From an uncultured Pelagibacteraceae bacterium (GTDB taxonomy: Bacteria; Pseudomonadota; Alphaproteobacteria; Pelagibacterales; Pelagibacteraceae), in contig CACLVA010000003.1 in the NCBI GenBank assembly GCA_902610315.1, positions 1 through 64,000 of the forward strand: a stretch of 64,000 nt of DNA, read 5' to 3'. This document shows positions 1 through 64,000 of the stretch, in pieces. How positions within the stretch are numbered: position 1 is the stretch's first letter; each line of letters starts with the position of its first letter. Position numbers and translations under genes: made by a program. The notes under the pieces were generated by a model. It searched no databases, was not told the DNA's origin, and worked only from the letters and a program-made list of their open reading frames with translations.

Positions 1-449
1 TTTCTAACAGCGTATTTTTCTAGCAATCTTAAATTTGGTGTTGTTTTTCTTGTACAACAAATTTTCGTTTTATTTTTAACTTTGCTAACATATTGATTTG
101 TGATGGTTGAAATACCTGAGGCATGATTAAGAAAATTAAGAGCAGTTCTCTCGGCAATCAAAATCGTTTTTGTTTTTGCAGTAATTTCAGCAATAATTTG
201 ATTTCTTTTAACTTTTTTACCATCTTTAATTCTTTGTAAAAATTTACTTTTTTTTTCCAAAAGTTTGAAAGCTGCCTTGCAAAAATTAATACCAGATATT
301 ATTCCATTCTGTTTTGATATTATTTTAGCTTGAACTATTTTATTTTTCGAATTTAAAAGTTTTGTTGTTATGTCACCATTTGGTTTTAAATCCTCTTCAA
401 GCGCTTTAAAAACTAAATTATTTATATATTTTTGGTTTATTTTTTGCAC
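1..449 (-). CDS. nadC: Nicotinate-nucleotide pyrophosphorylase (NadC), partial, truncated by window edge; GTG start at 449
   Basis: Reverse-strand translation VQKINQKYINNLVFKALEEDLKPNGDITTKLL...ERTALNFLNHASGISTITNQYV...CCTRKTTPNLRLLEKYAVR matches the NadC N-terminal/catalytic pattern; lies directly downstream of nadA. Confidence 0.88.
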   Translation of the reverse strand, partial: MQKINQKYINNLVFKALEEDLKPNGDITTKLLNSKNKIVQAKIISKQNGIISGINFCKAAFKLLEKKSKFLQRIKDGKKVKRNQIIAEITAKTKTILIAERTALNFLNHASGISTITNQYVSKVKNKTKICCTRKTTPNLRLLEKYAVR

Positions 450-453
450 TGAT

Positions 454-1458
454 CTAACGACCAATTTCAGTCATTCTTTCAACAGATTTTCTAGCTTTTT
501 CTATAGTCTCTTTGGACATTAAAATTTCGTTTGTTTCGTTTTTTAAACAATCTAAAATTTTTGGGAGAGTTATTCTCTTCATATGTGGACACAGGTTACA
601 AGGTTTTATAAATTTTACATTAGGGTTATCAACTTGGACATTATCGCTCATTGAGCATTCTGTTACCATCATAACTTTCTCAGGCTGATTTTCTTTTACG
701 TATTTAATCATACCACTAGTAGAACCTGTAAAATCGCTTGCATTAATAACATCTGGTGGACATTCAGGGTGAGCGATTACTTTAATGCCAGGATTATTTT
801 TTCTGATTTCATTTATTTCTTGATCGTTGAATTGTTCATGTACTTCACAAGTACCTTTCCAAGAAATTATCTGAACATCTGTCTGAGTTGCTACATATTT
901 TGCAAGGTAATCATCAGGTAAGAAAATAACTTTTTTAACACCAAGGGAGTTTACAATTTTTACAGCATTGGCAGAGGTACAACACACGTCAGTTTCTGCT
1001 TTAACATCTGCAGAGGTATTAACATATGATACAACCGGCACTCCTGGATATTTTTTTTTCAAGTTTCTAACGTCTTCTCCTGTTATCGAAGAGGATAAAG
1101 AACAGCCGGCACGCATATCGGGTAATAAAACTTTTTTGTTTGGGCTCATTAATTTTGCCGTTTCAGCCATGAAGTGCACTCCACACATAACAATTATGTC
1201 AGCTTTTGTTTTTGCTGCTTCAACTGCAAGCGCTAATGAGTCGGCTGAAAAATCTGAGATACCATGATAAATTTCTGGGGTCTGATAATTATGGGCAAGT
1301 ATTACCGCATTTTTTTCTTTTTTTAGTTTGTTAATTTCATAAATATATGGAGCGTGAGTAGACCACTCTATTTCTGGCATTATGTCGGATATTTTTTCGT
1401 AAATCTGATTAGTTGCTTTTTTTACTTCTGAGTTAAATTCCATAATTAATCCTATCAA
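454..1458 (-). CDS. nadA: Quinolinate synthase NadA (start may be the internal Met MEFNSE)
   Basis: VILAHNYQTPEIY, MAETAKLMSPNKKVLLPDMRAGCSLSSS, HPECPPDV, CNLCPHMKRITL motifs. Confidence 0.95.
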   Translation of the reverse strand: MIGLIMEFNSEVKKATNQIYEKISDIMPEIEWSTHAPYIYEINKLKKEKNAVILAHNYQTPEIYHGISDFSADSLALAVEAAKTKADIIVMCGVHFMAETAKLMSPNKKVLLPDMRAGCSLSSSITGEDVRNLKKKYPGVPVVSYVNTSADVKAETDVCCTSANAVKIVNSLGVKKVIFLPDDYLAKYVATQTDVQIISWKGTCEVHEQFNDQEINEIRKNNPGIKVIAHPECPPDVINASDFTGSTSGMIKYVKENQPEKVMMVTECSMSDNVQVDNPNVKFIKPCNLCPHMKRITLPKILDCLKNETNEILMSKETIEKARKSVERMTEIGR

Positions 1459-1497
1459 CTTGAAAGAAGATTGTCATTCAATTAATGTGACGCATAC

Positions 1498-1583
1498 GCG
1501 GCCGTGCTGAAACTGGTAGACAGGCTTGGTTGAGGGCCAAGTGGGGCTTCCCCATGAGAGTTCGAGTCTCTCCGGCCGCACCA
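1498..1583 (+). tRNA. tRNA-Leu(GAG), CCA encoded
   Basis: Acceptor GCGGCCG/CGGCCGC, anticodon arm CTTGG-TTGAGGG-CCAAG, long variable arm, T-arm GAGAGTTCGAGTCTCTC, terminal ACCA. Confidence 0.95.
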
Positions 1584-1590
1584 CAAAAGT

Positions 1591-1935
1591 TTACAATAAT
1601 TTATTTTTTTTTCTCATGAAAACTAAAAGTTTACAACCTGTTTTTGTATAAGATGAATGACAAGTGCCAGGTTTATAACTTACAAAGTCTCCTTTGTTAA
1701 ATTTAGTATTGTCTTTATCAATTAATTGCCCATCTAAAATATAAAACTCCTCATAATTTTTATGTTTGTGGAAAGGAGTTCGAGTATTAGGTTTTAATTT
1801 TAATATATAGCTTCCTTGGCCTGTTTTTTTATCATAAGTTATTTTGTGCCAATCCATGCCTTTAAAAACATTTCCATAATTATCAAATGGTTTAAATTTA
1901 ATTTTAGAGGGTTTTGTTATTAACCTTTTTTTCAT
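1591..1935 (-). CDS. Cupin-domain protein
   Basis: TPFHKHKNYEEFYILDGQLIDKDN...GDFVSYKPGTCHSSYT cupin motifs. Confidence 0.75.
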   Translation of the reverse strand: MKKRLITKPSKIKFKPFDNYGNVFKGMDWHKITYDKKTGQGSYILKLKPNTRTPFHKHKNYEEFYILDGQLIDKDNTKFNKGDFVSYKPGTCHSSYTKTGCKLLVFMRKKNKLL

Positions 1936-2825
1936 AAATTAAGCCAATCAGGTTTAAAGAATTTAATTTCTGCATTCCCACATTTAAAAATCTTATCAAA
2001 ACTAAAAATATCATTATTTAATTTAACCAAACCAAAGTTATATTTTTTTGATATCAAAGCCTTTCCAATTTCTTTTTCGTTATATTTAATATTATCATCT
2101 TTTGACAATGAACCATTTAGAATTTTAAAAGGTAAAAGTCGTTTATTTAATTTGTTTTTAAGTTTTATTCTTGAAGTATTTTCTTGTCCTATATAACATC
2201 CTTTTTTAAAATCTATTGCATTGAGCTCTTCAAAATTACATTCAATTCCAAATAATTTTTCTTTTAACAAATTAGTTTGTAATTGAGGAATTCCCAGATT
2301 GAAACTATAATCATAATATATGTCAGGATCTTCCGATTTGAGATTTAATTTTTTTAAAGATAAATATAATTTTTCCAAATTAATTATTAATCTTCCCCCC
2401 AATTCTTTGTTTCTTGGATCTAGAAAGACCGGATCTTCTCTATATTTAGTGGTGAAACCAGGCAAGTCTTGAGATCCTTCAAATTCTAAAAATTTAGAAT
2501 ATGAAAAAGCAGCAACAACAAATTCGTTACTTAAATTTAAAATTTCAACTTTAGATCTTAATTTATAAGAGATTATTTTTTTATATAATTCTTCTGCAAT
2601 ACTTTTTTCACAATCTAAAAAAAAACCATTTTTATGTTTTACAACTATGAAGTCATATAAATACTTACCTTGAGGTGTTAACAATGAGGCATAACAACTG
2701 TTTTTATCATTAACTTTATAAATGTCGTTTGTTATTAAATTTTGGAGAAACTCATTTGTGTCAGATCCATTAATATACAAAACTCCTCTGTCCTCTAGAA
2801 TAAATACAAATTTTTTATTAATCAT
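1932..2825 (-). CDS. ygfZ: YgfZ/GcvT-like folate-binding protein
   Basis: FKKGCYIGQENTSRIK signature; GcvT-like N-terminus. Confidence 0.85.
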   Translation of the reverse strand: MINKKFVFILEDRGVLYINGSDTNEFLQNLITNDIYKVNDKNSCYASLLTPQGKYLYDFIVVKHKNGFFLDCEKSIAEELYKKIISYKLRSKVEILNLSNEFVVAAFSYSKFLEFEGSQDLPGFTTKYREDPVFLDPRNKELGGRLIINLEKLYLSLKKLNLKSEDPDIYYDYSFNLGIPQLQTNLLKEKLFGIECNFEELNAIDFKKGCYIGQENTSRIKLKNKLNKRLLPFKILNGSLSKDDNIKYNEKEIGKALISKKYNFGLVKLNNDIFSFDKIFKCGNAEIKFFKPDWLNL

Positions 2826-2869
2826 AATTGATAACTTATATTTTATAATATAATAAGATTTTTAAAATA

Positions 2870-4174
2870 ATGTTAGATTTAAAAATTATAAACGGCAATT
2901 GTTATATTAATGGAAAACTTGAAAAACAAGATATAGGCATTAAAGAAGGCAAAATTGTAAATATAGGAAGTTTCGAGCAAGAATCAAAAGAGACTTATGA
3001 TGCGGAAAATTTAACAGTTCTTCCTGGTTGCATTGATACACAAGTTCATTTTAGAGAACCGGGCTCAACAGATACTGAAGATCTTAATTCTGGAAGTAAA
3101 GCAGCGGTCATGGGAGGCATAACTTCGGTTTTTGAAATGCCAAATACAAAACCACCTACCACTAATTTTGAGGAATTCGAAAAAAAAATAAATATTGCAA
3201 AAAAAATGTACTGTAATCACGCATTTTTTTTTGGAGCTACGGCTGAAAATTGTGAAACCTTAGAAAAATTACAAGATTTAAAAGGATGTTGTGGAATAAA
3301 ACTTTTTGCGGGATCTTCAACAGGAAATTTATTAGTGGACAAAGAAGATGATATAGAAAAAGTGTTTAAGCATGCATCAAAAGTAGTTGCTGTACATTCG
3401 GAAGATGAGGAAATTCTTAAAATTAGAAAAAAATTAATTGAAAAAGGCAATGTGAAAACTCATCCTGTTTGGAGAAACGAAGAAGTGGCCATGTCTTCAA
3501 CTAGAAAAATTGTCAAAATAGCAAAAAGATTTAATAAGAGGGCGCATATACTCCATATTACTACAAAAGAAGAAATAGATTTTCTGTCTCAAAACAAAGG
3601 TAACATTACATTTGAAATAACACCTCAACACCTAACTTTATGCGCACCTGATTGTTATGATAAAATTGGCACTTATGCTCAAATGAATCCACCCATTAGA
3701 GATAAAACCCATCAAGATCGTCTTTGGTACGCAATAAAAAATAATTACAATGATACAATTGGTTCAGATCATGCACCACACTTAAAGGTTAATAAAGATA
3801 AAACTTATCCAGACTCACCTTCAGGCATGCCTGGGGTACAAACATTGCTACCTGTTATGTTAAATCATATCAATAATGGAAAATTAAAATTAGAACAATT
3901 AATTAAATTTATTTGTGAAAACCCTGTTAAAATATTTGGTATTAAAAATAAAGGATACATTAAAAAAGAATTTGATGCCGATCTTACAATAGTAGATTTA
4001 AACAAAAAAATTACAATCGATAACAAGGATATGCAAAGCAAATGTAAATGGTCACCTTACCATGGTGAGACGTTTAAAGGTTCACCAGTAGCAACTATAA
4101 TTGCTGGTAAAATAAAAATGAAAAATGGATCATTGATTGGAGAACCTGAGGGAACCCCGTTAGAATTTATTTAA
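2870..4174 (+). CDS. pyrC: Dihydroorotase (cyclic amidohydrolase)
   Basis: PGCIDTQVHFREPG, GSDHAPH, SGMPGVQTLLPVML motifs. Confidence 0.88.
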   Translation: MLDLKIINGNCYINGKLEKQDIGIKEGKIVNIGSFEQESKETYDAENLTVLPGCIDTQVHFREPGSTDTEDLNSGSKAAVMGGITSVFEMPNTKPPTTNFEEFEKKINIAKKMYCNHAFFFGATAENCETLEKLQDLKGCCGIKLFAGSSTGNLLVDKEDDIEKVFKHASKVVAVHSEDEEILKIRKKLIEKGNVKTHPVWRNEEVAMSSTRKIVKIAKRFNKRAHILHITTKEEIDFLSQNKGNITFEITPQHLTLCAPDCYDKIGTYAQMNPPIRDKTHQDRLWYAIKNNYNDTIGSDHAPHLKVNKDKTYPDSPSGMPGVQTLLPVMLNHINNGKLKLEQLIKFICENPVKIFGIKNKGYIKKEFDADLTIVDLNKKITIDNKDMQSKCKWSPYHGETFKGSPVATIIAGKIKMKNGSLIGEPEGTPLEFI

Positions 4175-4988
4175 ATAGTCTTTTACTCAAATTAAGACAG
4201 TCTTTTTTCAAACTCTCTAAGTTATTAGGAATTTTTATTTTTGACATTAATTTTCTATTATTTAAATAAAAGTTTCCAGTGGGAACTTTATCATAATTAA
4301 CAATTTTAAATTTATTTTTATTAGAATGATTAAGCCATTTAACTATATCATTTAGAAAAACTTTTCTACCAATTGATATATTATAAATGCCTCTTAAATT
4401 TTTACGAATAATCATATTAATAATTTCACAAAACTTTTGGATTGATATGAAGTCTTTATAATTTTGCTTATTATTATAAATTACACCTTTTTTTGCCTTC
4501 TCATAAAAAACATCTACAAATGTTTTATGTAAATTTTTACTGAACTTTGATTTATCACCTATTATATTTGATATTCTTAAAATAATTAAATTATTTTTAA
4601 ATTTTCTATATAATATTTTCTCAGTCATTAATTTATTTTTTGAATAATTAGATTTTGGAGATAATTTATCTCCCTCATTAATATTTTGTTTTGCTTTGTA
4701 GACTTTTCTTGAACTCAAAAAAACATAAATTGTTTTTTTATTATTTATTCTTTCAGCTATCTTTAAGTCATTATCAAATTTTTTATTATATTTTTTTTCA
4801 ATGTAACTTCTGTTTATTGAAGAATTAATAATAAAATTATACTTGTCAATTTGTTTAAAATTTAGGGCCTCCTTAAAACTTATTAATTTGACGTTATGTT
4901 TAAGTTTTAAAAATTTATTTAGACTTTTTCCTATAAATCCTCTTTTTCCAATAATTAAAACTTTCTTCATGATTAGATTAACGAACAA
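4167..4988 (-). CDS. NAD-dependent epimerase/dehydratase (extended SDR)
   Basis: N-terminal VLIIGKRGFIGKSLNKFL Rossmann motif, YSKNKLMTEK. Confidence 0.75.
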   Translation of the reverse strand: MFVNLIMKKVLIIGKRGFIGKSLNKFLKLKHNVKLISFKEALNFKQIDKYNFIINSSINRSYIEKKYNKKFDNDLKIAERINNKKTIYVFLSSRKVYKAKQNINEGDKLSPKSNYSKNKLMTEKILYRKFKNNLIILRISNIIGDKSKFSKNLHKTFVDVFYEKAKKGVIYNNKQNYKDFISIQKFCEIINMIIRKNLRGIYNISIGRKVFLNDIVKWLNHSNKNKFKIVNYDKVPTGNFYLNNRKLMSKIKIPNNLESLKKDCLNLSKRLFK

Positions 4989-5743
4989 ATAAATTTTGTT
5001 AATAAGTAGTCTATATTCTTTTTAAATTTAATATTATTATTAATACAAAATGAATGAAAATAATGATGTGCTTGACTTCTACGTTTCCACCAATTTTTGG
5101 AATATTTTTTAAATTTTGATGACACATTATTTTCTGTTCTTCTGTAGTAAGTAAGGTTTTCGTTTACTTTACTAAAATTTTTTAGAACATATTGTGCATA
5201 TATGCAGACCCTTAGATCCATCCATACATCTGTAAAATCCTTAGATGATATTGCTGTAAACAATTCATCAAAAACTTCTTTTTTTATAGTTATGCAACTA
5301 GTAGGGTGGATGAAAGGCCAATAAGTCTTAAAAAAATTCTTATTTCCTTTTTCAATATGATTTGAATTTTCATATACGTTTATTGGAAGATCAAATACGA
5401 TTTTGGTTTTGTCATTATTCTTAAAATAATTAACTATAGTCTCTATTTTTTTTTCGTGAAAATAATCATCACTATCTAGAAAAAATATTAAGTCACCAGT
5501 ACTTTGATTGATAGATTCTCTAAAAGCATTTAATTGATTTAGAGATCCATACTTTGTTTGGGTTTTATTCTCTATAATTTTTATATTTGAAAATTTTTTT
5601 ATATTATCTAACGAATTATCTGAAGAATTATCGTCAAAAAAAATTATTTCTAAATCTTTATAAGTTTGTAATTTTAGTGAATTAATACATTGCTCGATGT
5701 ATTTTTCACTATTAAAATTTGCAATTACAACTGATGTTTTCAA
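4973..5743 (-). CDS. Glycosyltransferase family 2
   Basis: TSVVIANFNSEKYIEQCINSLKLQTYKDLEIIFFDDNSSD, FFLDSDDYF. Confidence 0.88.
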   Translation of the reverse strand: MKTSVVIANFNSEKYIEQCINSLKLQTYKDLEIIFFDDNSSDNSLDNIKKFSNIKIIENKTQTKYGSLNQLNAFRESINQSTGDLIFFLDSDDYFHEKKIETIVNYFKNNDKTKIVFDLPINVYENSNHIEKGNKNFFKTYWPFIHPTSCITIKKEVFDELFTAISSKDFTDVWMDLRVCIYAQYVLKNFSKVNENLTYYRRTENNVSSKFKKYSKNWWKRRSQAHHYFHSFCINNNIKFKKNIDYLLTKFICSLI

Positions 5744-5768
5744 ATTTAAGCCTATTACCTATGTATAA

Positions 5769-7661
5769 TCACTTTTTAAGAATTTTATTTTTAATTAATT
5801 CTTCTGTTATCTCAGTCAAAATAGCAGGATCATCAATAGTTGCAGGCATTTTATAATCTTCTTTATCAGCAATTTTTCTTATTGTTCCTCTCAAAACTTT
5901 ACCCGACCTTGTTTTTGGAAGTCTTTTTACGACTATTGCAATTTTAAATGCTGCAACTGGTCCAACTTTATCTCTTACCATTTGAATACACTCTTTTGAG
6001 ATTTCTTCATTTTCTTTTGTAACTCCAGCTTTTAAAGCTATCAATCCAATTGGTAATTGTCCTTTTAATTGATCTTTTATCCCAACAACTGCACATTCAG
6101 CAACTGACTGATGTTCAGATAATACTTCTTCAATTTGTCCTGTAGACAATCTGTGACCTGCAACATTTATTATATCGTCAGTCCTTGACATTATCCATAT
6201 ATAACCATCCTCATCAATATGCCCTGCATCATAGGTTTGATAATATCCTTTGTAATTTGACATGTAATTCTCCTCATATCTTTTATCTGCATTCCATAAT
6301 GTTGGAAAAGTTCCTGGTGGCAAAGGTAATTTTACAACTATATCCCCCATCTCATTTGGTTTAGCTAAAGATTGATCTGGTTTAATAATTTTTACATTAT
6401 AACCTGGAACAGCTTTACAGGCCGAACCATATTTTGTCTTTTGCATCTCAATTCCTGTACAATTCGAACTAATTGCCCAACTTGTTTCAGTTTGCCACCA
6501 ATGATCAATAACAGGAACTTTTAGAAGGTTCTCAGCCCATTTTATAGTATCAGGATCTGCTCTCTCACCAGCTAGAAATAAAGACTCAAAAGAGCTTAAG
6601 TCATATTTAGAAAAAAATTTACCTTCCGGATCTTCTTTTTTAATGGCTCTAAAAGCAGTTGGTGCTGTAAATAAAGATTTAATTTTGTATTCAGATATTA
6701 CTCTCCAAAATACACCTGCATCTGGAGTTCCCACTGGTTTCCCTTCAAAAAGAACAGTCGTGCATCCTTTAAACAATGGAGCGTATACAATATAAGAGTG
6801 ACCAACAATCCAACCAATATCACTTGCTGACCACCACACGTCATCTATATCTATATTATATATATTTTTCATAGTCCATTTTAAAGCAACTATGTGACCC
6901 CCAATATCTCTAACGATACCTTTTGGTACTCCAGTTGTACCAGAAGTATATAGAATATATGCAAACTCGTTTGAGCCCATCTCTACACAATCTGTATCTT
7001 TGGCATTTGATAAGGACTCGTCCCAACTTATTTCTAGTGGAGAATTAAGTTTAATTTCATGACCTTGTCTTTGAAAAAAAATAACCTTTTCCACTTTATG
7101 CTTTGCTAGTTTTAGTGCTCCATCCACAAGAGGCCTATATTCTACTGTTCGACCTGGTTCAAAACCGCATGAAGCAGTCACCAGCAACTTTGCTTTGCTA
7201 TCATCTATTCTGCTTGCAAGCTCATTTGATGCAAAACCACCAAAAACAACTGAGTGAATAGCTCCAACTCTACCGCAAGCTAGCATCGCAACAACTGCTT
7301 CAGGGACCATTGGCATATAAATGATTACTCTATCACCCTTTTTTACACCTTGATTTGACAACGCACCCGCAAACTTAGAAACTTTATCTTTTAATTGTTT
7401 AAATGAGAATTTAGCTTTGCTACCAGTTATAGGGCTGTCATAAATTAAGGCTGTTTTTTCGCCTCTACCTTCATCACAATGAATATCTAAAGCGTTGTAA
7501 CAACTATTTGTAACTCCGTCCTCAAACCATTTATAGAAAGGAGGTTTATTTTTATTTAATATTTTAGTTGGCTTCTTAAACCAGAAGATATCATTTGAAA
7601 TTTCTTTCCAAAATTCCTCAGGTTTGCTGATAGATTTTTGGTATAAGTCCTTAAAATCCAT
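5769..7661 (-). CDS. prpE: Propionyl-CoA synthetase-like acyl-CoA synthetase
   Basis: YILYTSGTTGVPKGIVRD, WWQTETSWAI, KTRSGKVLRGTIRKIAD; N-terminal pattern of the acetyl/propionyl-CoA synthetase family. Confidence 0.82.
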   Translation of the reverse strand: MDFKDLYQKSISKPEEFWKEISNDIFWFKKPTKILNKNKPPFYKWFEDGVTNSCYNALDIHCDEGRGEKTALIYDSPITGSKAKFSFKQLKDKVSKFAGALSNQGVKKGDRVIIYMPMVPEAVVAMLACGRVGAIHSVVFGGFASNELASRIDDSKAKLLVTASCGFEPGRTVEYRPLVDGALKLAKHKVEKVIFFQRQGHEIKLNSPLEISWDESLSNAKDTDCVEMGSNEFAYILYTSGTTGVPKGIVRDIGGHIVALKWTMKNIYNIDIDDVWWSASDIGWIVGHSYIVYAPLFKGCTTVLFEGKPVGTPDAGVFWRVISEYKIKSLFTAPTAFRAIKKEDPEGKFFSKYDLSSFESLFLAGERADPDTIKWAENLLKVPVIDHWWQTETSWAISSNCTGIEMQKTKYGSACKAVPGYNVKIIKPDQSLAKPNEMGDIVVKLPLPPGTFPTLWNADKRYEENYMSNYKGYYQTYDAGHIDEDGYIWIMSRTDDIINVAGHRLSTGQIEEVLSEHQSVAECAVVGIKDQLKGQLPIGLIALKAGVTKENEEISKECIQMVRDKVGPVAAFKIAIVVKRLPKTRSGKVLRGTIRKIADKEDYKMPATIDDPAILTEITEELIKNKILKK

Positions 7662-7877
7662 TTTTATTAAAATTGATTCATAATTAGTTAAAATTGAGCT
7701 TTATGTATCTATAAGTTGTATTAAATTTCAAAAACCTAGCAAAATCAACAAAAATAGCTTCAAATTTATACTTCTAATACCCTATTATATTTGATATTTA
7801 GACCCCAACTTTGGCTTTGGATAAAAGCCGTAGTTTAAATTTAAACTAAAAAAAACTAACTAAAGAGGGAGTTTTTT

Positions 7878-8642
7878 ATGAAAACAATGAAAATGTTAGC
7901 TTTAGTGCTAGTTCTTTTCGGAGCTACTACAGCAGCTAACTCAGCAACAGCCTTCTTAGCTACAGATGATTTCGTAGGTATTTCATTTTGGCTAATTTCA
8001 ATGGGTATGTTGGCAGCTACAGCATTTTTCTTTATGGAGCAAGCAAACGTTGGTGCTCAGTGGAGAAAATCAGTAAACGTAGCTGGATTAGTAACAGGTA
8101 TTGCATTTATCCACTATATGTACATGAGAGCTGTTTGGGTTGAAACAGGTGATACCCCAACTGTTTACAGATACATCGATTGGTTAATTACTGTACCACT
8201 ACAGTTAGTAGAATTTTATCTAATTCTATCTGCAGTTAAGAAAGTACCAACAGGAATATTCTGGAGAATTTTAATCGGTTCTTTAGTAATGTTAATTGGT
8301 GGTTATCTTGGAGAAGCAGGAATGATAAACGCTACTCTTGGTTTTGTAATCGGAATGGCTGGATGGATTTACATTTTATATGAAATCTTTTCTGGTGAAG
8401 CAGGTAAAGTTGCTGCTAAATCTGGTAACAAATCATTAGTAACAGCATTCAGCGCTTTAAGAATGATCGTTACTGTAGGTTGGGCTATTTACCCACTAGG
8501 TTATATCTTTGGATATTTAACTGGCGGTGTAGACGCTAACTCATTAAACGTAATTTACAACTTAGCAGACTTCGTTAATAAGATCGCTTTCGGTATTATT
8601 ATCTGGTCTTGTGCAGTTGCAAACTCTGGAAGAAGAGCTTAA
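7878..8642 (+). CDS. Proteorhodopsin, predicted blue-absorbing proton pump
   Basis: RYIDWLITVPLQLVEFYLIL (D97/E108 equivalents, Q at position 105) and retinal Lys in DFVNKIAFG; N-terminal signal; SD AGAGGGAG upstream. Confidence 0.97.
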   Translation: MKTMKMLALVLVLFGATTAANSATAFLATDDFVGISFWLISMGMLAATAFFFMEQANVGAQWRKSVNVAGLVTGIAFIHYMYMRAVWVETGDTPTVYRYIDWLITVPLQLVEFYLILSAVKKVPTGIFWRILIGSLVMLIGGYLGEAGMINATLGFVIGMAGWIYILYEIFSGEAGKVAAKSGNKSLVTAFSALRMIVTVGWAIYPLGYIFGYLTGGVDANSLNVIYNLADFVNKIAFGIIIWSCAVANSGRRA

Positions 8643-8667
8643 TAAGCTTCGACCGAGTTAAGATTTT

Positions 8668-8706
8668 AAATAGGGCAAGTAGAAATACTTGCCCTATTTT
8701 TTTTTA
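8668..8706 (+). terminator. Rho-independent terminator after proteorhodopsin
   Basis: AAATAGGGCAAGTA-GAAA-TACTTGCCCTATTT perfect 14-bp stem, GAAA tetraloop, T-run. Confidence 0.92.
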
Positions 8707-8723
8707 TAATTATATATAAATAA

Positions 8724-9044
8724 ATGACAAAAGTTACTTACATAGAGCATAATGGGAAAGAACACACTATAGATGTGCAAAATGGACTCACAGTGATGGA
8801 AGGCGCTGTACAGAATGATATTCCCGGAATAGACGCTGATTGTGGAGGCAGTATGGCTTGCGCCACTTGTCATGTTTATGTCAAAGATGAATGGTATGAT
8901 AAGTTAGATGAAAAAAGTGAAGGCGAAGACGATATGATAGATCAAGCTTATGAACCAAAAAAAAATAGTAGACTGAGTTGTCAAATAATAGTCTCAGACA
9001 AAACAGAAGGCTTGATAGTTTACTTACCTGAGAAACAAGTCTAA
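8724..9044 (+). CDS. 2Fe-2S ferredoxin (adrenodoxin-type)
   Basis: [15 protein letters not shown] cluster-binding motif. Confidence 0.93.
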
Positions 9045-10063
9045 TGATTAAAACAGATGCCTTAATAATTGGAGCAGGTCCAACAGGATTATTTACGGCA
9101 CATCAATTAAAAATAATAGGACTAGACTGTCAGATAGTTGACAACCTGGATAAAATAGGCGGCCAGTGTATAGAACTTTATCCAGATAAACCTATTTATG
9201 ATATTCCAGCAATACCTGAATGTACCGGAGAAGAGTTAACACAAAATTTAATTAAACAACTTGAACCTTTCAAAATAAAATTTCATTTAAATGAACGAGT
9301 TGATGAAGTTAAAAAAGATAACAATAATTGGGAAGTTAGAACTAGTAATGGTACAAAATTTAGTACTCCCAATGTTATAATTGCTGGCGGTGTAGGTTCT
9401 TTTGAGCCAAGAAAATTTTCTTTAAAAGAATGTGAGCAGTTTGAAAATAAGTCTATATTTTATTCTATAAAAGATAAAAAAATATTTGAGGGAAAAACTG
9501 TTACTATCTTTGGTGGTGGAGATAGTGCACTTGATTGGGCAGTAGAACTTTCAAAAACTTCAAAAGTTAATCTAATTCACAGAAGAGATGAGTTTAGAGG
9601 TGCAAATGCAACTGTTGACAAAGTTCATGAATTAACAAAATCAGGTAAAATAAATTTATATACCAAATATCAATTAAGTGGAATAAAAGGATCAAGCAAT
9701 TTAGAAAGTGTGGAAATTACACACGAAAACAAAGAAGTTAAAGAATTTAAAACAGATTACATTCTTGGCTTTTTTGGACTGATCATGCAGCTTGGGCCAA
9801 TCGCAAACTGGGGACTAAATCTTAATAAAAAAACTATTGAAGTTGATACAGAAAAATTTGAAACAAACCAAAAGGGTATATACGCTGTTGGCGATATATG
9901 TACTTACCCTGGTAAATTGAAACTTATTTTGTCAGGTTTTCATGAAGGCGCTTTAGCTGCAAGAGCTTGTTTTAAATTAGCAAGACCAAATGAAAAATAT
10001 AGATTTGAATTCACCACATCTTCCAAAACTATAAAAAATAGGCTTGGTGTAAAAAGTGATTGA
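9044..10063 (+). CDS. Ferredoxin--NADP+ reductase (thioredoxin reductase-like flavoprotein)
   Basis: DALIIGAGPTGLFTAHQLK, VTIFGGGDSALDWAVEL, GIYAVGDICTYPGKLKLI. Confidence 0.9.
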   Translation: MIKTDALIIGAGPTGLFTAHQLKIIGLDCQIVDNLDKIGGQCIELYPDKPIYDIPAIPECTGEELTQNLIKQLEPFKIKFHLNERVDEVKKDNNNWEVRTSNGTKFSTPNVIIAGGVGSFEPRKFSLKECEQFENKSIFYSIKDKKIFEGKTVTIFGGGDSALDWAVELSKTSKVNLIHRRDEFRGANATVDKVHELTKSGKINLYTKYQLSGIKGSSNLESVEITHENKEVKEFKTDYILGFFGLIMQLGPIANWGLNLNKKTIEVDTEKFETNQKGIYAVGDICTYPGKLKLILSGFHEGALAARACFKLARPNEKYRFEFTTSSKTIKNRLGVKSD

Positions 10064-10676
10064 GTTATATACCGCCAATACTCCCAACGGCAAAAAAATA
10101 TCTATTATGTTAGAGGAAATTGGTTACAAATATAATGTAAATACAATTGATTTAAATAAAGGTGATCAATTTAATTCTGAGTTTAAAAAGATTAGTCCAT
10201 TTAGCAAAATACCAGTAATTAAAGATCAAGATAATAATGAGGTAATTTTTGAATCTGGAGCCATCCTTATATATCTTGCTGAAAAGAGTGGAAAATATTT
10301 TGATAATAAAAATATTATTACGCAATGGTTGATGGCTCAAATGGGATATGTTGGGCCAATCCTAGGTCAACATCATCAATTTCATCACTATAACCCAGGT
10401 AAAAGCGAATTTGGTGAGCAAAGATATTTTAAAATATCAACTTCAATTTATAAAAATTTGGATGAAAGATTATCAGTTTCCAAGTACCTTGCAGGAGAAA
10501 ATTACACAATAGCAGATATTGCAACCTTCCCATGGATTGCAAGACATGATTGGCACGATATAGGGCTTAAAAATTACAAAAATCTTTGTAGATGGTATTT
10601 AGAAATTTCTGAAAGAGATGCTGTTATAAAGGGGTACGATTATTTGAATAAAGGAGAAAAAATTCCAAAACCTTAA
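10056..10676 (+). CDS. Glutathione S-transferase family protein
   Basis: Thioredoxin-like N-terminus TPNGKKISIMLEEIG, FESGAILIYLAEK, YTIADIATFPWIARH. Confidence 0.88.
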   Translation: MIELYTANTPNGKKISIMLEEIGYKYNVNTIDLNKGDQFNSEFKKISPFSKIPVIKDQDNNEVIFESGAILIYLAEKSGKYFDNKNIITQWLMAQMGYVGPILGQHHQFHHYNPGKSEFGEQRYFKISTSIYKNLDERLSVSKYLAGENYTIADIATFPWIARHDWHDIGLKNYKNLCRWYLEISERDAVIKGYDYLNKGEKIPKP

Positions 10677-11092
10677 ATATCGTCTGCGTAAACTTTTTCC
10701 TCTTTTTCGTGTTTTTCCTGAGCAGCAATTGATAAAGTTGCAACTGGTCTGGCTATAAGTCTTTTAATTCCGATTGGTTCTCCAGTCTCTTCGCAAAATC
10801 CGTATGTCCCATCTTTAATCTTTCTTAAAGCCGAGTCGATTTTAGATATCAGTTTTATTTGCCTGTTGATTGCTCTCATCTCAACATTTTTATCTGTATA
10901 TGAGCTGGCTTGGTCTACAATATCTGCAGAGGTACTATTATCATCCATAGAACTATTATATAAAGCTTCATTATTTGATCTAACCAAATCCTTCTTCCAA
11001 GCTAATAGTTTATTTTTGAAAAATACTTTATGTTTTTCACACATATACTTTTCTGATTCTTTTGGAACGTAAGTTTTAGAAATTCTAACCAT
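10673..11092 (-). CDS. dksA: DksA/TraR-family transcription factor, mostly Cys-less
   Basis: YGFCEETGEPIGIKRLIARPVATLSIAAQE aligns with the DksA C4 zinc-finger region but only one Cys remains. Confidence 0.85.
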   Translation of the reverse strand: MVRISKTYVPKESEKYMCEKHKVFFKNKLLAWKKDLVRSNNEALYNSSMDDNSTSADIVDQASSYTDKNVEMRAINRQIKLISKIDSALRKIKDGTYGFCEETGEPIGIKRLIARPVATLSIAAQEKHEKEEKVYADDI

Positions 11093-11170
11093 TATCTAAT
11101 TTAAAACGCTCGGAGTATATTCAGCAAATAGGTAGTGTCAAGCAAGGTTTAATTGTATAAATTCAAATAA

Positions 11171-12493
11171 ATGGTGATTTATAAAAAGCAAATAAAAATT
11201 TATTTTTATATATTTTTGACAATCCATTTAATTTTATGGACTTTGATTCCATCTTTAACAAACAATAATCTTCCGCTTGATACAATCGAAGCTTTAGCCT
11301 GGGGAAGTAACTTAGATTGGGGTTTTAATAAACATCCTCCGATGAGCGCATTTATGGTAGAAATTTTTTATAGTATTTTTGGATCTAATGATTGGGCGTA
11401 TTACTTACTAAGTCAGATTTTTATTATTTTTTCATTTTTTGTAATTTTTCAATTCAGTAAAGAAATTTTAAATAATGAAATTTTAGCACTTATATCTGTT
11501 TTATTATTAGAGGGTATTTATTTCTATAATTTCACAACACCAGAATTTAATGTGAACGTTTGTCAAATTCCTTTTTGGGTTTTAACAGTTTATTATTCAT
11601 GGAAAGTCTTTAATCAAAAAATACCTAAATTAAAAGATTGTATTATTGTTGGAATTTTTGCTGTTGGTGGTTTTTTATCTAAATATCTATTTATTTATTT
11701 ACTAATAGCAATTGATATACTTTTTATTTATTTAATATTTTTTAAGAAAGAAAAAAAATTTCATTTTAATTATATAATTTCTGTTGAAGTTTTTTTAGTT
11801 TTATTAATCCCACATATTATCTGGTTATTTAATAATGATTTTATTACAGTAACTTATGGGCTAGCGAGATCTAGTGTAGACAGTCCAACTTTTTTAAATC
11901 ATCTTATTTATCCAGTAATATTTATATTTAAACAAATTGGAATATTAGTTCCATTTTTTGTTATGTTATATTTTCTCACAAAAAAAATTAAAATTAGTTA
12001 TAATTTAAAAGATAAAAAACTTTTATTTTTATTAGCAATAAATCTTTTACCAATTTTTTTAATTCTTTTTACATCTATGATAATGGGTTCAAAAATACGA
12101 ACAATGTGGATGACACCTTTTTATTTATTTTTTGGAACCTTATTGGTTTATATTTTCCAAAGATACATTGTAAAACAAAATTATAAAAGTTTTATGATAG
12201 CATTTTTAATTCTATTTCTTTTATCTCCCATTACTTATGCATACATTTCAATTACTGAAAACGATAAAAGAACTGATTATCCTGGAAAAGAAATTTCAGA
12301 TAAAGTTCAATTAAGATGGAATGAAGAATTTAAGAAACCAATAAATGTTATTTTAGGAAATGAGTGGAATGCAGGAAATTTATCTTATCATTTAAAAACT
12401 AGACCAGTTTGGGATGGTGAAGTTGATCAAAATAAGTTAGACACTTATAATGTTTATATTTGTATCGATAGTATATGCCTAGGTAATAGATGA
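11171..12493 (+). CDS. Glycosyltransferase family 39-like membrane protein
   Basis: LDTIEALAWGSNLDWGFNKHPPMSAFMVEIFYSIFG plus multiple TM segments. Confidence 0.75.
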   Translation: MVIYKKQIKIYFYIFLTIHLILWTLIPSLTNNNLPLDTIEALAWGSNLDWGFNKHPPMSAFMVEIFYSIFGSNDWAYYLLSQIFIIFSFFVIFQFSKEILNNEILALISVLLLEGIYFYNFTTPEFNVNVCQIPFWVLTVYYSWKVFNQKIPKLKDCIIVGIFAVGGFLSKYLFIYLLIAIDILFIYLIFFKKEKKFHFNYIISVEVFLVLLIPHIIWLFNNDFITVTYGLARSSVDSPTFLNHLIYPVIFIFKQIGILVPFFVMLYFLTKKIKISYNLKDKKLLFLLAINLLPIFLILFTSMIMGSKIRTMWMTPFYLFFGTLLVYIFQRYIVKQNYKSFMIAFLILFLLSPITYAYISITENDKRTDYPGKEISDKVQLRWNEEFKKPINVILGNEWNAGNLSYHLKTRPVWDGEVDQNKLDTYNVYICIDSICLGNR

Positions 12494-12618
12494 ACGAATT
12501 TTTAGAAAAAAATAAAAAATTAATATTAATAATTTTTATAATTGCTGTGATAGAATTTTCAGGACACGGAATATTTGCATCCTTAATAAGATTTTTGAGT
12601 TCAATCAATTCAATATGA
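12490..12618 (+). CDS. Putative 42-aa single-TM small protein between two glycosyltransferases
   Basis: Own translation MNEFLEKNKKLILIIFIIAVIEFSGHGIFASLIRFLSSINSI*; ATGA overlap with both neighbours; absent from supplied ORF track. Confidence 0.5.
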   Translation: MNEFLEKNKKLILIIFIIAVIEFSGHGIFASLIRFLSSINSI

Positions 12619-13484
12619 AAATTAAAATATTAATACCCCTTTATAACGACTGGCAATCCCTGCTTAAGCTTCTTGAAAATATCAACCATCATGTTAGTGA
12701 TATAGATCATATTATTTCTATTGTGGTTGTAAACGATGGATCAACTGAAAAGGCTCCTAAGAGTTTTCCCAGTTACTCAAAGATAAATTCTTTAAAAATT
12801 ATAAATTTAAAAGAAAATGTTGGTCATGCTAGGTCCATCGCAACCGGTCTAAAATATATTTTAGAAAATGATAATTTTGATTACGTTATACCTATGGATT
12901 CAGATGGTGAAGACAGACCTGACGAAATAAAAGATTTAATAAAAAAAATTGAACCGCAGTCTGATTTACCAATAGTTTGCGAAAGAGTTAAAAGATCAGA
13001 GGGATTTTTCTTTAAATTTTGTTACATTTTACACAAATTGATTACATTTACATTTACAGGAAGATCTATAAAATTTGGAAATTTCACATGCCTTCCAAAA
13101 GAGATAGTGAAAAGCATGACCAATGAAAGGGCCACATGGAGTAGTTTTTCAGGGGCTTTATCAAAAATTTCAAAACTTAAAATTGGGACACCTTCTGAAA
13201 GAGGCACTAGATACTTTGGACCGTCTAAAATGAGCTTTAAAAACCTTGTTGAACATTCTCTCTCAATAATAGCTGTTTTTAAATTTAATGTTTTAATTAG
13301 ATCAATATTATTTTTTTTTATATATCTATTCTTAATTTATGAAAAAATTTCAGTTATTACTTTAATTCCTATTTTGCTGATAGTTATATTCAATTTATTG
13401 GTTATCTTAATTTCTAAAAGGGAAAATTTAGAAAAATATAGAAACTCAAATCAGAATATTTTTGATGTAAAAATTATTAAATAA
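12615..13484 (+). CDS. Glycosyltransferase family 2 (DPM/GtrB-like)
   Basis: KILIPLYNDWQSLLKLLENI, VVVNDGSTE, IPMDSDGEDRPDEI, C-terminal TM helices. Confidence 0.85.
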   Translation: MKIKILIPLYNDWQSLLKLLENINHHVSDIDHIISIVVVNDGSTEKAPKSFPSYSKINSLKIINLKENVGHARSIATGLKYILENDNFDYVIPMDSDGEDRPDEIKDLIKKIEPQSDLPIVCERVKRSEGFFFKFCYILHKLITFTFTGRSIKFGNFTCLPKEIVKSMTNERATWSSFSGALSKISKLKIGTPSERGTRYFGPSKMSFKNLVEHSLSIIAVFKFNVLIRSILFFFIYLFLIYEKISVITLIPILLIVIFNLLVILISKRENLEKYRNSNQNIFDVKIIK

Positions 13485-13499
13485 TACTAAAATTTTAAA

Positions 13500-15650
13500 A
13501 TGGAGATTATTAATTTGGAGTCTGTAAAATCGTTTGTAGATACACTTTGGGTAATAAACTGTGCCATTTTAGTTTTTATTATGCAAGCTGGTTTTATGTG
13601 TATGGAAACCGGTCTATCCCGATATAAAAATAGCATAAATGTAGCCTTGAAAAATGCGGCTGATTTCGGGGTCTCCGTTGTAATTTTTTGGATATTTGGT
13701 TTTGGATTAATGTTTGGCAAAAGCTATAACGGTCTATTCGGTACTGACTTGTTTTTCTTTAAGACAGATGTTGCAGAGTATATGACATACTTTGTATTTC
13801 AAGCAATGTTTGTTGCTACAGCTGCAACTATTATATCTGGCGCAGTTGCAGAGCGTATGAAATTCAATGGCTACATAATTATAACTATATTAGCTACAGG
13901 AATAATTTATCCTATAGTTGGTCATTGGACTTGGTCATCAAGTTATTTAAATAATATGGACGTAGAGAGACAATTGCTAGACATTACTGGTCAGATAAAT
14001 ACTACAGGTTGGTTGAGCACAAAAGGGTTTGTAGATTTTGCCGGGAGTACAATTGTCCATTCAGTTGGAGGATGGATTGCACTTTCTGCTGTTTTAATAT
14101 TAGGACCTAGAATTGGTAAATACTCAAAAGCAAACAAAGGTAAATTTACTGGATCTAGTTTTCCTTTGGCAGTTCTTGGTACTTTAATTCTTTGGTTTGG
14201 ATGGTTTGGATTTAATGGAGGAAGCAATGGCGCAATGGATGAAGCTGTCCCACTTATATTGATCAACACTTTCTTATCAGCTTCTTTTGGTTTACTTACA
14301 GGTTTAGGTATATCTTTTTTATTATTTAAAAAACCAGACCCGTATTATGTCATACTTGGTCCTTTAGCTGGATTGGTTGCAATCACAGCGGGCTGTAATT
14401 CAATGACATCAGTAGTTTCAATATTTGTCGGAATTATTGGCGCTGTGGTAGCTATATTTGTAAATGAATTATTAAACAAATATGAAATCGACGATGTTGT
14501 AGGGGCAATCCCAGTTCATCTTGCTGCAGGAGTATGGGGAACTTTAGCAGTTGGTTTTTTTAGTAATTTAGAAACACTTGGCACTGATTTAAGTAGACTT
14601 GAGCAAATTAAAGTTCAGTTTATAGGCGTTATCGCAATAGGTTTGTTTGCTTTCTTAGGATCTTTTACAATATTAAAAATTTTAAATTCTTTTTATCCAT
14701 TAAGAGTAAGTCTTATTCAAGAAGAATTAGGTCTAAATATTGCAGAACATAATGCAACATCAGTTGAGCATGATTTAATTTCTATATTAGACAAACAATC
14801 AGAGACTGGTGATTTGACAATTAGAGGGCCACAAGATCCTTTTACTGCAGGAGGTGTTATTGGATTATATTATAATAAACTAATGAGCAAATTAGAGACT
14901 AGCGAAATTGAGAAAAAAAAATGGCGTGATAGAATAACTGGAGAAGTTAAGCTCGCGGTTAAAGTACAAGAAAATTTCTTACCTAAAAGAAATTTAGACA
15001 ATTACCCCGTACATGGCATTAATCTTGCGGCAAGAGAAGTCTCTGGGGATTTCTTTAGTTTTTATCCTCATAACGAAAGTGTTTATTTCATCATTGCAGA
15101 TGTGGCTGGAAAAGGAATTCATGCAGGCATGGTTATGGCAAAAGCCTCAACTTTGTTTGAGATAATGTCTCGTGATAAGGTTGATGTAGATGAAATGGCC
15201 TTTCATATGAATAATGACTTACACTTAACTAAAACTGGCGGGATGTTTGTTACCTCAATTATTGGAAATTATAATATTATGACTGATGAAATTTCATGGG
15301 TAAATGCAGGCCATCAACCAGCTATTATTAGAGATAACAAAGGTAATTTTGAAGAATTTGAGAGCAAATCTCCTCCTTTGGGAGTTATTAAACAAGCTAC
15401 AAAATCTAATTACTTTGTTAATAAATCTAAATTAAATGGACACAGATTTTATGCTTTCACTGATGGTTTATCTGAAAGTTTAGATAAAAATAATAAAGAG
15501 ATTGGCATTGAAGGGTCCAAAGAAGTTATCAATAGAAACTTTAATAAAAACCCTGATGATGAATTAAATCTTATCGCCAAAGAAATCGCTGCCAATGCAA
15601 ATAACAAAAATCTTAGTGACGACCTTACTCTTATTGTTATTGGTAAATAA
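13500..15650 (+). CDS. Ammonium transporter (Amt) fused to SpoIIE/RsbU-type PP2C phosphatase
   Basis: Amt domain with both pore His contexts (STIVHSVGGW, IPVHLAAGVWG); C-terminal ADVAGKGIHAGMVMAKAS, VNAGHQPAI, FTDGLSESL, SDDLTLIVIG. Confidence 0.93.
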   Translation: MEIINLESVKSFVDTLWVINCAILVFIMQAGFMCMETGLSRYKNSINVALKNAADFGVSVVIFWIFGFGLMFGKSYNGLFGTDLFFFKTDVAEYMTYFVFQAMFVATAATIISGAVAERMKFNGYIIITILATGIIYPIVGHWTWSSSYLNNMDVERQLLDITGQINTTGWLSTKGFVDFAGSTIVHSVGGWIALSAVLILGPRIGKYSKANKGKFTGSSFPLAVLGTLILWFGWFGFNGGSNGAMDEAVPLILINTFLSASFGLLTGLGISFLLFKKPDPYYVILGPLAGLVAITAGCNSMTSVVSIFVGIIGAVVAIFVNELLNKYEIDDVVGAIPVHLAAGVWGTLAVGFFSNLETLGTDLSRLEQIKVQFIGVIAIGLFAFLGSFTILKILNSFYPLRVSLIQEELGLNIAEHNATSVEHDLISILDKQSETGDLTIRGPQDPFTAGGVIGLYYNKLMSKLETSEIEKKKWRDRITGEVKLAVKVQENFLPKRNLDNYPVHGINLAAREVSGDFFSFYPHNESVYFIIADVAGKGIHAGMVMAKASTLFEIMSRDKVDVDEMAFHMNNDLHLTKTGGMFVTSIIGNYNIMTDEISWVNAGHQPAIIRDNKGNFEEFESKSPPLGVIKQATKSNYFVNKSKLNGHRFYAFTDGLSESLDKNNKEIGIEGSKEVINRNFNKNPDDELNLIAKEIAANANNKNLSDDLTLIVIGK

Positions 15651-15666
15651 AAACTTTTACTATCTG

Positions 15667-16947
15667 TCAGCCTATCCTAATTTTTGGCATGCAGTAGAAA
15701 TCCGCAGTATCTATTTTTGATGAATACTCTCTTCTCATATTCCATTTTTTGTGAACACCAGCACTTGCAAGGCTTAATGTAGATCTACCATATCGATAGT
15801 TAGTATTATCAATGGATCTCATTAAACTATTTATTTTTTCATCCTTGTCAGATGAAAATAAATTTTTTCTTTCCGTATCATTTGATAAGCCTGTTAGCAT
15901 CACTCCTGCTTTTTGATAACGATAACCATTTTTAAAAATATTTTCTAAAATAGAAACCGCTGCTTTCACTATTTCGATACTATTATTTGTTGCAATTGGA
16001 AAATCTACCGTTTTAGAATTTGAGTAATAACCAAAGTTTCTTTGAAAAGGACTTGTTCTAACAAACACAGTTATTGATTTTGCAACCAAAGATTCTGATC
16101 TTACTTTCTCTGAAGCATTCAAACAATAATTCGCAACCGCTTCTTTTAACTCTTGAAAACTTTCGACCCTTTTACCAAAAGAACGTGAAACCACACAGCT
16201 TTTTCTTTTTGAAGCTGTCTTTTCAAGATCTATACATGGTATACCTCTTAGTTCCATTGCCGTCCTTGAACTTAAAACATTTGAAGATTTTTTTATCCAA
16301 GTGTTAGATTTATTTTTTAATTGTTTAGCATTATAAATTCCATTTTTTTGATAAAATTTAGTTAACTGTCTACCAACTCCCCATACATCATTTATTTCTA
16401 TTTTTTCTAGTATTGGATCTAGATTTTCAATACCGATCAAACTCGTAACACCTGATTGTTTTTTCTTTGCAATATGATTTGCAACTTTACTCAGAGTTTT
16501 AGTTTTTGCTATTCCAATGCTAGTTGGTATACCAGTCCATTGTAATACTGTGTCTCTTATCTCTCTACCGACATTTACTATTTCATCATCTGGAAAATTT
16601 GATAAATCCATAAATGCTTCATCTATCGAGTATACCTCTATATCAGAATTAAATCTTTTTAATGTTCTCATTACCCTTCTCGATAAATCTCCGTATAAAG
16701 AGTAGTTTGAAGAAAAAACTTGTACATTGTTTTTAACAATTATGTCCTTTGCTTTGAAATACGGTTCTCCCATTTTTATTCCAAGAGCTTTTGCTTCGTT
16801 AGACCTTGAAATAATACAGCCATCATTGTTAGATAAAACAACGACAGGTTTTTTTCTTATTTTAGGATTGAATAATCTTTCACAAGACACATAGAAAGAA
16901 TTACAATCAACCAGTGCTATTTTTTTAGTAAACCGAGTGGATGACAT
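15667..16947 (-). CDS. umuC: DNA polymerase V subunit UmuC (Y-family)
   Basis: ALVDCNSFYVSCERLFNP, YSIDEAFMDLS, TKTLSKVANHIAKK. Confidence 0.95.
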   Translation of the reverse strand: MSSTRFTKKIALVDCNSFYVSCERLFNPKIRKKPVVVLSNNDGCIISRSNEAKALGIKMGEPYFKAKDIIVKNNVQVFSSNYSLYGDLSRRVMRTLKRFNSDIEVYSIDEAFMDLSNFPDDEIVNVGREIRDTVLQWTGIPTSIGIAKTKTLSKVANHIAKKKQSGVTSLIGIENLDPILEKIEINDVWGVGRQLTKFYQKNGIYNAKQLKNKSNTWIKKSSNVLSSRTAMELRGIPCIDLEKTASKRKSCVVSRSFGKRVESFQELKEAVANYCLNASEKVRSESLVAKSITVFVRTSPFQRNFGYYSNSKTVDFPIATNNSIEIVKAAVSILENIFKNGYRYQKAGVMLTGLSNDTERKNLFSSDKDEKINSLMRSIDNTNYRYGRSTLSLASAGVHKKWNMRREYSSKIDTADFYCMPKIRIG

Positions 16948-17320
16948 AAGTTACAACTCCCCAAATAAAAATATCTTCTTCTTCGTTAATTAAAATTCGA
17001 TCTTTAAAGTTTTTAGATCCTGAAGTGAGAAACTTTTTATCTCTTTCTTGAACAAAACTTTTAACAACTAATTCATCGTGAACATTTGCAATCACAGTTG
17101 AAAAATTTTTTGGTTTTAAACTTTTATCAACTACCAATATATCTCCATCATTGATACCAACATCAGTCATGGATTTACCTTGTACTCTAATTACAAAAGT
17201 TGCCGGAACATTCCTTATTAAATGTACATTGAGGTCTATATCTTCCTCTATATAGTCTGTAGCAGGAGACGGAAAACCAGCTCCAGCTTTATGTAAATAA
17301 TAAGGTATTGTAATCTTCAT
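16925..17320 (-). CDS. umuD: UmuD, S24 LexA-like autoprotease
   Basis: AGAGFPSPATDYIEE cleavage-site context, VQGKSMTDVGI Ser, ELVVKSF Lys. Confidence 0.93.
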   Translation of the reverse strand: MKITIPYYLHKAGAGFPSPATDYIEEDIDLNVHLIRNVPATFVIRVQGKSMTDVGINDGDILVVDKSLKPKNFSTVIANVHDELVVKSFVQERDKKFLTSGSKNFKDRILINEEEDIFIWGVVTYVIHSVY

Positions 17321-17324
17321 AAAT

Positions 17325-17339
17325 GTTCTTATTTTGTTC
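17325..17339 (-). promoter_or_regulatory. Putative LexA/SOS box upstream of umuDC
   Basis: GTTC-TTATTTT-GTTC, exact alphaproteobacterial GTTCN7GTTC consensus, 5 bp from the umuD start. Confidence 0.8.
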
Positions 17340-17487
17340 TTTTTATATTTATAGCCTAATAATTAAATGTAGTCAAATAGGTTGTATTTTGAGTCTGAAA
17401 TTGAATCAAAAGTGAATCAAAAGGTGAACATTGAAACTACATATTGTTGTGTTGTGGATAACTTTTACAATAGATAGACTAAGCAAA

Positions 17488-17856
17488 ATGAGAAAATTAA
17501 CCTGTCATTGCGGCGAAATCGAAATAGAAATTAACATTAAAAAAAATTTTGAGGATTTGTACAGATGTAATTGCTCAATATGTATTAGAAAAGGAACAAT
17601 TACAGCAATTATAGATAAGAAAGAATTAAAAGTTATAAAAGGTATGGATAAATTAAAATGTTATCAATTCAAAACAAAAGTAGCCAAACATTATTTCTGC
17701 TCCATTTGTGGAATACAAACTCACAATTTAAGAAGAAGAGACCCAAACACATATGGAATTAACGTTGCTTGCATTAATAACATATCTACAAAAGAACTGT
17801 TTAATTTTAAAGTAAGAATAAATGATGGAAGAAATCATATAATGGATAGACAATAA
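17488..17856 (+). CDS. GFA-family (CENP-V/GFA, zinc-binding) protein, copy 1; likely starts at MRKLTCHCG rather than ORF start 17431
   Basis: TCHCGEIEIE, RCNCSICIRKG, HYFCSICGIQTHN. Confidence 0.85.
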   Translation: MRKLTCHCGEIEIEINIKKNFEDLYRCNCSICIRKGTITAIIDKKELKVIKGMDKLKCYQFKTKVAKHYFCSICGIQTHNLRRRDPNTYGINVACINNISTKELFNFKVRINDGRNHIMDRQ

Positions 17857-17858
17857 TC

Positions 17859-18230
17859 ATGAAAAAAAAATTAACGTGCCATTGTGGAGAATTTGAAGCA
17901 GAAGTAACCATACCCGAAAGTGGTATAAAAAAAGTTATGAGATGTAATTGTACTTTATGCAAAAGAAAAGGTTATGTCATTGGGGTTTTAGGCGAAAATG
18001 AATTTAAAATTATAAAAGGAGAGAAATATTTAAAACTTTATCAGTACTATACTAAAGCTGCAAAACATTATTTCTGCTCAATATGTGGAATTCATACACA
18101 CAATAGACCAAGAATAAATCCTAAAATATTTGGTATTAATGTAGCGTGTGTTGAAGGCATTGATCCATTTAAATTAAAAAATGTTGGACTTAATGATGGT
18201 GAAAACCATCCACTAGATCAAAAGAAATAA
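17859..18230 (+). CDS. GFA-family protein, copy 2 (tandem paralog)
   Basis: TCHCGEFEAEV, RCNCTLCKRKG, HYFCSICGIHTHN. Confidence 0.87.
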   Translation: MKKKLTCHCGEFEAEVTIPESGIKKVMRCNCTLCKRKGYVIGVLGENEFKIIKGEKYLKLYQYYTKAAKHYFCSICGIHTHNRPRINPKIFGINVACVEGIDPFKLKNVGLNDGENHPLDQKK

Positions 18231-19159
18231 TGCAAAATCATTTAGATTGTTATCAAAAAGTAAAGAAGAAGTGTTTTAATTTTATTACTTTACAGGAAAC
18301 TAAAAAAGAAAAATTCAAAAATAAAGAAAAAATGATTAAAAGTTTCTTAATTCCAATTTGTTTTTGGATAAATAAAAATAAGCCACAAAATAAAACATTT
18401 ATTATAGGACTTGCTGGTGGCCAAGGAACTGGTAAGACTACTATATCTTCCTTAATAAGATTAATATTAACAAATTATTTTAAATTAAATGTTTTTAAAG
18501 TCTCTATTGATGATTTTTATAAAACTAGAAAAGAAAGACTAAAACTATCAAAATTGAAACATCCCTTACTTTTAACTAGAGGTGTACCAGGAACACACGA
18601 TGTCGATATGATAAATAGACTTTTTAATAATATAAAAAAAAGGAAATTTAATAGTATGTTGATCCCGAAGTTTGACAAATCAATTGACGATCGGTGTAAT
18701 AAAAAATTTTGGCATAAGATAAATAAAAAACCTGATGTATTAATTTTAGAAGGATGGTGTGTTGGGGCAAAACCAGAGAAAGGAAATACGTTAAATAGGC
18801 CGATAAATAAATTAGAGAAAAATTTAGATAATAAAAAAAAATGGAGACTATTCGTTAATAATCAATTAAAAAATAAATATTCTAAGTTATTTAATCAAAT
18901 ACATAGCTTATTATACTTAAAGGCTAAAAACTTTAATGTACTTAAACGTTGGCGAGTTAAACAAGAAAAAAAACTAAAATTAAAAAACAAATCAAAAAAA
19001 AATAATAAGATTATGAATAATTCTGAAGTTTTAAATTTTATGATGACTTACCAAAGAATTACGCAAAATATGTTTAAAATTACACCAAAACACTCCTCTA
19101 TTATTATTGACTTAAATGATAGGCATCAAATAAAAAGAGTAAAATTTAAATATGTATAA
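18230..19159 (+). CDS. P-loop kinase, D-glycerate 3-kinase-like
   Basis: IGLAGGQGTGKTTISSLI Walker A, SIDDFYKTRKER, RGVPGTHDVD, EGWCVGA. Confidence 0.8.
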   Translation: MQNHLDCYQKVKKKCFNFITLQETKKEKFKNKEKMIKSFLIPICFWINKNKPQNKTFIIGLAGGQGTGKTTISSLIRLILTNYFKLNVFKVSIDDFYKTRKERLKLSKLKHPLLLTRGVPGTHDVDMINRLFNNIKKRKFNSMLIPKFDKSIDDRCNKKFWHKINKKPDVLILEGWCVGAKPEKGNTLNRPINKLEKNLDNKKKWRLFVNNQLKNKYSKLFNQIHSLLYLKAKNFNVLKRWRVKQEKKLKLKNKSKKNNKIMNNSEVLNFMMTYQRITQNMFKITPKHSSIIIDLNDRHQIKRVKFKYV

Positions 19160-20453
19160 AAAAATACTTATAGTTTTGTTTTATTGTTTAATTTTTGGTC
19201 AAGCGAATGCCAATGACTTAATGAAAGCATTATCAGATGCATATTATAAAAATCCAGAGCTTAATGCTGAAAGAGAAAATATTTTAGTTTCTAAAGAGGA
19301 TCTTAAAATATCTAGAAGTGAATTTTTACCATCAATTACAATTACCGGATCTAAAAGTGAACAAACCACTGATAAATTAACAGATAGAACAGGAGCTAAT
19401 ACAGCCATTACAGATGTAGATACTGAAACTCAAAAAATAACAATTGAACAAACTTTATTCCAAGGACTTGGAGGTAAGGCTGACCTAGATAAAAGTAAGA
19501 TTGGAATAGACTTAGCTGAAGCAAATTTATTAAAGAAAGAACAAGAAATTATTTTAACAGCAGCAGAAGCCTATAGTGGCCTCACATTAGCAAAAAAAAA
19601 GTTAGATATTAATAAAGAAAACTTAAGTTTGCTTGAGAGACAAGTTGAAACAGATCAAAATAGATTAGAAAACGGATTAATAACTCTTGCTGATTTAGCC
19701 CAATCGGAATCTTCGCTTGCAGGTGCGCAGGCTCAATTTATTAATTCAAAAAATGATCTAGTAACAGCCAAATTGACTTATGAAAAAATCATAGGACCTT
19801 TAGATGATATTGATTTAATTAATGGTAGTATAAATTTAGATTTTAATATTCCTGAGAGCTTAAATAAAGCTATTGAATTATCTATCGGTAATAACCCAGA
19901 TTTAACAATTGCAAAATTAGAGTATCAGCAATCACAACAGGATGTTAAAATAGCTATATCTGAATTTTCACCAACTGCTAAATTATCAGCTGAATCTACT
20001 AAATCTAATGACTTAAGTTCAACAGTAGACGAGAGAGATCAAGAAACTCTTAAAGCAGAAATAACTTGGCCATTGTTTAAAGGTGGAAAAAATTCGGCCA
20101 CTTTAGAAAGAAGTAAAAGATTAAATAATAGAAAAAAACTTCTTTTAGATAATGCTCTAAGAACAAATGAAACAAATGTTGCAAGTGCATGGTCTAGTTT
20201 TCAATCATCTGAGAGCGCTTTAACGTCTGTTAGGTCTCAAGTTAATGCAGCAGAAATTGCAAATGAAGGTATAACAGTTGAATATGAGACAGGTCTTGGA
20301 AGAACTACCCTAGATGTTATTCAATCTAATACAATTTTACTTACATCAAGAATTAATTTAGCTAATTCAGAGAGAAACTTTTTCTTATCTCAGCTGGAAC
20401 TATTAAAGTCTGTTGGACTTTTAAACGCCAAATATCTCAAAATAGTTAAGTAA
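19152..20453 (+). CDS. tolC: TolC-family outer membrane efflux protein
   Basis: Signal peptide; paired OEP repeats (ALSDAYYKNPELNAERENI / AIELSIGNNPDLTIAKLEY). Confidence 0.87.
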   Translation: MYKKILIVLFYCLIFGQANANDLMKALSDAYYKNPELNAERENILVSKEDLKISRSEFLPSITITGSKSEQTTDKLTDRTGANTAITDVDTETQKITIEQTLFQGLGGKADLDKSKIGIDLAEANLLKKEQEIILTAAEAYSGLTLAKKKLDINKENLSLLERQVETDQNRLENGLITLADLAQSESSLAGAQAQFINSKNDLVTAKLTYEKIIGPLDDIDLINGSINLDFNIPESLNKAIELSIGNNPDLTIAKLEYQQSQQDVKIAISEFSPTAKLSAESTKSNDLSSTVDERDQETLKAEITWPLFKGGKNSATLERSKRLNNRKKLLLDNALRTNETNVASAWSSFQSSESALTSVRSQVNAAEIANEGITVEYETGLGRTTLDVIQSNTILLTSRINLANSERNFFLSQLELLKSVGLLNAKYLKIVK

Positions 20454-20484
20454 ATAAGCAATTATTTTTAATTCTTGCTAATGA

Positions 20485-20499
20485 GAACAAAATGTGTAC
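20485..20499 (+). promoter_or_regulatory. Putative degenerate LexA/SOS box upstream of recA
   Basis: GAACAAAATGTGTAC; first 9 bases identical to the reverse complement of the umuD box (GAACAAAATAAGAAC). Confidence 0.6.
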
Positions 20500-20549
20500 A
20501 TTTATAAATATGATTCGTATGTTAAAAAACACAAAAAAAGAGGCAAAAT

Positions 20550-21674
20550 ATGAGTAAAAATAACTTAAAAGTAGTTAAATCAGCAAAAGATAAAGATTTG
20601 GAAAATAAAGAGAAAAATAAAGCTTTAGAAGCAGCTATTAGCCAGATTACAGATAACTTTGGCAAAGGCTCTGTAATGAAGCTTGGCCAAAAAAAAGCAA
20701 TGGATATAGAGTCTATTTCTACAGGCTCACTAAGCTTGGATTTAGCACTAGGAATTGGTGGATTACCGAAAGGAAGAATTGTTGAAATTTATGGCCCAGA
20801 GTCTTCTGGAAAAACAACACTTGCTCTTCAAGTAATCGCTGAAGCTCAAAAATCTGGCGGAATATGTGCATTTGTTGATGCAGAGCATGCTTTAGATCCA
20901 GTATATGCAAAAAAATTAGGTGTAAATACAGAGGAACTATTAATTTCTCAACCTGATGCTGGCGAGCAAGCACTGGAGATAGCAGATACACTTGTTAAAT
21001 CAGGTTCTATTTCTGTAATAGTTATAGACTCAGTTGCAGCATTAACACCAAAAGCTGAAATTGAAGGGGACATGGGCGATCATCACGTAGGTCTTCAATC
21101 AAGATTAATGAGTCAGGCTTTGAGAAAATTAACTAGTTCAATATCAAATACAAACACAATGATGATTTTCATTAACCAAATCAGAATGAAAATAGGTGTT
21201 ATGTTTGGAAGTCCTGAAACTACATCAGGTGGAAATGCATTAAAGTTTTATTCATCCGTAAGAATGGATATTAGAAGAATTGGTGCAATAAAAGATAAAG
21301 ATGTAATCATTGGTAACTCTACAAGAGTTAAGGTTGTTAAAAATAAAGTATCGCCACCATTTAAAGTAGTTGAATTTGATCTAATGTATGGAAAAGGAAT
21401 TAGTAAAGTAGGTGAATTGATCGACCTTGGTGCTAAAGCAGAGATTGTAGAAAAATCTGGGGCTTGGTATGCATACAAAGGTGAAAAGATTGGTCAAGGT
21501 AGAGAGAATGCTAAAATTTACCTAGAACAAAATCCAAGTATCGCCGCTGAAATAGAGATGGCAATTAGAGAAAAAGCAGGTGTGATAACTAAAAAGATAG
21601 AGGGTAATCCACTTGATCAGGAGAAAGTAAAAGCAAATCAAAAAGAAGAAGAAGCTCCTGCCAAAAAGAATTAG
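20550..21674 (+). CDS. recA: Recombinase RecA
   Basis: [58 protein letters not shown]. Confidence 0.99.
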
Positions 21675-21696
21675 CTAAATAGTCATTATTAGTAAT

Positions 21697-21725
21697 AAAA
21701 GGCGTCTTAACAGACGCCTTTTTTC
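21697..21725 (+). terminator. Rho-independent terminator after recA
   Basis: AAAAGGCGTCT-TAAC-AGACGCCTTTT hairpin followed by Ts. Confidence 0.9.
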
Positions 21726-21773
21726 CCTTTAACGTTATAGACATCATTTAAAAAAACTGTATTTTAAAAAGAT

Positions 21774-24443
21774 ATGGCTCAGAAAACTTTAAATGAAATA
21801 AGAAATACTTTTCTCAAATATTTTGAGAAAAATGATCATACAATAGTTGAGTCCAGTAACCTTGTGCCGAATAATGATCCTACATTAATGTTTGCTAACT
21901 CTGGGATGGTTCAATTTAAAAATGTTTTTACAGGTTTGGAAAAAAGAGATTACAAAAGAGCAACCACTTCACAAAAATGTGTAAGAGCTGGCGGCAAACA
22001 TAATGATTTAGAAAATGTTGGTTATACTCCTAGGCACCACACATTTTTTGAGATGTTAGGAAATTTTTCTTTTGGAGATTACTTTAAAGAGAAAGCAATT
22101 CATCTTGCATGGAATTTAATAACAAAAGATTTTGGATTAGATAAAAACAGGCTCTATTTCACTGTTTTTAGCGAAGACGATGAAGCGTTTAATCTTTGGA
22201 AAAAAGTTACAGGATTTGGTGATGATAGAATAATTAAAATACCAACTTCAGATAACTTTTGGTCAATGGGAGAAACTGGACCTTGTGGTCCCTGTTCAGA
22301 AATATTTTACGATCATGGAGATCATTTGAAAGGTGGTTTGCCTGGCACAAAAGACCAAGACGGAGATCGATATATCGAAATTTGGAATTTAGTATTTATG
22401 CAGTACGAACAAGTCTCGAAAGATAAAAGAATTAATTTACCTAAACCTTCTGTTGATACAGGAATGGGTCTAGAAAGAATAGCAGCATTACTTCAAGGTA
22501 CACACGATAATTATGAAACAGATCATTTTAAAAAAATAATAGGCTCTATCTCTGAAGAATTAAAAGTTAAGCCTGATAAAAACAATTTATCGAGCTTTAG
22601 AGTAATTGCAGATCACCTAAGAGCTAGTTCTTTTTTACTAGCAGAAGGAGTTTTACCTTCAAATGAAGGCAGAGGATATGTTCTAAGAAGAATTATGAGA
22701 AGAGGCATGAGGCATAGTCATTTACTTGGATCAGCAAAGCCTATCTTTTTTAATGTATTTAAGACCTTAATGGATGAAATGTCTGGTAACTATCCAGAGT
22801 TGAAAAGGGCTAGTTCATTGATCAAAGAGACTTTGAGAATGGAAGAGGAGAAGTTTTTAGTTCTACTTGATAGAGGTATCAAAATTTTGGATGAAGAAAT
22901 TAAAAAGGTTGATAAAAAACTTTCAGGCGAAGTGGCGTTTAAACTTTACGACACTTATGGTTTTCCATTAGATCTTACCGAGGATATTTTAAAAAATAAA
23001 TCTTTAACACTGGATCACGAAAAATTTAATAATTTAATGAAACAAAGCAAAGAGCTTGCTAAAAAAAATTGGAAAGGTTCAGGCGATACATCTATAGAGG
23101 AAATTTGGTTTACCATTAAAGACAAAATAGAACCAACAGAATTTTTAGGTTATGAGACAAATACATCAGAAGGAGTCATAAAATTTATCATAAAGGATAA
23201 CAAAGAAGTCAATTCACTCTCCGAGGGAGAAGAAGGATACATTATTTTAAATCAAACCCCTTTTTACGGAGAATCAGGTGGACAGCTTGGTGATACTGGG
23301 ACTATTAAATGTGGAGATAATAATTTTAATGTAACGGATGTACAAAAAAAGTTTGGAGATTTGTTTATCCATTATGGTAAAATAAAAAAAGGTAAACTTA
23401 ATTTAAATGATAGTGTTGAACTAAGTATAGACTTTGAAAGAAGAAAAGATATTAGAGCGTACCACTCTGCAACGCATTTACTCCATGAATCTTTAAGGAG
23501 AACTTTAGGTAAGCATGTAATGCAAAAAGGATCTCTAGTTGCACCTGATAGACTTAGATTTGATTTTAGTCACATGAAACCTATATCTGAAAGTGAATTA
23601 GATAAGATTAATAAAATTGTTAATGAAATTGTTGATAATAAAAGCGAAGTTATTACAAGACTAATGACACCTAAAGAAGGTATGGAACACGGGGCTTTAG
23701 CACTATTTGGTGAAAAATATGGGGAAGAAGTAAGAGTAGTGTTTATGGGTGAAGAAGGTAACAAATATTTTTCAACAGAACTATGTGGTGGAACACATGT
23801 AAAAAATACAAGTGACGTTGGTAAATTTAAAGTTGTAAGTCAATCAGCAATAGCATCAGGTGTTAGAAGAGTAGAAGCATTAAGAGATAAACAACTTGAA
23901 AAATATTTAACTGAAAAAGAAAAAAACTTAAATGTTGCTAGTCAAAAAGATCAGGATCAAATAGATGATTTGTTAGATCAAATAAAAAATTTAGGTGGTA
24001 AGCCTAATACGAGTTCATCTGATAAAAAAATAATTATAAAAGAATTAAGTAAACAATTGGATGTTCTTAATGTTAAAAATGTTCTTGGAGATAAAAACAA
24101 AAATATTATTAAGGATGAGAATATAAATAATATAAAAGTAAGATTTCAAAAGATTAGTGATCTATCACCGAAAGATTTAAGAAAATTAGTTGATGAAGGT
24201 AAAAATTATCTAAAAGAGGGAATAGTCATAGTATGTGCAAGTAAAGATAATAAAGTTGGATTAGCTATTGGAGTTACAAATGGTTTAACAAATAATTATG
24301 ATGCAGTACAACTTGTAAAAGTTGGTTCAGAAATTATAGGTGGTAAAGGTGGTGGAGGTCGACAAGATTTTGCTCAAGCTGGTGGAAACAAAGTAGAAAT
24401 GATCGATGAAGCTTTTACAAAGATAAAAAGTCTAATTAAATAA
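21774..24443 (+). CDS. alaS: Alanyl-tRNA synthetase
   Basis: MFANSGMVQFKNVFTG, HHTFFEMLGNFSFGDYFKE, AYHSATHLLHESLR, STELCGGTHV. Confidence 0.98.
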   Translation: MAQKTLNEIRNTFLKYFEKNDHTIVESSNLVPNNDPTLMFANSGMVQFKNVFTGLEKRDYKRATTSQKCVRAGGKHNDLENVGYTPRHHTFFEMLGNFSFGDYFKEKAIHLAWNLITKDFGLDKNRLYFTVFSEDDEAFNLWKKVTGFGDDRIIKIPTSDNFWSMGETGPCGPCSEIFYDHGDHLKGGLPGTKDQDGDRYIEIWNLVFMQYEQVSKDKRINLPKPSVDTGMGLERIAALLQGTHDNYETDHFKKIIGSISEELKVKPDKNNLSSFRVIADHLRASSFLLAEGVLPSNEGRGYVLRRIMRRGMRHSHLLGSAKPIFFNVFKTLMDEMSGNYPELKRASSLIKETLRMEEEKFLVLLDRGIKILDEEIKKVDKKLSGEVAFKLYDTYGFPLDLTEDILKNKSLTLDHEKFNNLMKQSKELAKKNWKGSGDTSIEEIWFTIKDKIEPTEFLGYETNTSEGVIKFIIKDNKEVNSLSEGEEGYIILNQTPFYGESGGQLGDTGTIKCGDNNFNVTDVQKKFGDLFIHYGKIKKGKLNLNDSVELSIDFERRKDIRAYHSATHLLHESLRRTLGKHVMQKGSLVAPDRLRFDFSHMKPISESELDKINKIVNEIVDNKSEVITRLMTPKEGMEHGALALFGEKYGEEVRVVFMGEEGNKYFSTELCGGTHVKNTSDVGKFKVVSQSAIASGVRRVEALRDKQLEKYLTEKEKNLNVASQKDQDQIDDLLDQIKNLGGKPNTSSSDKKIIIKELSKQLDVLNVKNVLGDKNKNIIKDENINNIKVRFQKISDLSPKDLRKLVDEGKNYLKEGIVIVCASKDNKVGLAIGVTNGLTNNYDAVQLVKVGSEIIGGKGGGGRQDFAQAGGNKVEMIDEAFTKIKSLIK

Positions 24444-25200
24444 AAACAAAATAATTTCTAAAAATTAAATAAGCAACCGTTCCAAAAATTAAATATGGAC
24501 CAAAAGGTATTTGCGAACTCATACTCTTGGATTTGTTAATTAAACTTGGTAATGCAATTAACAAAGAGCTCAGAGAAGATAAAAAGATTATGTATGGGAT
24601 TGAATACCAACCAAACCAGAAACCAATGGCACTCAAAAGTTTTGCATCACCTAAACCCATTCCTTCTTTCTTTCTTATTTTCATATACAAAGTTATAATA
24701 CCCCAAATTAAAATATAACCGAACACCCCACCTATTAAAGATTCCATATAGTTAGGAAACAAATTTAAATTAATATTGGGATCAAATGATTTCAAAAAAC
24801 CTATTATCATTAAAGGAAAGGTTAGTTCATTTGGAATTATAAGATGGTCTAGATCAATAAAAAAAATAATAACAAAAAAAATAGTTAGGATAATTAAGAG
24901 CAATGTCGTTATTGTTATGCCATATAAATAGAAAATACTTAAAAAACCTAAAGCAGTAACTAATTCAACAAGAAAATAACGAAAATCTATTTTAATTTTA
25001 CCACACCTGCAATTACCTTTAAGAACCAAATATGAAATTAAAGGAATGTTGTCATACCAATTAATTTTCTTTTTACAGGACCTACACTTAGATCTATCGC
25101 TTACAATATTTTCGTTTTTAGGCAGTCTATAAATGCATACATTGCAAAAAGATCCCCACAGCGAACCTAAAATGAAAACAACGAAATAAATGGATACCAC
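24436..25200 (-). CDS. pilD: Prepilin peptidase (A24 family)
   Basis: CRSCKKKINWYDNIPLISYL, CRCG, DLDHLIIPNELT, GMGLGDAKLLSAIGFWFGW. Confidence 0.93.
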   Translation of the reverse strand: MVSIYFVVFILGSLWGSFCNVCIYRLPKNENIVSDRSKCRSCKKKINWYDNIPLISYLVLKGNCRCGKIKIDFRYFLVELVTALGFLSIFYLYGITITTLLLIILTIFFVIIFFIDLDHLIIPNELTFPLMIIGFLKSFDPNINLNLFPNYMESLIGGVFGYILIWGIITLYMKIRKKEGMGLGDAKLLSAIGFWFGWYSIPYIIFLSSLSSLLIALPSLINKSKSMSSQIPFGPYLIFGTVAYLIFRNYFVFI

Positions 25201-25360
25201 AAATTATAATTTTATTTTTGATGCGATTTGAACAATTCCATCAATGCAATATTGAACAATCATCATTGCATCGTGAATGTGAAGGTAAAAATTGGGTGAA
25301 TATATGACTAATTCCATTATTTAAAAATTATCAAAAAAGTTATAAATTGACAATGTAATT

Positions 25361-26644
25361 ATGATTTTTGGAGCTAAAAAAATAGATATAAGTAGGGTTG
25401 AAGATAACTCAAGACAAGATCTTGCTTTAATCACTCAAATGAATCAAGAGTTAGCAGGATCATTAGATCTTAAAGAAACATTACAAAATGCATTAGAAAC
25501 AATAATTAAAAGAATTAATGCACAAGCCGCGAATATATTTTTGATTGAAGAAAAGAAACAAGTGTTTCAATGCATAGCATCTAAGTATCAAGCTTATCTG
25601 GAAGACTATGAGATACCATTAACTCAAGGTGTAATGGGTAGAGCTGCCCTCGGTAAGAAATGTATTAGGGTTGGTGATGTAAGAAAAGATGTTAGAGAAA
25701 TAGCAGAATTTTATTTTGATTTAGATAATAAAACAAATTTTACAACTTATTCAGTATTATGTTCACCTCTTTTAGTATCAGGAGAATGTATTGGCGTAAT
25801 TCATTGTTTAAATAAAAAAACAAATACAAAATTATTTGAAGAGAACGATAGAAAACTATTAGAAACATTATCAGGACCAGCAGCGCTTGCGATTAAAAAT
25901 GCTAAGACTGCAAAAGAATTAATAGATAAAAACAGAATGCAAAAAGAAATAGAAATTGTTGGTGAAATACAAAAAACTTTGTTATCCGAAAATAAAAATG
26001 ATGATTTTCCGATTGCAGGAATAAATATACCTGCAAAAGTTGTCTCAGGTGACTTTTATAATTTTTCTGATCTAGGTAATAATAAATTTGGTTTTGGTGT
26101 TGCAGATGTATCTGGAAAAGGAATCAAATCATCATTGCTAATGTCTAAAGCATCAAGTTTGTATCGTTGTTTAAGTAAAACAATTTTTTCAGCGTCATCA
26201 CTTTTAAAAATATTAAATGATGAAATCTGCGAAACAACAACAAGAGGAATGTTTGTGACTATGATCGTTGGCGTTTATGACAAAAATAAAAACGAATTAC
26301 TTTTATCTAATGCCGGTCATGAACCTCCGTTAATTTTTTCTAGCGACGGAAATTTTAAAACAGTTGACGAAGCTGGTCCACCACTTGGCATTGCGCCAAA
26401 TTTTAAATTTTCAGAACAAATTATTTCTTTTAAGGAAAGCTCGATGTATATATTTACTGACGGTATTACTGAAATGAAAAATACTAATGGAGATATGTTA
26501 GGACAAGAAGGTTTTCAAGATTATATTAAAAAGTATCAGAGTACTCCAAACAATAAAAGATTACAAAAAATAATTGAAGATCTAATTAGTTCTGGCAGAA
26601 TTCAAAAAGATGATTTAACAATTGTAACTGTTGATGGAAAATAA
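25361..26644 (+). CDS. GAF-domain SpoIIE/RsbU-type phosphatase
   Basis: GAF domain (NQELAGSLDLKETLQNALETIIKRINAQAANIFLI); ADVSGKGIKSSLLMSKASSLYR, SNAGHEPPLIF, FTDGITEMKN, KDDLTIVTVDG. Confidence 0.92.
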   Translation: MIFGAKKIDISRVEDNSRQDLALITQMNQELAGSLDLKETLQNALETIIKRINAQAANIFLIEEKKQVFQCIASKYQAYLEDYEIPLTQGVMGRAALGKKCIRVGDVRKDVREIAEFYFDLDNKTNFTTYSVLCSPLLVSGECIGVIHCLNKKTNTKLFEENDRKLLETLSGPAALAIKNAKTAKELIDKNRMQKEIEIVGEIQKTLLSENKNDDFPIAGINIPAKVVSGDFYNFSDLGNNKFGFGVADVSGKGIKSSLLMSKASSLYRCLSKTIFSASSLLKILNDEICETTTRGMFVTMIVGVYDKNKNELLLSNAGHEPPLIFSSDGNFKTVDEAGPPLGIAPNFKFSEQIISFKESSMYIFTDGITEMKNTNGDMLGQEGFQDYIKKYQSTPNNKRLQKIIEDLISSGRIQKDDLTIVTVDGK

Positions 26645-26647
26645 ATA

Positions 26648-26947
26648 ATGTCTATACCAAAGGTAATGATTGCTTTTGGTATTATTCTTTTTACAATATT
26701 ATTTTGGGCAACATCAAATGTTTGTAGATATAATTTTGCAATTGAAAAAAGAACTAACCAATTAAATATAATTGCTCAAGAAATTGATCCGTCAATTCCA
26801 TTAGCTAAAATTTATTATTTTAAAGAATTGAATTGTAATGAAGTTGAACTAACTTGGGATTATGATAGAGTGATATCAAACTTACAGACAATATCAGTTT
26901 TAATATATCAAGAGCTATCAACAGACATTAGGGGAGATCCGAATTAA
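26648..26947 (+). CDS. Small N-terminally membrane-anchored protein, unknown function
   Basis: ORF 99 aa, one hydrophobic segment, 3 bp after the phosphatase gene. Confidence 0.55.
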   Translation: MSIPKVMIAFGIILFTILFWATSNVCRYNFAIEKRTNQLNIIAQEIDPSIPLAKIYYFKELNCNEVELTWDYDRVISNLQTISVLIYQELSTDIRGDPN

Positions 26948-26977
26948 AAAAAAAAAAAATTTTTTATTTTTTTAAAA

Positions 26978-27010
26978 AAAATTCTATTTTTAGTAGAATT
27001 TTGATTTTTT
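26978..27010 (+). terminator. Possible terminator hairpin after the GAF-phosphatase unit
   Basis: AAAATTCTA-TTTTTAG-TAGAATTTT stem followed by TGATTTTTT. Confidence 0.5.
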
Positions 27011-27121
27011 TAATGTTTTTTCAATTCGCAACTTGAAATTTTTATTCAAAAAATTCAACTTTTGATAGTTTATTGAGATTAATTTTATTTTAAGACCGTA
27101 TTAAATTATAATTTTTAATCT

Positions 27122-27457
27122 CTCTAACACAAAACTACATGACTCTAACACAAAAATACTAAAAATTTGTAAAATTCAAAATATTGTTGATTTTATTGAT
27201 CTTTTTAACTTTTTTATAAATTAGTAAAACTCTAACACAAAATATTTTTTTCTTTTGTGTTAGAGAAAATGTAAATTGTGTTAGAGTTTTTAAAATTTAT
27301 TGTGATAAGAATAAAAAATTTTAAAAAATAAAAATTGCGAAAAAGTGTTGATTTTGCTTGTTTTTTTAAAAATACGCTCAAAATGAACAACTAATAATCG
27401 AATTTGTGTTAGACTTTTTTTTAAATTGTGTTAGAGTTTAAAGAAATTGTGTTAGAG
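27122..27457. repeat. Array of eight 11-bp elements CTCTAACACAA/TTGTGTTAGAG
   Basis: Minus-oriented at 27122-27132, 27143-27153, 27230-27240; plus-oriented at 27255-27265, 27276-27286, 27404-27414 (last base C), 27426-27436, 27447-27457. Confidence 0.95.
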
Positions 27458-27481
27458 ATTCGAAAAATTAATTTTTCGAAT
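27458..27481. promoter_or_regulatory. 24-bp perfect palindrome just upstream of pilM-N start
   Basis: ATTCGAAAAATTAATTTTTCGAAT, 9 bp from ATG at 27491. Confidence 0.8.
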
Positions 27482-27490
27482 TAAATATTT

Positions 27491-29902
27491 ATGAGCGAAG
27501 ACAATAAAGACGATTATATTAAAAAGGAAGAAAACAATTCAGAATTGGAAAAACAATCTGAAGTTGATGAAAATAATTCAACTAAAGAGGAAAATCAGCC
27601 GTCTGATGTTCAAAATCAAGAAAATCAACCGAGTGTTGAAAATATTTCAAGCGCAAATGAAAATTCTGATAAAAATTTAACTCCTGAAAACCAAGAAGCG
27701 CCTGATGACAAACAAGATCGCCAAGTAATACATAAAAAAGATGGCAGACTTCACATATATATAAGACAAGATAAGTATAAAGGAGAACTTAAATCAAAAA
27801 ATTGGGTAGGTAGACTATATATCGACGGAAAACAAAAGATTTCTTCATCAGGTACACCAAACCTTGAGGAGGCAATACCAATTTTAGAGAAATGGTTTGA
27901 CGATATTCATGCTGAGAGCGAAAAATTAAAAAAACAAGCTGAAGAAAACCAAACTAGTGTTGTTCAAACTGAACAACAAAATATAGATCAGCAATCTAAA
28001 ACAGAAACTTCTTCACCAGGAGTAACCCAGGAGAGTGAAGTCCAAACAAAAACAGATGTAAATCAAACATCACAACCAATTGTTAATCAGATTGTTGAAA
28101 ATAAAATTGATGAAAAAAATGTTTCAACAAATGAAAGTATCAACAAAGAAGAAACAAATAAAACTTCTACGACGAAAGAAAAATTTTCAAATCTATTTGG
28201 TAAATTAAAAAATATAAAATTAAAAAAACCATCTTTAGATGGTATTAAACTTCCTAAATCTCCTTCAATTAAAAAAAATAATTCACTAGCGAAGATTTTA
28301 GATTTTTTTAAAACTAAAATTGGTAAATCCTCAATGCAAGGTGAAGAGATAGTCGGTGTTGAATTAAATAATAAAAGTATAAGACTGGCTCAAATTAATG
28401 CAGACAAATCAAATCAATGGGTATTAGAAAAATTTTATACTCATAAAGTAGATATACCTGATGAAAGTTCTGTTTTAGAAAATGCAGAAAAAATAACAGC
28501 AGAACTAACTTTAGCAATCCAAAAATCAAAAACTATTACATCTAATGTTGCTATTTCAATACCTGTAACAAGTGCAATCATAAGAGTTGTTACAGCTCCT
28601 TTAATGAAGGATGAGGAATTACAAAAAGCAATAGAAACAAATTCTTTATGGGAAAACTTAGTTCAATTAACAGATAATTTAGATGATTATTCTATTTTTC
28701 ATCAAGTAATAAATAGAAACCAAAAAGATAATACTATGGATATCTTATTTGTTGCATCTAAGTTGGCAGATATTAATAGTTATGTATCGATAGTTAAAGC
28801 AGCAGGGTTAAATCCAGTTATAATTGACGTTAAATGTTTTGCATTAAAATCTGCAGTTGATCAAATAAATCAAATTTCAAATAAATCAGAAGATGCAAAT
28901 CTTACTGCTGTTTTAGAATTTGGCCTAGATGAAAACTATCTAATGATATTGTATGACAATAACCCAATAATCACTGACATTTTTTTAAGAGGTCAAGATA
29001 GAAAAATTCTTCAAGGCTCGCAAGATTCCGAAGAGAAAGCTGGTTTAGTTAGAAGATACGTTACTCAAGTAAAACAAGCAGTTCAAGATTTTGAAACAAA
29101 ATATGAGAAGAGAATTAGAAATTTAAAAGTTGTTTCAGATCTAGAAAATGTAGAGGAATACTTATCATTTTTTAGAAAAAGCCTTTTGAACGTTGGCTTT
29201 AATTTATTTGATCCAGTTGAGGGATTAAAGGTACCTCAACAATTTCAAAAAGATTTAGATTTACCAAACAGATCTTACTTAACAACTTCAATTGGTCTTG
29301 CTTTTAGAAAATTGGATGTATTTGGCTACTATAAATTTGTAACGGCAGCAAAAAATATAAATTTATTACCTAATAGAAAAAGCATGTTCCAACAGAAGAA
29401 GATGAAGGCTATATCAGGTTTTGCTTTTAAAGGACTGGCAGGTGCAATTGCAGGTATTTATTTAATTTTGTTCACATTATCTTTTTGGAATATACATTCT
29501 TATAACAAAAAACTTAAAAATTATCAGAGTGTAAAAGAAACCCATATTCAAAAACAAGCTGAGCTAAAAAAAGTTTCAAAAGAATTAAAACTAATGCAAA
29601 CTACTTTACAACTTAGCAATAGCTTAAAATCAAATAAAGAACTTACTTACAGAGTTTTAGCGCAGGTTGCATCTAGTGTTCCAACAAGAGTTAGATTTGA
29701 CTCAGTAGAATACAACGGCTCTAACTTACTTACTATTCAAGGAATAGCTGCAAGTGACCAAGATATTTTGAAATTTATTGAAAATTTAGGAAGACAAAAA
29801 TTAATTGATCAAGCATCACTATCTTCAATGAGATTGCCTCAAAGAGTTCAAGGTGGTGCAACAATGAAAGGTTTTAGGGTATTTGTAAAAATTAAAACAT
29901 AA
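27491..29902 (+). CDS. PilM-PilN fusion with a long N-terminal extension
   Basis: PilM-like actin fold (GVELNNKSIRLAQINADK...) followed by PilN-like NINLLPNRK...TM...; acidic low-complexity N-terminus. Confidence 0.82.
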   Translation: MSEDNKDDYIKKEENNSELEKQSEVDENNSTKEENQPSDVQNQENQPSVENISSANENSDKNLTPENQEAPDDKQDRQVIHKKDGRLHIYIRQDKYKGELKSKNWVGRLYIDGKQKISSSGTPNLEEAIPILEKWFDDIHAESEKLKKQAEENQTSVVQTEQQNIDQQSKTETSSPGVTQESEVQTKTDVNQTSQPIVNQIVENKIDEKNVSTNESINKEETNKTSTTKEKFSNLFGKLKNIKLKKPSLDGIKLPKSPSIKKNNSLAKILDFFKTKIGKSSMQGEEIVGVELNNKSIRLAQINADKSNQWVLEKFYTHKVDIPDESSVLENAEKITAELTLAIQKSKTITSNVAISIPVTSAIIRVVTAPLMKDEELQKAIETNSLWENLVQLTDNLDDYSIFHQVINRNQKDNTMDILFVASKLADINSYVSIVKAAGLNPVIIDVKCFALKSAVDQINQISNKSEDANLTAVLEFGLDENYLMILYDNNPIITDIFLRGQDRKILQGSQDSEEKAGLVRRYVTQVKQAVQDFETKYEKRIRNLKVVSDLENVEEYLSFFRKSLLNVGFNLFDPVEGLKVPQQFQKDLDLPNRSYLTTSIGLAFRKLDVFGYYKFVTAAKNINLLPNRKSMFQQKKMKAISGFAFKGLAGAIAGIYLILFTLSFWNIHSYNKKLKNYQSVKETHIQKQAELKKVSKELKLMQTTLQLSNSLKSNKELTYRVLAQVASSVPTRVRFDSVEYNGSNLLTIQGIAASDQDILKFIENLGRQKLIDQASLSSMRLPQRVQGGATMKGFRVFVKIKT

Positions 29903-29904
29903 TT

Positions 29905-30597
29905 ATGAATTTTAATATTGATTTAAAAAACATTGACTTAAAAAATATATCGCTTGAGGATATCCAGGCTAAACTTAAAAAAGTTGAGAAAAAAACATGG
30001 ATTAAACTTGGTTCGTCTTTGGGCGCAATAATTGTATTTTTAATAATTTTCTATGGCGTTCTTAATCCAATAGTAAATAAAAAGAAGGCTCAGTTAATGG
30101 ATATGAATACAAAAATAGAGGAGACCGAGCAATTCAATAATAAAATTATAATATCCAAAAAAAAGATAAAAAAAATTAAGCCTAAGTATGAGCAATATTC
30201 TACTCTATTCCATACTAGAGCAGAGGTGGAGGGTTTGTATCAAACTCTTAGTGAATTTGCTGGCAATAATAATTTGATCATTTCTAAAATTGAAAAGAAA
30301 AAAATAAAAGAAGTCACTAAAGCTGAAGCAATTTCAAAAGCAACCGGCAAGAAAGCTAAGGGTGGTGGCAAAGGTAAAAAGAAAAAAGCAAACCTTGCAT
30401 ATTATACTATTCCTGTTGATTTTGAGATTACTGGTAATTTTATTGGTTATATTAAGTTTAAAAGACAGCTATCTCTCTCACAAAAAATGTTAAATTTTGA
30501 CAAAGAGGTTATTAGAGTGGTACAAGGGGATACAACCGGAGCGATAAAAGTAAATGGCACATTAACAATAGTAGGTTTGGTAGATGAATTTTTTTAA
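29905..30597 (+). CDS. pilO: Type IV pilus assembly protein PilO-like
   Basis: Single TM, coiled coil, periplasmic ferredoxin-like C-terminus (YYTIPVDFEITGNFIGYIKFKRQLS); operon position. Confidence 0.8.
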   Translation: MNFNIDLKNIDLKNISLEDIQAKLKKVEKKTWIKLGSSLGAIIVFLIIFYGVLNPIVNKKKAQLMDMNTKIEETEQFNNKIIISKKKIKKIKPKYEQYSTLFHTRAEVEGLYQTLSEFAGNNNLIISKIEKKKIKEVTKAEAISKATGKKAKGGGKGKKKKANLAYYTIPVDFEITGNFIGYIKFKRQLSLSQKMLNFDKEVIRVVQGDTTGAIKVNGTLTIVGLVDEFF

Positions 30598-31090
30598 AAT
30601 TATTATAATCCTATTAAGTTTTATTTTTTACAATAATTTGGCCCTATCAGACAGCCATGACAAAGAACAAAACATTGTCGAAAAAGCAAAAGAAATAAAT
30701 CAAAAAGTTAAAAAAGATCAAGCTATTAAAAACGCCAATATTTCTGATGCAGTTGGAAAAGAGGAGCCACTACCTCTTAATGATCCATTTGTAGGCGATG
30801 GCTCTTTAGGTGGTGGTAATCAAGTTAAATTAATTGCAGCAACAGAAGAGGAAAGAAAAGGGTTAAGTGTATTTAATTACAAGCTTGTTGGAATAATTGA
30901 AAGTGAAGATAATATGTTTGCTTCTTTAATTGATGAAGATGGTGAGGTATTAACTTTAAGTTTATTTGAGGAATTAACCCCAGGTGTCAGACTGATTGCT
31001 CTAGATACTAATGAAATTGTTTTTGAAAGAGAAGAGGATTCTTTAGTAGTTATAAATTTTAAAAATCAAATTATTGAGAGAGACAAATAA
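30584..31090 (+). CDS. pilP: PilP-like pilus assembly protein
   Basis: Signal/TM; PLNDPFVG and LVGIIESEDNMFASLIDEDGEVLTL; operon position. Confidence 0.72.
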   Translation: MNFFKIIIILLSFIFYNNLALSDSHDKEQNIVEKAKEINQKVKKDQAIKNANISDAVGKEEPLPLNDPFVGDGSLGGGNQVKLIAATEEERKGLSVFNYKLVGIIESEDNMFASLIDEDGEVLTLSLFEELTPGVRLIALDTNEIVFEREEDSLVVINFKNQIIERDK

Positions 31091-31092
31091 TT

Positions 31093-32649
31093 ATGAAAAA
31101 AAATTATTATAAAATAATCATAAGTTTTATTTTCATAATCTTCTTTATTACCGGTTGTGCTCAACCAGGTAAAAAAGTTAAAGGATTTAAACATGACACT
31201 CCTTTAATAAAAACAGACGTCAAAGAGCTTGGAAAAGAACAACTAGAAAAAGATGTTAAAATGGGCCCAATCCCTGCAGAAGCTGATGTTGTTAAATTGA
31301 AAAAAAGAAAAAAAATATCTTCAGTTAAGGAAAAAAATTATCTTTTAATCTCAGAAGATTATCCAAAGTTAAAACAAACAGTAACATTCAAGTTTCAAAA
31401 CATGGATTATGCTGAGGCAATGGGATTAATGGCGAAGATAGGTGATATAAATATTTTAGTTGGAGAAGACGTTGCTGGAGCAATAACAGCAGAATTAATT
31501 AATGTTCCTTGGGATAAAGCTTTTAATGCTTTATTAGATATAAAGAATTACGCAGCTGACATCGATGTCAATAGTAATATTATAAGAGTTGCAACACCTG
31601 CTACTTTAACAAGTCAAGAAAGTTACAAATCTGCAAGAGCACAAGCAGTCAAGAAAAAAGTTGAGTTAGAAGACTCAGTTGAACCAATTATTTCTGAAAT
31701 ATTTAGACTTTATTATATTTCTCCAGCAGAAGCTAAAGCAACTATTACAGAATTATTCACGTCTACTGCAACAAGCGGTTCTTTTGTGCCAATACAAATA
31801 ACGGAAGAAAAAACTACAAGGTCCATAATTGTAAGAGGTAAAGAAAAAGATTTAGATGTAGTTGATAAAGTAATAAGAGAAATTGATGTTCGAACTAAAC
31901 AAGTTTTAATGGAAGCATTTATTGTTGAAGCAACTTCAAATTTTGAGAGAGCTTTAGGGACAAAGCTTGGGGCTGCGTACACAAGAAATAGAGTTAGAGC
32001 AGGGGGTACTGCTGGTAACGCTACATCTATAGGTGAAACAGAAGGCGACGGAGGAGCTATCACGTCAGAAACAGCTGCGATAGGTGGAGCAATAGATAAT
32101 ATTTTTCAATCAAATGCTGTTGGAGCGGCTACAAGTGGTATAGGAGTTTTAAGAAGAACAGGTTCTGCAGTTTTAAAATTACAGTTAGATGCTCTAGAGA
32201 CCGAAGGCCTAAGCAAAACAATATCGAACCCAAAACTATTTTCATTAGATAATCAAACAGCTTCAATTACTCAAGGAGTTCAAATCCAGCTTCCTGGAAG
32301 TGGTGATACTGGACCTCAGCTTGTTGATGCTGCACTAAAATTAGTAATTACACCTAGTATAATTGGTGATGGAAATGTCTTAATGGAAATTCAAGTAAAT
32401 AACGATACACCTGATAGAACTAACCCAGGCTCAATTGGTATAAATAAGATGGAAATTACTACAAAATTACTGGTGGCCGATGGAGATATAGTCGTAATTG
32501 GTGGAATTAAAAAGAATGAAGTGGCAAGCTCTAAAGATGCTGTTCCAGGAGTATCAAAAGTTCCATTATTAGGAAAAATGTTTCAAGGTAAGGCAAAATC
32601 GGATAAACTAAATGAGTTGTTAGTGTTTATTGCGCCAAGAATTTTGTAA
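31093..32649 (+). CDS. pilQ: Type IV pilus secretin (PilQ/MshL-like) with lipobox
   Basis: FFITGCAQPG lipobox; secretin C-terminus LVITPSIIGDGNVLMEIQVNNDTPD...VPLLGKMFQGKAKSDKLNELLVFIAPRIL. Confidence 0.92.
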   Translation: MKKNYYKIIISFIFIIFFITGCAQPGKKVKGFKHDTPLIKTDVKELGKEQLEKDVKMGPIPAEADVVKLKKRKKISSVKEKNYLLISEDYPKLKQTVTFKFQNMDYAEAMGLMAKIGDINILVGEDVAGAITAELINVPWDKAFNALLDIKNYAADIDVNSNIIRVATPATLTSQESYKSARAQAVKKKVELEDSVEPIISEIFRLYYISPAEAKATITELFTSTATSGSFVPIQITEEKTTRSIIVRGKEKDLDVVDKVIREIDVRTKQVLMEAFIVEATSNFERALGTKLGAAYTRNRVRAGGTAGNATSIGETEGDGGAITSETAAIGGAIDNIFQSNAVGAATSGIGVLRRTGSAVLKLQLDALETEGLSKTISNPKLFSLDNQTASITQGVQIQLPGSGDTGPQLVDAALKLVITPSIIGDGNVLMEIQVNNDTPDRTNPGSIGINKMEITTKLLVADGDIVVIGGIKKNEVASSKDAVPGVSKVPLLGKMFQGKAKSDKLNELLVFIAPRIL

Positions 32650-32655
32650 AATATT

Positions 32656-34404
32656 ATGCTTAAAATTAGTAGAGAGAGTGAAATTAATCTAATCAATGTA
32701 TTAATTGATAATGACGTCATATCTGGAAAAGATTTAATAAATATAAAGAAGAAAAGTTCAGAAGGAAATAAGTCCCAGATAGAGGCAGTATTTGATCTTA
32801 AACTTACAGATGAAAAAAAGATTTTAGATATTTTAGTTAAAGAACAAAATCTGGAAATTATAGATTTAAAAAAAGTTGAAGTATCTCCAGATATAAAATC
32901 AGTTTTACCTTCAAATTATATAAAAGTTAACTTTGTAGCTCCATTTAAAATGGAAGGTAAGACACTTCATATTGCAATTCCAGATAGTTCTAAACTTGCG
33001 CTTATGAGAAATTTAAAAGCAATTACAAAAAAAAATATTGAATTACATGCTGCTCCTTTAACCCAGATATCAGAATTTATTGAAAAAATTTCAAGTGATG
33101 GTGAAGTTACCACTGCTACCATTAGACAGGAGAATAAAGAAAAACAAAAAACTTTTGACTCTGATTTAGGTGAAGCTGGGGAAGTTTTAGAGAAAGCTCC
33201 AGAGGAAGATATCGAAGCAATTGAAAATGAGTCAGAGGTTATAAAATTTAGTACAGCTGTAGTTGCAGAAGCCATAAAAAAAGGTGTCAGTGATATTCAC
33301 ATCGAGCCTTATAGATTTTCATCTCGTGTTAGATATAGACTTGACGGTATGCTTCAAGAGCAAGAACAGTATAAAAATTTCTTGCATGACAATTATGGTG
33401 CGGTTGTAACTCGTTTTAAAATTATGGGTAAACTTGATATTGCAGAACGTAGATTACCTCAAGATGGTGCAATTAATTTTAAGATAGAAGGCAAAGTGGT
33501 AGATTTACGTCTTTCAATATTGCCTACTGCAAACAATGAAAGAATTGTAATGCGTATTTTAAATAAAGACGCAGGAGATATCACACTTGAACAATTAAAT
33601 TTTGAGGAGCAAGACTTAAAAAGTTTAAGGAAATCAATTCACTCTACCCAAGGTCTTATTCTTGTAACAGGTCCAACAGGTTCAGGTAAATCAACTACTC
33701 TTTACAGTATATTAAAAGAAGTTAGTAAGCCTCATTTAAATATTTTAACAGCTGAGGATCCAGTTGAATACGAATTAGACGGAGTAGGACAAGTACAAAT
33801 TAAAGATGACATTGGCTTAACATTTGCTTCAGCCTTAAGATCTTTTTTAAGACAAGACCCAGAAATAATTTTGGTTGGAGAGATGCGAGATAAAGAAACA
33901 GTAGATATAGGATTAAAAGCAGCTTTAACAGGACACTTAGTATTTAGTACATTGCACACAAATGATGCACCAAGCACAATTACAAGATTACAAAACATGG
34001 GAACACCTGATTATCTGATAAGTGCTGCATGTCAGTTAGTTGTTGCACAAAGACTTGCAAGAAAAAATTGCAAAAAATGCAAAATTCCAGATGACGATGT
34101 TAACCCAAAAGTTTTACAAGATTTAGGATTTAGCGCTGAGCAAGCCTCAAGAGTTAAAGCTATTAAAGGGAAAGGTTGTGAAACATGCAGCAACACAGGT
34201 TACAAAGGTAGACAAGGAATTTATGAAATTTTAGTTGTTTCAAAACCTTTGAAAGAAGCAATTTTAAGAAAAGCTACAACTCCCGAATTAAGACAAATTG
34301 CCGTTAAAGAAGGTTTCCAAACTATGCAAGATATGGGTAAAAGATTAATTGCTAGCGGAGATTTAAATTTTAGGGAATACGAAAGAGTATTATCTAACGA
34401 ATAA
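32656..34404 (+). CDS. pilB: Type IV pilus extension ATPase PilB/GspE/MshE
   Basis: LVTGPTGSGKSTTLYSIL, AEDPVEYELDGVGQVQ, RQDPEIILVGEMRDKET, tetracysteine CKKC...CETC. Confidence 0.95.
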   Translation: MLKISRESEINLINVLIDNDVISGKDLINIKKKSSEGNKSQIEAVFDLKLTDEKKILDILVKEQNLEIIDLKKVEVSPDIKSVLPSNYIKVNFVAPFKMEGKTLHIAIPDSSKLALMRNLKAITKKNIELHAAPLTQISEFIEKISSDGEVTTATIRQENKEKQKTFDSDLGEAGEVLEKAPEEDIEAIENESEVIKFSTAVVAEAIKKGVSDIHIEPYRFSSRVRYRLDGMLQEQEQYKNFLHDNYGAVVTRFKIMGKLDIAERRLPQDGAINFKIEGKVVDLRLSILPTANNERIVMRILNKDAGDITLEQLNFEEQDLKSLRKSIHSTQGLILVTGPTGSGKSTTLYSILKEVSKPHLNILTAEDPVEYELDGVGQVQIKDDIGLTFASALRSFLRQDPEIILVGEMRDKETVDIGLKAALTGHLVFSTLHTNDAPSTITRLQNMGTPDYLISAACQLVVAQRLARKNCKKCKIPDDDVNPKVLQDLGFSAEQASRVKAIKGKGCETCSNTGYKGRQGIYEILVVSKPLKEAILRKATTPELRQIAVKEGFQTMQDMGKRLIASGDLNFREYERVLSNE

Positions 34405-34412
34405 AAATTCAT

Positions 34413-35654
34413 ATGGATACATTTACATACAAAGGAATTTCTGATGGAAAATATGTAGAAGGAAATATTGAAGCTTTAAATTCAGATGAAGCATCGCATA
34501 AATTAAAAGAGCAAAAAATTATAATCACAAATCTAATTAGAGCGGCCAAAGGTAAAAAAAAAGAGGAAAAAGGATCCAAAAAGAAAGCTAGCTTTGCATT
34601 ATTTGGAAAAAAAAAAGCAAAAGTAGAAGATGTTTTAATATTTTCAAAACAATTTGCAACAATGGTAAAAGCTGGACTGCCTATACTGCAAGTTTTAGGA
34701 ATGTTAAGGGATCAGCTTGAAAGCCCAGCTATGAAGGAAGTAGTTGAGGATATCAGAAAAAGCCTAGAGGGAGGTGTTACATTATCCAAATGTTTTGAGA
34801 AACACCCTGAGCTTTTTGACAATATTTATATCAATTTAATTAAAGCTGGAGAGGCAAGCGGAAAGCTTGATGTATTCTTACTTAAGATAGTTGACTCTTT
34901 GGAGAAAAAAGAGGCTATCAAGAAAAAAATTAAAGGTGCTCTTATGTATCCAGGAATTATGTTTACTGTAGCAGTTACTGTCAGTGCTTTCATGTTAATC
35001 AAAGTTGTTCCGGTATTTGCTAAAATGTATGATGGAATGGGAATTGAACTTCCGGCTGCAACAGCAACAATTATGGGTATGAGCGACTTCCTAAGAGGTA
35101 CTGGAGGAACAATTCTTTTATTTTCATTAATCGCTTTCTTTGCGGCTTTTAAATACTTAACTACCAAAAATGAAAAAATTAGATACATGTGGCATAAACA
35201 AGTTTTAAAGTTACCAATTTTTGGTGAAATGATTTTAAAATCTATGCTGGCAAGAATTTCTTTAATTATGGGTAATTTAAGTGCTGCTGGGGTAAACTTA
35301 TTGGAAAGTTTAGAAATTGCAAAATCAGTTAGTAATAATGTTGTGGTATTAGAGTCTTTGGAAAATGTTAAAAAAGGAGTTTTTTCAGGAGACACTTTAA
35401 CTAAATTGTTTTTAAGAGATCCACTTTTTCCACCAACATTTAGTCAATTAATTTCAGTTGGTGAGCAGACAGGTCAACTTGATGAAATGTTTGGATCTGT
35501 TGCAAAATATTATGAGTCTGAGTTTGATACTGTTGTAGAAAATTTATCTTCACTTATTGAACCTATCATGATTGTATTTATGGGATTAATGATCGGCGGA
35601 CTAATGATTGCAATGTATTCACCAATTTTCAACGTTGGTGCTTTAATTGGATAA
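34413..35654 (+). CDS. pilC: Type IV pilus inner membrane platform protein PilC/GspF
   Basis: FSKQFATMVKAGLPILQVLGML, GEASGKLD, VGEQTGQLDEM. Confidence 0.94.
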   Translation: MDTFTYKGISDGKYVEGNIEALNSDEASHKLKEQKIIITNLIRAAKGKKKEEKGSKKKASFALFGKKKAKVEDVLIFSKQFATMVKAGLPILQVLGMLRDQLESPAMKEVVEDIRKSLEGGVTLSKCFEKHPELFDNIYINLIKAGEASGKLDVFLLKIVDSLEKKEAIKKKIKGALMYPGIMFTVAVTVSAFMLIKVVPVFAKMYDGMGIELPAATATIMGMSDFLRGTGGTILLFSLIAFFAAFKYLTTKNEKIRYMWHKQVLKLPIFGEMILKSMLARISLIMGNLSAAGVNLLESLEIAKSVSNNVVVLESLENVKKGVFSGDTLTKLFLRDPLFPPTFSQLISVGEQTGQLDEMFGSVAKYYESEFDTVVENLSSLIEPIMIVFMGLMIGGLMIAMYSPIFNVGALIG

Positions 35655-35657
35655 TAT

Positions 35658-36089
35658 TTATAATTGTTTAGTTAATACTAGATGATTAATCCAAGGTTTT
35701 TTTCCATCTTTAAACTCAACAGCATCCATTATTTCTTGAATAAAAAAAGTACCTAGTCCACCAGGTTTTACATTATCAATTTGTCTATGTTTTACTTTTT
35801 TTGGATCAACTGGAGTTCCTCTATCATAAAATGCAATTTGAAGCTTATCGTTTTCGCAACTAATTTGGACTACCATTAATTCATTAGCATCTGCTGAATT
35901 TTTAAAAGCGTGCTTGACAATATTTTGTGCAGCTTCTGCAATAGCTAATACTAATTCATCTTTGAGATCTTGTTGAATATGAAGTTTTTCAAATACATCT
36001 CTACAAAAAGTTCTTACCTCTTTTAAACTGGATGAATTAACTAAAAATGCTTTTTTTTCGGTATGATCTTGGTGAGCCGTTTCACTCAT
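35658..36089 (-). CDS. RsbW-like HATPase (anti-sigma/serine kinase family)
   Basis: N box ELVLAIAEAAQNIVKHAF, G1 DRGTPVDP, G2 PGGLGTFFIQEIMD. Confidence 0.88.
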   Translation of the reverse strand: MSETAHQDHTEKKAFLVNSSSLKEVRTFCRDVFEKLHIQQDLKDELVLAIAEAAQNIVKHAFKNSADANELMVVQISCENDKLQIAFYDRGTPVDPKKVKHRQIDNVKPGGLGTFFIQEIMDAVEFKDGKKPWINHLVLTKQL

Positions 36090-36094
36090 AAAAA

Positions 36095-36394
36095 TTATTC
36101 TAAATTTAATATTTGTTCAAGCTTAGCCATCATAATCACTTTAAGAACTGATTTACTCACGTCTTTAATAATTACTTTTGTATTTTTTTCTAATGCTTTT
36201 TGATGACTTTCGATTAAAACCGATATTCCGGAAGAGTCCATGTATTGAACATTGCTTAAATTTAAATGAACCTCTTTTCCAGCTTCAATATGCGGGAATA
36301 TTACTTCCTTTGCTTTTTCAGTTACATCCATATCTATTTCACCATCAAGATGAATTGTTGCTATACTACCGTCTTCTGTAACTTTATAACTCAT
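36095..36394 (-). CDS. STAS-domain anti-anti-sigma factor homolog
   Basis: HLNLSNVQYMDSSGISVLIESHQKA with conserved phospho-Ser motif. Confidence 0.9.
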   Translation of the reverse strand: MSYKVTEDGSIATIHLDGEIDMDVTEKAKEVIFPHIEAGKEVHLNLSNVQYMDSSGISVLIESHQKALEKNTKVIIKDVSKSVLKVIMMAKLEQILNLE

Positions 36395-36675
36395 AAAAAT
36401 TTCCTTGCCATTGCCAAAACTTTTTCAACTGGTTTGCTTACTTCAATTAATTCAAATTTAGTTTTTTTTTGCTCTGATAATTTTTTACTTTCTATAAGAA
36501 CGGATATTCCTGAAGAGTCCATATATGCAACTTTACTTAAATTTAAGTGAACTTCGTTGCCCGCCTCTATTAATGGTAAAATTGACTGCCTTGCTTTGTC
36601 TGCAACATCCATATCTATTTCTCCCGTAAGATGCACCACTTTTATATTTCCTTTATTCTCAACCTTATAATCCAT
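36391..36675 (-). CDS. STAS-domain anti-anti-sigma factor homolog (paralog)
   Basis: HLNLSKVAYMDSSGISVLIESKK; overlaps the next STAS gene by 4 bp. Confidence 0.9.
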   Translation of the reverse strand: MDYKVENKGNIKVVHLTGEIDMDVADKARQSILPLIEAGNEVHLNLSKVAYMDSSGISVLIESKKLSEQKKTKFELIEVSKPVEKVLAMARKFL

Positions 36676-36858
36676 ATATCACAATAGTTTAACAAATTTG
36701 AAATTTTGCTCAATATGACCAGATTAAACAAATATATTCCAGAAAAAAATTAATTAGATTAGAAGTCCCTAATTTATTGATTTTTAAAGTATTTACATAT
36801 AATTAAAAAATTAATAAAAATAACAATTATTAATATTAATATAAAATAAGAGGGCTAA

Positions 36859-37383
36859 ATGAAAAACAATAAAGGTTTTACTTTGATAGAATTACTAGTT
36901 GTTGTCGCAATTATAGGAATTCTAGCAGCTGTTGGAACAGTTGCTTACACTGGCTACACTGAAGGCGCAAAAAAAAATTCAGCCAAATCAAATCATGCAT
37001 CTGTGGTTAAATACATTGCAGCCGAAGATCAAAAATGTGCAATGTCTGCAGGAAAAGTTTTTGGTGTAACTGCAGTTTATGATGACACTACTGCTGACAG
37101 TGCAACTCAATTCAACTGTGACACAAGAACTGGTGCAAGTATAGCGAAGGCTGCCGAAACTGCTTTAGCAGATTTTAAAAATCCTTACAGCACTGGTAAT
37201 TCAGCTGTTAGAGATAACGCTGACGGTACAACCACAGCTCATGCAGCTAAAGGTGACATGGGATATGTCAATATAGACGTAGACGCTACCGATACTGATT
37301 TACTCGTTATTACAACTTGTTTCCAAAATGATTGTGCAGCGTCGACAGACGATGTTGTTAACGAAGTAGCTGTTGCAGAATAA
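36859..37383 (+). CDS. pilA: Type IV pilin (probable major pilin)
   Basis: MKNNKG/FTLIELLVVVAIIGILAAVGTVAYTGY prepilin signal; Cys pairs. Confidence 0.92.
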   Translation: MKNNKGFTLIELLVVVAIIGILAAVGTVAYTGYTEGAKKNSAKSNHASVVKYIAAEDQKCAMSAGKVFGVTAVYDDTTADSATQFNCDTRTGASIAKAAETALADFKNPYSTGNSAVRDNADGTTTAHAAKGDMGYVNIDVDATDTDLLVITTCFQNDCAASTDDVVNEVAVAE

Positions 37384-37397
37384 AGATTAAATGACTT

Positions 37398-37434
37398 CCA
37401 AAAGTTCTATAGTTTTATATCTATAGAACTTTGG
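37398..37434 (+). promoter_or_regulatory. Intergenic hairpin between the two pilin genes
   Basis: AAAGTTCTATAG-TTTTATAT-CTATAGAACTTT 12-bp stem extended by CC/GG, no U-run. Confidence 0.75.
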
Positions 37435-37461
37435 TTGTCTTTCCAATAACAGGGATTATTA

Positions 37462-37920
37462 ATGTCAAAAAAAAGTTCTAGAGGTTTTACACTTATAGAA
37501 CTAATTGTTGTTGTTGCAATCATTGGAATTATTTCAGCCGTTGGAACAGTCGCGTATCAAGGTTACACTAAAGGTGCTAGAGAAAGTTCAGTTTCTAGTT
37601 TGATTCAACAAATATCACTAGGTCAATTGGAATATTATTCAAACACCGGTGGCTATTTCATATCTGATGGTGCCTCTACCACAGCCTGTACTGCAGATGA
37701 AGATACATCTGCGGCAATTGAGGATATGATATTTGGAAACGCTAACGGTGCAACTAATGACGATCCAAACCAATTACCTGATGACATAGAATTTCAATTT
37801 TGTGCTTATGGTGACGAAGGCATCAATTATACAATTGAAGCTCAAAAAACTAGTGGAACACCTCCAAGATGTGTGATCAGTATGAGTAAAAATGGATCTA
37901 TCCAAAAAGAAAATTGCTGA
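37462..37920 (+). CDS. Type IV pilin-like protein, second copy
   Basis: MSKKSSRG/FTLIELIVVVAIIGIISAVGTVAYQGY prepilin signal. Confidence 0.92.
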   Translation: MSKKSSRGFTLIELIVVVAIIGIISAVGTVAYQGYTKGARESSVSSLIQQISLGQLEYYSNTGGYFISDGASTTACTADEDTSAAIEDMIFGNANGATNDDPNQLPDDIEFQFCAYGDEGINYTIEAQKTSGTPPRCVISMSKNGSIQKENC

Positions 37921-37983
37921 TATGCAATATCCTATTAAACAAAAAAGTTGATTTTGTAATCACCATATTTTAAATAAAAAATT

Positions 37984-38277
37984 ATGAAAAAAATATTAAT
38001 AATATTTTTTACAATTTTCTTTTTAACTGGCTGTAGCCAATATTCAGCAATGCTAGGTCCTAGTATTAAGTTAGTTGAAACTGGAAGCGTTCTTCAAGCT
38101 GCCACTTCTTATGGTAGTTCTCGTAGTTTAAATTTTGTTGGTCAAAGTGTTAACGAAGAGTTACAAGCAGAAAGAATTTGTCAGACTGATCATAGCTCTG
38201 AAATATCTGAAATATTTTTTGAAAGATTAGATCGGGATGATAACTGCATTTTTGACCCGATGAGTATTTATAGATAA
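37984..38277 (+). CDS. Small lipoprotein, unknown function
   Basis: MKKILIIFFTIFFLTGCSQ lipobox. Confidence 0.75.
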   Translation: MKKILIIFFTIFFLTGCSQYSAMLGPSIKLVETGSVLQAATSYGSSRSLNFVGQSVNEELQAERICQTDHSSEISEIFFERLDRDDNCIFDPMSIYR

Positions 38278-38387
38278 TTAAATTATAATAATTTTTAGCA
38301 AAGTTTAATAAATATCATTAAATTAGCTTGTCTTTAATAGCTTTTTAAAAATTGATATTTTAAACAATTTATCTATTCTGCTGGTCT

Positions 38388-39695
38388 ATGAAATTTTGTG
38401 TTTCTAAATACATCTGGAAAATTATTGTTGCAAACTTATTAGTTTTAACAACTTTTATTTTGCCAGCACTCTCTGTAGAGAAAAATATCACTTATATGCA
38501 AATTTTACAGAAACCAAGAGATTTGGATTTAAATCTAAAATATGCGCAACAACAAGGTAAGATGGGAAACTATAAACAAACTATTTCAACTCTTGAAAGA
38601 TTAACAATGTTATATCCAGATAATATTGAGATTAAATTATATTTGTTATCAGTATTGGTACAAATCGACTCTCCAGATAAAGCAAGAAGTTTAATTGAAG
38701 AAATGAAACTTAGAACAGATCTACAATCAGAAGATCTAGATACTTTACAAGAGATAGAGCAAGATTTAAAAGATAAAGAACCAGGTTTATGGAATTTTAA
38801 TGCAGATATTAGCATTGCAAGTTTAATTAGTAATAATGTTAATAGTGTATCTAAAACAAGAAAACAAAGTGAGTCAGGTGAAGTTACAGAATTCAACTCA
38901 GCAATGTTTGATAAGACTAGTAGCGGAGGAATAAGTTTTTCAGCTACCAGACCAATTGGTGAAGAGTCTTCTTTCCTAGCAAACATTTCCCATACAACAT
39001 CCAATCAACATCAAGAACATGATGATGATTTTCAATCTTATGGATTAACTCTAGGTTTAGACACAGTTTTAGGCGGTCAAAGCTTAAGTCCATATTATAC
39101 TATAAGCAAATCTGATTATCATACGGATGCAGACAGTTTTTCTACAGGGATGGGCATAGGTGGTTTTTTTACAGTTGGAGAAAGACACTCATTTAGTTAC
39201 GGCTATTCTTACTCAGACACTAAAGGGAACCATAACTCATCTGATACCACTGCAAGAGATACAAACGCAATTGGACATGGTTATACATTTAATCACGACT
39301 ACATTTTTACAGAAATTATTTCTACATCCATTGGTTTAGGCTACAGTGATACTGATGCAATTGTAGATGCTGGTAATGATTATGAAACTTATGATTTTAG
39401 TTTAGGAATAAATTTAGCGTTTCCTTGGGCGTATATTGCAATAACTAACGGTATGAGTTTTAATGATTACAAAAAAGCAGACTCGAGCGTTACCTCAGAT
39501 AGACTGAGATCAGATTTTGCAAATACATTTGACATTATGTTAACTAAAGCAATAGGTGATATCTTTCCTGCTTTAGATCAAAATAGAAATTTATTTATAA
39601 ACTTATCTTATGAAAAAGTAATTTCAGAAGGAAATGCCTTAAATTATGATTATCATTCAGATTCTTATTCATTTAGTTTAACAAAATCATTTTGA
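38388..39695 (+). CDS. TPR plus C-terminal beta-barrel outer membrane protein
   Basis: TPR-like region (QGKMGNYKQTISTLERLTMLYPDNIEIKLYLLSVL); alternating beta C-terminus ending in F (SFSLTKSF). Confidence 0.65.
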   Translation: MKFCVSKYIWKIIVANLLVLTTFILPALSVEKNITYMQILQKPRDLDLNLKYAQQQGKMGNYKQTISTLERLTMLYPDNIEIKLYLLSVLVQIDSPDKARSLIEEMKLRTDLQSEDLDTLQEIEQDLKDKEPGLWNFNADISIASLISNNVNSVSKTRKQSESGEVTEFNSAMFDKTSSGGISFSATRPIGEESSFLANISHTTSNQHQEHDDDFQSYGLTLGLDTVLGGQSLSPYYTISKSDYHTDADSFSTGMGIGGFFTVGERHSFSYGYSYSDTKGNHNSSDTTARDTNAIGHGYTFNHDYIFTEIISTSIGLGYSDTDAIVDAGNDYETYDFSLGINLAFPWAYIAITNGMSFNDYKKADSSVTSDRLRSDFANTFDIMLTKAIGDIFPALDQNRNLFINLSYEKVISEGNALNYDYHSDSYSFSLTKSF

Positions 39696-39804
39696 TACAA
39701 AATTAACGAATAAGGCGAAAAGTGTCTAAAAACTTAACAATTTTCCTGATCAAACTGAGTTAAAAATGGTTTATTTTTAAGAAAAAAATGTTATTTTCTG
39801 TGAG

Positions 39805-41121
39805 ATGAAAAAACTAGTATCAGCAATATTATGCTCTTTAATGTTTATGAGTTTTAACTCATATGCAGAAGAGACACTTACAATTGAAAAACAACTTGTA
39901 GGTATTGTTGGAGCAATTTCAGGGACAGTTAAAACCGAGACAAGAGAATTAAAAGAGGGTGATAAAATTTATCTAAATGAAACAATTTATTCTGCTCAAG
40001 GTTCAGGAACACAAATATTACTTTTAGATCAATCAACTTTTACAGTTGGAGAAGATTCTGAAGTTGTAATGGATACTTTTATATATGATCCAAAAACTAA
40101 TGATGGAAAAATTGTTGCCTCTGTTAAGCAAGGAAGTTTAAAAGTTATATCGGGTTTAATAAGTCAGAAAGACCCAGATAGTTTAACTGTAACAGTTCCA
40201 GAAGGAACATTAGGATCTAGAGGTACAGAATTTCAAACTATAGTATCAAAAGGTAAAACAGATACTTTATTAATTGGTCCAGGTAAAAACAATACATTAG
40301 GTATGAGACCAGGAGCAGTTTTAGCAAGTAACAAATTTGGAAAAACTTTATTAGACAATCCTTACAGCGTTACTTCAATGAGCAAAGGAAAAGCACCAGA
40401 CAAAGCTAGAAAAATTACAAGATCTCAACTTAAAAAGTTTAACAAAAAAATGAGAGCTTTGAGCAAAAGCAAAGGCGATAAAGGTGAAAAGAAAATTGCA
40501 AGAAAAGCTGCAAGAAAAGAATTAAAGAAAGAATTAAAATCTTTAGGTTTTGAAAAAGAAGAAATTAAATCAATAATTAAAGAAAATATTAAAAAAGATA
40601 AAGAAAAGAAAATTGCATTAAAAACTGAAAAAAAAGCAGAAAAAAAGAAAAAGAAAAAAGCTAAAGCGGAAGCTAAAAAAGAAGGCAAAAAGAAAAAAGG
40701 AAAAGTAAAAGAAGGCAAAAAAGGTAAAAAGAAAAAAGCTAAAGCAGAAGGTAAAAAAGGCAAAAAGAAAAAAGCAAAAGCAGAGGGTAAAAAAGGCAAA
40801 AAGAAAAAAGCAAAAGCTGAAAAGAAAAAACCTGCTAAGAAGAAAGCTGTGAAGAAAAAAGCTGCAACTAAGAAAAAAGCAGCACCTAAGAAAAAAGCTG
40901 CTAAGAAAAAAGCAGCACCTAAAAAGAAAAAAGCTGTTAAGAAAAAAGCTAAACCTAAGAAAAAAGCTGCTAAGAAAAAACCAAAACCTAAAAAGAAAAA
41001 AGCTGTTAAGAAGAAACCAAAACCTAAAAAGAAAAAGAAAATCAAAAAGGTAGCTAAAAAGAAAAAAGCAGCTAAGAAGAGAAAAGCTAAAAAGAAAAGA
41101 AATAAAAAGAAGAAGAGATAA
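39805..41121 (+). CDS. Exported FecR-domain protein with a long Lys/Ala-rich histone-like C-terminal tail
   Basis: Signal peptide; FecR pattern (GDKIYLNETIYSAQGSGTQILLLDQSTFTVGEDSEVVMDTF...GTLGSRGTEF); about 150-aa (K/A/P)n tail. Confidence 0.83.
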   Translation: MKKLVSAILCSLMFMSFNSYAEETLTIEKQLVGIVGAISGTVKTETRELKEGDKIYLNETIYSAQGSGTQILLLDQSTFTVGEDSEVVMDTFIYDPKTNDGKIVASVKQGSLKVISGLISQKDPDSLTVTVPEGTLGSRGTEFQTIVSKGKTDTLLIGPGKNNTLGMRPGAVLASNKFGKTLLDNPYSVTSMSKGKAPDKARKITRSQLKKFNKKMRALSKSKGDKGEKKIARKAARKELKKELKSLGFEKEEIKSIIKENIKKDKEKKIALKTEKKAEKKKKKKAKAEAKKEGKKKKGKVKEGKKGKKKKAKAEGKKGKKKKAKAEGKKGKKKKAKAEKKKPAKKKAVKKKAATKKKAAPKKKAAKKKAAPKKKKAVKKKAKPKKKAAKKKPKPKKKKAVKKKPKPKKKKKIKKVAKKKKAAKKRKAKKKRNKKKKR

Positions 41122-41176
41122 TTAACTTAATCTCATAAAGATTTACATTATACAATTAAGATATACACTCGTTGAT

Positions 41177-43234
41177 GTGCGTTCTTTTATTGAAAAAAAT
41201 CTAAATTATTTAATATTTTCATTTATTTTATTAGTTCTAATTTCATTAAAAATTATTAATCCCTCCATAATTAAATCAATCTCCTATTTAAGCTTTGATT
41301 TATATCAAAAAGTATTTGTTGAAAAAAAGGGAGATACTGATGTTGTGATTATAGACATTGATGAAACAAGCTTAGGCAAATTTGGTCAGTTTCCGTGGAG
41401 TAGATCTGTTTTTGCAAAAATTATAGATCAAGTTGAAACCTCAAATCCAAAAGCAATTGGTTTCGATATTTTTTTTACTGAAAAAGATAAACAATCCCCA
41501 GATGAAATAATAAAATCTTATGGCTTAATTCCGTCTGATATTGTTGATCTTCAAAAATTAAAAGGACACGATGATGTATTTGCTGATAAATTAAAAGGTG
41601 CAAAAACAGTAACTGCAGTTTTAGGTAGCAACGTTCCATCTCATTCAAATTATGATCGTAAAGCAAAAGCAAGATTTTTATCTAAAGGTGGTGATCCAAA
41701 AAAATTTACTTATTCTTATCCATATTCAATTGGTTCATTAGAAAAATTAGAAAAAGAAGTTAAAGGGTTAGGATCGATTTCTTTTTTAGATCAATTAGAC
41801 GGAATAATTAGATCACTACCATTAATAGTTAGATTTAATAATAAAATATATCCAACTATGGGTTTAGAGATGGTTCGAGTAGGGGTAAACCAAAAAAATA
41901 TTTACATCGAATTAAATGAAGTTGGAATTAATAGAATAAGTGCAAGACCCTATAAAGTAGATTCTGATCCTAATGGAATTATTTGGATTAAATATAAACA
42001 ACCTCAAAAAAAACAATATATTTCAGCTGGAGATGTATTTGATGGAAAATTTCAAACAGACTTTTTTAAAGATAAATATGTTTTAATTGGTGCATCAGCC
42101 CAAGGATTATTCGACTTAGTTAAAACTCCTCTTGGAATTACAATTCCTGGAGTTGAAGTACACGCAAATGTCATAGAAAATATTTTAGATCAATCTTATT
42201 TAGTTAGAAATCCAAACACTTATATTTTTGAATTATTATTTTCTATAATTGTAGCACTTCTAACTTTTATTTTATCTCAAAAAATTAAACCAAAATACAG
42301 TTTATCTGTTTTTTTTGGTAATTTGTTGTTCATTATAATAATTGGATTTTCTATCTATAAATTTAGATCCGAACTTGTTGATATAAGTTATCCTATATTT
42401 ATTTTAACAATTACTTTTTTAACAGGTTTGTATTTTAGATTTATAGAAGAAAATAAACTGGCACTTGCAAACTTACAAAAAGAAGCAAAACTTTTAAAAG
42501 AAAGAGAGCTTGCGGCAGGAGTTCAGAAAAGTTTATTTCCAGACATTTCTAAATTTGAAAATTTTATTTTTGCTAAAAACGTTCCTGCAAGAGATGTATC
42601 AGGAGATTACTTTGATGTTGTAAGATCAACACCTGAAGAGTATTTTTTCACGCTAGCCGACGTATCTGGAAAAGGAGTTAAAGCAGGTATGTACATGGCA
42701 AAAGCATCATCTATATTTAGAACACTTACCAATTTAAAGTTTCCTTTAGAAAAAGTTGTATTTGGAGTGAATAACGAACTCGTCGAAGCTAAATTTAAAG
42801 GAATGTTTGTAACCGCTGTATTTGGAAAACTGAATATTAAAACAGGTGAATTAGTATTTATAAATGCTGGTCACGAAAGCATTCTAACTTTTGATAAGGG
42901 TAAAAATTATGAATATATAAAATCTGATATGCCGCCAATTGGAATTGTAAAATATTTTACAGAGTCCATGGTAAAATCAAATACTATAAATCTTAAAGAT
43001 AAAACATTCGTGGTCTACACAGACGGTGTGACAGAAGGATACCTTAAAAATGGTGAAGAACTGGGAGCAGAAGGTGTTCAAAATATTATAAACAGTATTG
43101 AAAATATTAATCCAAAAAATATAGTACTTGGTATAGAAAAAGAGCTCAATTGGGGGGCAGAAAAATTAAGGGACGATATTACTTGTATGGCAATCAACAT
43201 TGAAAACACTGAGCTGATTAAAAAGACTAAGTAA
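41177..43234 (+). CDS. CHASE2-domain membrane SpoIIE/RsbU-type phosphatase
   Basis: CHASE2 (VVIIDIDETSLGKFGQFPWSRSVFAKIIDQV...KAIGFDIFFTEKD), TM helices, ADVSGKGVKAGMYMAKASSIFR, INAGHESILTF, YTDGVTEGYL, RDDITCMAI. Confidence 0.93.
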   Translation: MRSFIEKNLNYLIFSFILLVLISLKIINPSIIKSISYLSFDLYQKVFVEKKGDTDVVIIDIDETSLGKFGQFPWSRSVFAKIIDQVETSNPKAIGFDIFFTEKDKQSPDEIIKSYGLIPSDIVDLQKLKGHDDVFADKLKGAKTVTAVLGSNVPSHSNYDRKAKARFLSKGGDPKKFTYSYPYSIGSLEKLEKEVKGLGSISFLDQLDGIIRSLPLIVRFNNKIYPTMGLEMVRVGVNQKNIYIELNEVGINRISARPYKVDSDPNGIIWIKYKQPQKKQYISAGDVFDGKFQTDFFKDKYVLIGASAQGLFDLVKTPLGITIPGVEVHANVIENILDQSYLVRNPNTYIFELLFSIIVALLTFILSQKIKPKYSLSVFFGNLLFIIIIGFSIYKFRSELVDISYPIFILTITFLTGLYFRFIEENKLALANLQKEAKLLKERELAAGVQKSLFPDISKFENFIFAKNVPARDVSGDYFDVVRSTPEEYFFTLADVSGKGVKAGMYMAKASSIFRTLTNLKFPLEKVVFGVNNELVEAKFKGMFVTAVFGKLNIKTGELVFINAGHESILTFDKGKNYEYIKSDMPPIGIVKYFTESMVKSNTINLKDKTFVVYTDGVTEGYLKNGEELGAEGVQNIINSIENINPKNIVLGIEKELNWGAEKLRDDITCMAINIENTELIKKTK

Positions 43235-43236
43235 AA

Positions 43237-45588
43237 ATGTTGAAAAAATTCAAAAAATTTAAAAGATTAATTTTGACAAGAACGCTTAAACCTAAAGCAT
43301 TTTTAATTTTATTTGCATTATTTTTTTCATCTTTAGCTTTTGCAGCAACAACAACAGTTACTTGGTTAGATGGAAGAATTCCTCCACACAATTCATCATG
43401 TCAAAATTCTGATGGACAGTTTACCATGACAAAAGATTCAACAGAAGAACCTTATGATGTTGCTTTTAGTACCGATGGTTTACAAGTTTTTTCAGCTAAT
43501 TTTAGAATGGAGCAAGATCATAGCAAAGGGAATCTTTCTATGAATAGATTAGTAACAGCTTTTGATGTAACTTCAAATAAAAGACAAGTTTTTGGAGATG
43601 TGGATTGTGATTTTATCGATTCTTTTAGAATAAGAACTTTAAGTGGTAATGATGCTGGAGCCAAGTTACGTGGCGTGACAGTTGCAGATAATGGTAACAA
43701 ATTTTTTTTTAATCATTTAGATGGTAGAATAACCAGGTTTGATTTATCTATACAAAATGAATTTAGTTCAAATACATACTTTGGAAGTATTCTTTTAAAA
43801 GGTGAAAATATAATAAGCGGTATGGCGATAAGCAATGATGGCACAAAGATTTATACCATAGACCATACAATTGATACTCCACTACTGACAACTTTTCAAT
43901 TACCTAGTCCTTACGATATAAGTTCAGCCACTCAGATACATGAAGTGGATCTATCTGATATTGGAGTTCCATTACCTGAAGATGGGGATAATAAAGGAAG
44001 GGATATTGAATTTAGTTCTTCTGGAAATGCAATGTTCGTAATGATTTCTAATGATGACACAGATGGAGTTTCCCAAGAAGATTCATTTATTTACCAATTC
44101 ACATTAAGCAGGAATTTTGATGTATCAACCGCTACTCTAGTTGGATCATACAATATTAATAATTTTGGTAATGCATCTAACGGACTTGGTATGCCAAGAG
44201 GATTTGTTTTTTCCAGTGATGGAATGAGAATGTTTATTACTGATATAAAAAATGGAAGTGGTAGAGTGGATCAAATTAATTCATATCAATTAGAATGTCC
44301 TTATGGATTAGTGCAATGTGTATCGAATACTTCTTCTTCAATAGAATCTCAAGTTGAGTTAGCAAAACAAAACATCAGCTTAAACGTTGATACTATATTT
44401 AAAAGATTTGAGTGGATAAAGAGAAATCGTGATAATGAAAATTTATCTGCTCACAATTTTAACATTAATTATCATGACCCTTTAATACAAACTTTAGCAA
44501 ATAAATTTGGACCATCCGTTAAAAACAATGTTGCAACTTTAATAAGTAAACATAAATTAAAAGATAAAAAATCTAAGTGGTCTAGCTGGAGCTTAGCTGA
44601 TATATCCTTAAGAATTTTTGGAGAAGATGGCACTGCTAGGGCAAAAGATATTAATACAAGAGGATTAACGATAGGAGCTGATAGAAAATTTGGGGATAAT
44701 AAATTTTTTGGACTAGCATTAAGATACGGTGATGGTAGTTCTGATATTAATTTTTCTAAACAAGATCTTACTATGGAGTCTTTAACTTTAAACCTTTATG
44801 GAATTTTACCCTCTAAAGATAATCAATACATAAATGCCGTTTTAGGCTTAAGTCACTTAAGATTTGATCATAAGTATTTGGGTAATTTATCTGGCGAAAG
44901 AAAAGGAAAACAAGCTTTTGCATCAATAAATTATAGAACTAAAGATAAGTATGGAATACTAAATGTAACCCCAACAGGCAAACTCACATATGGCGTAACA
45001 AGATTATCAGAATTTACAGATTTCTTAGCTAAAGCCTCAGGGCTACCAGCTAGAGACGTAATATATAAAGAGGACACTTTTACTAGCGGGGAGCTGGCAG
45101 CTGGATTTCTATTTGAAACTGATATCATTGAAACTGATCAAGGAACAGTCCAGCCAATGGGTGGAATAGAGATATTATATGATTTAACTAATGATGTTGA
45201 TTATAAATATATGATTCAAGGTAAGACCCATGTAAATAAGGAGACAATTCACTCTCCATTTTCAAGGCAAAATCTAAAGACCTCAATTGGTTTTGAAGCA
45301 ATTCACTTAAATGGTTTTACTGTATCCGTAGATTACCAAAGATTAATTCGTTTAAATGATGCTAGCGAAGCTCCAGAATATCAAACAGAAACATTTATAA
45401 TAAAATTTAGTCGTTCAAAAGAAGAGGATAATCAATTTGCTTTAAATTATGATCCAATTAATGCTCACCAAACCAATTTGAGCTATTCAAAAAATATTCA
45501 TGGTTTAGACTTTAAAATTAACTCAAATCAAAGCTTGGAAGATAGTTCTGAGTATTTTACCAACCTAGAAGTGTCTGGAAAATTTTAA
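43237..45588 (+). CDS. Autotransporter-like protein, copy 1: beta-propeller-like passenger plus C-terminal beta-barrel
   Basis: Signal peptide; repeated S.DG..MF motifs; barrel KWSSWSLADISLRIFG...ending EVSGKF. Confidence 0.75.
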   Translation: MLKKFKKFKRLILTRTLKPKAFLILFALFFSSLAFAATTTVTWLDGRIPPHNSSCQNSDGQFTMTKDSTEEPYDVAFSTDGLQVFSANFRMEQDHSKGNLSMNRLVTAFDVTSNKRQVFGDVDCDFIDSFRIRTLSGNDAGAKLRGVTVADNGNKFFFNHLDGRITRFDLSIQNEFSSNTYFGSILLKGENIISGMAISNDGTKIYTIDHTIDTPLLTTFQLPSPYDISSATQIHEVDLSDIGVPLPEDGDNKGRDIEFSSSGNAMFVMISNDDTDGVSQEDSFIYQFTLSRNFDVSTATLVGSYNINNFGNASNGLGMPRGFVFSSDGMRMFITDIKNGSGRVDQINSYQLECPYGLVQCVSNTSSSIESQVELAKQNISLNVDTIFKRFEWIKRNRDNENLSAHNFNINYHDPLIQTLANKFGPSVKNNVATLISKHKLKDKKSKWSSWSLADISLRIFGEDGTARAKDINTRGLTIGADRKFGDNKFFGLALRYGDGSSDINFSKQDLTMESLTLNLYGILPSKDNQYINAVLGLSHLRFDHKYLGNLSGERKGKQAFASINYRTKDKYGILNVTPTGKLTYGVTRLSEFTDFLAKASGLPARDVIYKEDTFTSGELAAGFLFETDIIETDQGTVQPMGGIEILYDLTNDVDYKYMIQGKTHVNKETIHSPFSRQNLKTSIGFEAIHLNGFTVSVDYQRLIRLNDASEAPEYQTETFIIKFSRSKEEDNQFALNYDPINAHQTNLSYSKNIHGLDFKINSNQSLEDSSEYFTNLEVSGKF

Positions 45589-45600
45589 GAAATTAAGATA

Positions 45601-45780
45601 AAATATCAATAGTATTGAAAATATTAATCCAAAAAATTTATTTTTTGGTATAGAAAAAAAGGCTCAATTAGGGAGCAGAAGAACTAAGGGACGATATTAC
45701 TTGTATGGCTACAAATATTGACAATACTGAGCTGATCAAAAAAAAATAAATCCTAAAATCATGAAAAATTTTAAAAAATT
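45601..45780 (+). pseudogene. Decayed duplicate of the CHASE2-phosphatase 3' end
   Basis: Nucleotide similarity to 43082-43260 (AGTATTGAAAATATTAATCCAAAAAAT..., GGACGATATTACTTGTATGGC, ACTGAGCTGAT) with no intact ORF. Confidence 0.85.
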
Positions 45781-48163
45781 AAATATCAAAAAAGTTTTTA
45801 GGTCTTTAAAAACAGGTGTTTTAAGTACTAATATTTTTTTTTTCTTACTCGCGGTTTTTTTTTCTACACTAGCTTTAGCAGTTACTTTAACAGTTAGATA
45901 TGCAGATAATAGAATGCCTCTTGGTGTAGGGGCTAATGAATGTTTTAGTTCTTCAAGGCCAGCTATAGATCTTGATCACGACAGAACCGAAGATCCACGA
46001 GATGTCATATGGAGTGACGACGGTACAATGGTTTTTACAATCAATGCTGATATGGATAACATTACTGACAAAGGTGATATGGGTGACCTTGATTTATCTA
46101 TGAATAAAGTAAGAGACCCATTTGAATTAAAAACTTTAAAAACTTCTCTTACAGTAGATCTTGGAATTAAATCACATACATGTGATGATCTTGATGGTTT
46201 TGATGTCGATCATGAAGATTTTCAGGCACAAGGTATGACCAATACCACTAATGGATACAGAGGTATTCATATAGCTCAAGGTGGTAGAATTTTTTATATT
46301 TTGGGTTCGACTACTGTTTTACATAGATTTGATTTAACTAAACCTTTTGATTTTAAAACAGCAAAATATGTAAATCAATTTGATATACCTTCAGCTGATG
46401 CTGATTCAATAAATGGTTTTTCAATTAGTAAAGACGGTACAAGATTGTTCGCTGTAGATGAAGGTGCAGATGCTGATACACCTGTTTTAAGAACTTATTC
46501 ATTATCACCAGCATTCGATATCACATCTGCCACTGAAATACACAGTTTAGCCCTATCCGATCCAGTAGGCAATAGTGAAGCTGGACTTCAAGCAGCTAGA
46601 GATATTGAATTTAGTCATGATGGTGGTGAAATGTTTATCTCAGTTTTGAATGCTAATGGTTTCACTAATAATGCAATTCATCAATTTAGTTTAGGAAAAA
46701 ATTATGATGTCTCAACAGCAACTCATTTAGGATTTCATAGAATTGTTTATCCCCAATCAGCAATTGGAACACACTGGGGTTTTTCTTTTTCAAGCGATGG
46801 TATGAAACTATTTTTACTGCAGTTAGCCGCCGGTGATCAGATAGATAATGTTTATCAATACAATCTTGATTGTCCTTATGGATTAGTTAAATGTTCTTCA
46901 GACACATCCTCTTCAATTGAATCTCAAGTTGAACTTGCTAAACAAAATATAAGTTTAAACGTTAATACTATTTTTAAAAGATTTGAATGGATCAAGAGAA
47001 ATCGTGATGATGAAAATTTATCTGCTCATAACTTTAAAATAAACTACGAAGATCCTTTATTAAAAACTTTAGCTAATAAGTTTGAACCCTCAGTTAGAAA
47101 CAATGTTGCATCTTTTATAAGCAAACATAAAACAGAAAATAAAAAATCAAAGTGGTCTAGCTGGAGCTTGGCAGATATATCTTTAAGTATTTTTGAAAAT
47201 GATGGATCAGTAAAAGCAAAAGATTTAAATACCAGAGGTTTAACCTTAGGAACTGATAGAAAATTTGGGGATAATAAATTTTTTGGACTAGCACTTAGAT
47301 ACGGTGATAGTAGTTCTGATATTAAATTTTCAAAACAAGATGTAACTATGGAGTCTTTAACTTTAAACCTTTATGGAATTTTACCCTCTAAAGATAATCA
47401 ATACATAAACGCTGTAGTTGGCTTAAGTCATTTATGGTACGATCATAGATACATGGGTAATCTATCAGGTGAGAGAAAAGGAAAGCAAGCGTTTGCAACA
47501 ATAAATTATAGAACTAAAGATAAATACGGAATTCTTAACGTAACTCCAACGGGCAAACTTACATATGGCGTAACAAGATTATCAGAATTTACAGATTTCT
47601 TAGCTAAAGCCTCAGGGCTACCAGCTAGAGACGTAATATATAAAGAGGACACTTTTACTAGCGGGGAGCTGGCAGCTGGATTTCTATTTGAAACTGATAT
47701 CATTGAAACTGATCAAGGAACAGTCCAGCCAATGGGTGGAATAGAGATATTATATGATTTAACATCAGATGTTGATTATAAATATGTTTATCAGGGTGGA
47801 ACTCATGTCAATAAAGAAACTATACATTCACCATTTTCAAGGCAAAATCTAAAGACCTCAATTGGTTTTGAAGCAATTCACTTAAATGGTTTTACAGTAT
47901 CAACTGAATACCAGAGAATAATAAGATTAAATGATACTAGCGAAGCCCCTGGATTTAGTACGGATACTTTTATAATAAAATTCAGTCGTTCAAAAGAAGA
48001 AGACAACCAATTTGCTTTAAATTATGATCCGATCAACGCCCATCAAACCAATTTGAGCTATTCAAAAAATATTCATGGTTTGGACTTTAAAATTAACTCA
48101 AATCAAAGCTTAGAGAACAGTTCTGAGTATTTTACCAACTTAGAAGTGTCTGGAAAATTTTGA
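45761..48163 (+). CDS. Autotransporter-like protein, copy 2 (tandem paralog)
   Basis: Near-identical C-terminal barrel to copy 1, divergent N-terminal passenger. Confidence 0.75.
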   Translation: MKNFKKLNIKKVFRSLKTGVLSTNIFFFLLAVFFSTLALAVTLTVRYADNRMPLGVGANECFSSSRPAIDLDHDRTEDPRDVIWSDDGTMVFTINADMDNITDKGDMGDLDLSMNKVRDPFELKTLKTSLTVDLGIKSHTCDDLDGFDVDHEDFQAQGMTNTTNGYRGIHIAQGGRIFYILGSTTVLHRFDLTKPFDFKTAKYVNQFDIPSADADSINGFSISKDGTRLFAVDEGADADTPVLRTYSLSPAFDITSATEIHSLALSDPVGNSEAGLQAARDIEFSHDGGEMFISVLNANGFTNNAIHQFSLGKNYDVSTATHLGFHRIVYPQSAIGTHWGFSFSSDGMKLFLLQLAAGDQIDNVYQYNLDCPYGLVKCSSDTSSSIESQVELAKQNISLNVNTIFKRFEWIKRNRDDENLSAHNFKINYEDPLLKTLANKFEPSVRNNVASFISKHKTENKKSKWSSWSLADISLSIFENDGSVKAKDLNTRGLTLGTDRKFGDNKFFGLALRYGDSSSDIKFSKQDVTMESLTLNLYGILPSKDNQYINAVVGLSHLWYDHRYMGNLSGERKGKQAFATINYRTKDKYGILNVTPTGKLTYGVTRLSEFTDFLAKASGLPARDVIYKEDTFTSGELAAGFLFETDIIETDQGTVQPMGGIEILYDLTSDVDYKYVYQGGTHVNKETIHSPFSRQNLKTSIGFEAIHLNGFTVSTEYQRIIRLNDTSEAPGFSTDTFIIKFSRSKEEDNQFALNYDPINAHQTNLSYSKNIHGLDFKINSNQSLENSSEYFTNLEVSGKF

Positions 48164-48186
48164 GGAATTAAGATAATATTATAACA

Positions 48187-49203
48187 ATGTTTGAAAAATT
48201 AGAAGAACTTGCAAAAAATAATAAAAAGATTTCAGATTTTCATATTAGAAGTGGCTGGCCTTTAGCATATAGGCAGACAGGTGAAATTCATAAAGTTCAA
48301 GATGTAATGGTTAAAGCACAAGATCTACAAGATCTTATTTCAACTAATTGTAATGAAGTAGAAATGAAAAAATTTACTGATACTCATGAGTTAGACTCTT
48401 CTGTTACATTAAGCGGATTAAGATTTAGAGCGAACTTTTATAAAACAATTAACGGTCCTGCAGCAGTATTAAGAAGAGTAGAAAGCGTTATACCAGAAAT
48501 GGGCCAATTTGATTTACCGCCAGCTCTTTATGATATTATTGATATGCACAAAGGTTTAGTGTTAGTCACAGGACCAACTGGATCAGGAAAATCTACAACA
48601 CTTGCTGCAATCGTAAATGAAATAAATAAAACTAGAACTGCAAATATTATTACAGTGGAAGATCCTGTTGAATTTATTCATAAAGATATAAAAAGCATTG
48701 TCTCTCATAGAGAGGTTGGCAAACAAACAAAAACTTTTGCAAGTGCATTAAAAGCTGCATTAAGAGAAGATCCAGATGTAATTTTGGTTGGTGAGATGAG
48801 AGATTTAGAAACTGTTGGACTTGCTTTAACAGCTGCAGAAACGGGTCACTTAGTATTTGGAACGTTACACACAAGTGGTGCACCAAATACAATAAATAGA
48901 ATTATTGACGTCTTTCCACCTGAACAACAAGCTCAAATAAGAGCACAGATTTCAACATCATTAAAGATGGTAGTTACACAAAGACTTCTAAAAACTAAAG
49001 ACGGTCAAGGACGTTGTGGTGCTTTTGAGGTGATGAAGTGTACAGCTCCAATTCAAAACTTAATAAGAGAAGCAAAAATTCATCAAATCCCAAGCATCAT
49101 GCAGACTGCAGTAAAAGATGGTATGATTACCATGACTAAGTCTTTAGAAGAATTAGTCAAAGCAGGAAAAATAGATGCAAGTGCTGGAAAAGAACAACAT
49201 TAA
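48187..49203 (+). CDS. pilT: Type IV pilus retraction ATPase PilT
   Basis: LVLVTGPTGSGKSTTLAAIVNEIN, HREVGKQTKTFASALKAALREDPDVILVGEMRDLET, GTLHTSGAPNTINRIIDVFPPEQQ. Confidence 0.95.
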   Translation: MFEKLEELAKNNKKISDFHIRSGWPLAYRQTGEIHKVQDVMVKAQDLQDLISTNCNEVEMKKFTDTHELDSSVTLSGLRFRANFYKTINGPAAVLRRVESVIPEMGQFDLPPALYDIIDMHKGLVLVTGPTGSGKSTTLAAIVNEINKTRTANIITVEDPVEFIHKDIKSIVSHREVGKQTKTFASALKAALREDPDVILVGEMRDLETVGLALTAAETGHLVFGTLHTSGAPNTINRIIDVFPPEQQAQIRAQISTSLKMVVTQRLLKTKDGQGRCGAFEVMKCTAPIQNLIREAKIHQIPSIMQTAVKDGMITMTKSLEELVKAGKIDASAGKEQH

Positions 49204-49942
49204 AGGTTTTAGTCTTTTTGAATTATTGGTTGTGTTATCAATTATAGGAATTATTTCTGGAGTTGCTTACCCAAATTTTTCAAAATGGAACAAAGAAAGA
49301 AAAGTTAGACAAGATATTGAAAAAATAACTTCTTTAATAAAAAATATTCATGTGCAAACAGAAAAAGGAACTTTTGCATATGTTCAAGTAAGATTTACTA
49401 ATTCTAATGATAGTTTGAGAGTTCAAACCAAAGGTATGTCAATGGATACTTTAGCAACTAAGATTAATGATGGAACCAATATTTGGAATACCGATATTAC
49501 AAGTAGATGCGATGTTTTAGATGATACTTACTGGGATACAGATACAGCTGATGAAACCGATGACATCAGAAATGTTGTTTATGATCAAACATTTAATTCA
49601 GTAACATCCAACTTATCAATTGGCGGTGGTGGCGCAGGTGGTGGAACATCTGCAACTGTTGGCTCGGCAACATCTAGTGCTGTCTGTTTTTCAAGAGGTG
49701 GAAAGTTTTATGAAGCTAATGGAGAATTACTTGGACCTGGTAACGCTCCATTTGGATTTATATACCTATGTAGAAGAACTGATTCAGGTCACACATGTCC
49801 TGTAAGTTATGGAGGAGACGTAAGATTAAAGGAAGAACCATCGGGAAGTTTTGAGTTTTTAAGTACTATAGAATGGTCTCGGTATGGTAATTTTTCAAGA
49901 AGCAAATGGGATAACAAAAACGATAGATGGTTTGAAGAATGA
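49175..49942 (+). CDS. Minor pseudopilin (GspH/FimT-like)
   Basis: MQVLEKNNIKG/FSLFELLVVLSIIGIISGVAYPNF prepilin signal. Confidence 0.88.
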   Translation: MQVLEKNNIKGFSLFELLVVLSIIGIISGVAYPNFSKWNKERKVRQDIEKITSLIKNIHVQTEKGTFAYVQVRFTNSNDSLRVQTKGMSMDTLATKINDGTNIWNTDITSRCDVLDDTYWDTDTADETDDIRNVVYDQTFNSVTSNLSIGGGGAGGGTSATVGSATSSAVCFSRGGKFYEANGELLGPGNAPFGFIYLCRRTDSGHTCPVSYGGDVRLKEEPSGSFEFLSTIEWSRYGNFSRSKWDNKNDRWFEE

Positions 49943-50586
49943 TTAATAAAAAAAATAAAAAAGTTTTAGGAGTTTCAATATTAGAGGCATTAGTATCAAC
50001 AGTGATTATAGGAATAGGCTTTGTGGCAATTTTACAGATGACTAATTACTCTGTCCAATCTATGCAAACTTCTGGGGATAGAACTAAAGCAAATTATCTA
50101 ACAAATGTGATCGCAGAGGATGTCATAAGTACTAGAAGAGAGACAACAGGTTCATTTGATAACTTTTCTAATTACTTAATATCAAATCAATTAAATGCAG
50201 ACGTTTGTTCATCAGCTGCTGGGACAGCATCTTCTAATACAGGAAAAATTTATGGAGATGGCTCTGGATCACTTGATGCACCTGTAATGAAATTAAATAA
50301 ATGGAAAGCATTATTAAACAGTAAAGACTATTTGAGTTGCAAAGGACAAATAGCTGCAGATGGAAGTATAAATTTTAATGAAACTAGACAATTCAGAGTA
50401 TTTAAAATTTGCGGCTGGAGTACTGGTGCTGGTTGTTTGTCTAATGACAACGAGCTGTATAATGGGGGCCAAATACAAGATGAAGAAATGTATATTGGCA
50501 GAGTTCAAATCAATTTAAATCAAGGAAAAAAAAGGAAATATCTTTATTTTCAAACTGACTACAAGTTAGTGGGAGTTAATGACTAA
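49939..50586 (+). CDS. pilV: Minor pilin PilV-like
   Basis: KKVLG/VSILEALVSTVIIGIGFVAILQM. Confidence 0.82.
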   Translation: MINKKNKKVLGVSILEALVSTVIIGIGFVAILQMTNYSVQSMQTSGDRTKANYLTNVIAEDVISTRRETTGSFDNFSNYLISNQLNADVCSSAAGTASSNTGKIYGDGSGSLDAPVMKLNKWKALLNSKDYLSCKGQIAADGSINFNETRQFRVFKICGWSTGAGCLSNDNELYNGGQIQDEEMYIGRVQINLNQGKKRKYLYFQTDYKLVGVND

Positions 50587-51598
50587 AAATAAACTTTTAA
50601 AAATAAAAGGGTTCAGCCTTGTCGAATTATTAGTAGGAATTGTTATCACTTCAATAATGATGACCGCAATGTACACTTCCTACACTGTTGTAAATAAAAC
50701 TTATTCCCAAGTAAGTGAAAGGGCTAAAATTAGCAGGTCTAGCAGAGATCTAGTTTCAATGTTGATGAGAGATGTTAGAATGTCTGGATTTAGATATTAT
50801 GCAGGCACTCATACTATTAATAAATTTGCTGAGGATACTGATAGTTGTTTTGAAGGCGCTGGAATAAGACTTCCCAAAACAAGTTATTTAGCTTTTAATA
50901 ATGGTTTTACAAATCAAAGCTTAAGCCATAATCCTGTTGTTATTAGAAAAAATACATTAGGTTACGGAAGCATAAGTGAGACTGATGCCCCTAGCCAAAC
51001 AGAAATAAGAAGTAATATGCCAGACGGTTACGTAGATGACCAGTGTTGTGATCAAATACAAATTGTTTACGAAGATTTTAATCAAAACAATTTAAATCAA
51101 CCGTACCAAAAATTTAGAATAACTTATTTCGCTGAGCCACGTGTTGTTGGTGGAGATGCAAGGTTTGCAGTTTATAAAACAATAGAAAGTTGGCAGCAAC
51201 CAAGATCTGAAGAGCCAGTGTCATGTGAATTTCCTACAACAGGAGAATGGAGTGATAATTGTAGGGATTGTGTAGTTAAAGAGTTAGTAAGAGATTATAT
51301 TACCGATATGGAATTCATTCCTTTCGACTCTAAAGGTAAAATAATAAAAGATTCAAGTGGAAGATATCCTGCTCCTGAAATAACAGGTATTAGAGATAGA
51401 TTATTTGATATTAGAGGGGTAGATATAAGACTGACATTCAGGTCTTCAGATGATTTTTTTAAGTCAAATGCACCAGACTCAAAAAAAAGAATTGTTACAG
51501 GTTTAGATAATAGATCTAAAGAATATACAGATAAATATTTAAGAGACTCAGTAATAGTCACAGTGAATACAAGAAATATTGGCGGGGGACTTTTTTAA
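50579..51598 (+). CDS. pilW: Minor pilin PilW-like
   Basis: LKIKG/FSLVELLVGIVITSIMMTAMY; RDLVSMLMRDVRMSGF. Confidence 0.85.
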   Translation: MTKNKLLKIKGFSLVELLVGIVITSIMMTAMYTSYTVVNKTYSQVSERAKISRSSRDLVSMLMRDVRMSGFRYYAGTHTINKFAEDTDSCFEGAGIRLPKTSYLAFNNGFTNQSLSHNPVVIRKNTLGYGSISETDAPSQTEIRSNMPDGYVDDQCCDQIQIVYEDFNQNNLNQPYQKFRITYFAEPRVVGGDARFAVYKTIESWQQPRSEEPVSCEFPTTGEWSDNCRDCVVKELVRDYITDMEFIPFDSKGKIIKDSSGRYPAPEITGIRDRLFDIRGVDIRLTFRSSDDFFKSNAPDSKKRIVTGLDNRSKEYTDKYLRDSVIVTVNTRNIGGGLF

Positions 51599-51601
51599 AT
51601 A

Positions 51602-52267
51602 ATGAGTAATAAGAAAAACGAAAAAGGATTTACTTTAGTTTTATCACTTGTTTTACTATTAGCCATGTCGTTAATGGGGGGAGGTCTAGTAGTAATAGCC
51701 TCTACAGATCATCAAAGCAATAATAGTAGTGATCAATATCAACAAACATTTTATGTGGCTGAACATGCATTATTAGAGGCTGAAAAAAGATTAGTTGAAA
51801 ATATGATGGGACCAGTAATATCAGCTTCAGCGGGAAGAAATGAAGATATAAGAGGTATTCCGACCAATAGAGAGAATGCTGTGTCAGGTTTAGATCAAAC
51901 TACCCCTTGTTATAGAAGTTTTAGAAACCTAAGCAGGGATGCAGGTTTTAGGGTTTATGAGCATATACAAGATGTAAGTTTTTATGATGTTATTGAACCA
52001 ATATTAACTAATACCACTGGTCTAGGAAGTCCAAATGATATTGCAAACGAAATACAAAATTTAGAAAAATATCATTATGAATTTTTCTCAATAAACGCTG
52101 GTTCTGCAGATTACAAATCTGCTGGGATGAGTCTAAAAAAAGGTTCTGGAACTACACAAAGAACTGGTAGTGCTTATAGAATATATGGTTGTGGAATTAT
52201 GGGCAACAATCCAAGGAGACCTGAAATATTAATACCACTTGAGACAATTGCAATTATTTCTCACTAA
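51602..52267 (+). CDS. pilX: Minor pilin PilX-like
   Basis: NEKG/FTLVLSLVLLLAMSLMGGGLVVIAS; YVAEHALLEAEKRL. Confidence 0.82.
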   Translation: MSNKKNEKGFTLVLSLVLLLAMSLMGGGLVVIASTDHQSNNSSDQYQQTFYVAEHALLEAEKRLVENMMGPVISASAGRNEDIRGIPTNRENAVSGLDQTTPCYRSFRNLSRDAGFRVYEHIQDVSFYDVIEPILTNTTGLGSPNDIANEIQNLEKYHYEFFSINAGSADYKSAGMSLKKGSGTTQRTGSAYRIYGCGIMGNNPRRPEILIPLETIAIISH

Positions 52268-52339
52268 ATTCATTAATTATCAACCTCAATTTAAACATTA
52301 TTGCATGTTGAAAATTTTTTCTAATAATTTAAATTTAAG

Positions 52340-52861
52340 ATGGTGAGAAAATTTTATTTATATACTATTTTTTTGTTATTCCTTTTTAACAAGTCTTTTG
52401 CTTGTCAATTATTAAGTGTACCTATTGGATCTAATATTAATACAACCGCTCAAACATTTGAATTTGTTGACACTTATGAGGAGGGAGCTTATGAGGAGGA
52501 AGCATCTGTAGTATTTTTTGATTATGCTGAAGATTTTTGTCAAGGGTCAAACTTAAAAGATACTGAATTAGAAGTCATAATTTATAAATCAAAGCTTGCT
52601 GGCATTAACTTAGTTAATTTAGATCAAAATAACAAAAATTTAGTTTATCAATTTACAAAAGATTTTATCTCTGATCCAGGTGCCGATGCTAAAAGTGAGA
52701 AATGGATTGGTCATAGAAATTTAAGTGTTGGAAACTTATTAATATTTTACGGCAAAGTAAAACACGGAAAAGAAATACATGAGTTTTTGGAGATAAGTAA
52801 CCCAGAAATGATTGATTTTACGATGGGTGAAAATTTAGTAGGGTCTGAAGGACAAATATGA
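52340..52861 (+). CDS. Exported protein of unknown function between pilX and pilY1
   Basis: Signal peptide FNKSFACQ; ATGA overlap with pilY1. Confidence 0.6.
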   Translation: MVRKFYLYTIFLLFLFNKSFACQLLSVPIGSNINTTAQTFEFVDTYEEGAYEEEASVVFFDYAEDFCQGSNLKDTELEVIIYKSKLAGINLVNLDQNNKNLVYQFTKDFISDPGADAKSEKWIGHRNLSVGNLLIFYGKVKHGKEIHEFLEISNPEMIDFTMGENLVGSEGQI

Positions 52862-55800
52862 AATATTTAAAAATTATATCAATCTTTTTCATATTTATAT
52901 TTTTAAATAATAATTCATATTCAAAACCAGTGCCACCTGGAGCTGGAGACGGAGAAGTTGCAGCTAATATTTTGTTTTTAGTTGATAGTTCAGCAAGTAT
53001 GCAAACATGGATTGGCGATCAAGGTTTAGGAGCCACACCTAAAGCAGTATACGACTCTCAAGGAAGAATATTGATTAACCAAAATGGAAGAAATGCAGTT
53101 GGTTTGTTAAGATATACAGCAGCAGGTGAAAGAGATGAGACTTTTATGCCTATGAGACTTACTCCATCAGAATCGTGTGATGAAACGAATGATACTTTTA
53201 CAACAAGTAGAAGGAGCATGAGAAGAAATGCTGGATTGAATTTTGTTAGAGATTTTAGAGGAAATGCAGGTGATCATTTATTTTTCACTATAAATAGAGA
53301 AAGAAGAGACCGAAATGTAGTTTATGGTTTTACTGAAGATGGCACAGACTGTAGAATAGGAATACGTATTAATCTTGCTCGTGCCAGCATTTCAGATATT
53401 GATTTTAAAGTAATCAACGATACTCCTTATTTGTTTATTGCTGGTCCATGGCGTAGAGGTGGTCATTTTAGTACTTGTAATCTTAGTGCTACACCGACTT
53501 GTATTACTCAGGAATTTAGGGGTAATGTTACTCTTAGAAGAATGGGAAGGCTCTCTGTTAACAATGAGGGTACAATGGTTTATGTTACCAACCAAGCTGA
53601 TGGAGATCTTTACGGATACAATTTAGATGTAACATCAGGAACTCCTCTTACATCATTAACAGCAGCTAGAAGATGTTCGAACACAGATAGCCCTGATTTA
53701 AGTCCTGGAGAAAATGATATCTTACATGCTACAACAGTTGCTGTATCACCTGACAATAGCAATATTGTTTATATTGGCTCAAAAATCAATCATGCTATAC
53801 AAAAGCTAGAATTAACTGACACAACTTGTACCGTTTTAGCTAGTATTGGTACAGGCTTTAATACAGTTTTGACGAACTCAGCAAGCGCTGGAGAATTAGC
53901 AGCAGACGATGTTCGTTTCTCAAGAGTATGGGGACTACACGTAGATCAATATAATAACAGAATACTGACTGCTACTTCTAGAGGTTACGTTGATGAGTTT
54001 AATGAAAATAATTTTACTGTTGCATCAAGAGATACAGCTTGGTTACAACAAATGGGAGGCCCGAGAATAAGAAGGTGGGACGGTGTTAAACAAGCTATTA
54101 ATGCAATTGTCAACGATACTACTTTAACGACAGGGGCTCATTTTGGTTTTGGTCATTGGAATGCTGGTGAAAGTGGTAAACATAAAAAATCTACAATGGG
54201 TGGATTACATTGCCATACAAAAACTAACTGTACTTATTATGATGGATGGAAAGGAGCGACCATTACTGAAGGAGGACAAACTAAAACATTAAACCATCCA
54301 AATGGAACATCCGATCTTTGTAATTCAGACTCATGTATAAATGTGGGAATTAGCTCAAGAGGTGCTAGCCAAATTATGGGTGTTTTAGAGCCACTAGGTC
54401 TTGCTTGGGGTACAGATTCTAATGCTTTTGCACAACTTGCATCAAAATATTTTAATGATCCGAATGCAGGAGGACAGGTTTTTGATCCGAACTCTAAATG
54501 TCAACTTAACTATGTAATTGTAATTGGTGACGGAGCTATGATGAATAGTGGTTTTACACATAGACATTTTAGAAAACCAAATACGCTAGTTACCCAGAAA
54601 GGTAATGCTGGACAAGTTATTTCTGCTTTAAGAGCTCAAGGTGTTAAAACATTAATGGTGGCTTATGGTGGAGGTATTCGTCCTGGAGCCATGGATTTAT
54701 TTGATGCGTTTGCTGAAGCAGGATCTTGTGCTACAGCAGGATCCGACGAATGTGAACCAACAATTGTTGCAGATACTCCAGAAGAATTAAAATCTGAATT
54801 GACTAGCAAGATTAGACAAATTATTGCAGACAAACTTGCTTTTACTGCTCCATCAATCACCGCTACCATCCAAGAAGGTGGTGCATTATATCAAGCACAA
54901 TTTGCTTATGAACAATTTGGTGAATGGAAAGGTACTTTACTTAGAAAAAAAATTGATGGTGAAGGAAATGTAGAGCACAAAACTTCAAAACCAAATCCTT
55001 ATAATAATTGGAGTGCTGCTGTTGAAATTAAAGGTCAATCAAAACCAACCGGTGTTGAAGATAATAGAAAGATATGGACTGCAATGCCAGGTGCAACCTA
55101 TTATAATAATTGGGACAATTTTAATGTCTCTAACACGAGCGCTATAACAAATTTATTTGATATTCTCGGATATACTGTCCAAGACTATCATCATTCAAAT
55201 TCTACGTGCACAAATGTGGGTGTGGACGGAAACAAGGATGACATTACAGGGTTAATTAATTACATGAAGGGAGTTGATTATTTCGATTATGATGGTGATT
55301 GTAAGGTTGATGAAGTAAGAGATCACGTTATGGGAGATATATACCATTCTCAATTAATAGAAGTAGGAGCACCAGATGCGAACTTAGATTTCTCAAATTC
55401 TAATGAAGAGGCATACCATAGAAGTATAAATAACTATGCAGGCTTTATGACTAAACACGCTAATAGGAAGAATATAATCTATGCAGGATCTAATAGTGGT
55501 TGTTTGCACGCCATTAATGCAGAAACAGGTCAAGAAGAGTGGTGTTTTATCCCACCATTTGTTGGTGCGTTAATACCTCAAATAGTCAATAGATCATACG
55601 ATGGAAATGTAAACAGTATTACAATTGTTATGGAGGAAGATAGTGATGGAACAAAAACAGAAAAAGAAGTTAAGGTTGCTGTAGGTGGCACAAATCCTAT
55701 TTTTGGTGTTGATGGATCGCCAGTTGTGCATGATATGTATATAGAAGGTTATTCATCATCAGGAGTTGAAGAAGGAAAAAAATGGCGAACTATATTATTT

Positions 55801-57720
55801 TTACCTTATGGAAGAGGAGGTGCTGGTTTTTCTGTACTAGACATTACGGATCCTGTTATTGAAGATAGCAAAGGTCCAATTCACATGTTTTCAATTTTTA
55901 ACGATCAAATTAATAAAAAAATATTAATAGCTGACCATGAGGGAAATATTAGAGAAGAGATTTATAACTCCTCGTTTGCATCTGTTCTTCAATCAGAGGA
56001 AGGTATCCGAGCTTTAGATAATTATACTACAGCAAGAACTGCGGATGAATCAGGGGACCAAGAAGGAGTAACTACTGAGCAAGACGCAATAGCTGGTTGC
56101 ACAGGGAACTCTGATTATGATGACGGAGATTTCAAAGATGTAGGTACCAGCGCTTGTTATAAAGGCAAAACTTTTCATTTTGCAAATATTATTTTAGATT
56201 ATGCAGATGATAAAGATATTCCTGCAGGAGTATTAAGTGCAAAAATTCTTGAAGGCGGTTTTTCTAAAGCACTTGGAATTTCAAAAGCGAAAATGGTAGA
56301 TGGTTTATTACAAGTAACTTTTGCAGATGAAAAAATTGTAAATGCATACGTAACAGAAAAATTAGATGATAAAGGCGCTCAACTACCAAATGACTCTGAC
56401 CAAAATACTGATCAATTTTCTATTTCAACCGCATGTAAAGGTGCTACAGGTATATCACCTGAATACGATTATACTCAATTAGGAGAAACCTGGTCCACTC
56501 CAAGAATAGTTAGAATTCCAGATATAACAGAAAATGGGTCTGTTAAATCTGGGGGCATTAACACAGATAAGTATGTAGCTATTATGGGTGGTGGAATGAG
56601 TAAAAATGACTCTTGTGCAGGATCTGCGGTATTTTTAGTGGATTTAAGCATGGAGGACAGAGATAGCCCTGGCACAATTTTTGGAGCTGAGGTTAATGGA
56701 GGTCCAATAAATATAGTAGATACATCACCTGCCGGGATAACTATTGGTGCAACTACAACAGCGACACCCAATGGAAGTGATATATCTAATGCAATCCCCG
56801 CAGCACCGCTTGTAATCACACCAGACACAGCATTTGGAATACCTTGGAGAGGTGCAATGGTATACATAAATGATTTAGAGGGCAAAATTACAAAAATTAA
56901 TCTAACAAATTCTACTGAAAATAATGCAAATATGTTTAGCCAAACAACACTCTTTACTCTAAATTCTTCAATAGATAACGCAAGGTATTCTTACTTTGCA
57001 ATGGATGCGGGTATAGGTGTATCAAAAGGCCAATTCATGCTATTTGGATCCACAGGCAATTTTACTGACCTTGGGGGAAGAGAAGAAAATATGGATAACA
57101 TTCTTTATGGAGTGGTAGACCCTGATTATCCAAACTTTAAACATCTCAACACTCAAATAATTCCAAAGGGAAGTGATAATCAATTTGTAACCAAAGCTCT
57201 AATTGGTGCTGATAAAGCCAACTCAATAGATAATGCAAGTGTCTGTAAGAACGTCACTGGATCAACTGATTTTGCAAACTGTATTGATAATAAAAATGCA
57301 TGGGTAATTAAATTAGGTAAAGATAGTTCTGATAATATGTATTTACCTAAAACCTTTAGAAAAGCTTCCGCATCACCAACATTATTTAAAGGACAAGTTT
57401 ATTTCCCTGTTTATCAACCACCACCAAATGATACACCATGTGATCAAGGCTCAGCTTTCATTTGTGTATCAGATGATGAGTGTGGATATAATAATTCAGC
57501 TAAATTAAAATTAAATACACCTGCTGATGTTGAAAACCCTACAAATAATGCATGTGCATTTGTTAGAAAAGGTGTGTTATCAGAACTTGTAATCTTTGCT
57601 GATAAGTTATTTGCAAACGTTGCAGGTCCAACGGGTGATGAAGATACTCTATTCTCTATTTTGTCAGTACCAGGTGAAATTATGCAAAATAAAGGTGGCT
57701 GGAGAGATAGTAGCTTCTAA
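52858..57720 (+). CDS. pilY1: Giant PilY1-like pilus tip adhesin with vWA-like MIDAS
   Basis: [12 protein letters not shown] (DxSxS), [34 protein letters not shown] Ca-binding-like loop, [27 protein letters not shown] PilY1 beta-propeller signature. Confidence 0.93.
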
Positions 57721-58931
57721 TTTAATTTCTTTTTTAGATTTCCATCAATAGCATCTAAAAACTGATTTGTGGTAAGATACTTTTGATTTTTATCAATTAA
57801 TATTGCTAAATCTTTTGTCATTGAGCCTTTTTCAACACAATTAATACAGACATCTTCGAGAGTTTTAGAGAATTTAATTAATTCATCATTTGAATCTAGT
57901 TTACCTCTATGAGCAAGCCCTCTAGTCCAAGCAAATATTGAGGCTATTGGATTGGTTGAAGTTTCTTTACCTTGTTGATGCATTCTGTAATGTCTCGTCA
58001 CAGTTCCATGCGCTGCCTCTGCTTCCATAGTTCTACCATCTGGAGCTAACAATACACTTGTCATTAATCCTAATGATCCGTAGCCTTGTGCAACCGTATC
58101 AGATTGAACATCTCCATCATAATTTTTGCATGCCCAAATATATTTACCACTCCACTTCATTGCACACGCAACCATATCATCAATAAGTCTATGTTCATAA
58201 GTTAAATTATGTTTATCAAAATCAGACTTAAATTCTTTTTCAAATACTGCTTGGAATATATCTTTAAATCTTCCGTCGTAAGTTTTTAAAATTGTATTTT
58301 TAGTCGATAAATAAACAGGCCATTTTTTTATTAGCCCATAATTAAAGCATGACCTTGCAAAGTCTTCGATTGATTTATCTAAATTATACATTGAAAGTGC
58401 AACCCCAGGTCCAGGAAAATTAAACACCTCATAACTTTTATTATCTTTTCCATCTTCTGATGTCCATTTTACCTCTAATTTTCCTTTTCCAGGAACCTTG
58501 AAATCTGTTGCTCTATATTGATCACCAAAAGCGTGTCTTCCAATTATTACAGGATCTGTCCATGATGGAACTAACCTTGGAACATTTTTACAAATAATTG
58601 GCTCTCTAAATACAGTTCCTCCAATAATATTTCTTATTGTTCCATTAGGAGAACGCCACATTTTTTTTAAGTTAAATTCTTTTACTCGAGCTTCATCTGG
58701 CGTGATTGTTGCACATTTAATTCCAACCCCGTTTTTCTTTATAGCATTTGCACAGTCTATTGTAATTTGATCTGAGGTATCATCTCTGCTCTTCATCCCA
58801 AGATCGTAATATTCAATTCCAAGGTCCAGATATGGAAGGATCAATTTCTTCTTGATAAATTCCCATATAACCCTTGTCATTTCATCGCCATCCAACTCTA
58901 CTACTGGGTTTTTGACCTTAATTTTGCTCAT
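57717..58931 (-). CDS. icd: NADP-dependent isocitrate dehydrogenase
   Basis: [69 protein letters not shown]. Confidence 0.97.
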
Positions 58932-59008
58932 ATTTACTTATAAATCTTATTAATTGAATTTTTGCTTTTTATATACATATTAATCAGAAATTAGCAAAAA
59001 AAAGTATT

Positions 59009-59656
59009 ATGTTTGATAAAATATTTCCTAAATTACACAACGAAGGCTATAAATTTTTAGTAATTTTTGGCTTAGCATCGCTTGTCCTTTATCTGATAAA
59101 TGGTTTTCTTGGTTTAATCGGAATAGTTCTCACTATTTGGGTATATTATTTTTTTAGGGATCCAGACAGAATTTCAATTAATGATGAGGATTATTTAGTA
59201 AGCCCTGCAGATGGAGTTGTTCTGCAAGTCATGGAAACTAACGGTCCAAAGGAATTAAATTTAGAGAACAAAAAATTTACAAAAGTAAGTATTTTTATGA
59301 ATGTTTTTGATTGTCATGTCAATAGAAGCCCATGTAGTGGTGCAATAGAAGACATATTGTATGTAGCGGGAAAATTTCTAAATGCTTCGCTTGATAAAGC
59401 TAGTGAAGATAATGAGAGAAATTACTACAAAATTAAAAATAGTTTTGGAGAGGAAATCGTAGTAGTGCAGATTGCAGGACTTGTTGCAAGAAGAATAGTG
59501 ACTGAAACATCTAAAGGTGAAAAGCTCGACCAAGGATCAAGAATTGGAATGATAAGATTTGGAAGTAGAGCAGAATTATATTTCGAAAATTACAAACCAC
59601 TTGTAAAAGTGGATCAAAAAACTATAGCAGGTGAAACATTAATAGCTAAAAGATAG
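59009..59656 (+). CDS. psd: Phosphatidylserine decarboxylase proenzyme
   Basis: YFFRDPDR, SPADGVV, FDCHVNRSP, RIGMIRFGSRAELYF (GS cleavage site). Confidence 0.95.
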   Translation: MFDKIFPKLHNEGYKFLVIFGLASLVLYLINGFLGLIGIVLTIWVYYFFRDPDRISINDEDYLVSPADGVVLQVMETNGPKELNLENKKFTKVSIFMNVFDCHVNRSPCSGAIEDILYVAGKFLNASLDKASEDNERNYYKIKNSFGEEIVVVQIAGLVARRIVTETSKGEKLDQGSRIGMIRFGSRAELYFENYKPLVKVDQKTIAGETLIAKR

Positions 59657-59659
59657 CAA

Positions 59660-60457
59660 ATGCAAGAAACAAATAAAAAGTTTAAATTAGTTTCTAACAA
59701 AAAAACAAGAACTATTCTGCCTAATATGTTTACATTAGTAGGTGTTTGTATAGGTCTAACATCTATAAAATTTGCATTTGATGAAAGATTTGGATTAGCA
59801 ATCATTTGTATTATTGTTGCAGGTTTAATAGATGGTTTAGATGGAAGAATAGCAAGATTGATAAAAGGAACTTCTCAAGTAGGAAAAGAATTAGACTCTT
59901 TAACAGACGTCATAAGTTTTGGAGTTGCCCCAGCTTTTATAATGTATTTTTGGCAACTAAATACTCTTGGTAGAGTTGGATGGTTAATTTGTTTAGTTTA
60001 TGTAATATGCGTTGCGTTAAGACTTGCAAGATTTAATGTAAATTCTGAAACACAACCCTCATGGAAAGATAACTTTTTTGAAGGCGTTCCATCTCCTGCT
60101 GGAGGTATTTTAGTCTTGATGCCATTAATTTATAGCAAAAGTGAAATACAATTTTTAAACGTAGATTTCATTTATTTCACACCAATTTTATTTGTATTAA
60201 TCTCAATATTATTAATAAGTAAATTACCGACATACTCTTTTAAGAAAATTGCAGTGCCGAGAAGACTAACTATATTCCTTCTTTTTGGTGTTGTTTTATT
60301 TTTTGGATTACTTCTAATCTATACTTATAACGTAATTGTAATATCTAGCTTATTATATTTAGCTTTAATTCCTCTAAGTATTTTTCATTTTCAGAATCTA
60401 AATAAAAAATTTGTAAACGAAAATATTGATAACGAGGAACACGAAGATATTCTTTAA
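59660..60457 (+). CDS. pssA: CDP-diacylglycerol--serine O-phosphatidyltransferase
   Basis: DGLDGRIARLIKGTSQVGKELDSLTDVISFGVAP CDP-alcohol phosphotransferase motif. Confidence 0.95.
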   Translation: MQETNKKFKLVSNKKTRTILPNMFTLVGVCIGLTSIKFAFDERFGLAIICIIVAGLIDGLDGRIARLIKGTSQVGKELDSLTDVISFGVAPAFIMYFWQLNTLGRVGWLICLVYVICVALRLARFNVNSETQPSWKDNFFEGVPSPAGGILVLMPLIYSKSEIQFLNVDFIYFTPILFVLISILLISKLPTYSFKKIAVPRRLTIFLLFGVVLFFGLLLIYTYNVIVISSLLYLALIPLSIFHFQNLNKKFVNENIDNEEHEDIL

Positions 60458-61380
60458 TGAAAGAAAATACTATTGTTTCTCTAGCGGATGAAAAATATTT
60501 TGAGTTGCTAGAGGAATTAATCGATTCTATTAAAAGTTTCCCGGAGAGTAAAAATATAGCAATATGTGTGCTTGATGCAGGATTAAGCAAACATCAAATA
60601 GATAAAATTAAAAATAAAGTTGATGAAATAAAAAAAGCAGAGTGGGATATTGAAGTTTCATCTTTAAAAGTCAAAGGCAAAGAGTGGTTAAAAAGCCAAG
60701 TTTCAAGGGCCTTTCTTCCTAAATATTTCCCTAATTATAAAAAGTATCTATGGATAGATTGTGATGCATGGGTAAGTGATTGGACTTCAGTAGAACTTTA
60801 TTTTAAAGCTTGTGACAAAGGCAAATTAGGTATCACTCAATCAATTGGACCAGGATATAGAGTATTATCTAAAGTCAAATGGTTATTTGGTAAGCTTGCA
60901 ATCATTAAATCTCAAAATTTTAAACACGCTGTATCATCAAAAATAAATATGCAAAAGGCCAGAAAAATTGCATTTGCACCACATGTAAATATCGGAGTAT
61001 TTTCCTTAGAAAAAAGTTCTTCAGTATGGAATGTTTGGCAAAATAATTTAAAAGAAACTCTAAAACACGGAAGAATATTTGGATCTGAAGGTCTGGCAAT
61101 AAATCTAAGTATTTATGTTGATAACGTAGATACAGAGTTCTTACCATTAGGATGTAATTGGATAGCAAGTAATGTATTACCAAAATTCGATGAAAGTAAC
61201 AGAGAATTTGTTGAACCGTATTTACCAAACAATAAAATTGGAATTATGCACTTAGCAGCTGGAATATGGAAAGAGGGAAAAGATATGAGACTAGACAAAA
61301 GTGTTAAAATTGAAATTAAATCCCTAAACAATAATGCTATTTCAAAAAGTTTAAGGTTTGAAAAAGTTGAAAAAAAATAA
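60457..61380 (+). CDS. Glycosyltransferase-like protein (GT8-like)
   Basis: YKKYLWIDCDAWVSDWTSVELYF DxD-type motif; HLAAGIWKEGKDM. Confidence 0.55.
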   Translation: MKENTIVSLADEKYFELLEELIDSIKSFPESKNIAICVLDAGLSKHQIDKIKNKVDEIKKAEWDIEVSSLKVKGKEWLKSQVSRAFLPKYFPNYKKYLWIDCDAWVSDWTSVELYFKACDKGKLGITQSIGPGYRVLSKVKWLFGKLAIIKSQNFKHAVSSKINMQKARKIAFAPHVNIGVFSLEKSSSVWNVWQNNLKETLKHGRIFGSEGLAINLSIYVDNVDTEFLPLGCNWIASNVLPKFDESNREFVEPYLPNNKIGIMHLAAGIWKEGKDMRLDKSVKIEIKSLNNNAISKSLRFEKVEKK

Positions 61381-61978
61381 AATTTCTAAAAACTGGATTA
61401 ATAAACAGAGAAGAGATATTTACGTAAGAAAATCAAAGCTAGAAGGTTATAGATCTAGGGCAATTTATAAACTTAAAGAAATTGATGATAAATTCAAAAT
61501 TATAAGAAACGGAATTAAAATTGTTGATTTAGGATCAGCACCAGGAAGTTGGTCACAATATTTATCTGAGAAGTCTAAAAATTCAAAAATATTATCTATT
61601 GACCTAAAAGATATTAAAAAAATTCATAACGTAACTCACTTGATAGGAGATTTCTTAGATGAAAAAAATCAGACAATAATATCTAATTTTTTTAAGGATA
61701 AATTAGATCTTATAGTATCCGACATGGCTGTTAATACTACTGGTAACAAGAATTTAGATGCGATTTCTACTGGAGAATTATGTATTAATGCTATGGAATT
61801 TTCTGTCAGAAATTTAAAAAAAGATGGCAGTTTTGTCTCAAAAATATTTATGGGATCTACTTTTAATGAAATCGTTGAAAATTGTAAAAAAAACTTCAAA
61901 GAAGTTAAAGTTTACAAACCCCCGTCTAGTCGTAAAGACTCTAAAGAAAGCTTCATTATTTGTAAAAAAATTAGATAG
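61358..61978 (+). CDS. rlmE: 23S rRNA (uridine-2'-O-)-methyltransferase RlmE/FtsJ
   Basis: GYRSRAIYKLKEIDDKF, VDLGSAPGSWSQYL, DLIVSDMAVNTTGN, KPPSSRKDSKESFIICK. Confidence 0.93.
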   Translation: MKKLKKNKISKNWINKQRRDIYVRKSKLEGYRSRAIYKLKEIDDKFKIIRNGIKIVDLGSAPGSWSQYLSEKSKNSKILSIDLKDIKKIHNVTHLIGDFLDEKNQTIISNFFKDKLDLIVSDMAVNTTGNKNLDAISTGELCINAMEFSVRNLKKDGSFVSKIFMGSTFNEIVENCKKNFKEVKVYKPPSSRKDSKESFIICKKIR

Positions 61979-62015
61979 ACACTTTAAAAATTTATAGAAT
62001 CATATATAAATTATC

Positions 62016-63092
62016 ATGGATCCTATAAAAGAAGCACTTACCTTCGACGATGTTACTTTAGCGCCACAATATTCAAAAGTCTTGCCATCTGAAGTATCAA
62101 CAAGAACTATATTATCAGATCAATTAAAATTAGATATCCCGATTCTTTCATCTGCAATGGATACTGTTACAGAGTCAAAGATGGCTATAGCTTTAGCTAA
62201 ACAAGGAGGAATAGGAGTTATTCATAGAAATTTAACCATATCTCAACAAATTAATGAAATAAAAAAAGTAAAGTCAAAAAGTTTTAAAGTAGGAGCTGCT
62301 GTAGGAACAAACGAAAGTGAATTAAATAGAATAAAGAATATTCTAAAACATGATATTGATCTAATTGTAGTAGATACAGCTCATGGACATAGTCAAAAAG
62401 TTGCAGATACAATTTTAAAAATTAGAAAAATTAAACCAAAAAAAACTACTTTATGTGCAGGCAACATAGCTACTGCAGAGGCAGCAAGATTTTTATGTAA
62501 GTTAGGAGTTGATGTCATAAAAGTTGGTATTGGACCTGGTTCAATATGCACAACAAGACTAGTTGCAGGTATTGGTGTTCCACAATTGAGTGCGCTATTA
62601 GATGTTAAGAAGGGACTTAACAAAAAAGTAAAAATGATTTCTGATGGTGGTATTAAATTCTCCGGGGACATTGCAAAAGCTTTAGCAGCAGGAGCTGATG
62701 CAGTGATGGTTGGCTCAATGCTTGCAGGTACATCTGAGGCACCAGGAAAAATTATAAAAAAGAAAGGTAAATTATTTAAAGTTTTTAGAGGAATGGGCTC
62801 TGTAGGAGCTATGAATAAAGGCTCTGCAGATAGATATTTTCAAAAAAAACAAAAAGATAAATCTAAGTATGTACCTGAGGGAGTTGAAGGTTTAATTAAA
62901 TATAAAGGGGATGTAAGTAAAACTATTAACAAACTGGTAGGAGGTCTTAGATCTTCGATGGGATATTTGGGTGCTGAGCAAATAAAATATCTAAATAAAA
63001 AAGCTAAATTTGTTAAAATTACGAAAGCTGGTTTTTACGAAAGTATGGTACATAGTATAGATGAAGTAAAAAAGAATAGTGAATATTTATGA
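62016..63092 (+). CDS. guaB: IMP dehydrogenase, short form lacking the CBS (Bateman) domain
   Basis: EALTFDDVTLAPQYS, SSAMDTVTE, GIGPGSICTTRLVAGIGVPQ, MGSVGAMNKGSADRYFQ; 358 aa. Confidence 0.95.
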   Translation: MDPIKEALTFDDVTLAPQYSKVLPSEVSTRTILSDQLKLDIPILSSAMDTVTESKMAIALAKQGGIGVIHRNLTISQQINEIKKVKSKSFKVGAAVGTNESELNRIKNILKHDIDLIVVDTAHGHSQKVADTILKIRKIKPKKTTLCAGNIATAEAARFLCKLGVDVIKVGIGPGSICTTRLVAGIGVPQLSALLDVKKGLNKKVKMISDGGIKFSGDIAKALAAGADAVMVGSMLAGTSEAPGKIIKKKGKLFKVFRGMGSVGAMNKGSADRYFQKKQKDKSKYVPEGVEGLIKYKGDVSKTINKLVGGLRSSMGYLGAEQIKYLNKKAKFVKITKAGFYESMVHSIDEVKKNSEYL

Positions 63093-63532
63093 AATTAATT
63101 AATAAATTTATTTTGATAATTTTAATAAGCACAAATTATTTTATTACAGTAAGCGCGGCTGAAAATTTATTTGAAAAAGCAAAAAAAAAATTTGAAAAAA
63201 AAGATTATGAAAAGTCGAAGTTTTTATTTCAAAGAAATATTGTATTTAATCCAAAAAATGCTGAATCTTACCTTTATTTAGCAAAAATATTTAACACAGA
63301 GGAAAATCAAGAAGAGGAAGAAAAAAATTTAGACACCACTCTTCTTTTAGAGCCAAATAATGAAGAAGCAATTTATATGCTGATTAATATTCAATTAGAT
63401 AGATCTAATTTTGAAAAAGCAAATACATTGATGAACAGATTCACAACCATTTGCAAAAAAATGTGTAATAAAAAAACAGAAATAAGCAAGTCTCTTCAAG
63501 ATTTTGAAGCAAATAATGAAAAGACTAACTAA
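63089..63532 (+). CDS. TPR-repeat exported protein
   Basis: Signal peptide; [41 protein letters not shown]. Confidence 0.7.
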
Positions 63533-64000
63533 GCTAAAAAAAATTCTGATAATTGATTTTGGTTCACAATTTACTCAATTAATTGCAAGAAGAATAAGAG
63601 AACTTGGAGTATTTTCAGAAATTATAAGTCATAAGAATGTAAAAAATATAGATCAAAATGAATTATTTGGCCTGATTCTTTCTGGCGGTCCATTAAATGT
63701 TTACCAAAATAAGAAAATAAAATTAAATAAAAATATTTTTACATTTGATTGTCCAATATTAGGTATTTGTTTTGGTCATCAAATGATATCCAAATTTTAT
63801 GGAGGTCGCGTAAAAAGTTCTAGAATAAGAGAATTTGGTTTAGCAAAGATTAAAAAAACAAAAAATTCTATTTTAATAAAGAATTTTTTTGATAAAAAAA
63901 ATCTGAATAATGTTTGGATGAGCCATGCTGATCATGTAACAAAAATCCCAAAAAATTTTAAAAAAATTGCCTCAACAAAAGATTCTAAATATACAATTAT
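63516..64000 (+). CDS. guaA: GMP synthase (glutamine-hydrolysing), partial, truncated by window edge
   Basis: Own translation [27 protein letters not shown]...LILSGGP...[13 protein letters not shown]; follows guaB. Confidence 0.93.

Follow-up and report, generated by a model that had tools for sequence, protein, structure and literature searches.

A conserved array of short sites upstream of the pilMN operon of Pelagibacterales and a candidate DNA-binding domain in the PilMN protein

Our results describe a close association between an array of short DNA sites, located upstream of a type IV pilus operon, and a small domain in the N-terminal extension of the first protein of that operon, PilMN. 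From comparison of sequences, we propose that the sites are probably operators for this domain, by which the pil operon would be kept under feedback control and its locus held at the membrane.

The array and its conservation

The window (the whole stretch of DNA analysed, 64,000 nucleotides) contains seven exact copies of TTGTGTTAGAG and one variant ending in GAC, all within 336 bp (27122-27457). It belongs to a genome of SAR11 type (Pelagibacterales), as indicated by an Rfam match to the SAR11_0636 sRNA and by relatives that bear the name Pelagibacteraceae. An earlier note on this DNA had counted eight copies of the motif. Eight sites are indeed present at the positions and in the orientations it gave; seven of them are exact, while the one at 27404-27414 reads TTGTGTTAGAC, with one mismatch. 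The sites, together with a conserved element from one of the spacers, are:

27122..27132, minus strand: site 1, exact, CTCTAACACAA on the plus strand; kept in relatives
27143..27153, minus strand: site 2, exact; spacing to site 1, 21 bp; kept in relatives
27184..27200, no strand assigned: TGTTGATTTTATTGA element, conserved, within the 76 bp separating sites 2 and 3
27230..27240, minus strand: site 3, exact; divergent turn (25 bp), left half
27255..27265, plus strand: site 4, exact; divergent turn, right half
27276..27286, plus strand: site 5, exact; spacing to site 4, 21 bp
27404..27414, plus strand: site 6, single mismatch; its C is the relatives' consensus here
27426..27436, plus strand: site 7, exact
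27447..27457, plus strand: site 8, exact; 44 bp from its start to the pilMN ATG

Start-to-start spacings within the clusters are 21, 21, 22 and 21 bp, as the earlier note had measured them, and the turn from minus to plus orientation takes 25 bp. A last-base C, as in site 6, is the commonest site variant in relatives; in the first of the three proximal sites it is the consensus. The seven exact copies of TTGTGTTAGAG are all that exist in the 1,063,557-bp, 26-contig assembly, for which base composition predicts ~0.7. The motif is therefore confined to the array, and the scatter over the genome by which the earlier note would have been refuted was not seen. A DNA uptake sequence was rejected on the same count, all seven exact copies lying in one 336-bp region. 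Isolated copies of TTGTGTTAGAG in other genomes are nearly all inside open reading frames and are ascribed to chance or protein conservation.

Arrays with the same orientation and near-constant spacing are present in dozens of related species of Pelagibacterales (in 12 of the 81 genomes of the first search). Eighty named loci encode the PilM domain, 74 of them with a usable ATG-starting frame; sites lie upstream in all 74 but L154, whose start is perhaps misassigned or truncated. In these 74 upstream regions, exact sites number 402 of 501, and at ten of the eleven site positions invariance is at least 97%, whereas most spacer positions in the aligned relatives are unconserved. Seven or eight sites are found in 52 of the 61 loci with full upstream sequence (the window counted).

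The general layout begins distally with a reverse pair ~21 bp apart, followed by an 85-87 bp gap (56 of 59), one or two further reverse sites and the divergent turn of 25-26 bp (53 of 60). Proximally, one or two forward sites are separated from another two or three by 115-161 bp, a gap that falls into several length classes, and between the start of the last forward site and the ATG are 27-51 bp. The commonest distances between neighbours of the same orientation are 21 bp (118 cases) and 22 bp (44). Both array spacers of the window also hold conserved TGTTGATTTT-type elements (27184-27200 and about 27346-27360), which the IHF consensus does not explain; IHF-like sites in the spacers are no more frequent than in shuffles, and sigma-70-like promoter matches in the array region are at chance level only.

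Conserved sites amid poorly conserved spacers, spacing near two helical turns, a unique position and the tracking of a coding feature (see below) together give good support to a multi-copy protein-binding array, the interpretation the earlier note had offered. Its further suggestion of iterons or a partition-like locus found no positive support; no Rep-like gene that would serve an iteron origin is present among the Pfam-searched genes around the array. Control of pil operon transcription by the array is plausible.

The PilMN extension and its co-occurrence with the array

The likely binder, overlooked by the earlier note, is the N-terminal domain of the operon's first protein, so that the array adjoins the gene of its own proposed ligand. 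The coding features concerned are:

27491..29902, plus strand: pilMN fusion gene, 803 aa
27719..27925, plus strand: ~65-aa domain of the PilM extension, near-invariant; proposed to bind the array
29905..35654, plus strand: rest of the operon, pilO, pilP, pilQ, pilB and pilC

PilMN consists of an N-terminal extension, PilM_2 (Pfam; aa 289-493), a predicted membrane helix (~aa 648-666) and PilN (aa 721-789); no recombinase domain was found in it with Pfam. The ~65-aa domain is ~90% identical among species and is flanked by hypervariable low-complexity linkers. The open frame of PilMN measures 755-840 aa in genomes with the array, compared with 572-596 aa in array-less genomes of the same genus. 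The names pilO and pilP rest on gene order and size, the two genes having no Pfam match.

Several other genes of the region deserve mention. A GAF-SpoIIE phosphatase (25361-26644, plus strand) lies upstream of the operon, and a small conserved membrane-protein-like ORF (26648-26947, plus strand) stands between it and the array. An RsbW-like kinase and a STAS protein (35658-36089 and 36095-36394, both minus strand) are located downstream; this partner-switching set flanking the pil operon may add another level at which the pilus or a sigma factor is controlled. Further on, at 48187-57720 (plus strand), pilT is followed by several small ORFs and an ORF of 1620 aa, the latter in a PilY1-like position and without a Pfam match. 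A supposed loss of pilT in array genomes was wrong, as the gene is merely elsewhere (window 48187); in the array-less clade it adjoins pilM.

Array and domain occur together. Searching 81 genomes with the domain gave strong matches in exactly the 12 with an array before pilM. The earlier note's other ground for refutation, an array absent or unconserved in relatives, did not refute it either: the array is kept in those relatives that retain the PilM domain. Nine genomes of the same genus with an ordinary short PilM have no such site in ~1.3 kb upstream, and a related clade with ordinary PilM has neither domain nor array. Among 398 Pelagibacterales genomes, 55 contain an exact tandem site pair and all 55 encode the domain (Fisher 5e-54, kinship ignored). 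Genomes with the domain and no exact pair include cut contigs and a divergent PilM clade; in the latter the domain is ~60% identical and placed at the very N-terminus, and inspection finds TTGTGTTAGA[A/G] arrays kept in a different layout. On a tree of the PilM core, the domain label requires two changes: either two gains, or one gain together with a loss in the clade where pilT adjoins pilM. At each of these changes the array goes with the domain. All these counts come from related genomes and neighbouring features. Because domain and array are neighbours, their co-occurrence alone is no proof of contact: a single rearrangement could gain or lose both without the one ever touching the other.

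Integrase and phage relatives of the domain

Besides PilMN, the only cellular proteins with the domain in a profile search of 398 Pelagibacterales genomes are two tyrosine recombinases, L197 (G119:C3) and L198 (G252:C1), of 418 and 423 aa. Both match PF00589 above cut-off (1.3e-7 and 9.7e-8) and a PHROG integrase, and both carry the domain at the N-terminus in a version ~50-60% identical to that of PilM. They are encoded by elements of 5,057 and 5,080 bp inserted in tRNA-Leu(CAA) and bounded by a common TTTTGAGT in the anticodon loop. The joined flanks give an intact tRNA-Leu gene (ARAGORN), and each element holds its own tRNA-Leu as well. The two SAR11 integrative elements also encode a serine resolvase.

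Sites of TTGTGTAAGAG type are located ~60-95 bp inside both ends of either element, as adjacent pairs, and two more occur in the interior; their positions correspond between the two elements. Repeated short sites near attachment cores, combined with a small N-terminal domain, are likewise what defines arm-type binding in lambda Int, whose N-terminal domain binds arm-type sites (PMC4880445). All four exact TTGTGTAAGAG copies of the G119 genome are inside its element, as are four of the seven TTGTGTAAGAG/C copies of G252. This motif and that of the pil array are one base apart, with A7 in the former and T7 in the latter (the comparison covers two related elements), and G119 carries both a pil array and an integrase element. 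Near-identical sites in the integrase elements, with both systems present in G119, are the strongest evidence that the domain recognises TTGTGTNAGA. We regard binding of the array by the PilM domain as very probable.

Two AlphaFold2 models (pLDDT 84 and 87) predict a beta-beta-beta-beta-alpha topology for the domain. Foldseek searches of the PDB with both models gave no significant match; the arm domain of HPI integrase (3jtz) appeared with the first model only, at E 0.24. No Pfam family matches the domain, arm-binding families included, and PF13356 (Arm-DNA-bind_3) has no match anywhere in the domain's own genome. Alignment of the domain with the Arm-DNA-bind_3 profile by hhalign gave P 0.008, with 2 of 150 shuffles equally good, a weak but suggestive result, and the alignment matches the expected features (W..R...GK....G....L.eA). 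PF14657 (Arm-DNA-bind_4) could not be used for comparison, since it is present in none of 58 alphaproteobacterial genomes. We infer that the domain works like an arm-binding or AP2 domain and leave it without either family name, because the profile match is weak and the fold matches are insignificant. A sequence search of the PDB returned a chance match only. Weak matches at E ~1e-3 (L208-L210) are histidine kinases and another (L075) is a leucyl-tRNA synthetase, as judged by reading of the sequences; all were set aside as chance.

A phage form of the domain exists as well. Four viral contigs, which we read from neighbouring sequences as T4-like in gene content, encode a protein of ~115 aa composed of the domain and a subsequent membrane helix. 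Three of these proteins are placed as follows:

L279:5992-6339: phage domain protein, ~115 aa
L281:1828-2178: phage domain protein, ~115 aa
L282:5983-6333: phage domain protein, ~115 aa

No clusters of sites were seen in the viral contigs encoding the phage protein, and an annotated phage collection searched with the integrase N-terminus yielded nothing. A tandem site pair in one viral contig (L038) codes for a Thr/Pro-rich repeat and is unrelated to the array. PilMN and the phage protein, themselves unrelated, thus both combine the domain with a membrane anchor. Pilus, integrase and phage membrane protein are three contexts in which this small domain family occurs; Pfam does not list it.

Possible functions of the array and comparison with known systems

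In the proposed mechanism, the array would act as a set of arm-type-like sites for the PilMN domain, whose homologues occupy the arm-type-binding position in SAR11 integrases. With PilM fused to PilN and a single membrane helix predicted, the domain should reside in the cytoplasm on a long tether; in known systems PilM is cytoplasmic (PMC5285504). Several PilMN molecules, clustered at the inner-membrane pilus base, would occupy, on both sides of the divergent turn, neighbouring sites that lie about two turns from one another on the same face of the DNA. PilMN being a membrane protein whose domain lies on the cytoplasmic side, that of PilM, any array it binds would likewise be held at the membrane. 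The output would be feedback, probably repression, of the pilMN-O-P-Q-B-C operon, in the manner of integrases acting via arm-type sites: in KplE1, arm-type sites overlap the promoter of the IntS gene, which IntS itself represses (PMC2951348). Provided that the domain binds, negative feedback is somewhat more likely than not.

The same binding might instead serve mainly for positioning, with the pilus base holding the pil locus, and with it the chromosome, at the envelope, to the benefit of assembly on the spot or of placing the chromosome, and with little effect on transcription. The predicted membrane anchor of PilMN would suit this purpose, given a PilM that is cytoplasmic elsewhere (PMC5285504). 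So would the unusually large array, the sole one in the assembly, and the recurrence of domain plus membrane helix in an unrelated phage protein. However, the array stands directly upstream of its own operon, its last site within the 27-51 bp already given for relatives, and a site close upstream of its own gene is the classic place for autoregulation. Moreover, Pseudomonas aeruginosa recruits the complex without PilM (PMC5285504). We therefore consider positioning as the main purpose rather unlikely.

Less probable still is an unlinked transcription factor as the array's ligand, the PilM domain doing something else and travelling along as a neighbour. Adjacency would let domain and array be gained or lost in one event, and the array-less clade differs in its upstream neighbour, pilT, too. 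Against this, integrases with a homologous domain have near-identical 11-bp sites at element ends elsewhere in the genome, and no further gene whose presence follows the array has come to notice, short of a systematic survey.

Motif and domain both match an integrase system, so the region could be a relic attachment region, where a mobile element left functionless arm sites and an integrase N-terminus behind. Decay of that kind is very improbable: ten site positions are at least 97% invariant in the midst of variable spacers, and in many species the domain stays near-invariant although its linkers are hypervariable, which argues for active selection. An RNA-level element in place of protein-binding DNA is equally improbable; the turn CTCTAACACAA-N14-TTGTGTTAGAG could form a stem in a transcribed 5' leader, yet the sites are mostly direct repeats, invariant rather than covarying, nearly the same motif flanks integrase elements, and Rfam has no match in the region (in the whole window only the SAR11_0636 sRNA, 17380-17469). 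A replication origin or terminus was rejected, as GC skew has no switch at the array, and so was a ParB/parS centromere, as the sites are asymmetric 11-mers, mostly direct repeats and not palindromes.

If the sites are operators for PilMN, a structural pilus protein would bind DNA sequence-specifically and would, unusually, control its machine with no dedicated transcription factor. The case would also be a clear one of a mobile element's DNA-binding domain domesticated along with its sites. SAR11 bacteria are among the most abundant bacterial groups of the ocean, with streamlined genomes and few regulators. More speculatively, and with a modest chance of being right, the DNA-targeting domain of an integrase may have become a physical link from pilus bases to the pil locus, coupling assembly, expression and chromosome position; the membrane-anchored relative in marine phages might exploit such a link or disturb it. 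G119 offers a directly testable protein-DNA pair, since its genome contains two paralogous domains whose sites are one base apart (T7 and A7). We found no earlier report of such a pilus-protein and array system in the open-access papers searched.

Among known repeat arrays, plasmid iterons and parS arrays have repeats near a two-turn period, a trait shared by the pil array; here, unlike there, no Rep or ParB is seen beside the array and PilM is the apparent binder. Membrane-bound one-component regulators of the ToxR/CadC type are dedicated proteins with a winged helix-turn-helix. PilMN resembles them in joining a DNA-binding domain (here putative), cytoplasmic in its predicted location, to a membrane and periplasmic part, but it is a core pilus component and its predicted beta-beta-beta-beta-alpha domain sits on long low-complexity linkers.

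Integrases of the lambda family likewise combine a small N-terminal domain with several short asymmetric sites, and a homologue of the PilMN domain holds that position in SAR11 integrases. The pilus protein, in contrast, has no recombinase and a fixed chromosomal place, and only repeated sites, with no att core or mobile element, were identified at the pil array. In intS of Escherichia coli KplE1, the sites of the binder overlap or adjoin its own promoter region, much as the pil array is upstream of the gene of its putative binder (PMC2951348); autorepression is known there and proposed here, for a product belonging to the structural pilus machinery. Finally, the PilM_2 and PilN Pfam domains and the standard pilMNOPQ order are those of type IVa pili, from which the present system departs by fusion of PilM with PilN and by an N-terminal extension of ~280 aa that is absent from the related clade and contains the putative DNA-binding domain.
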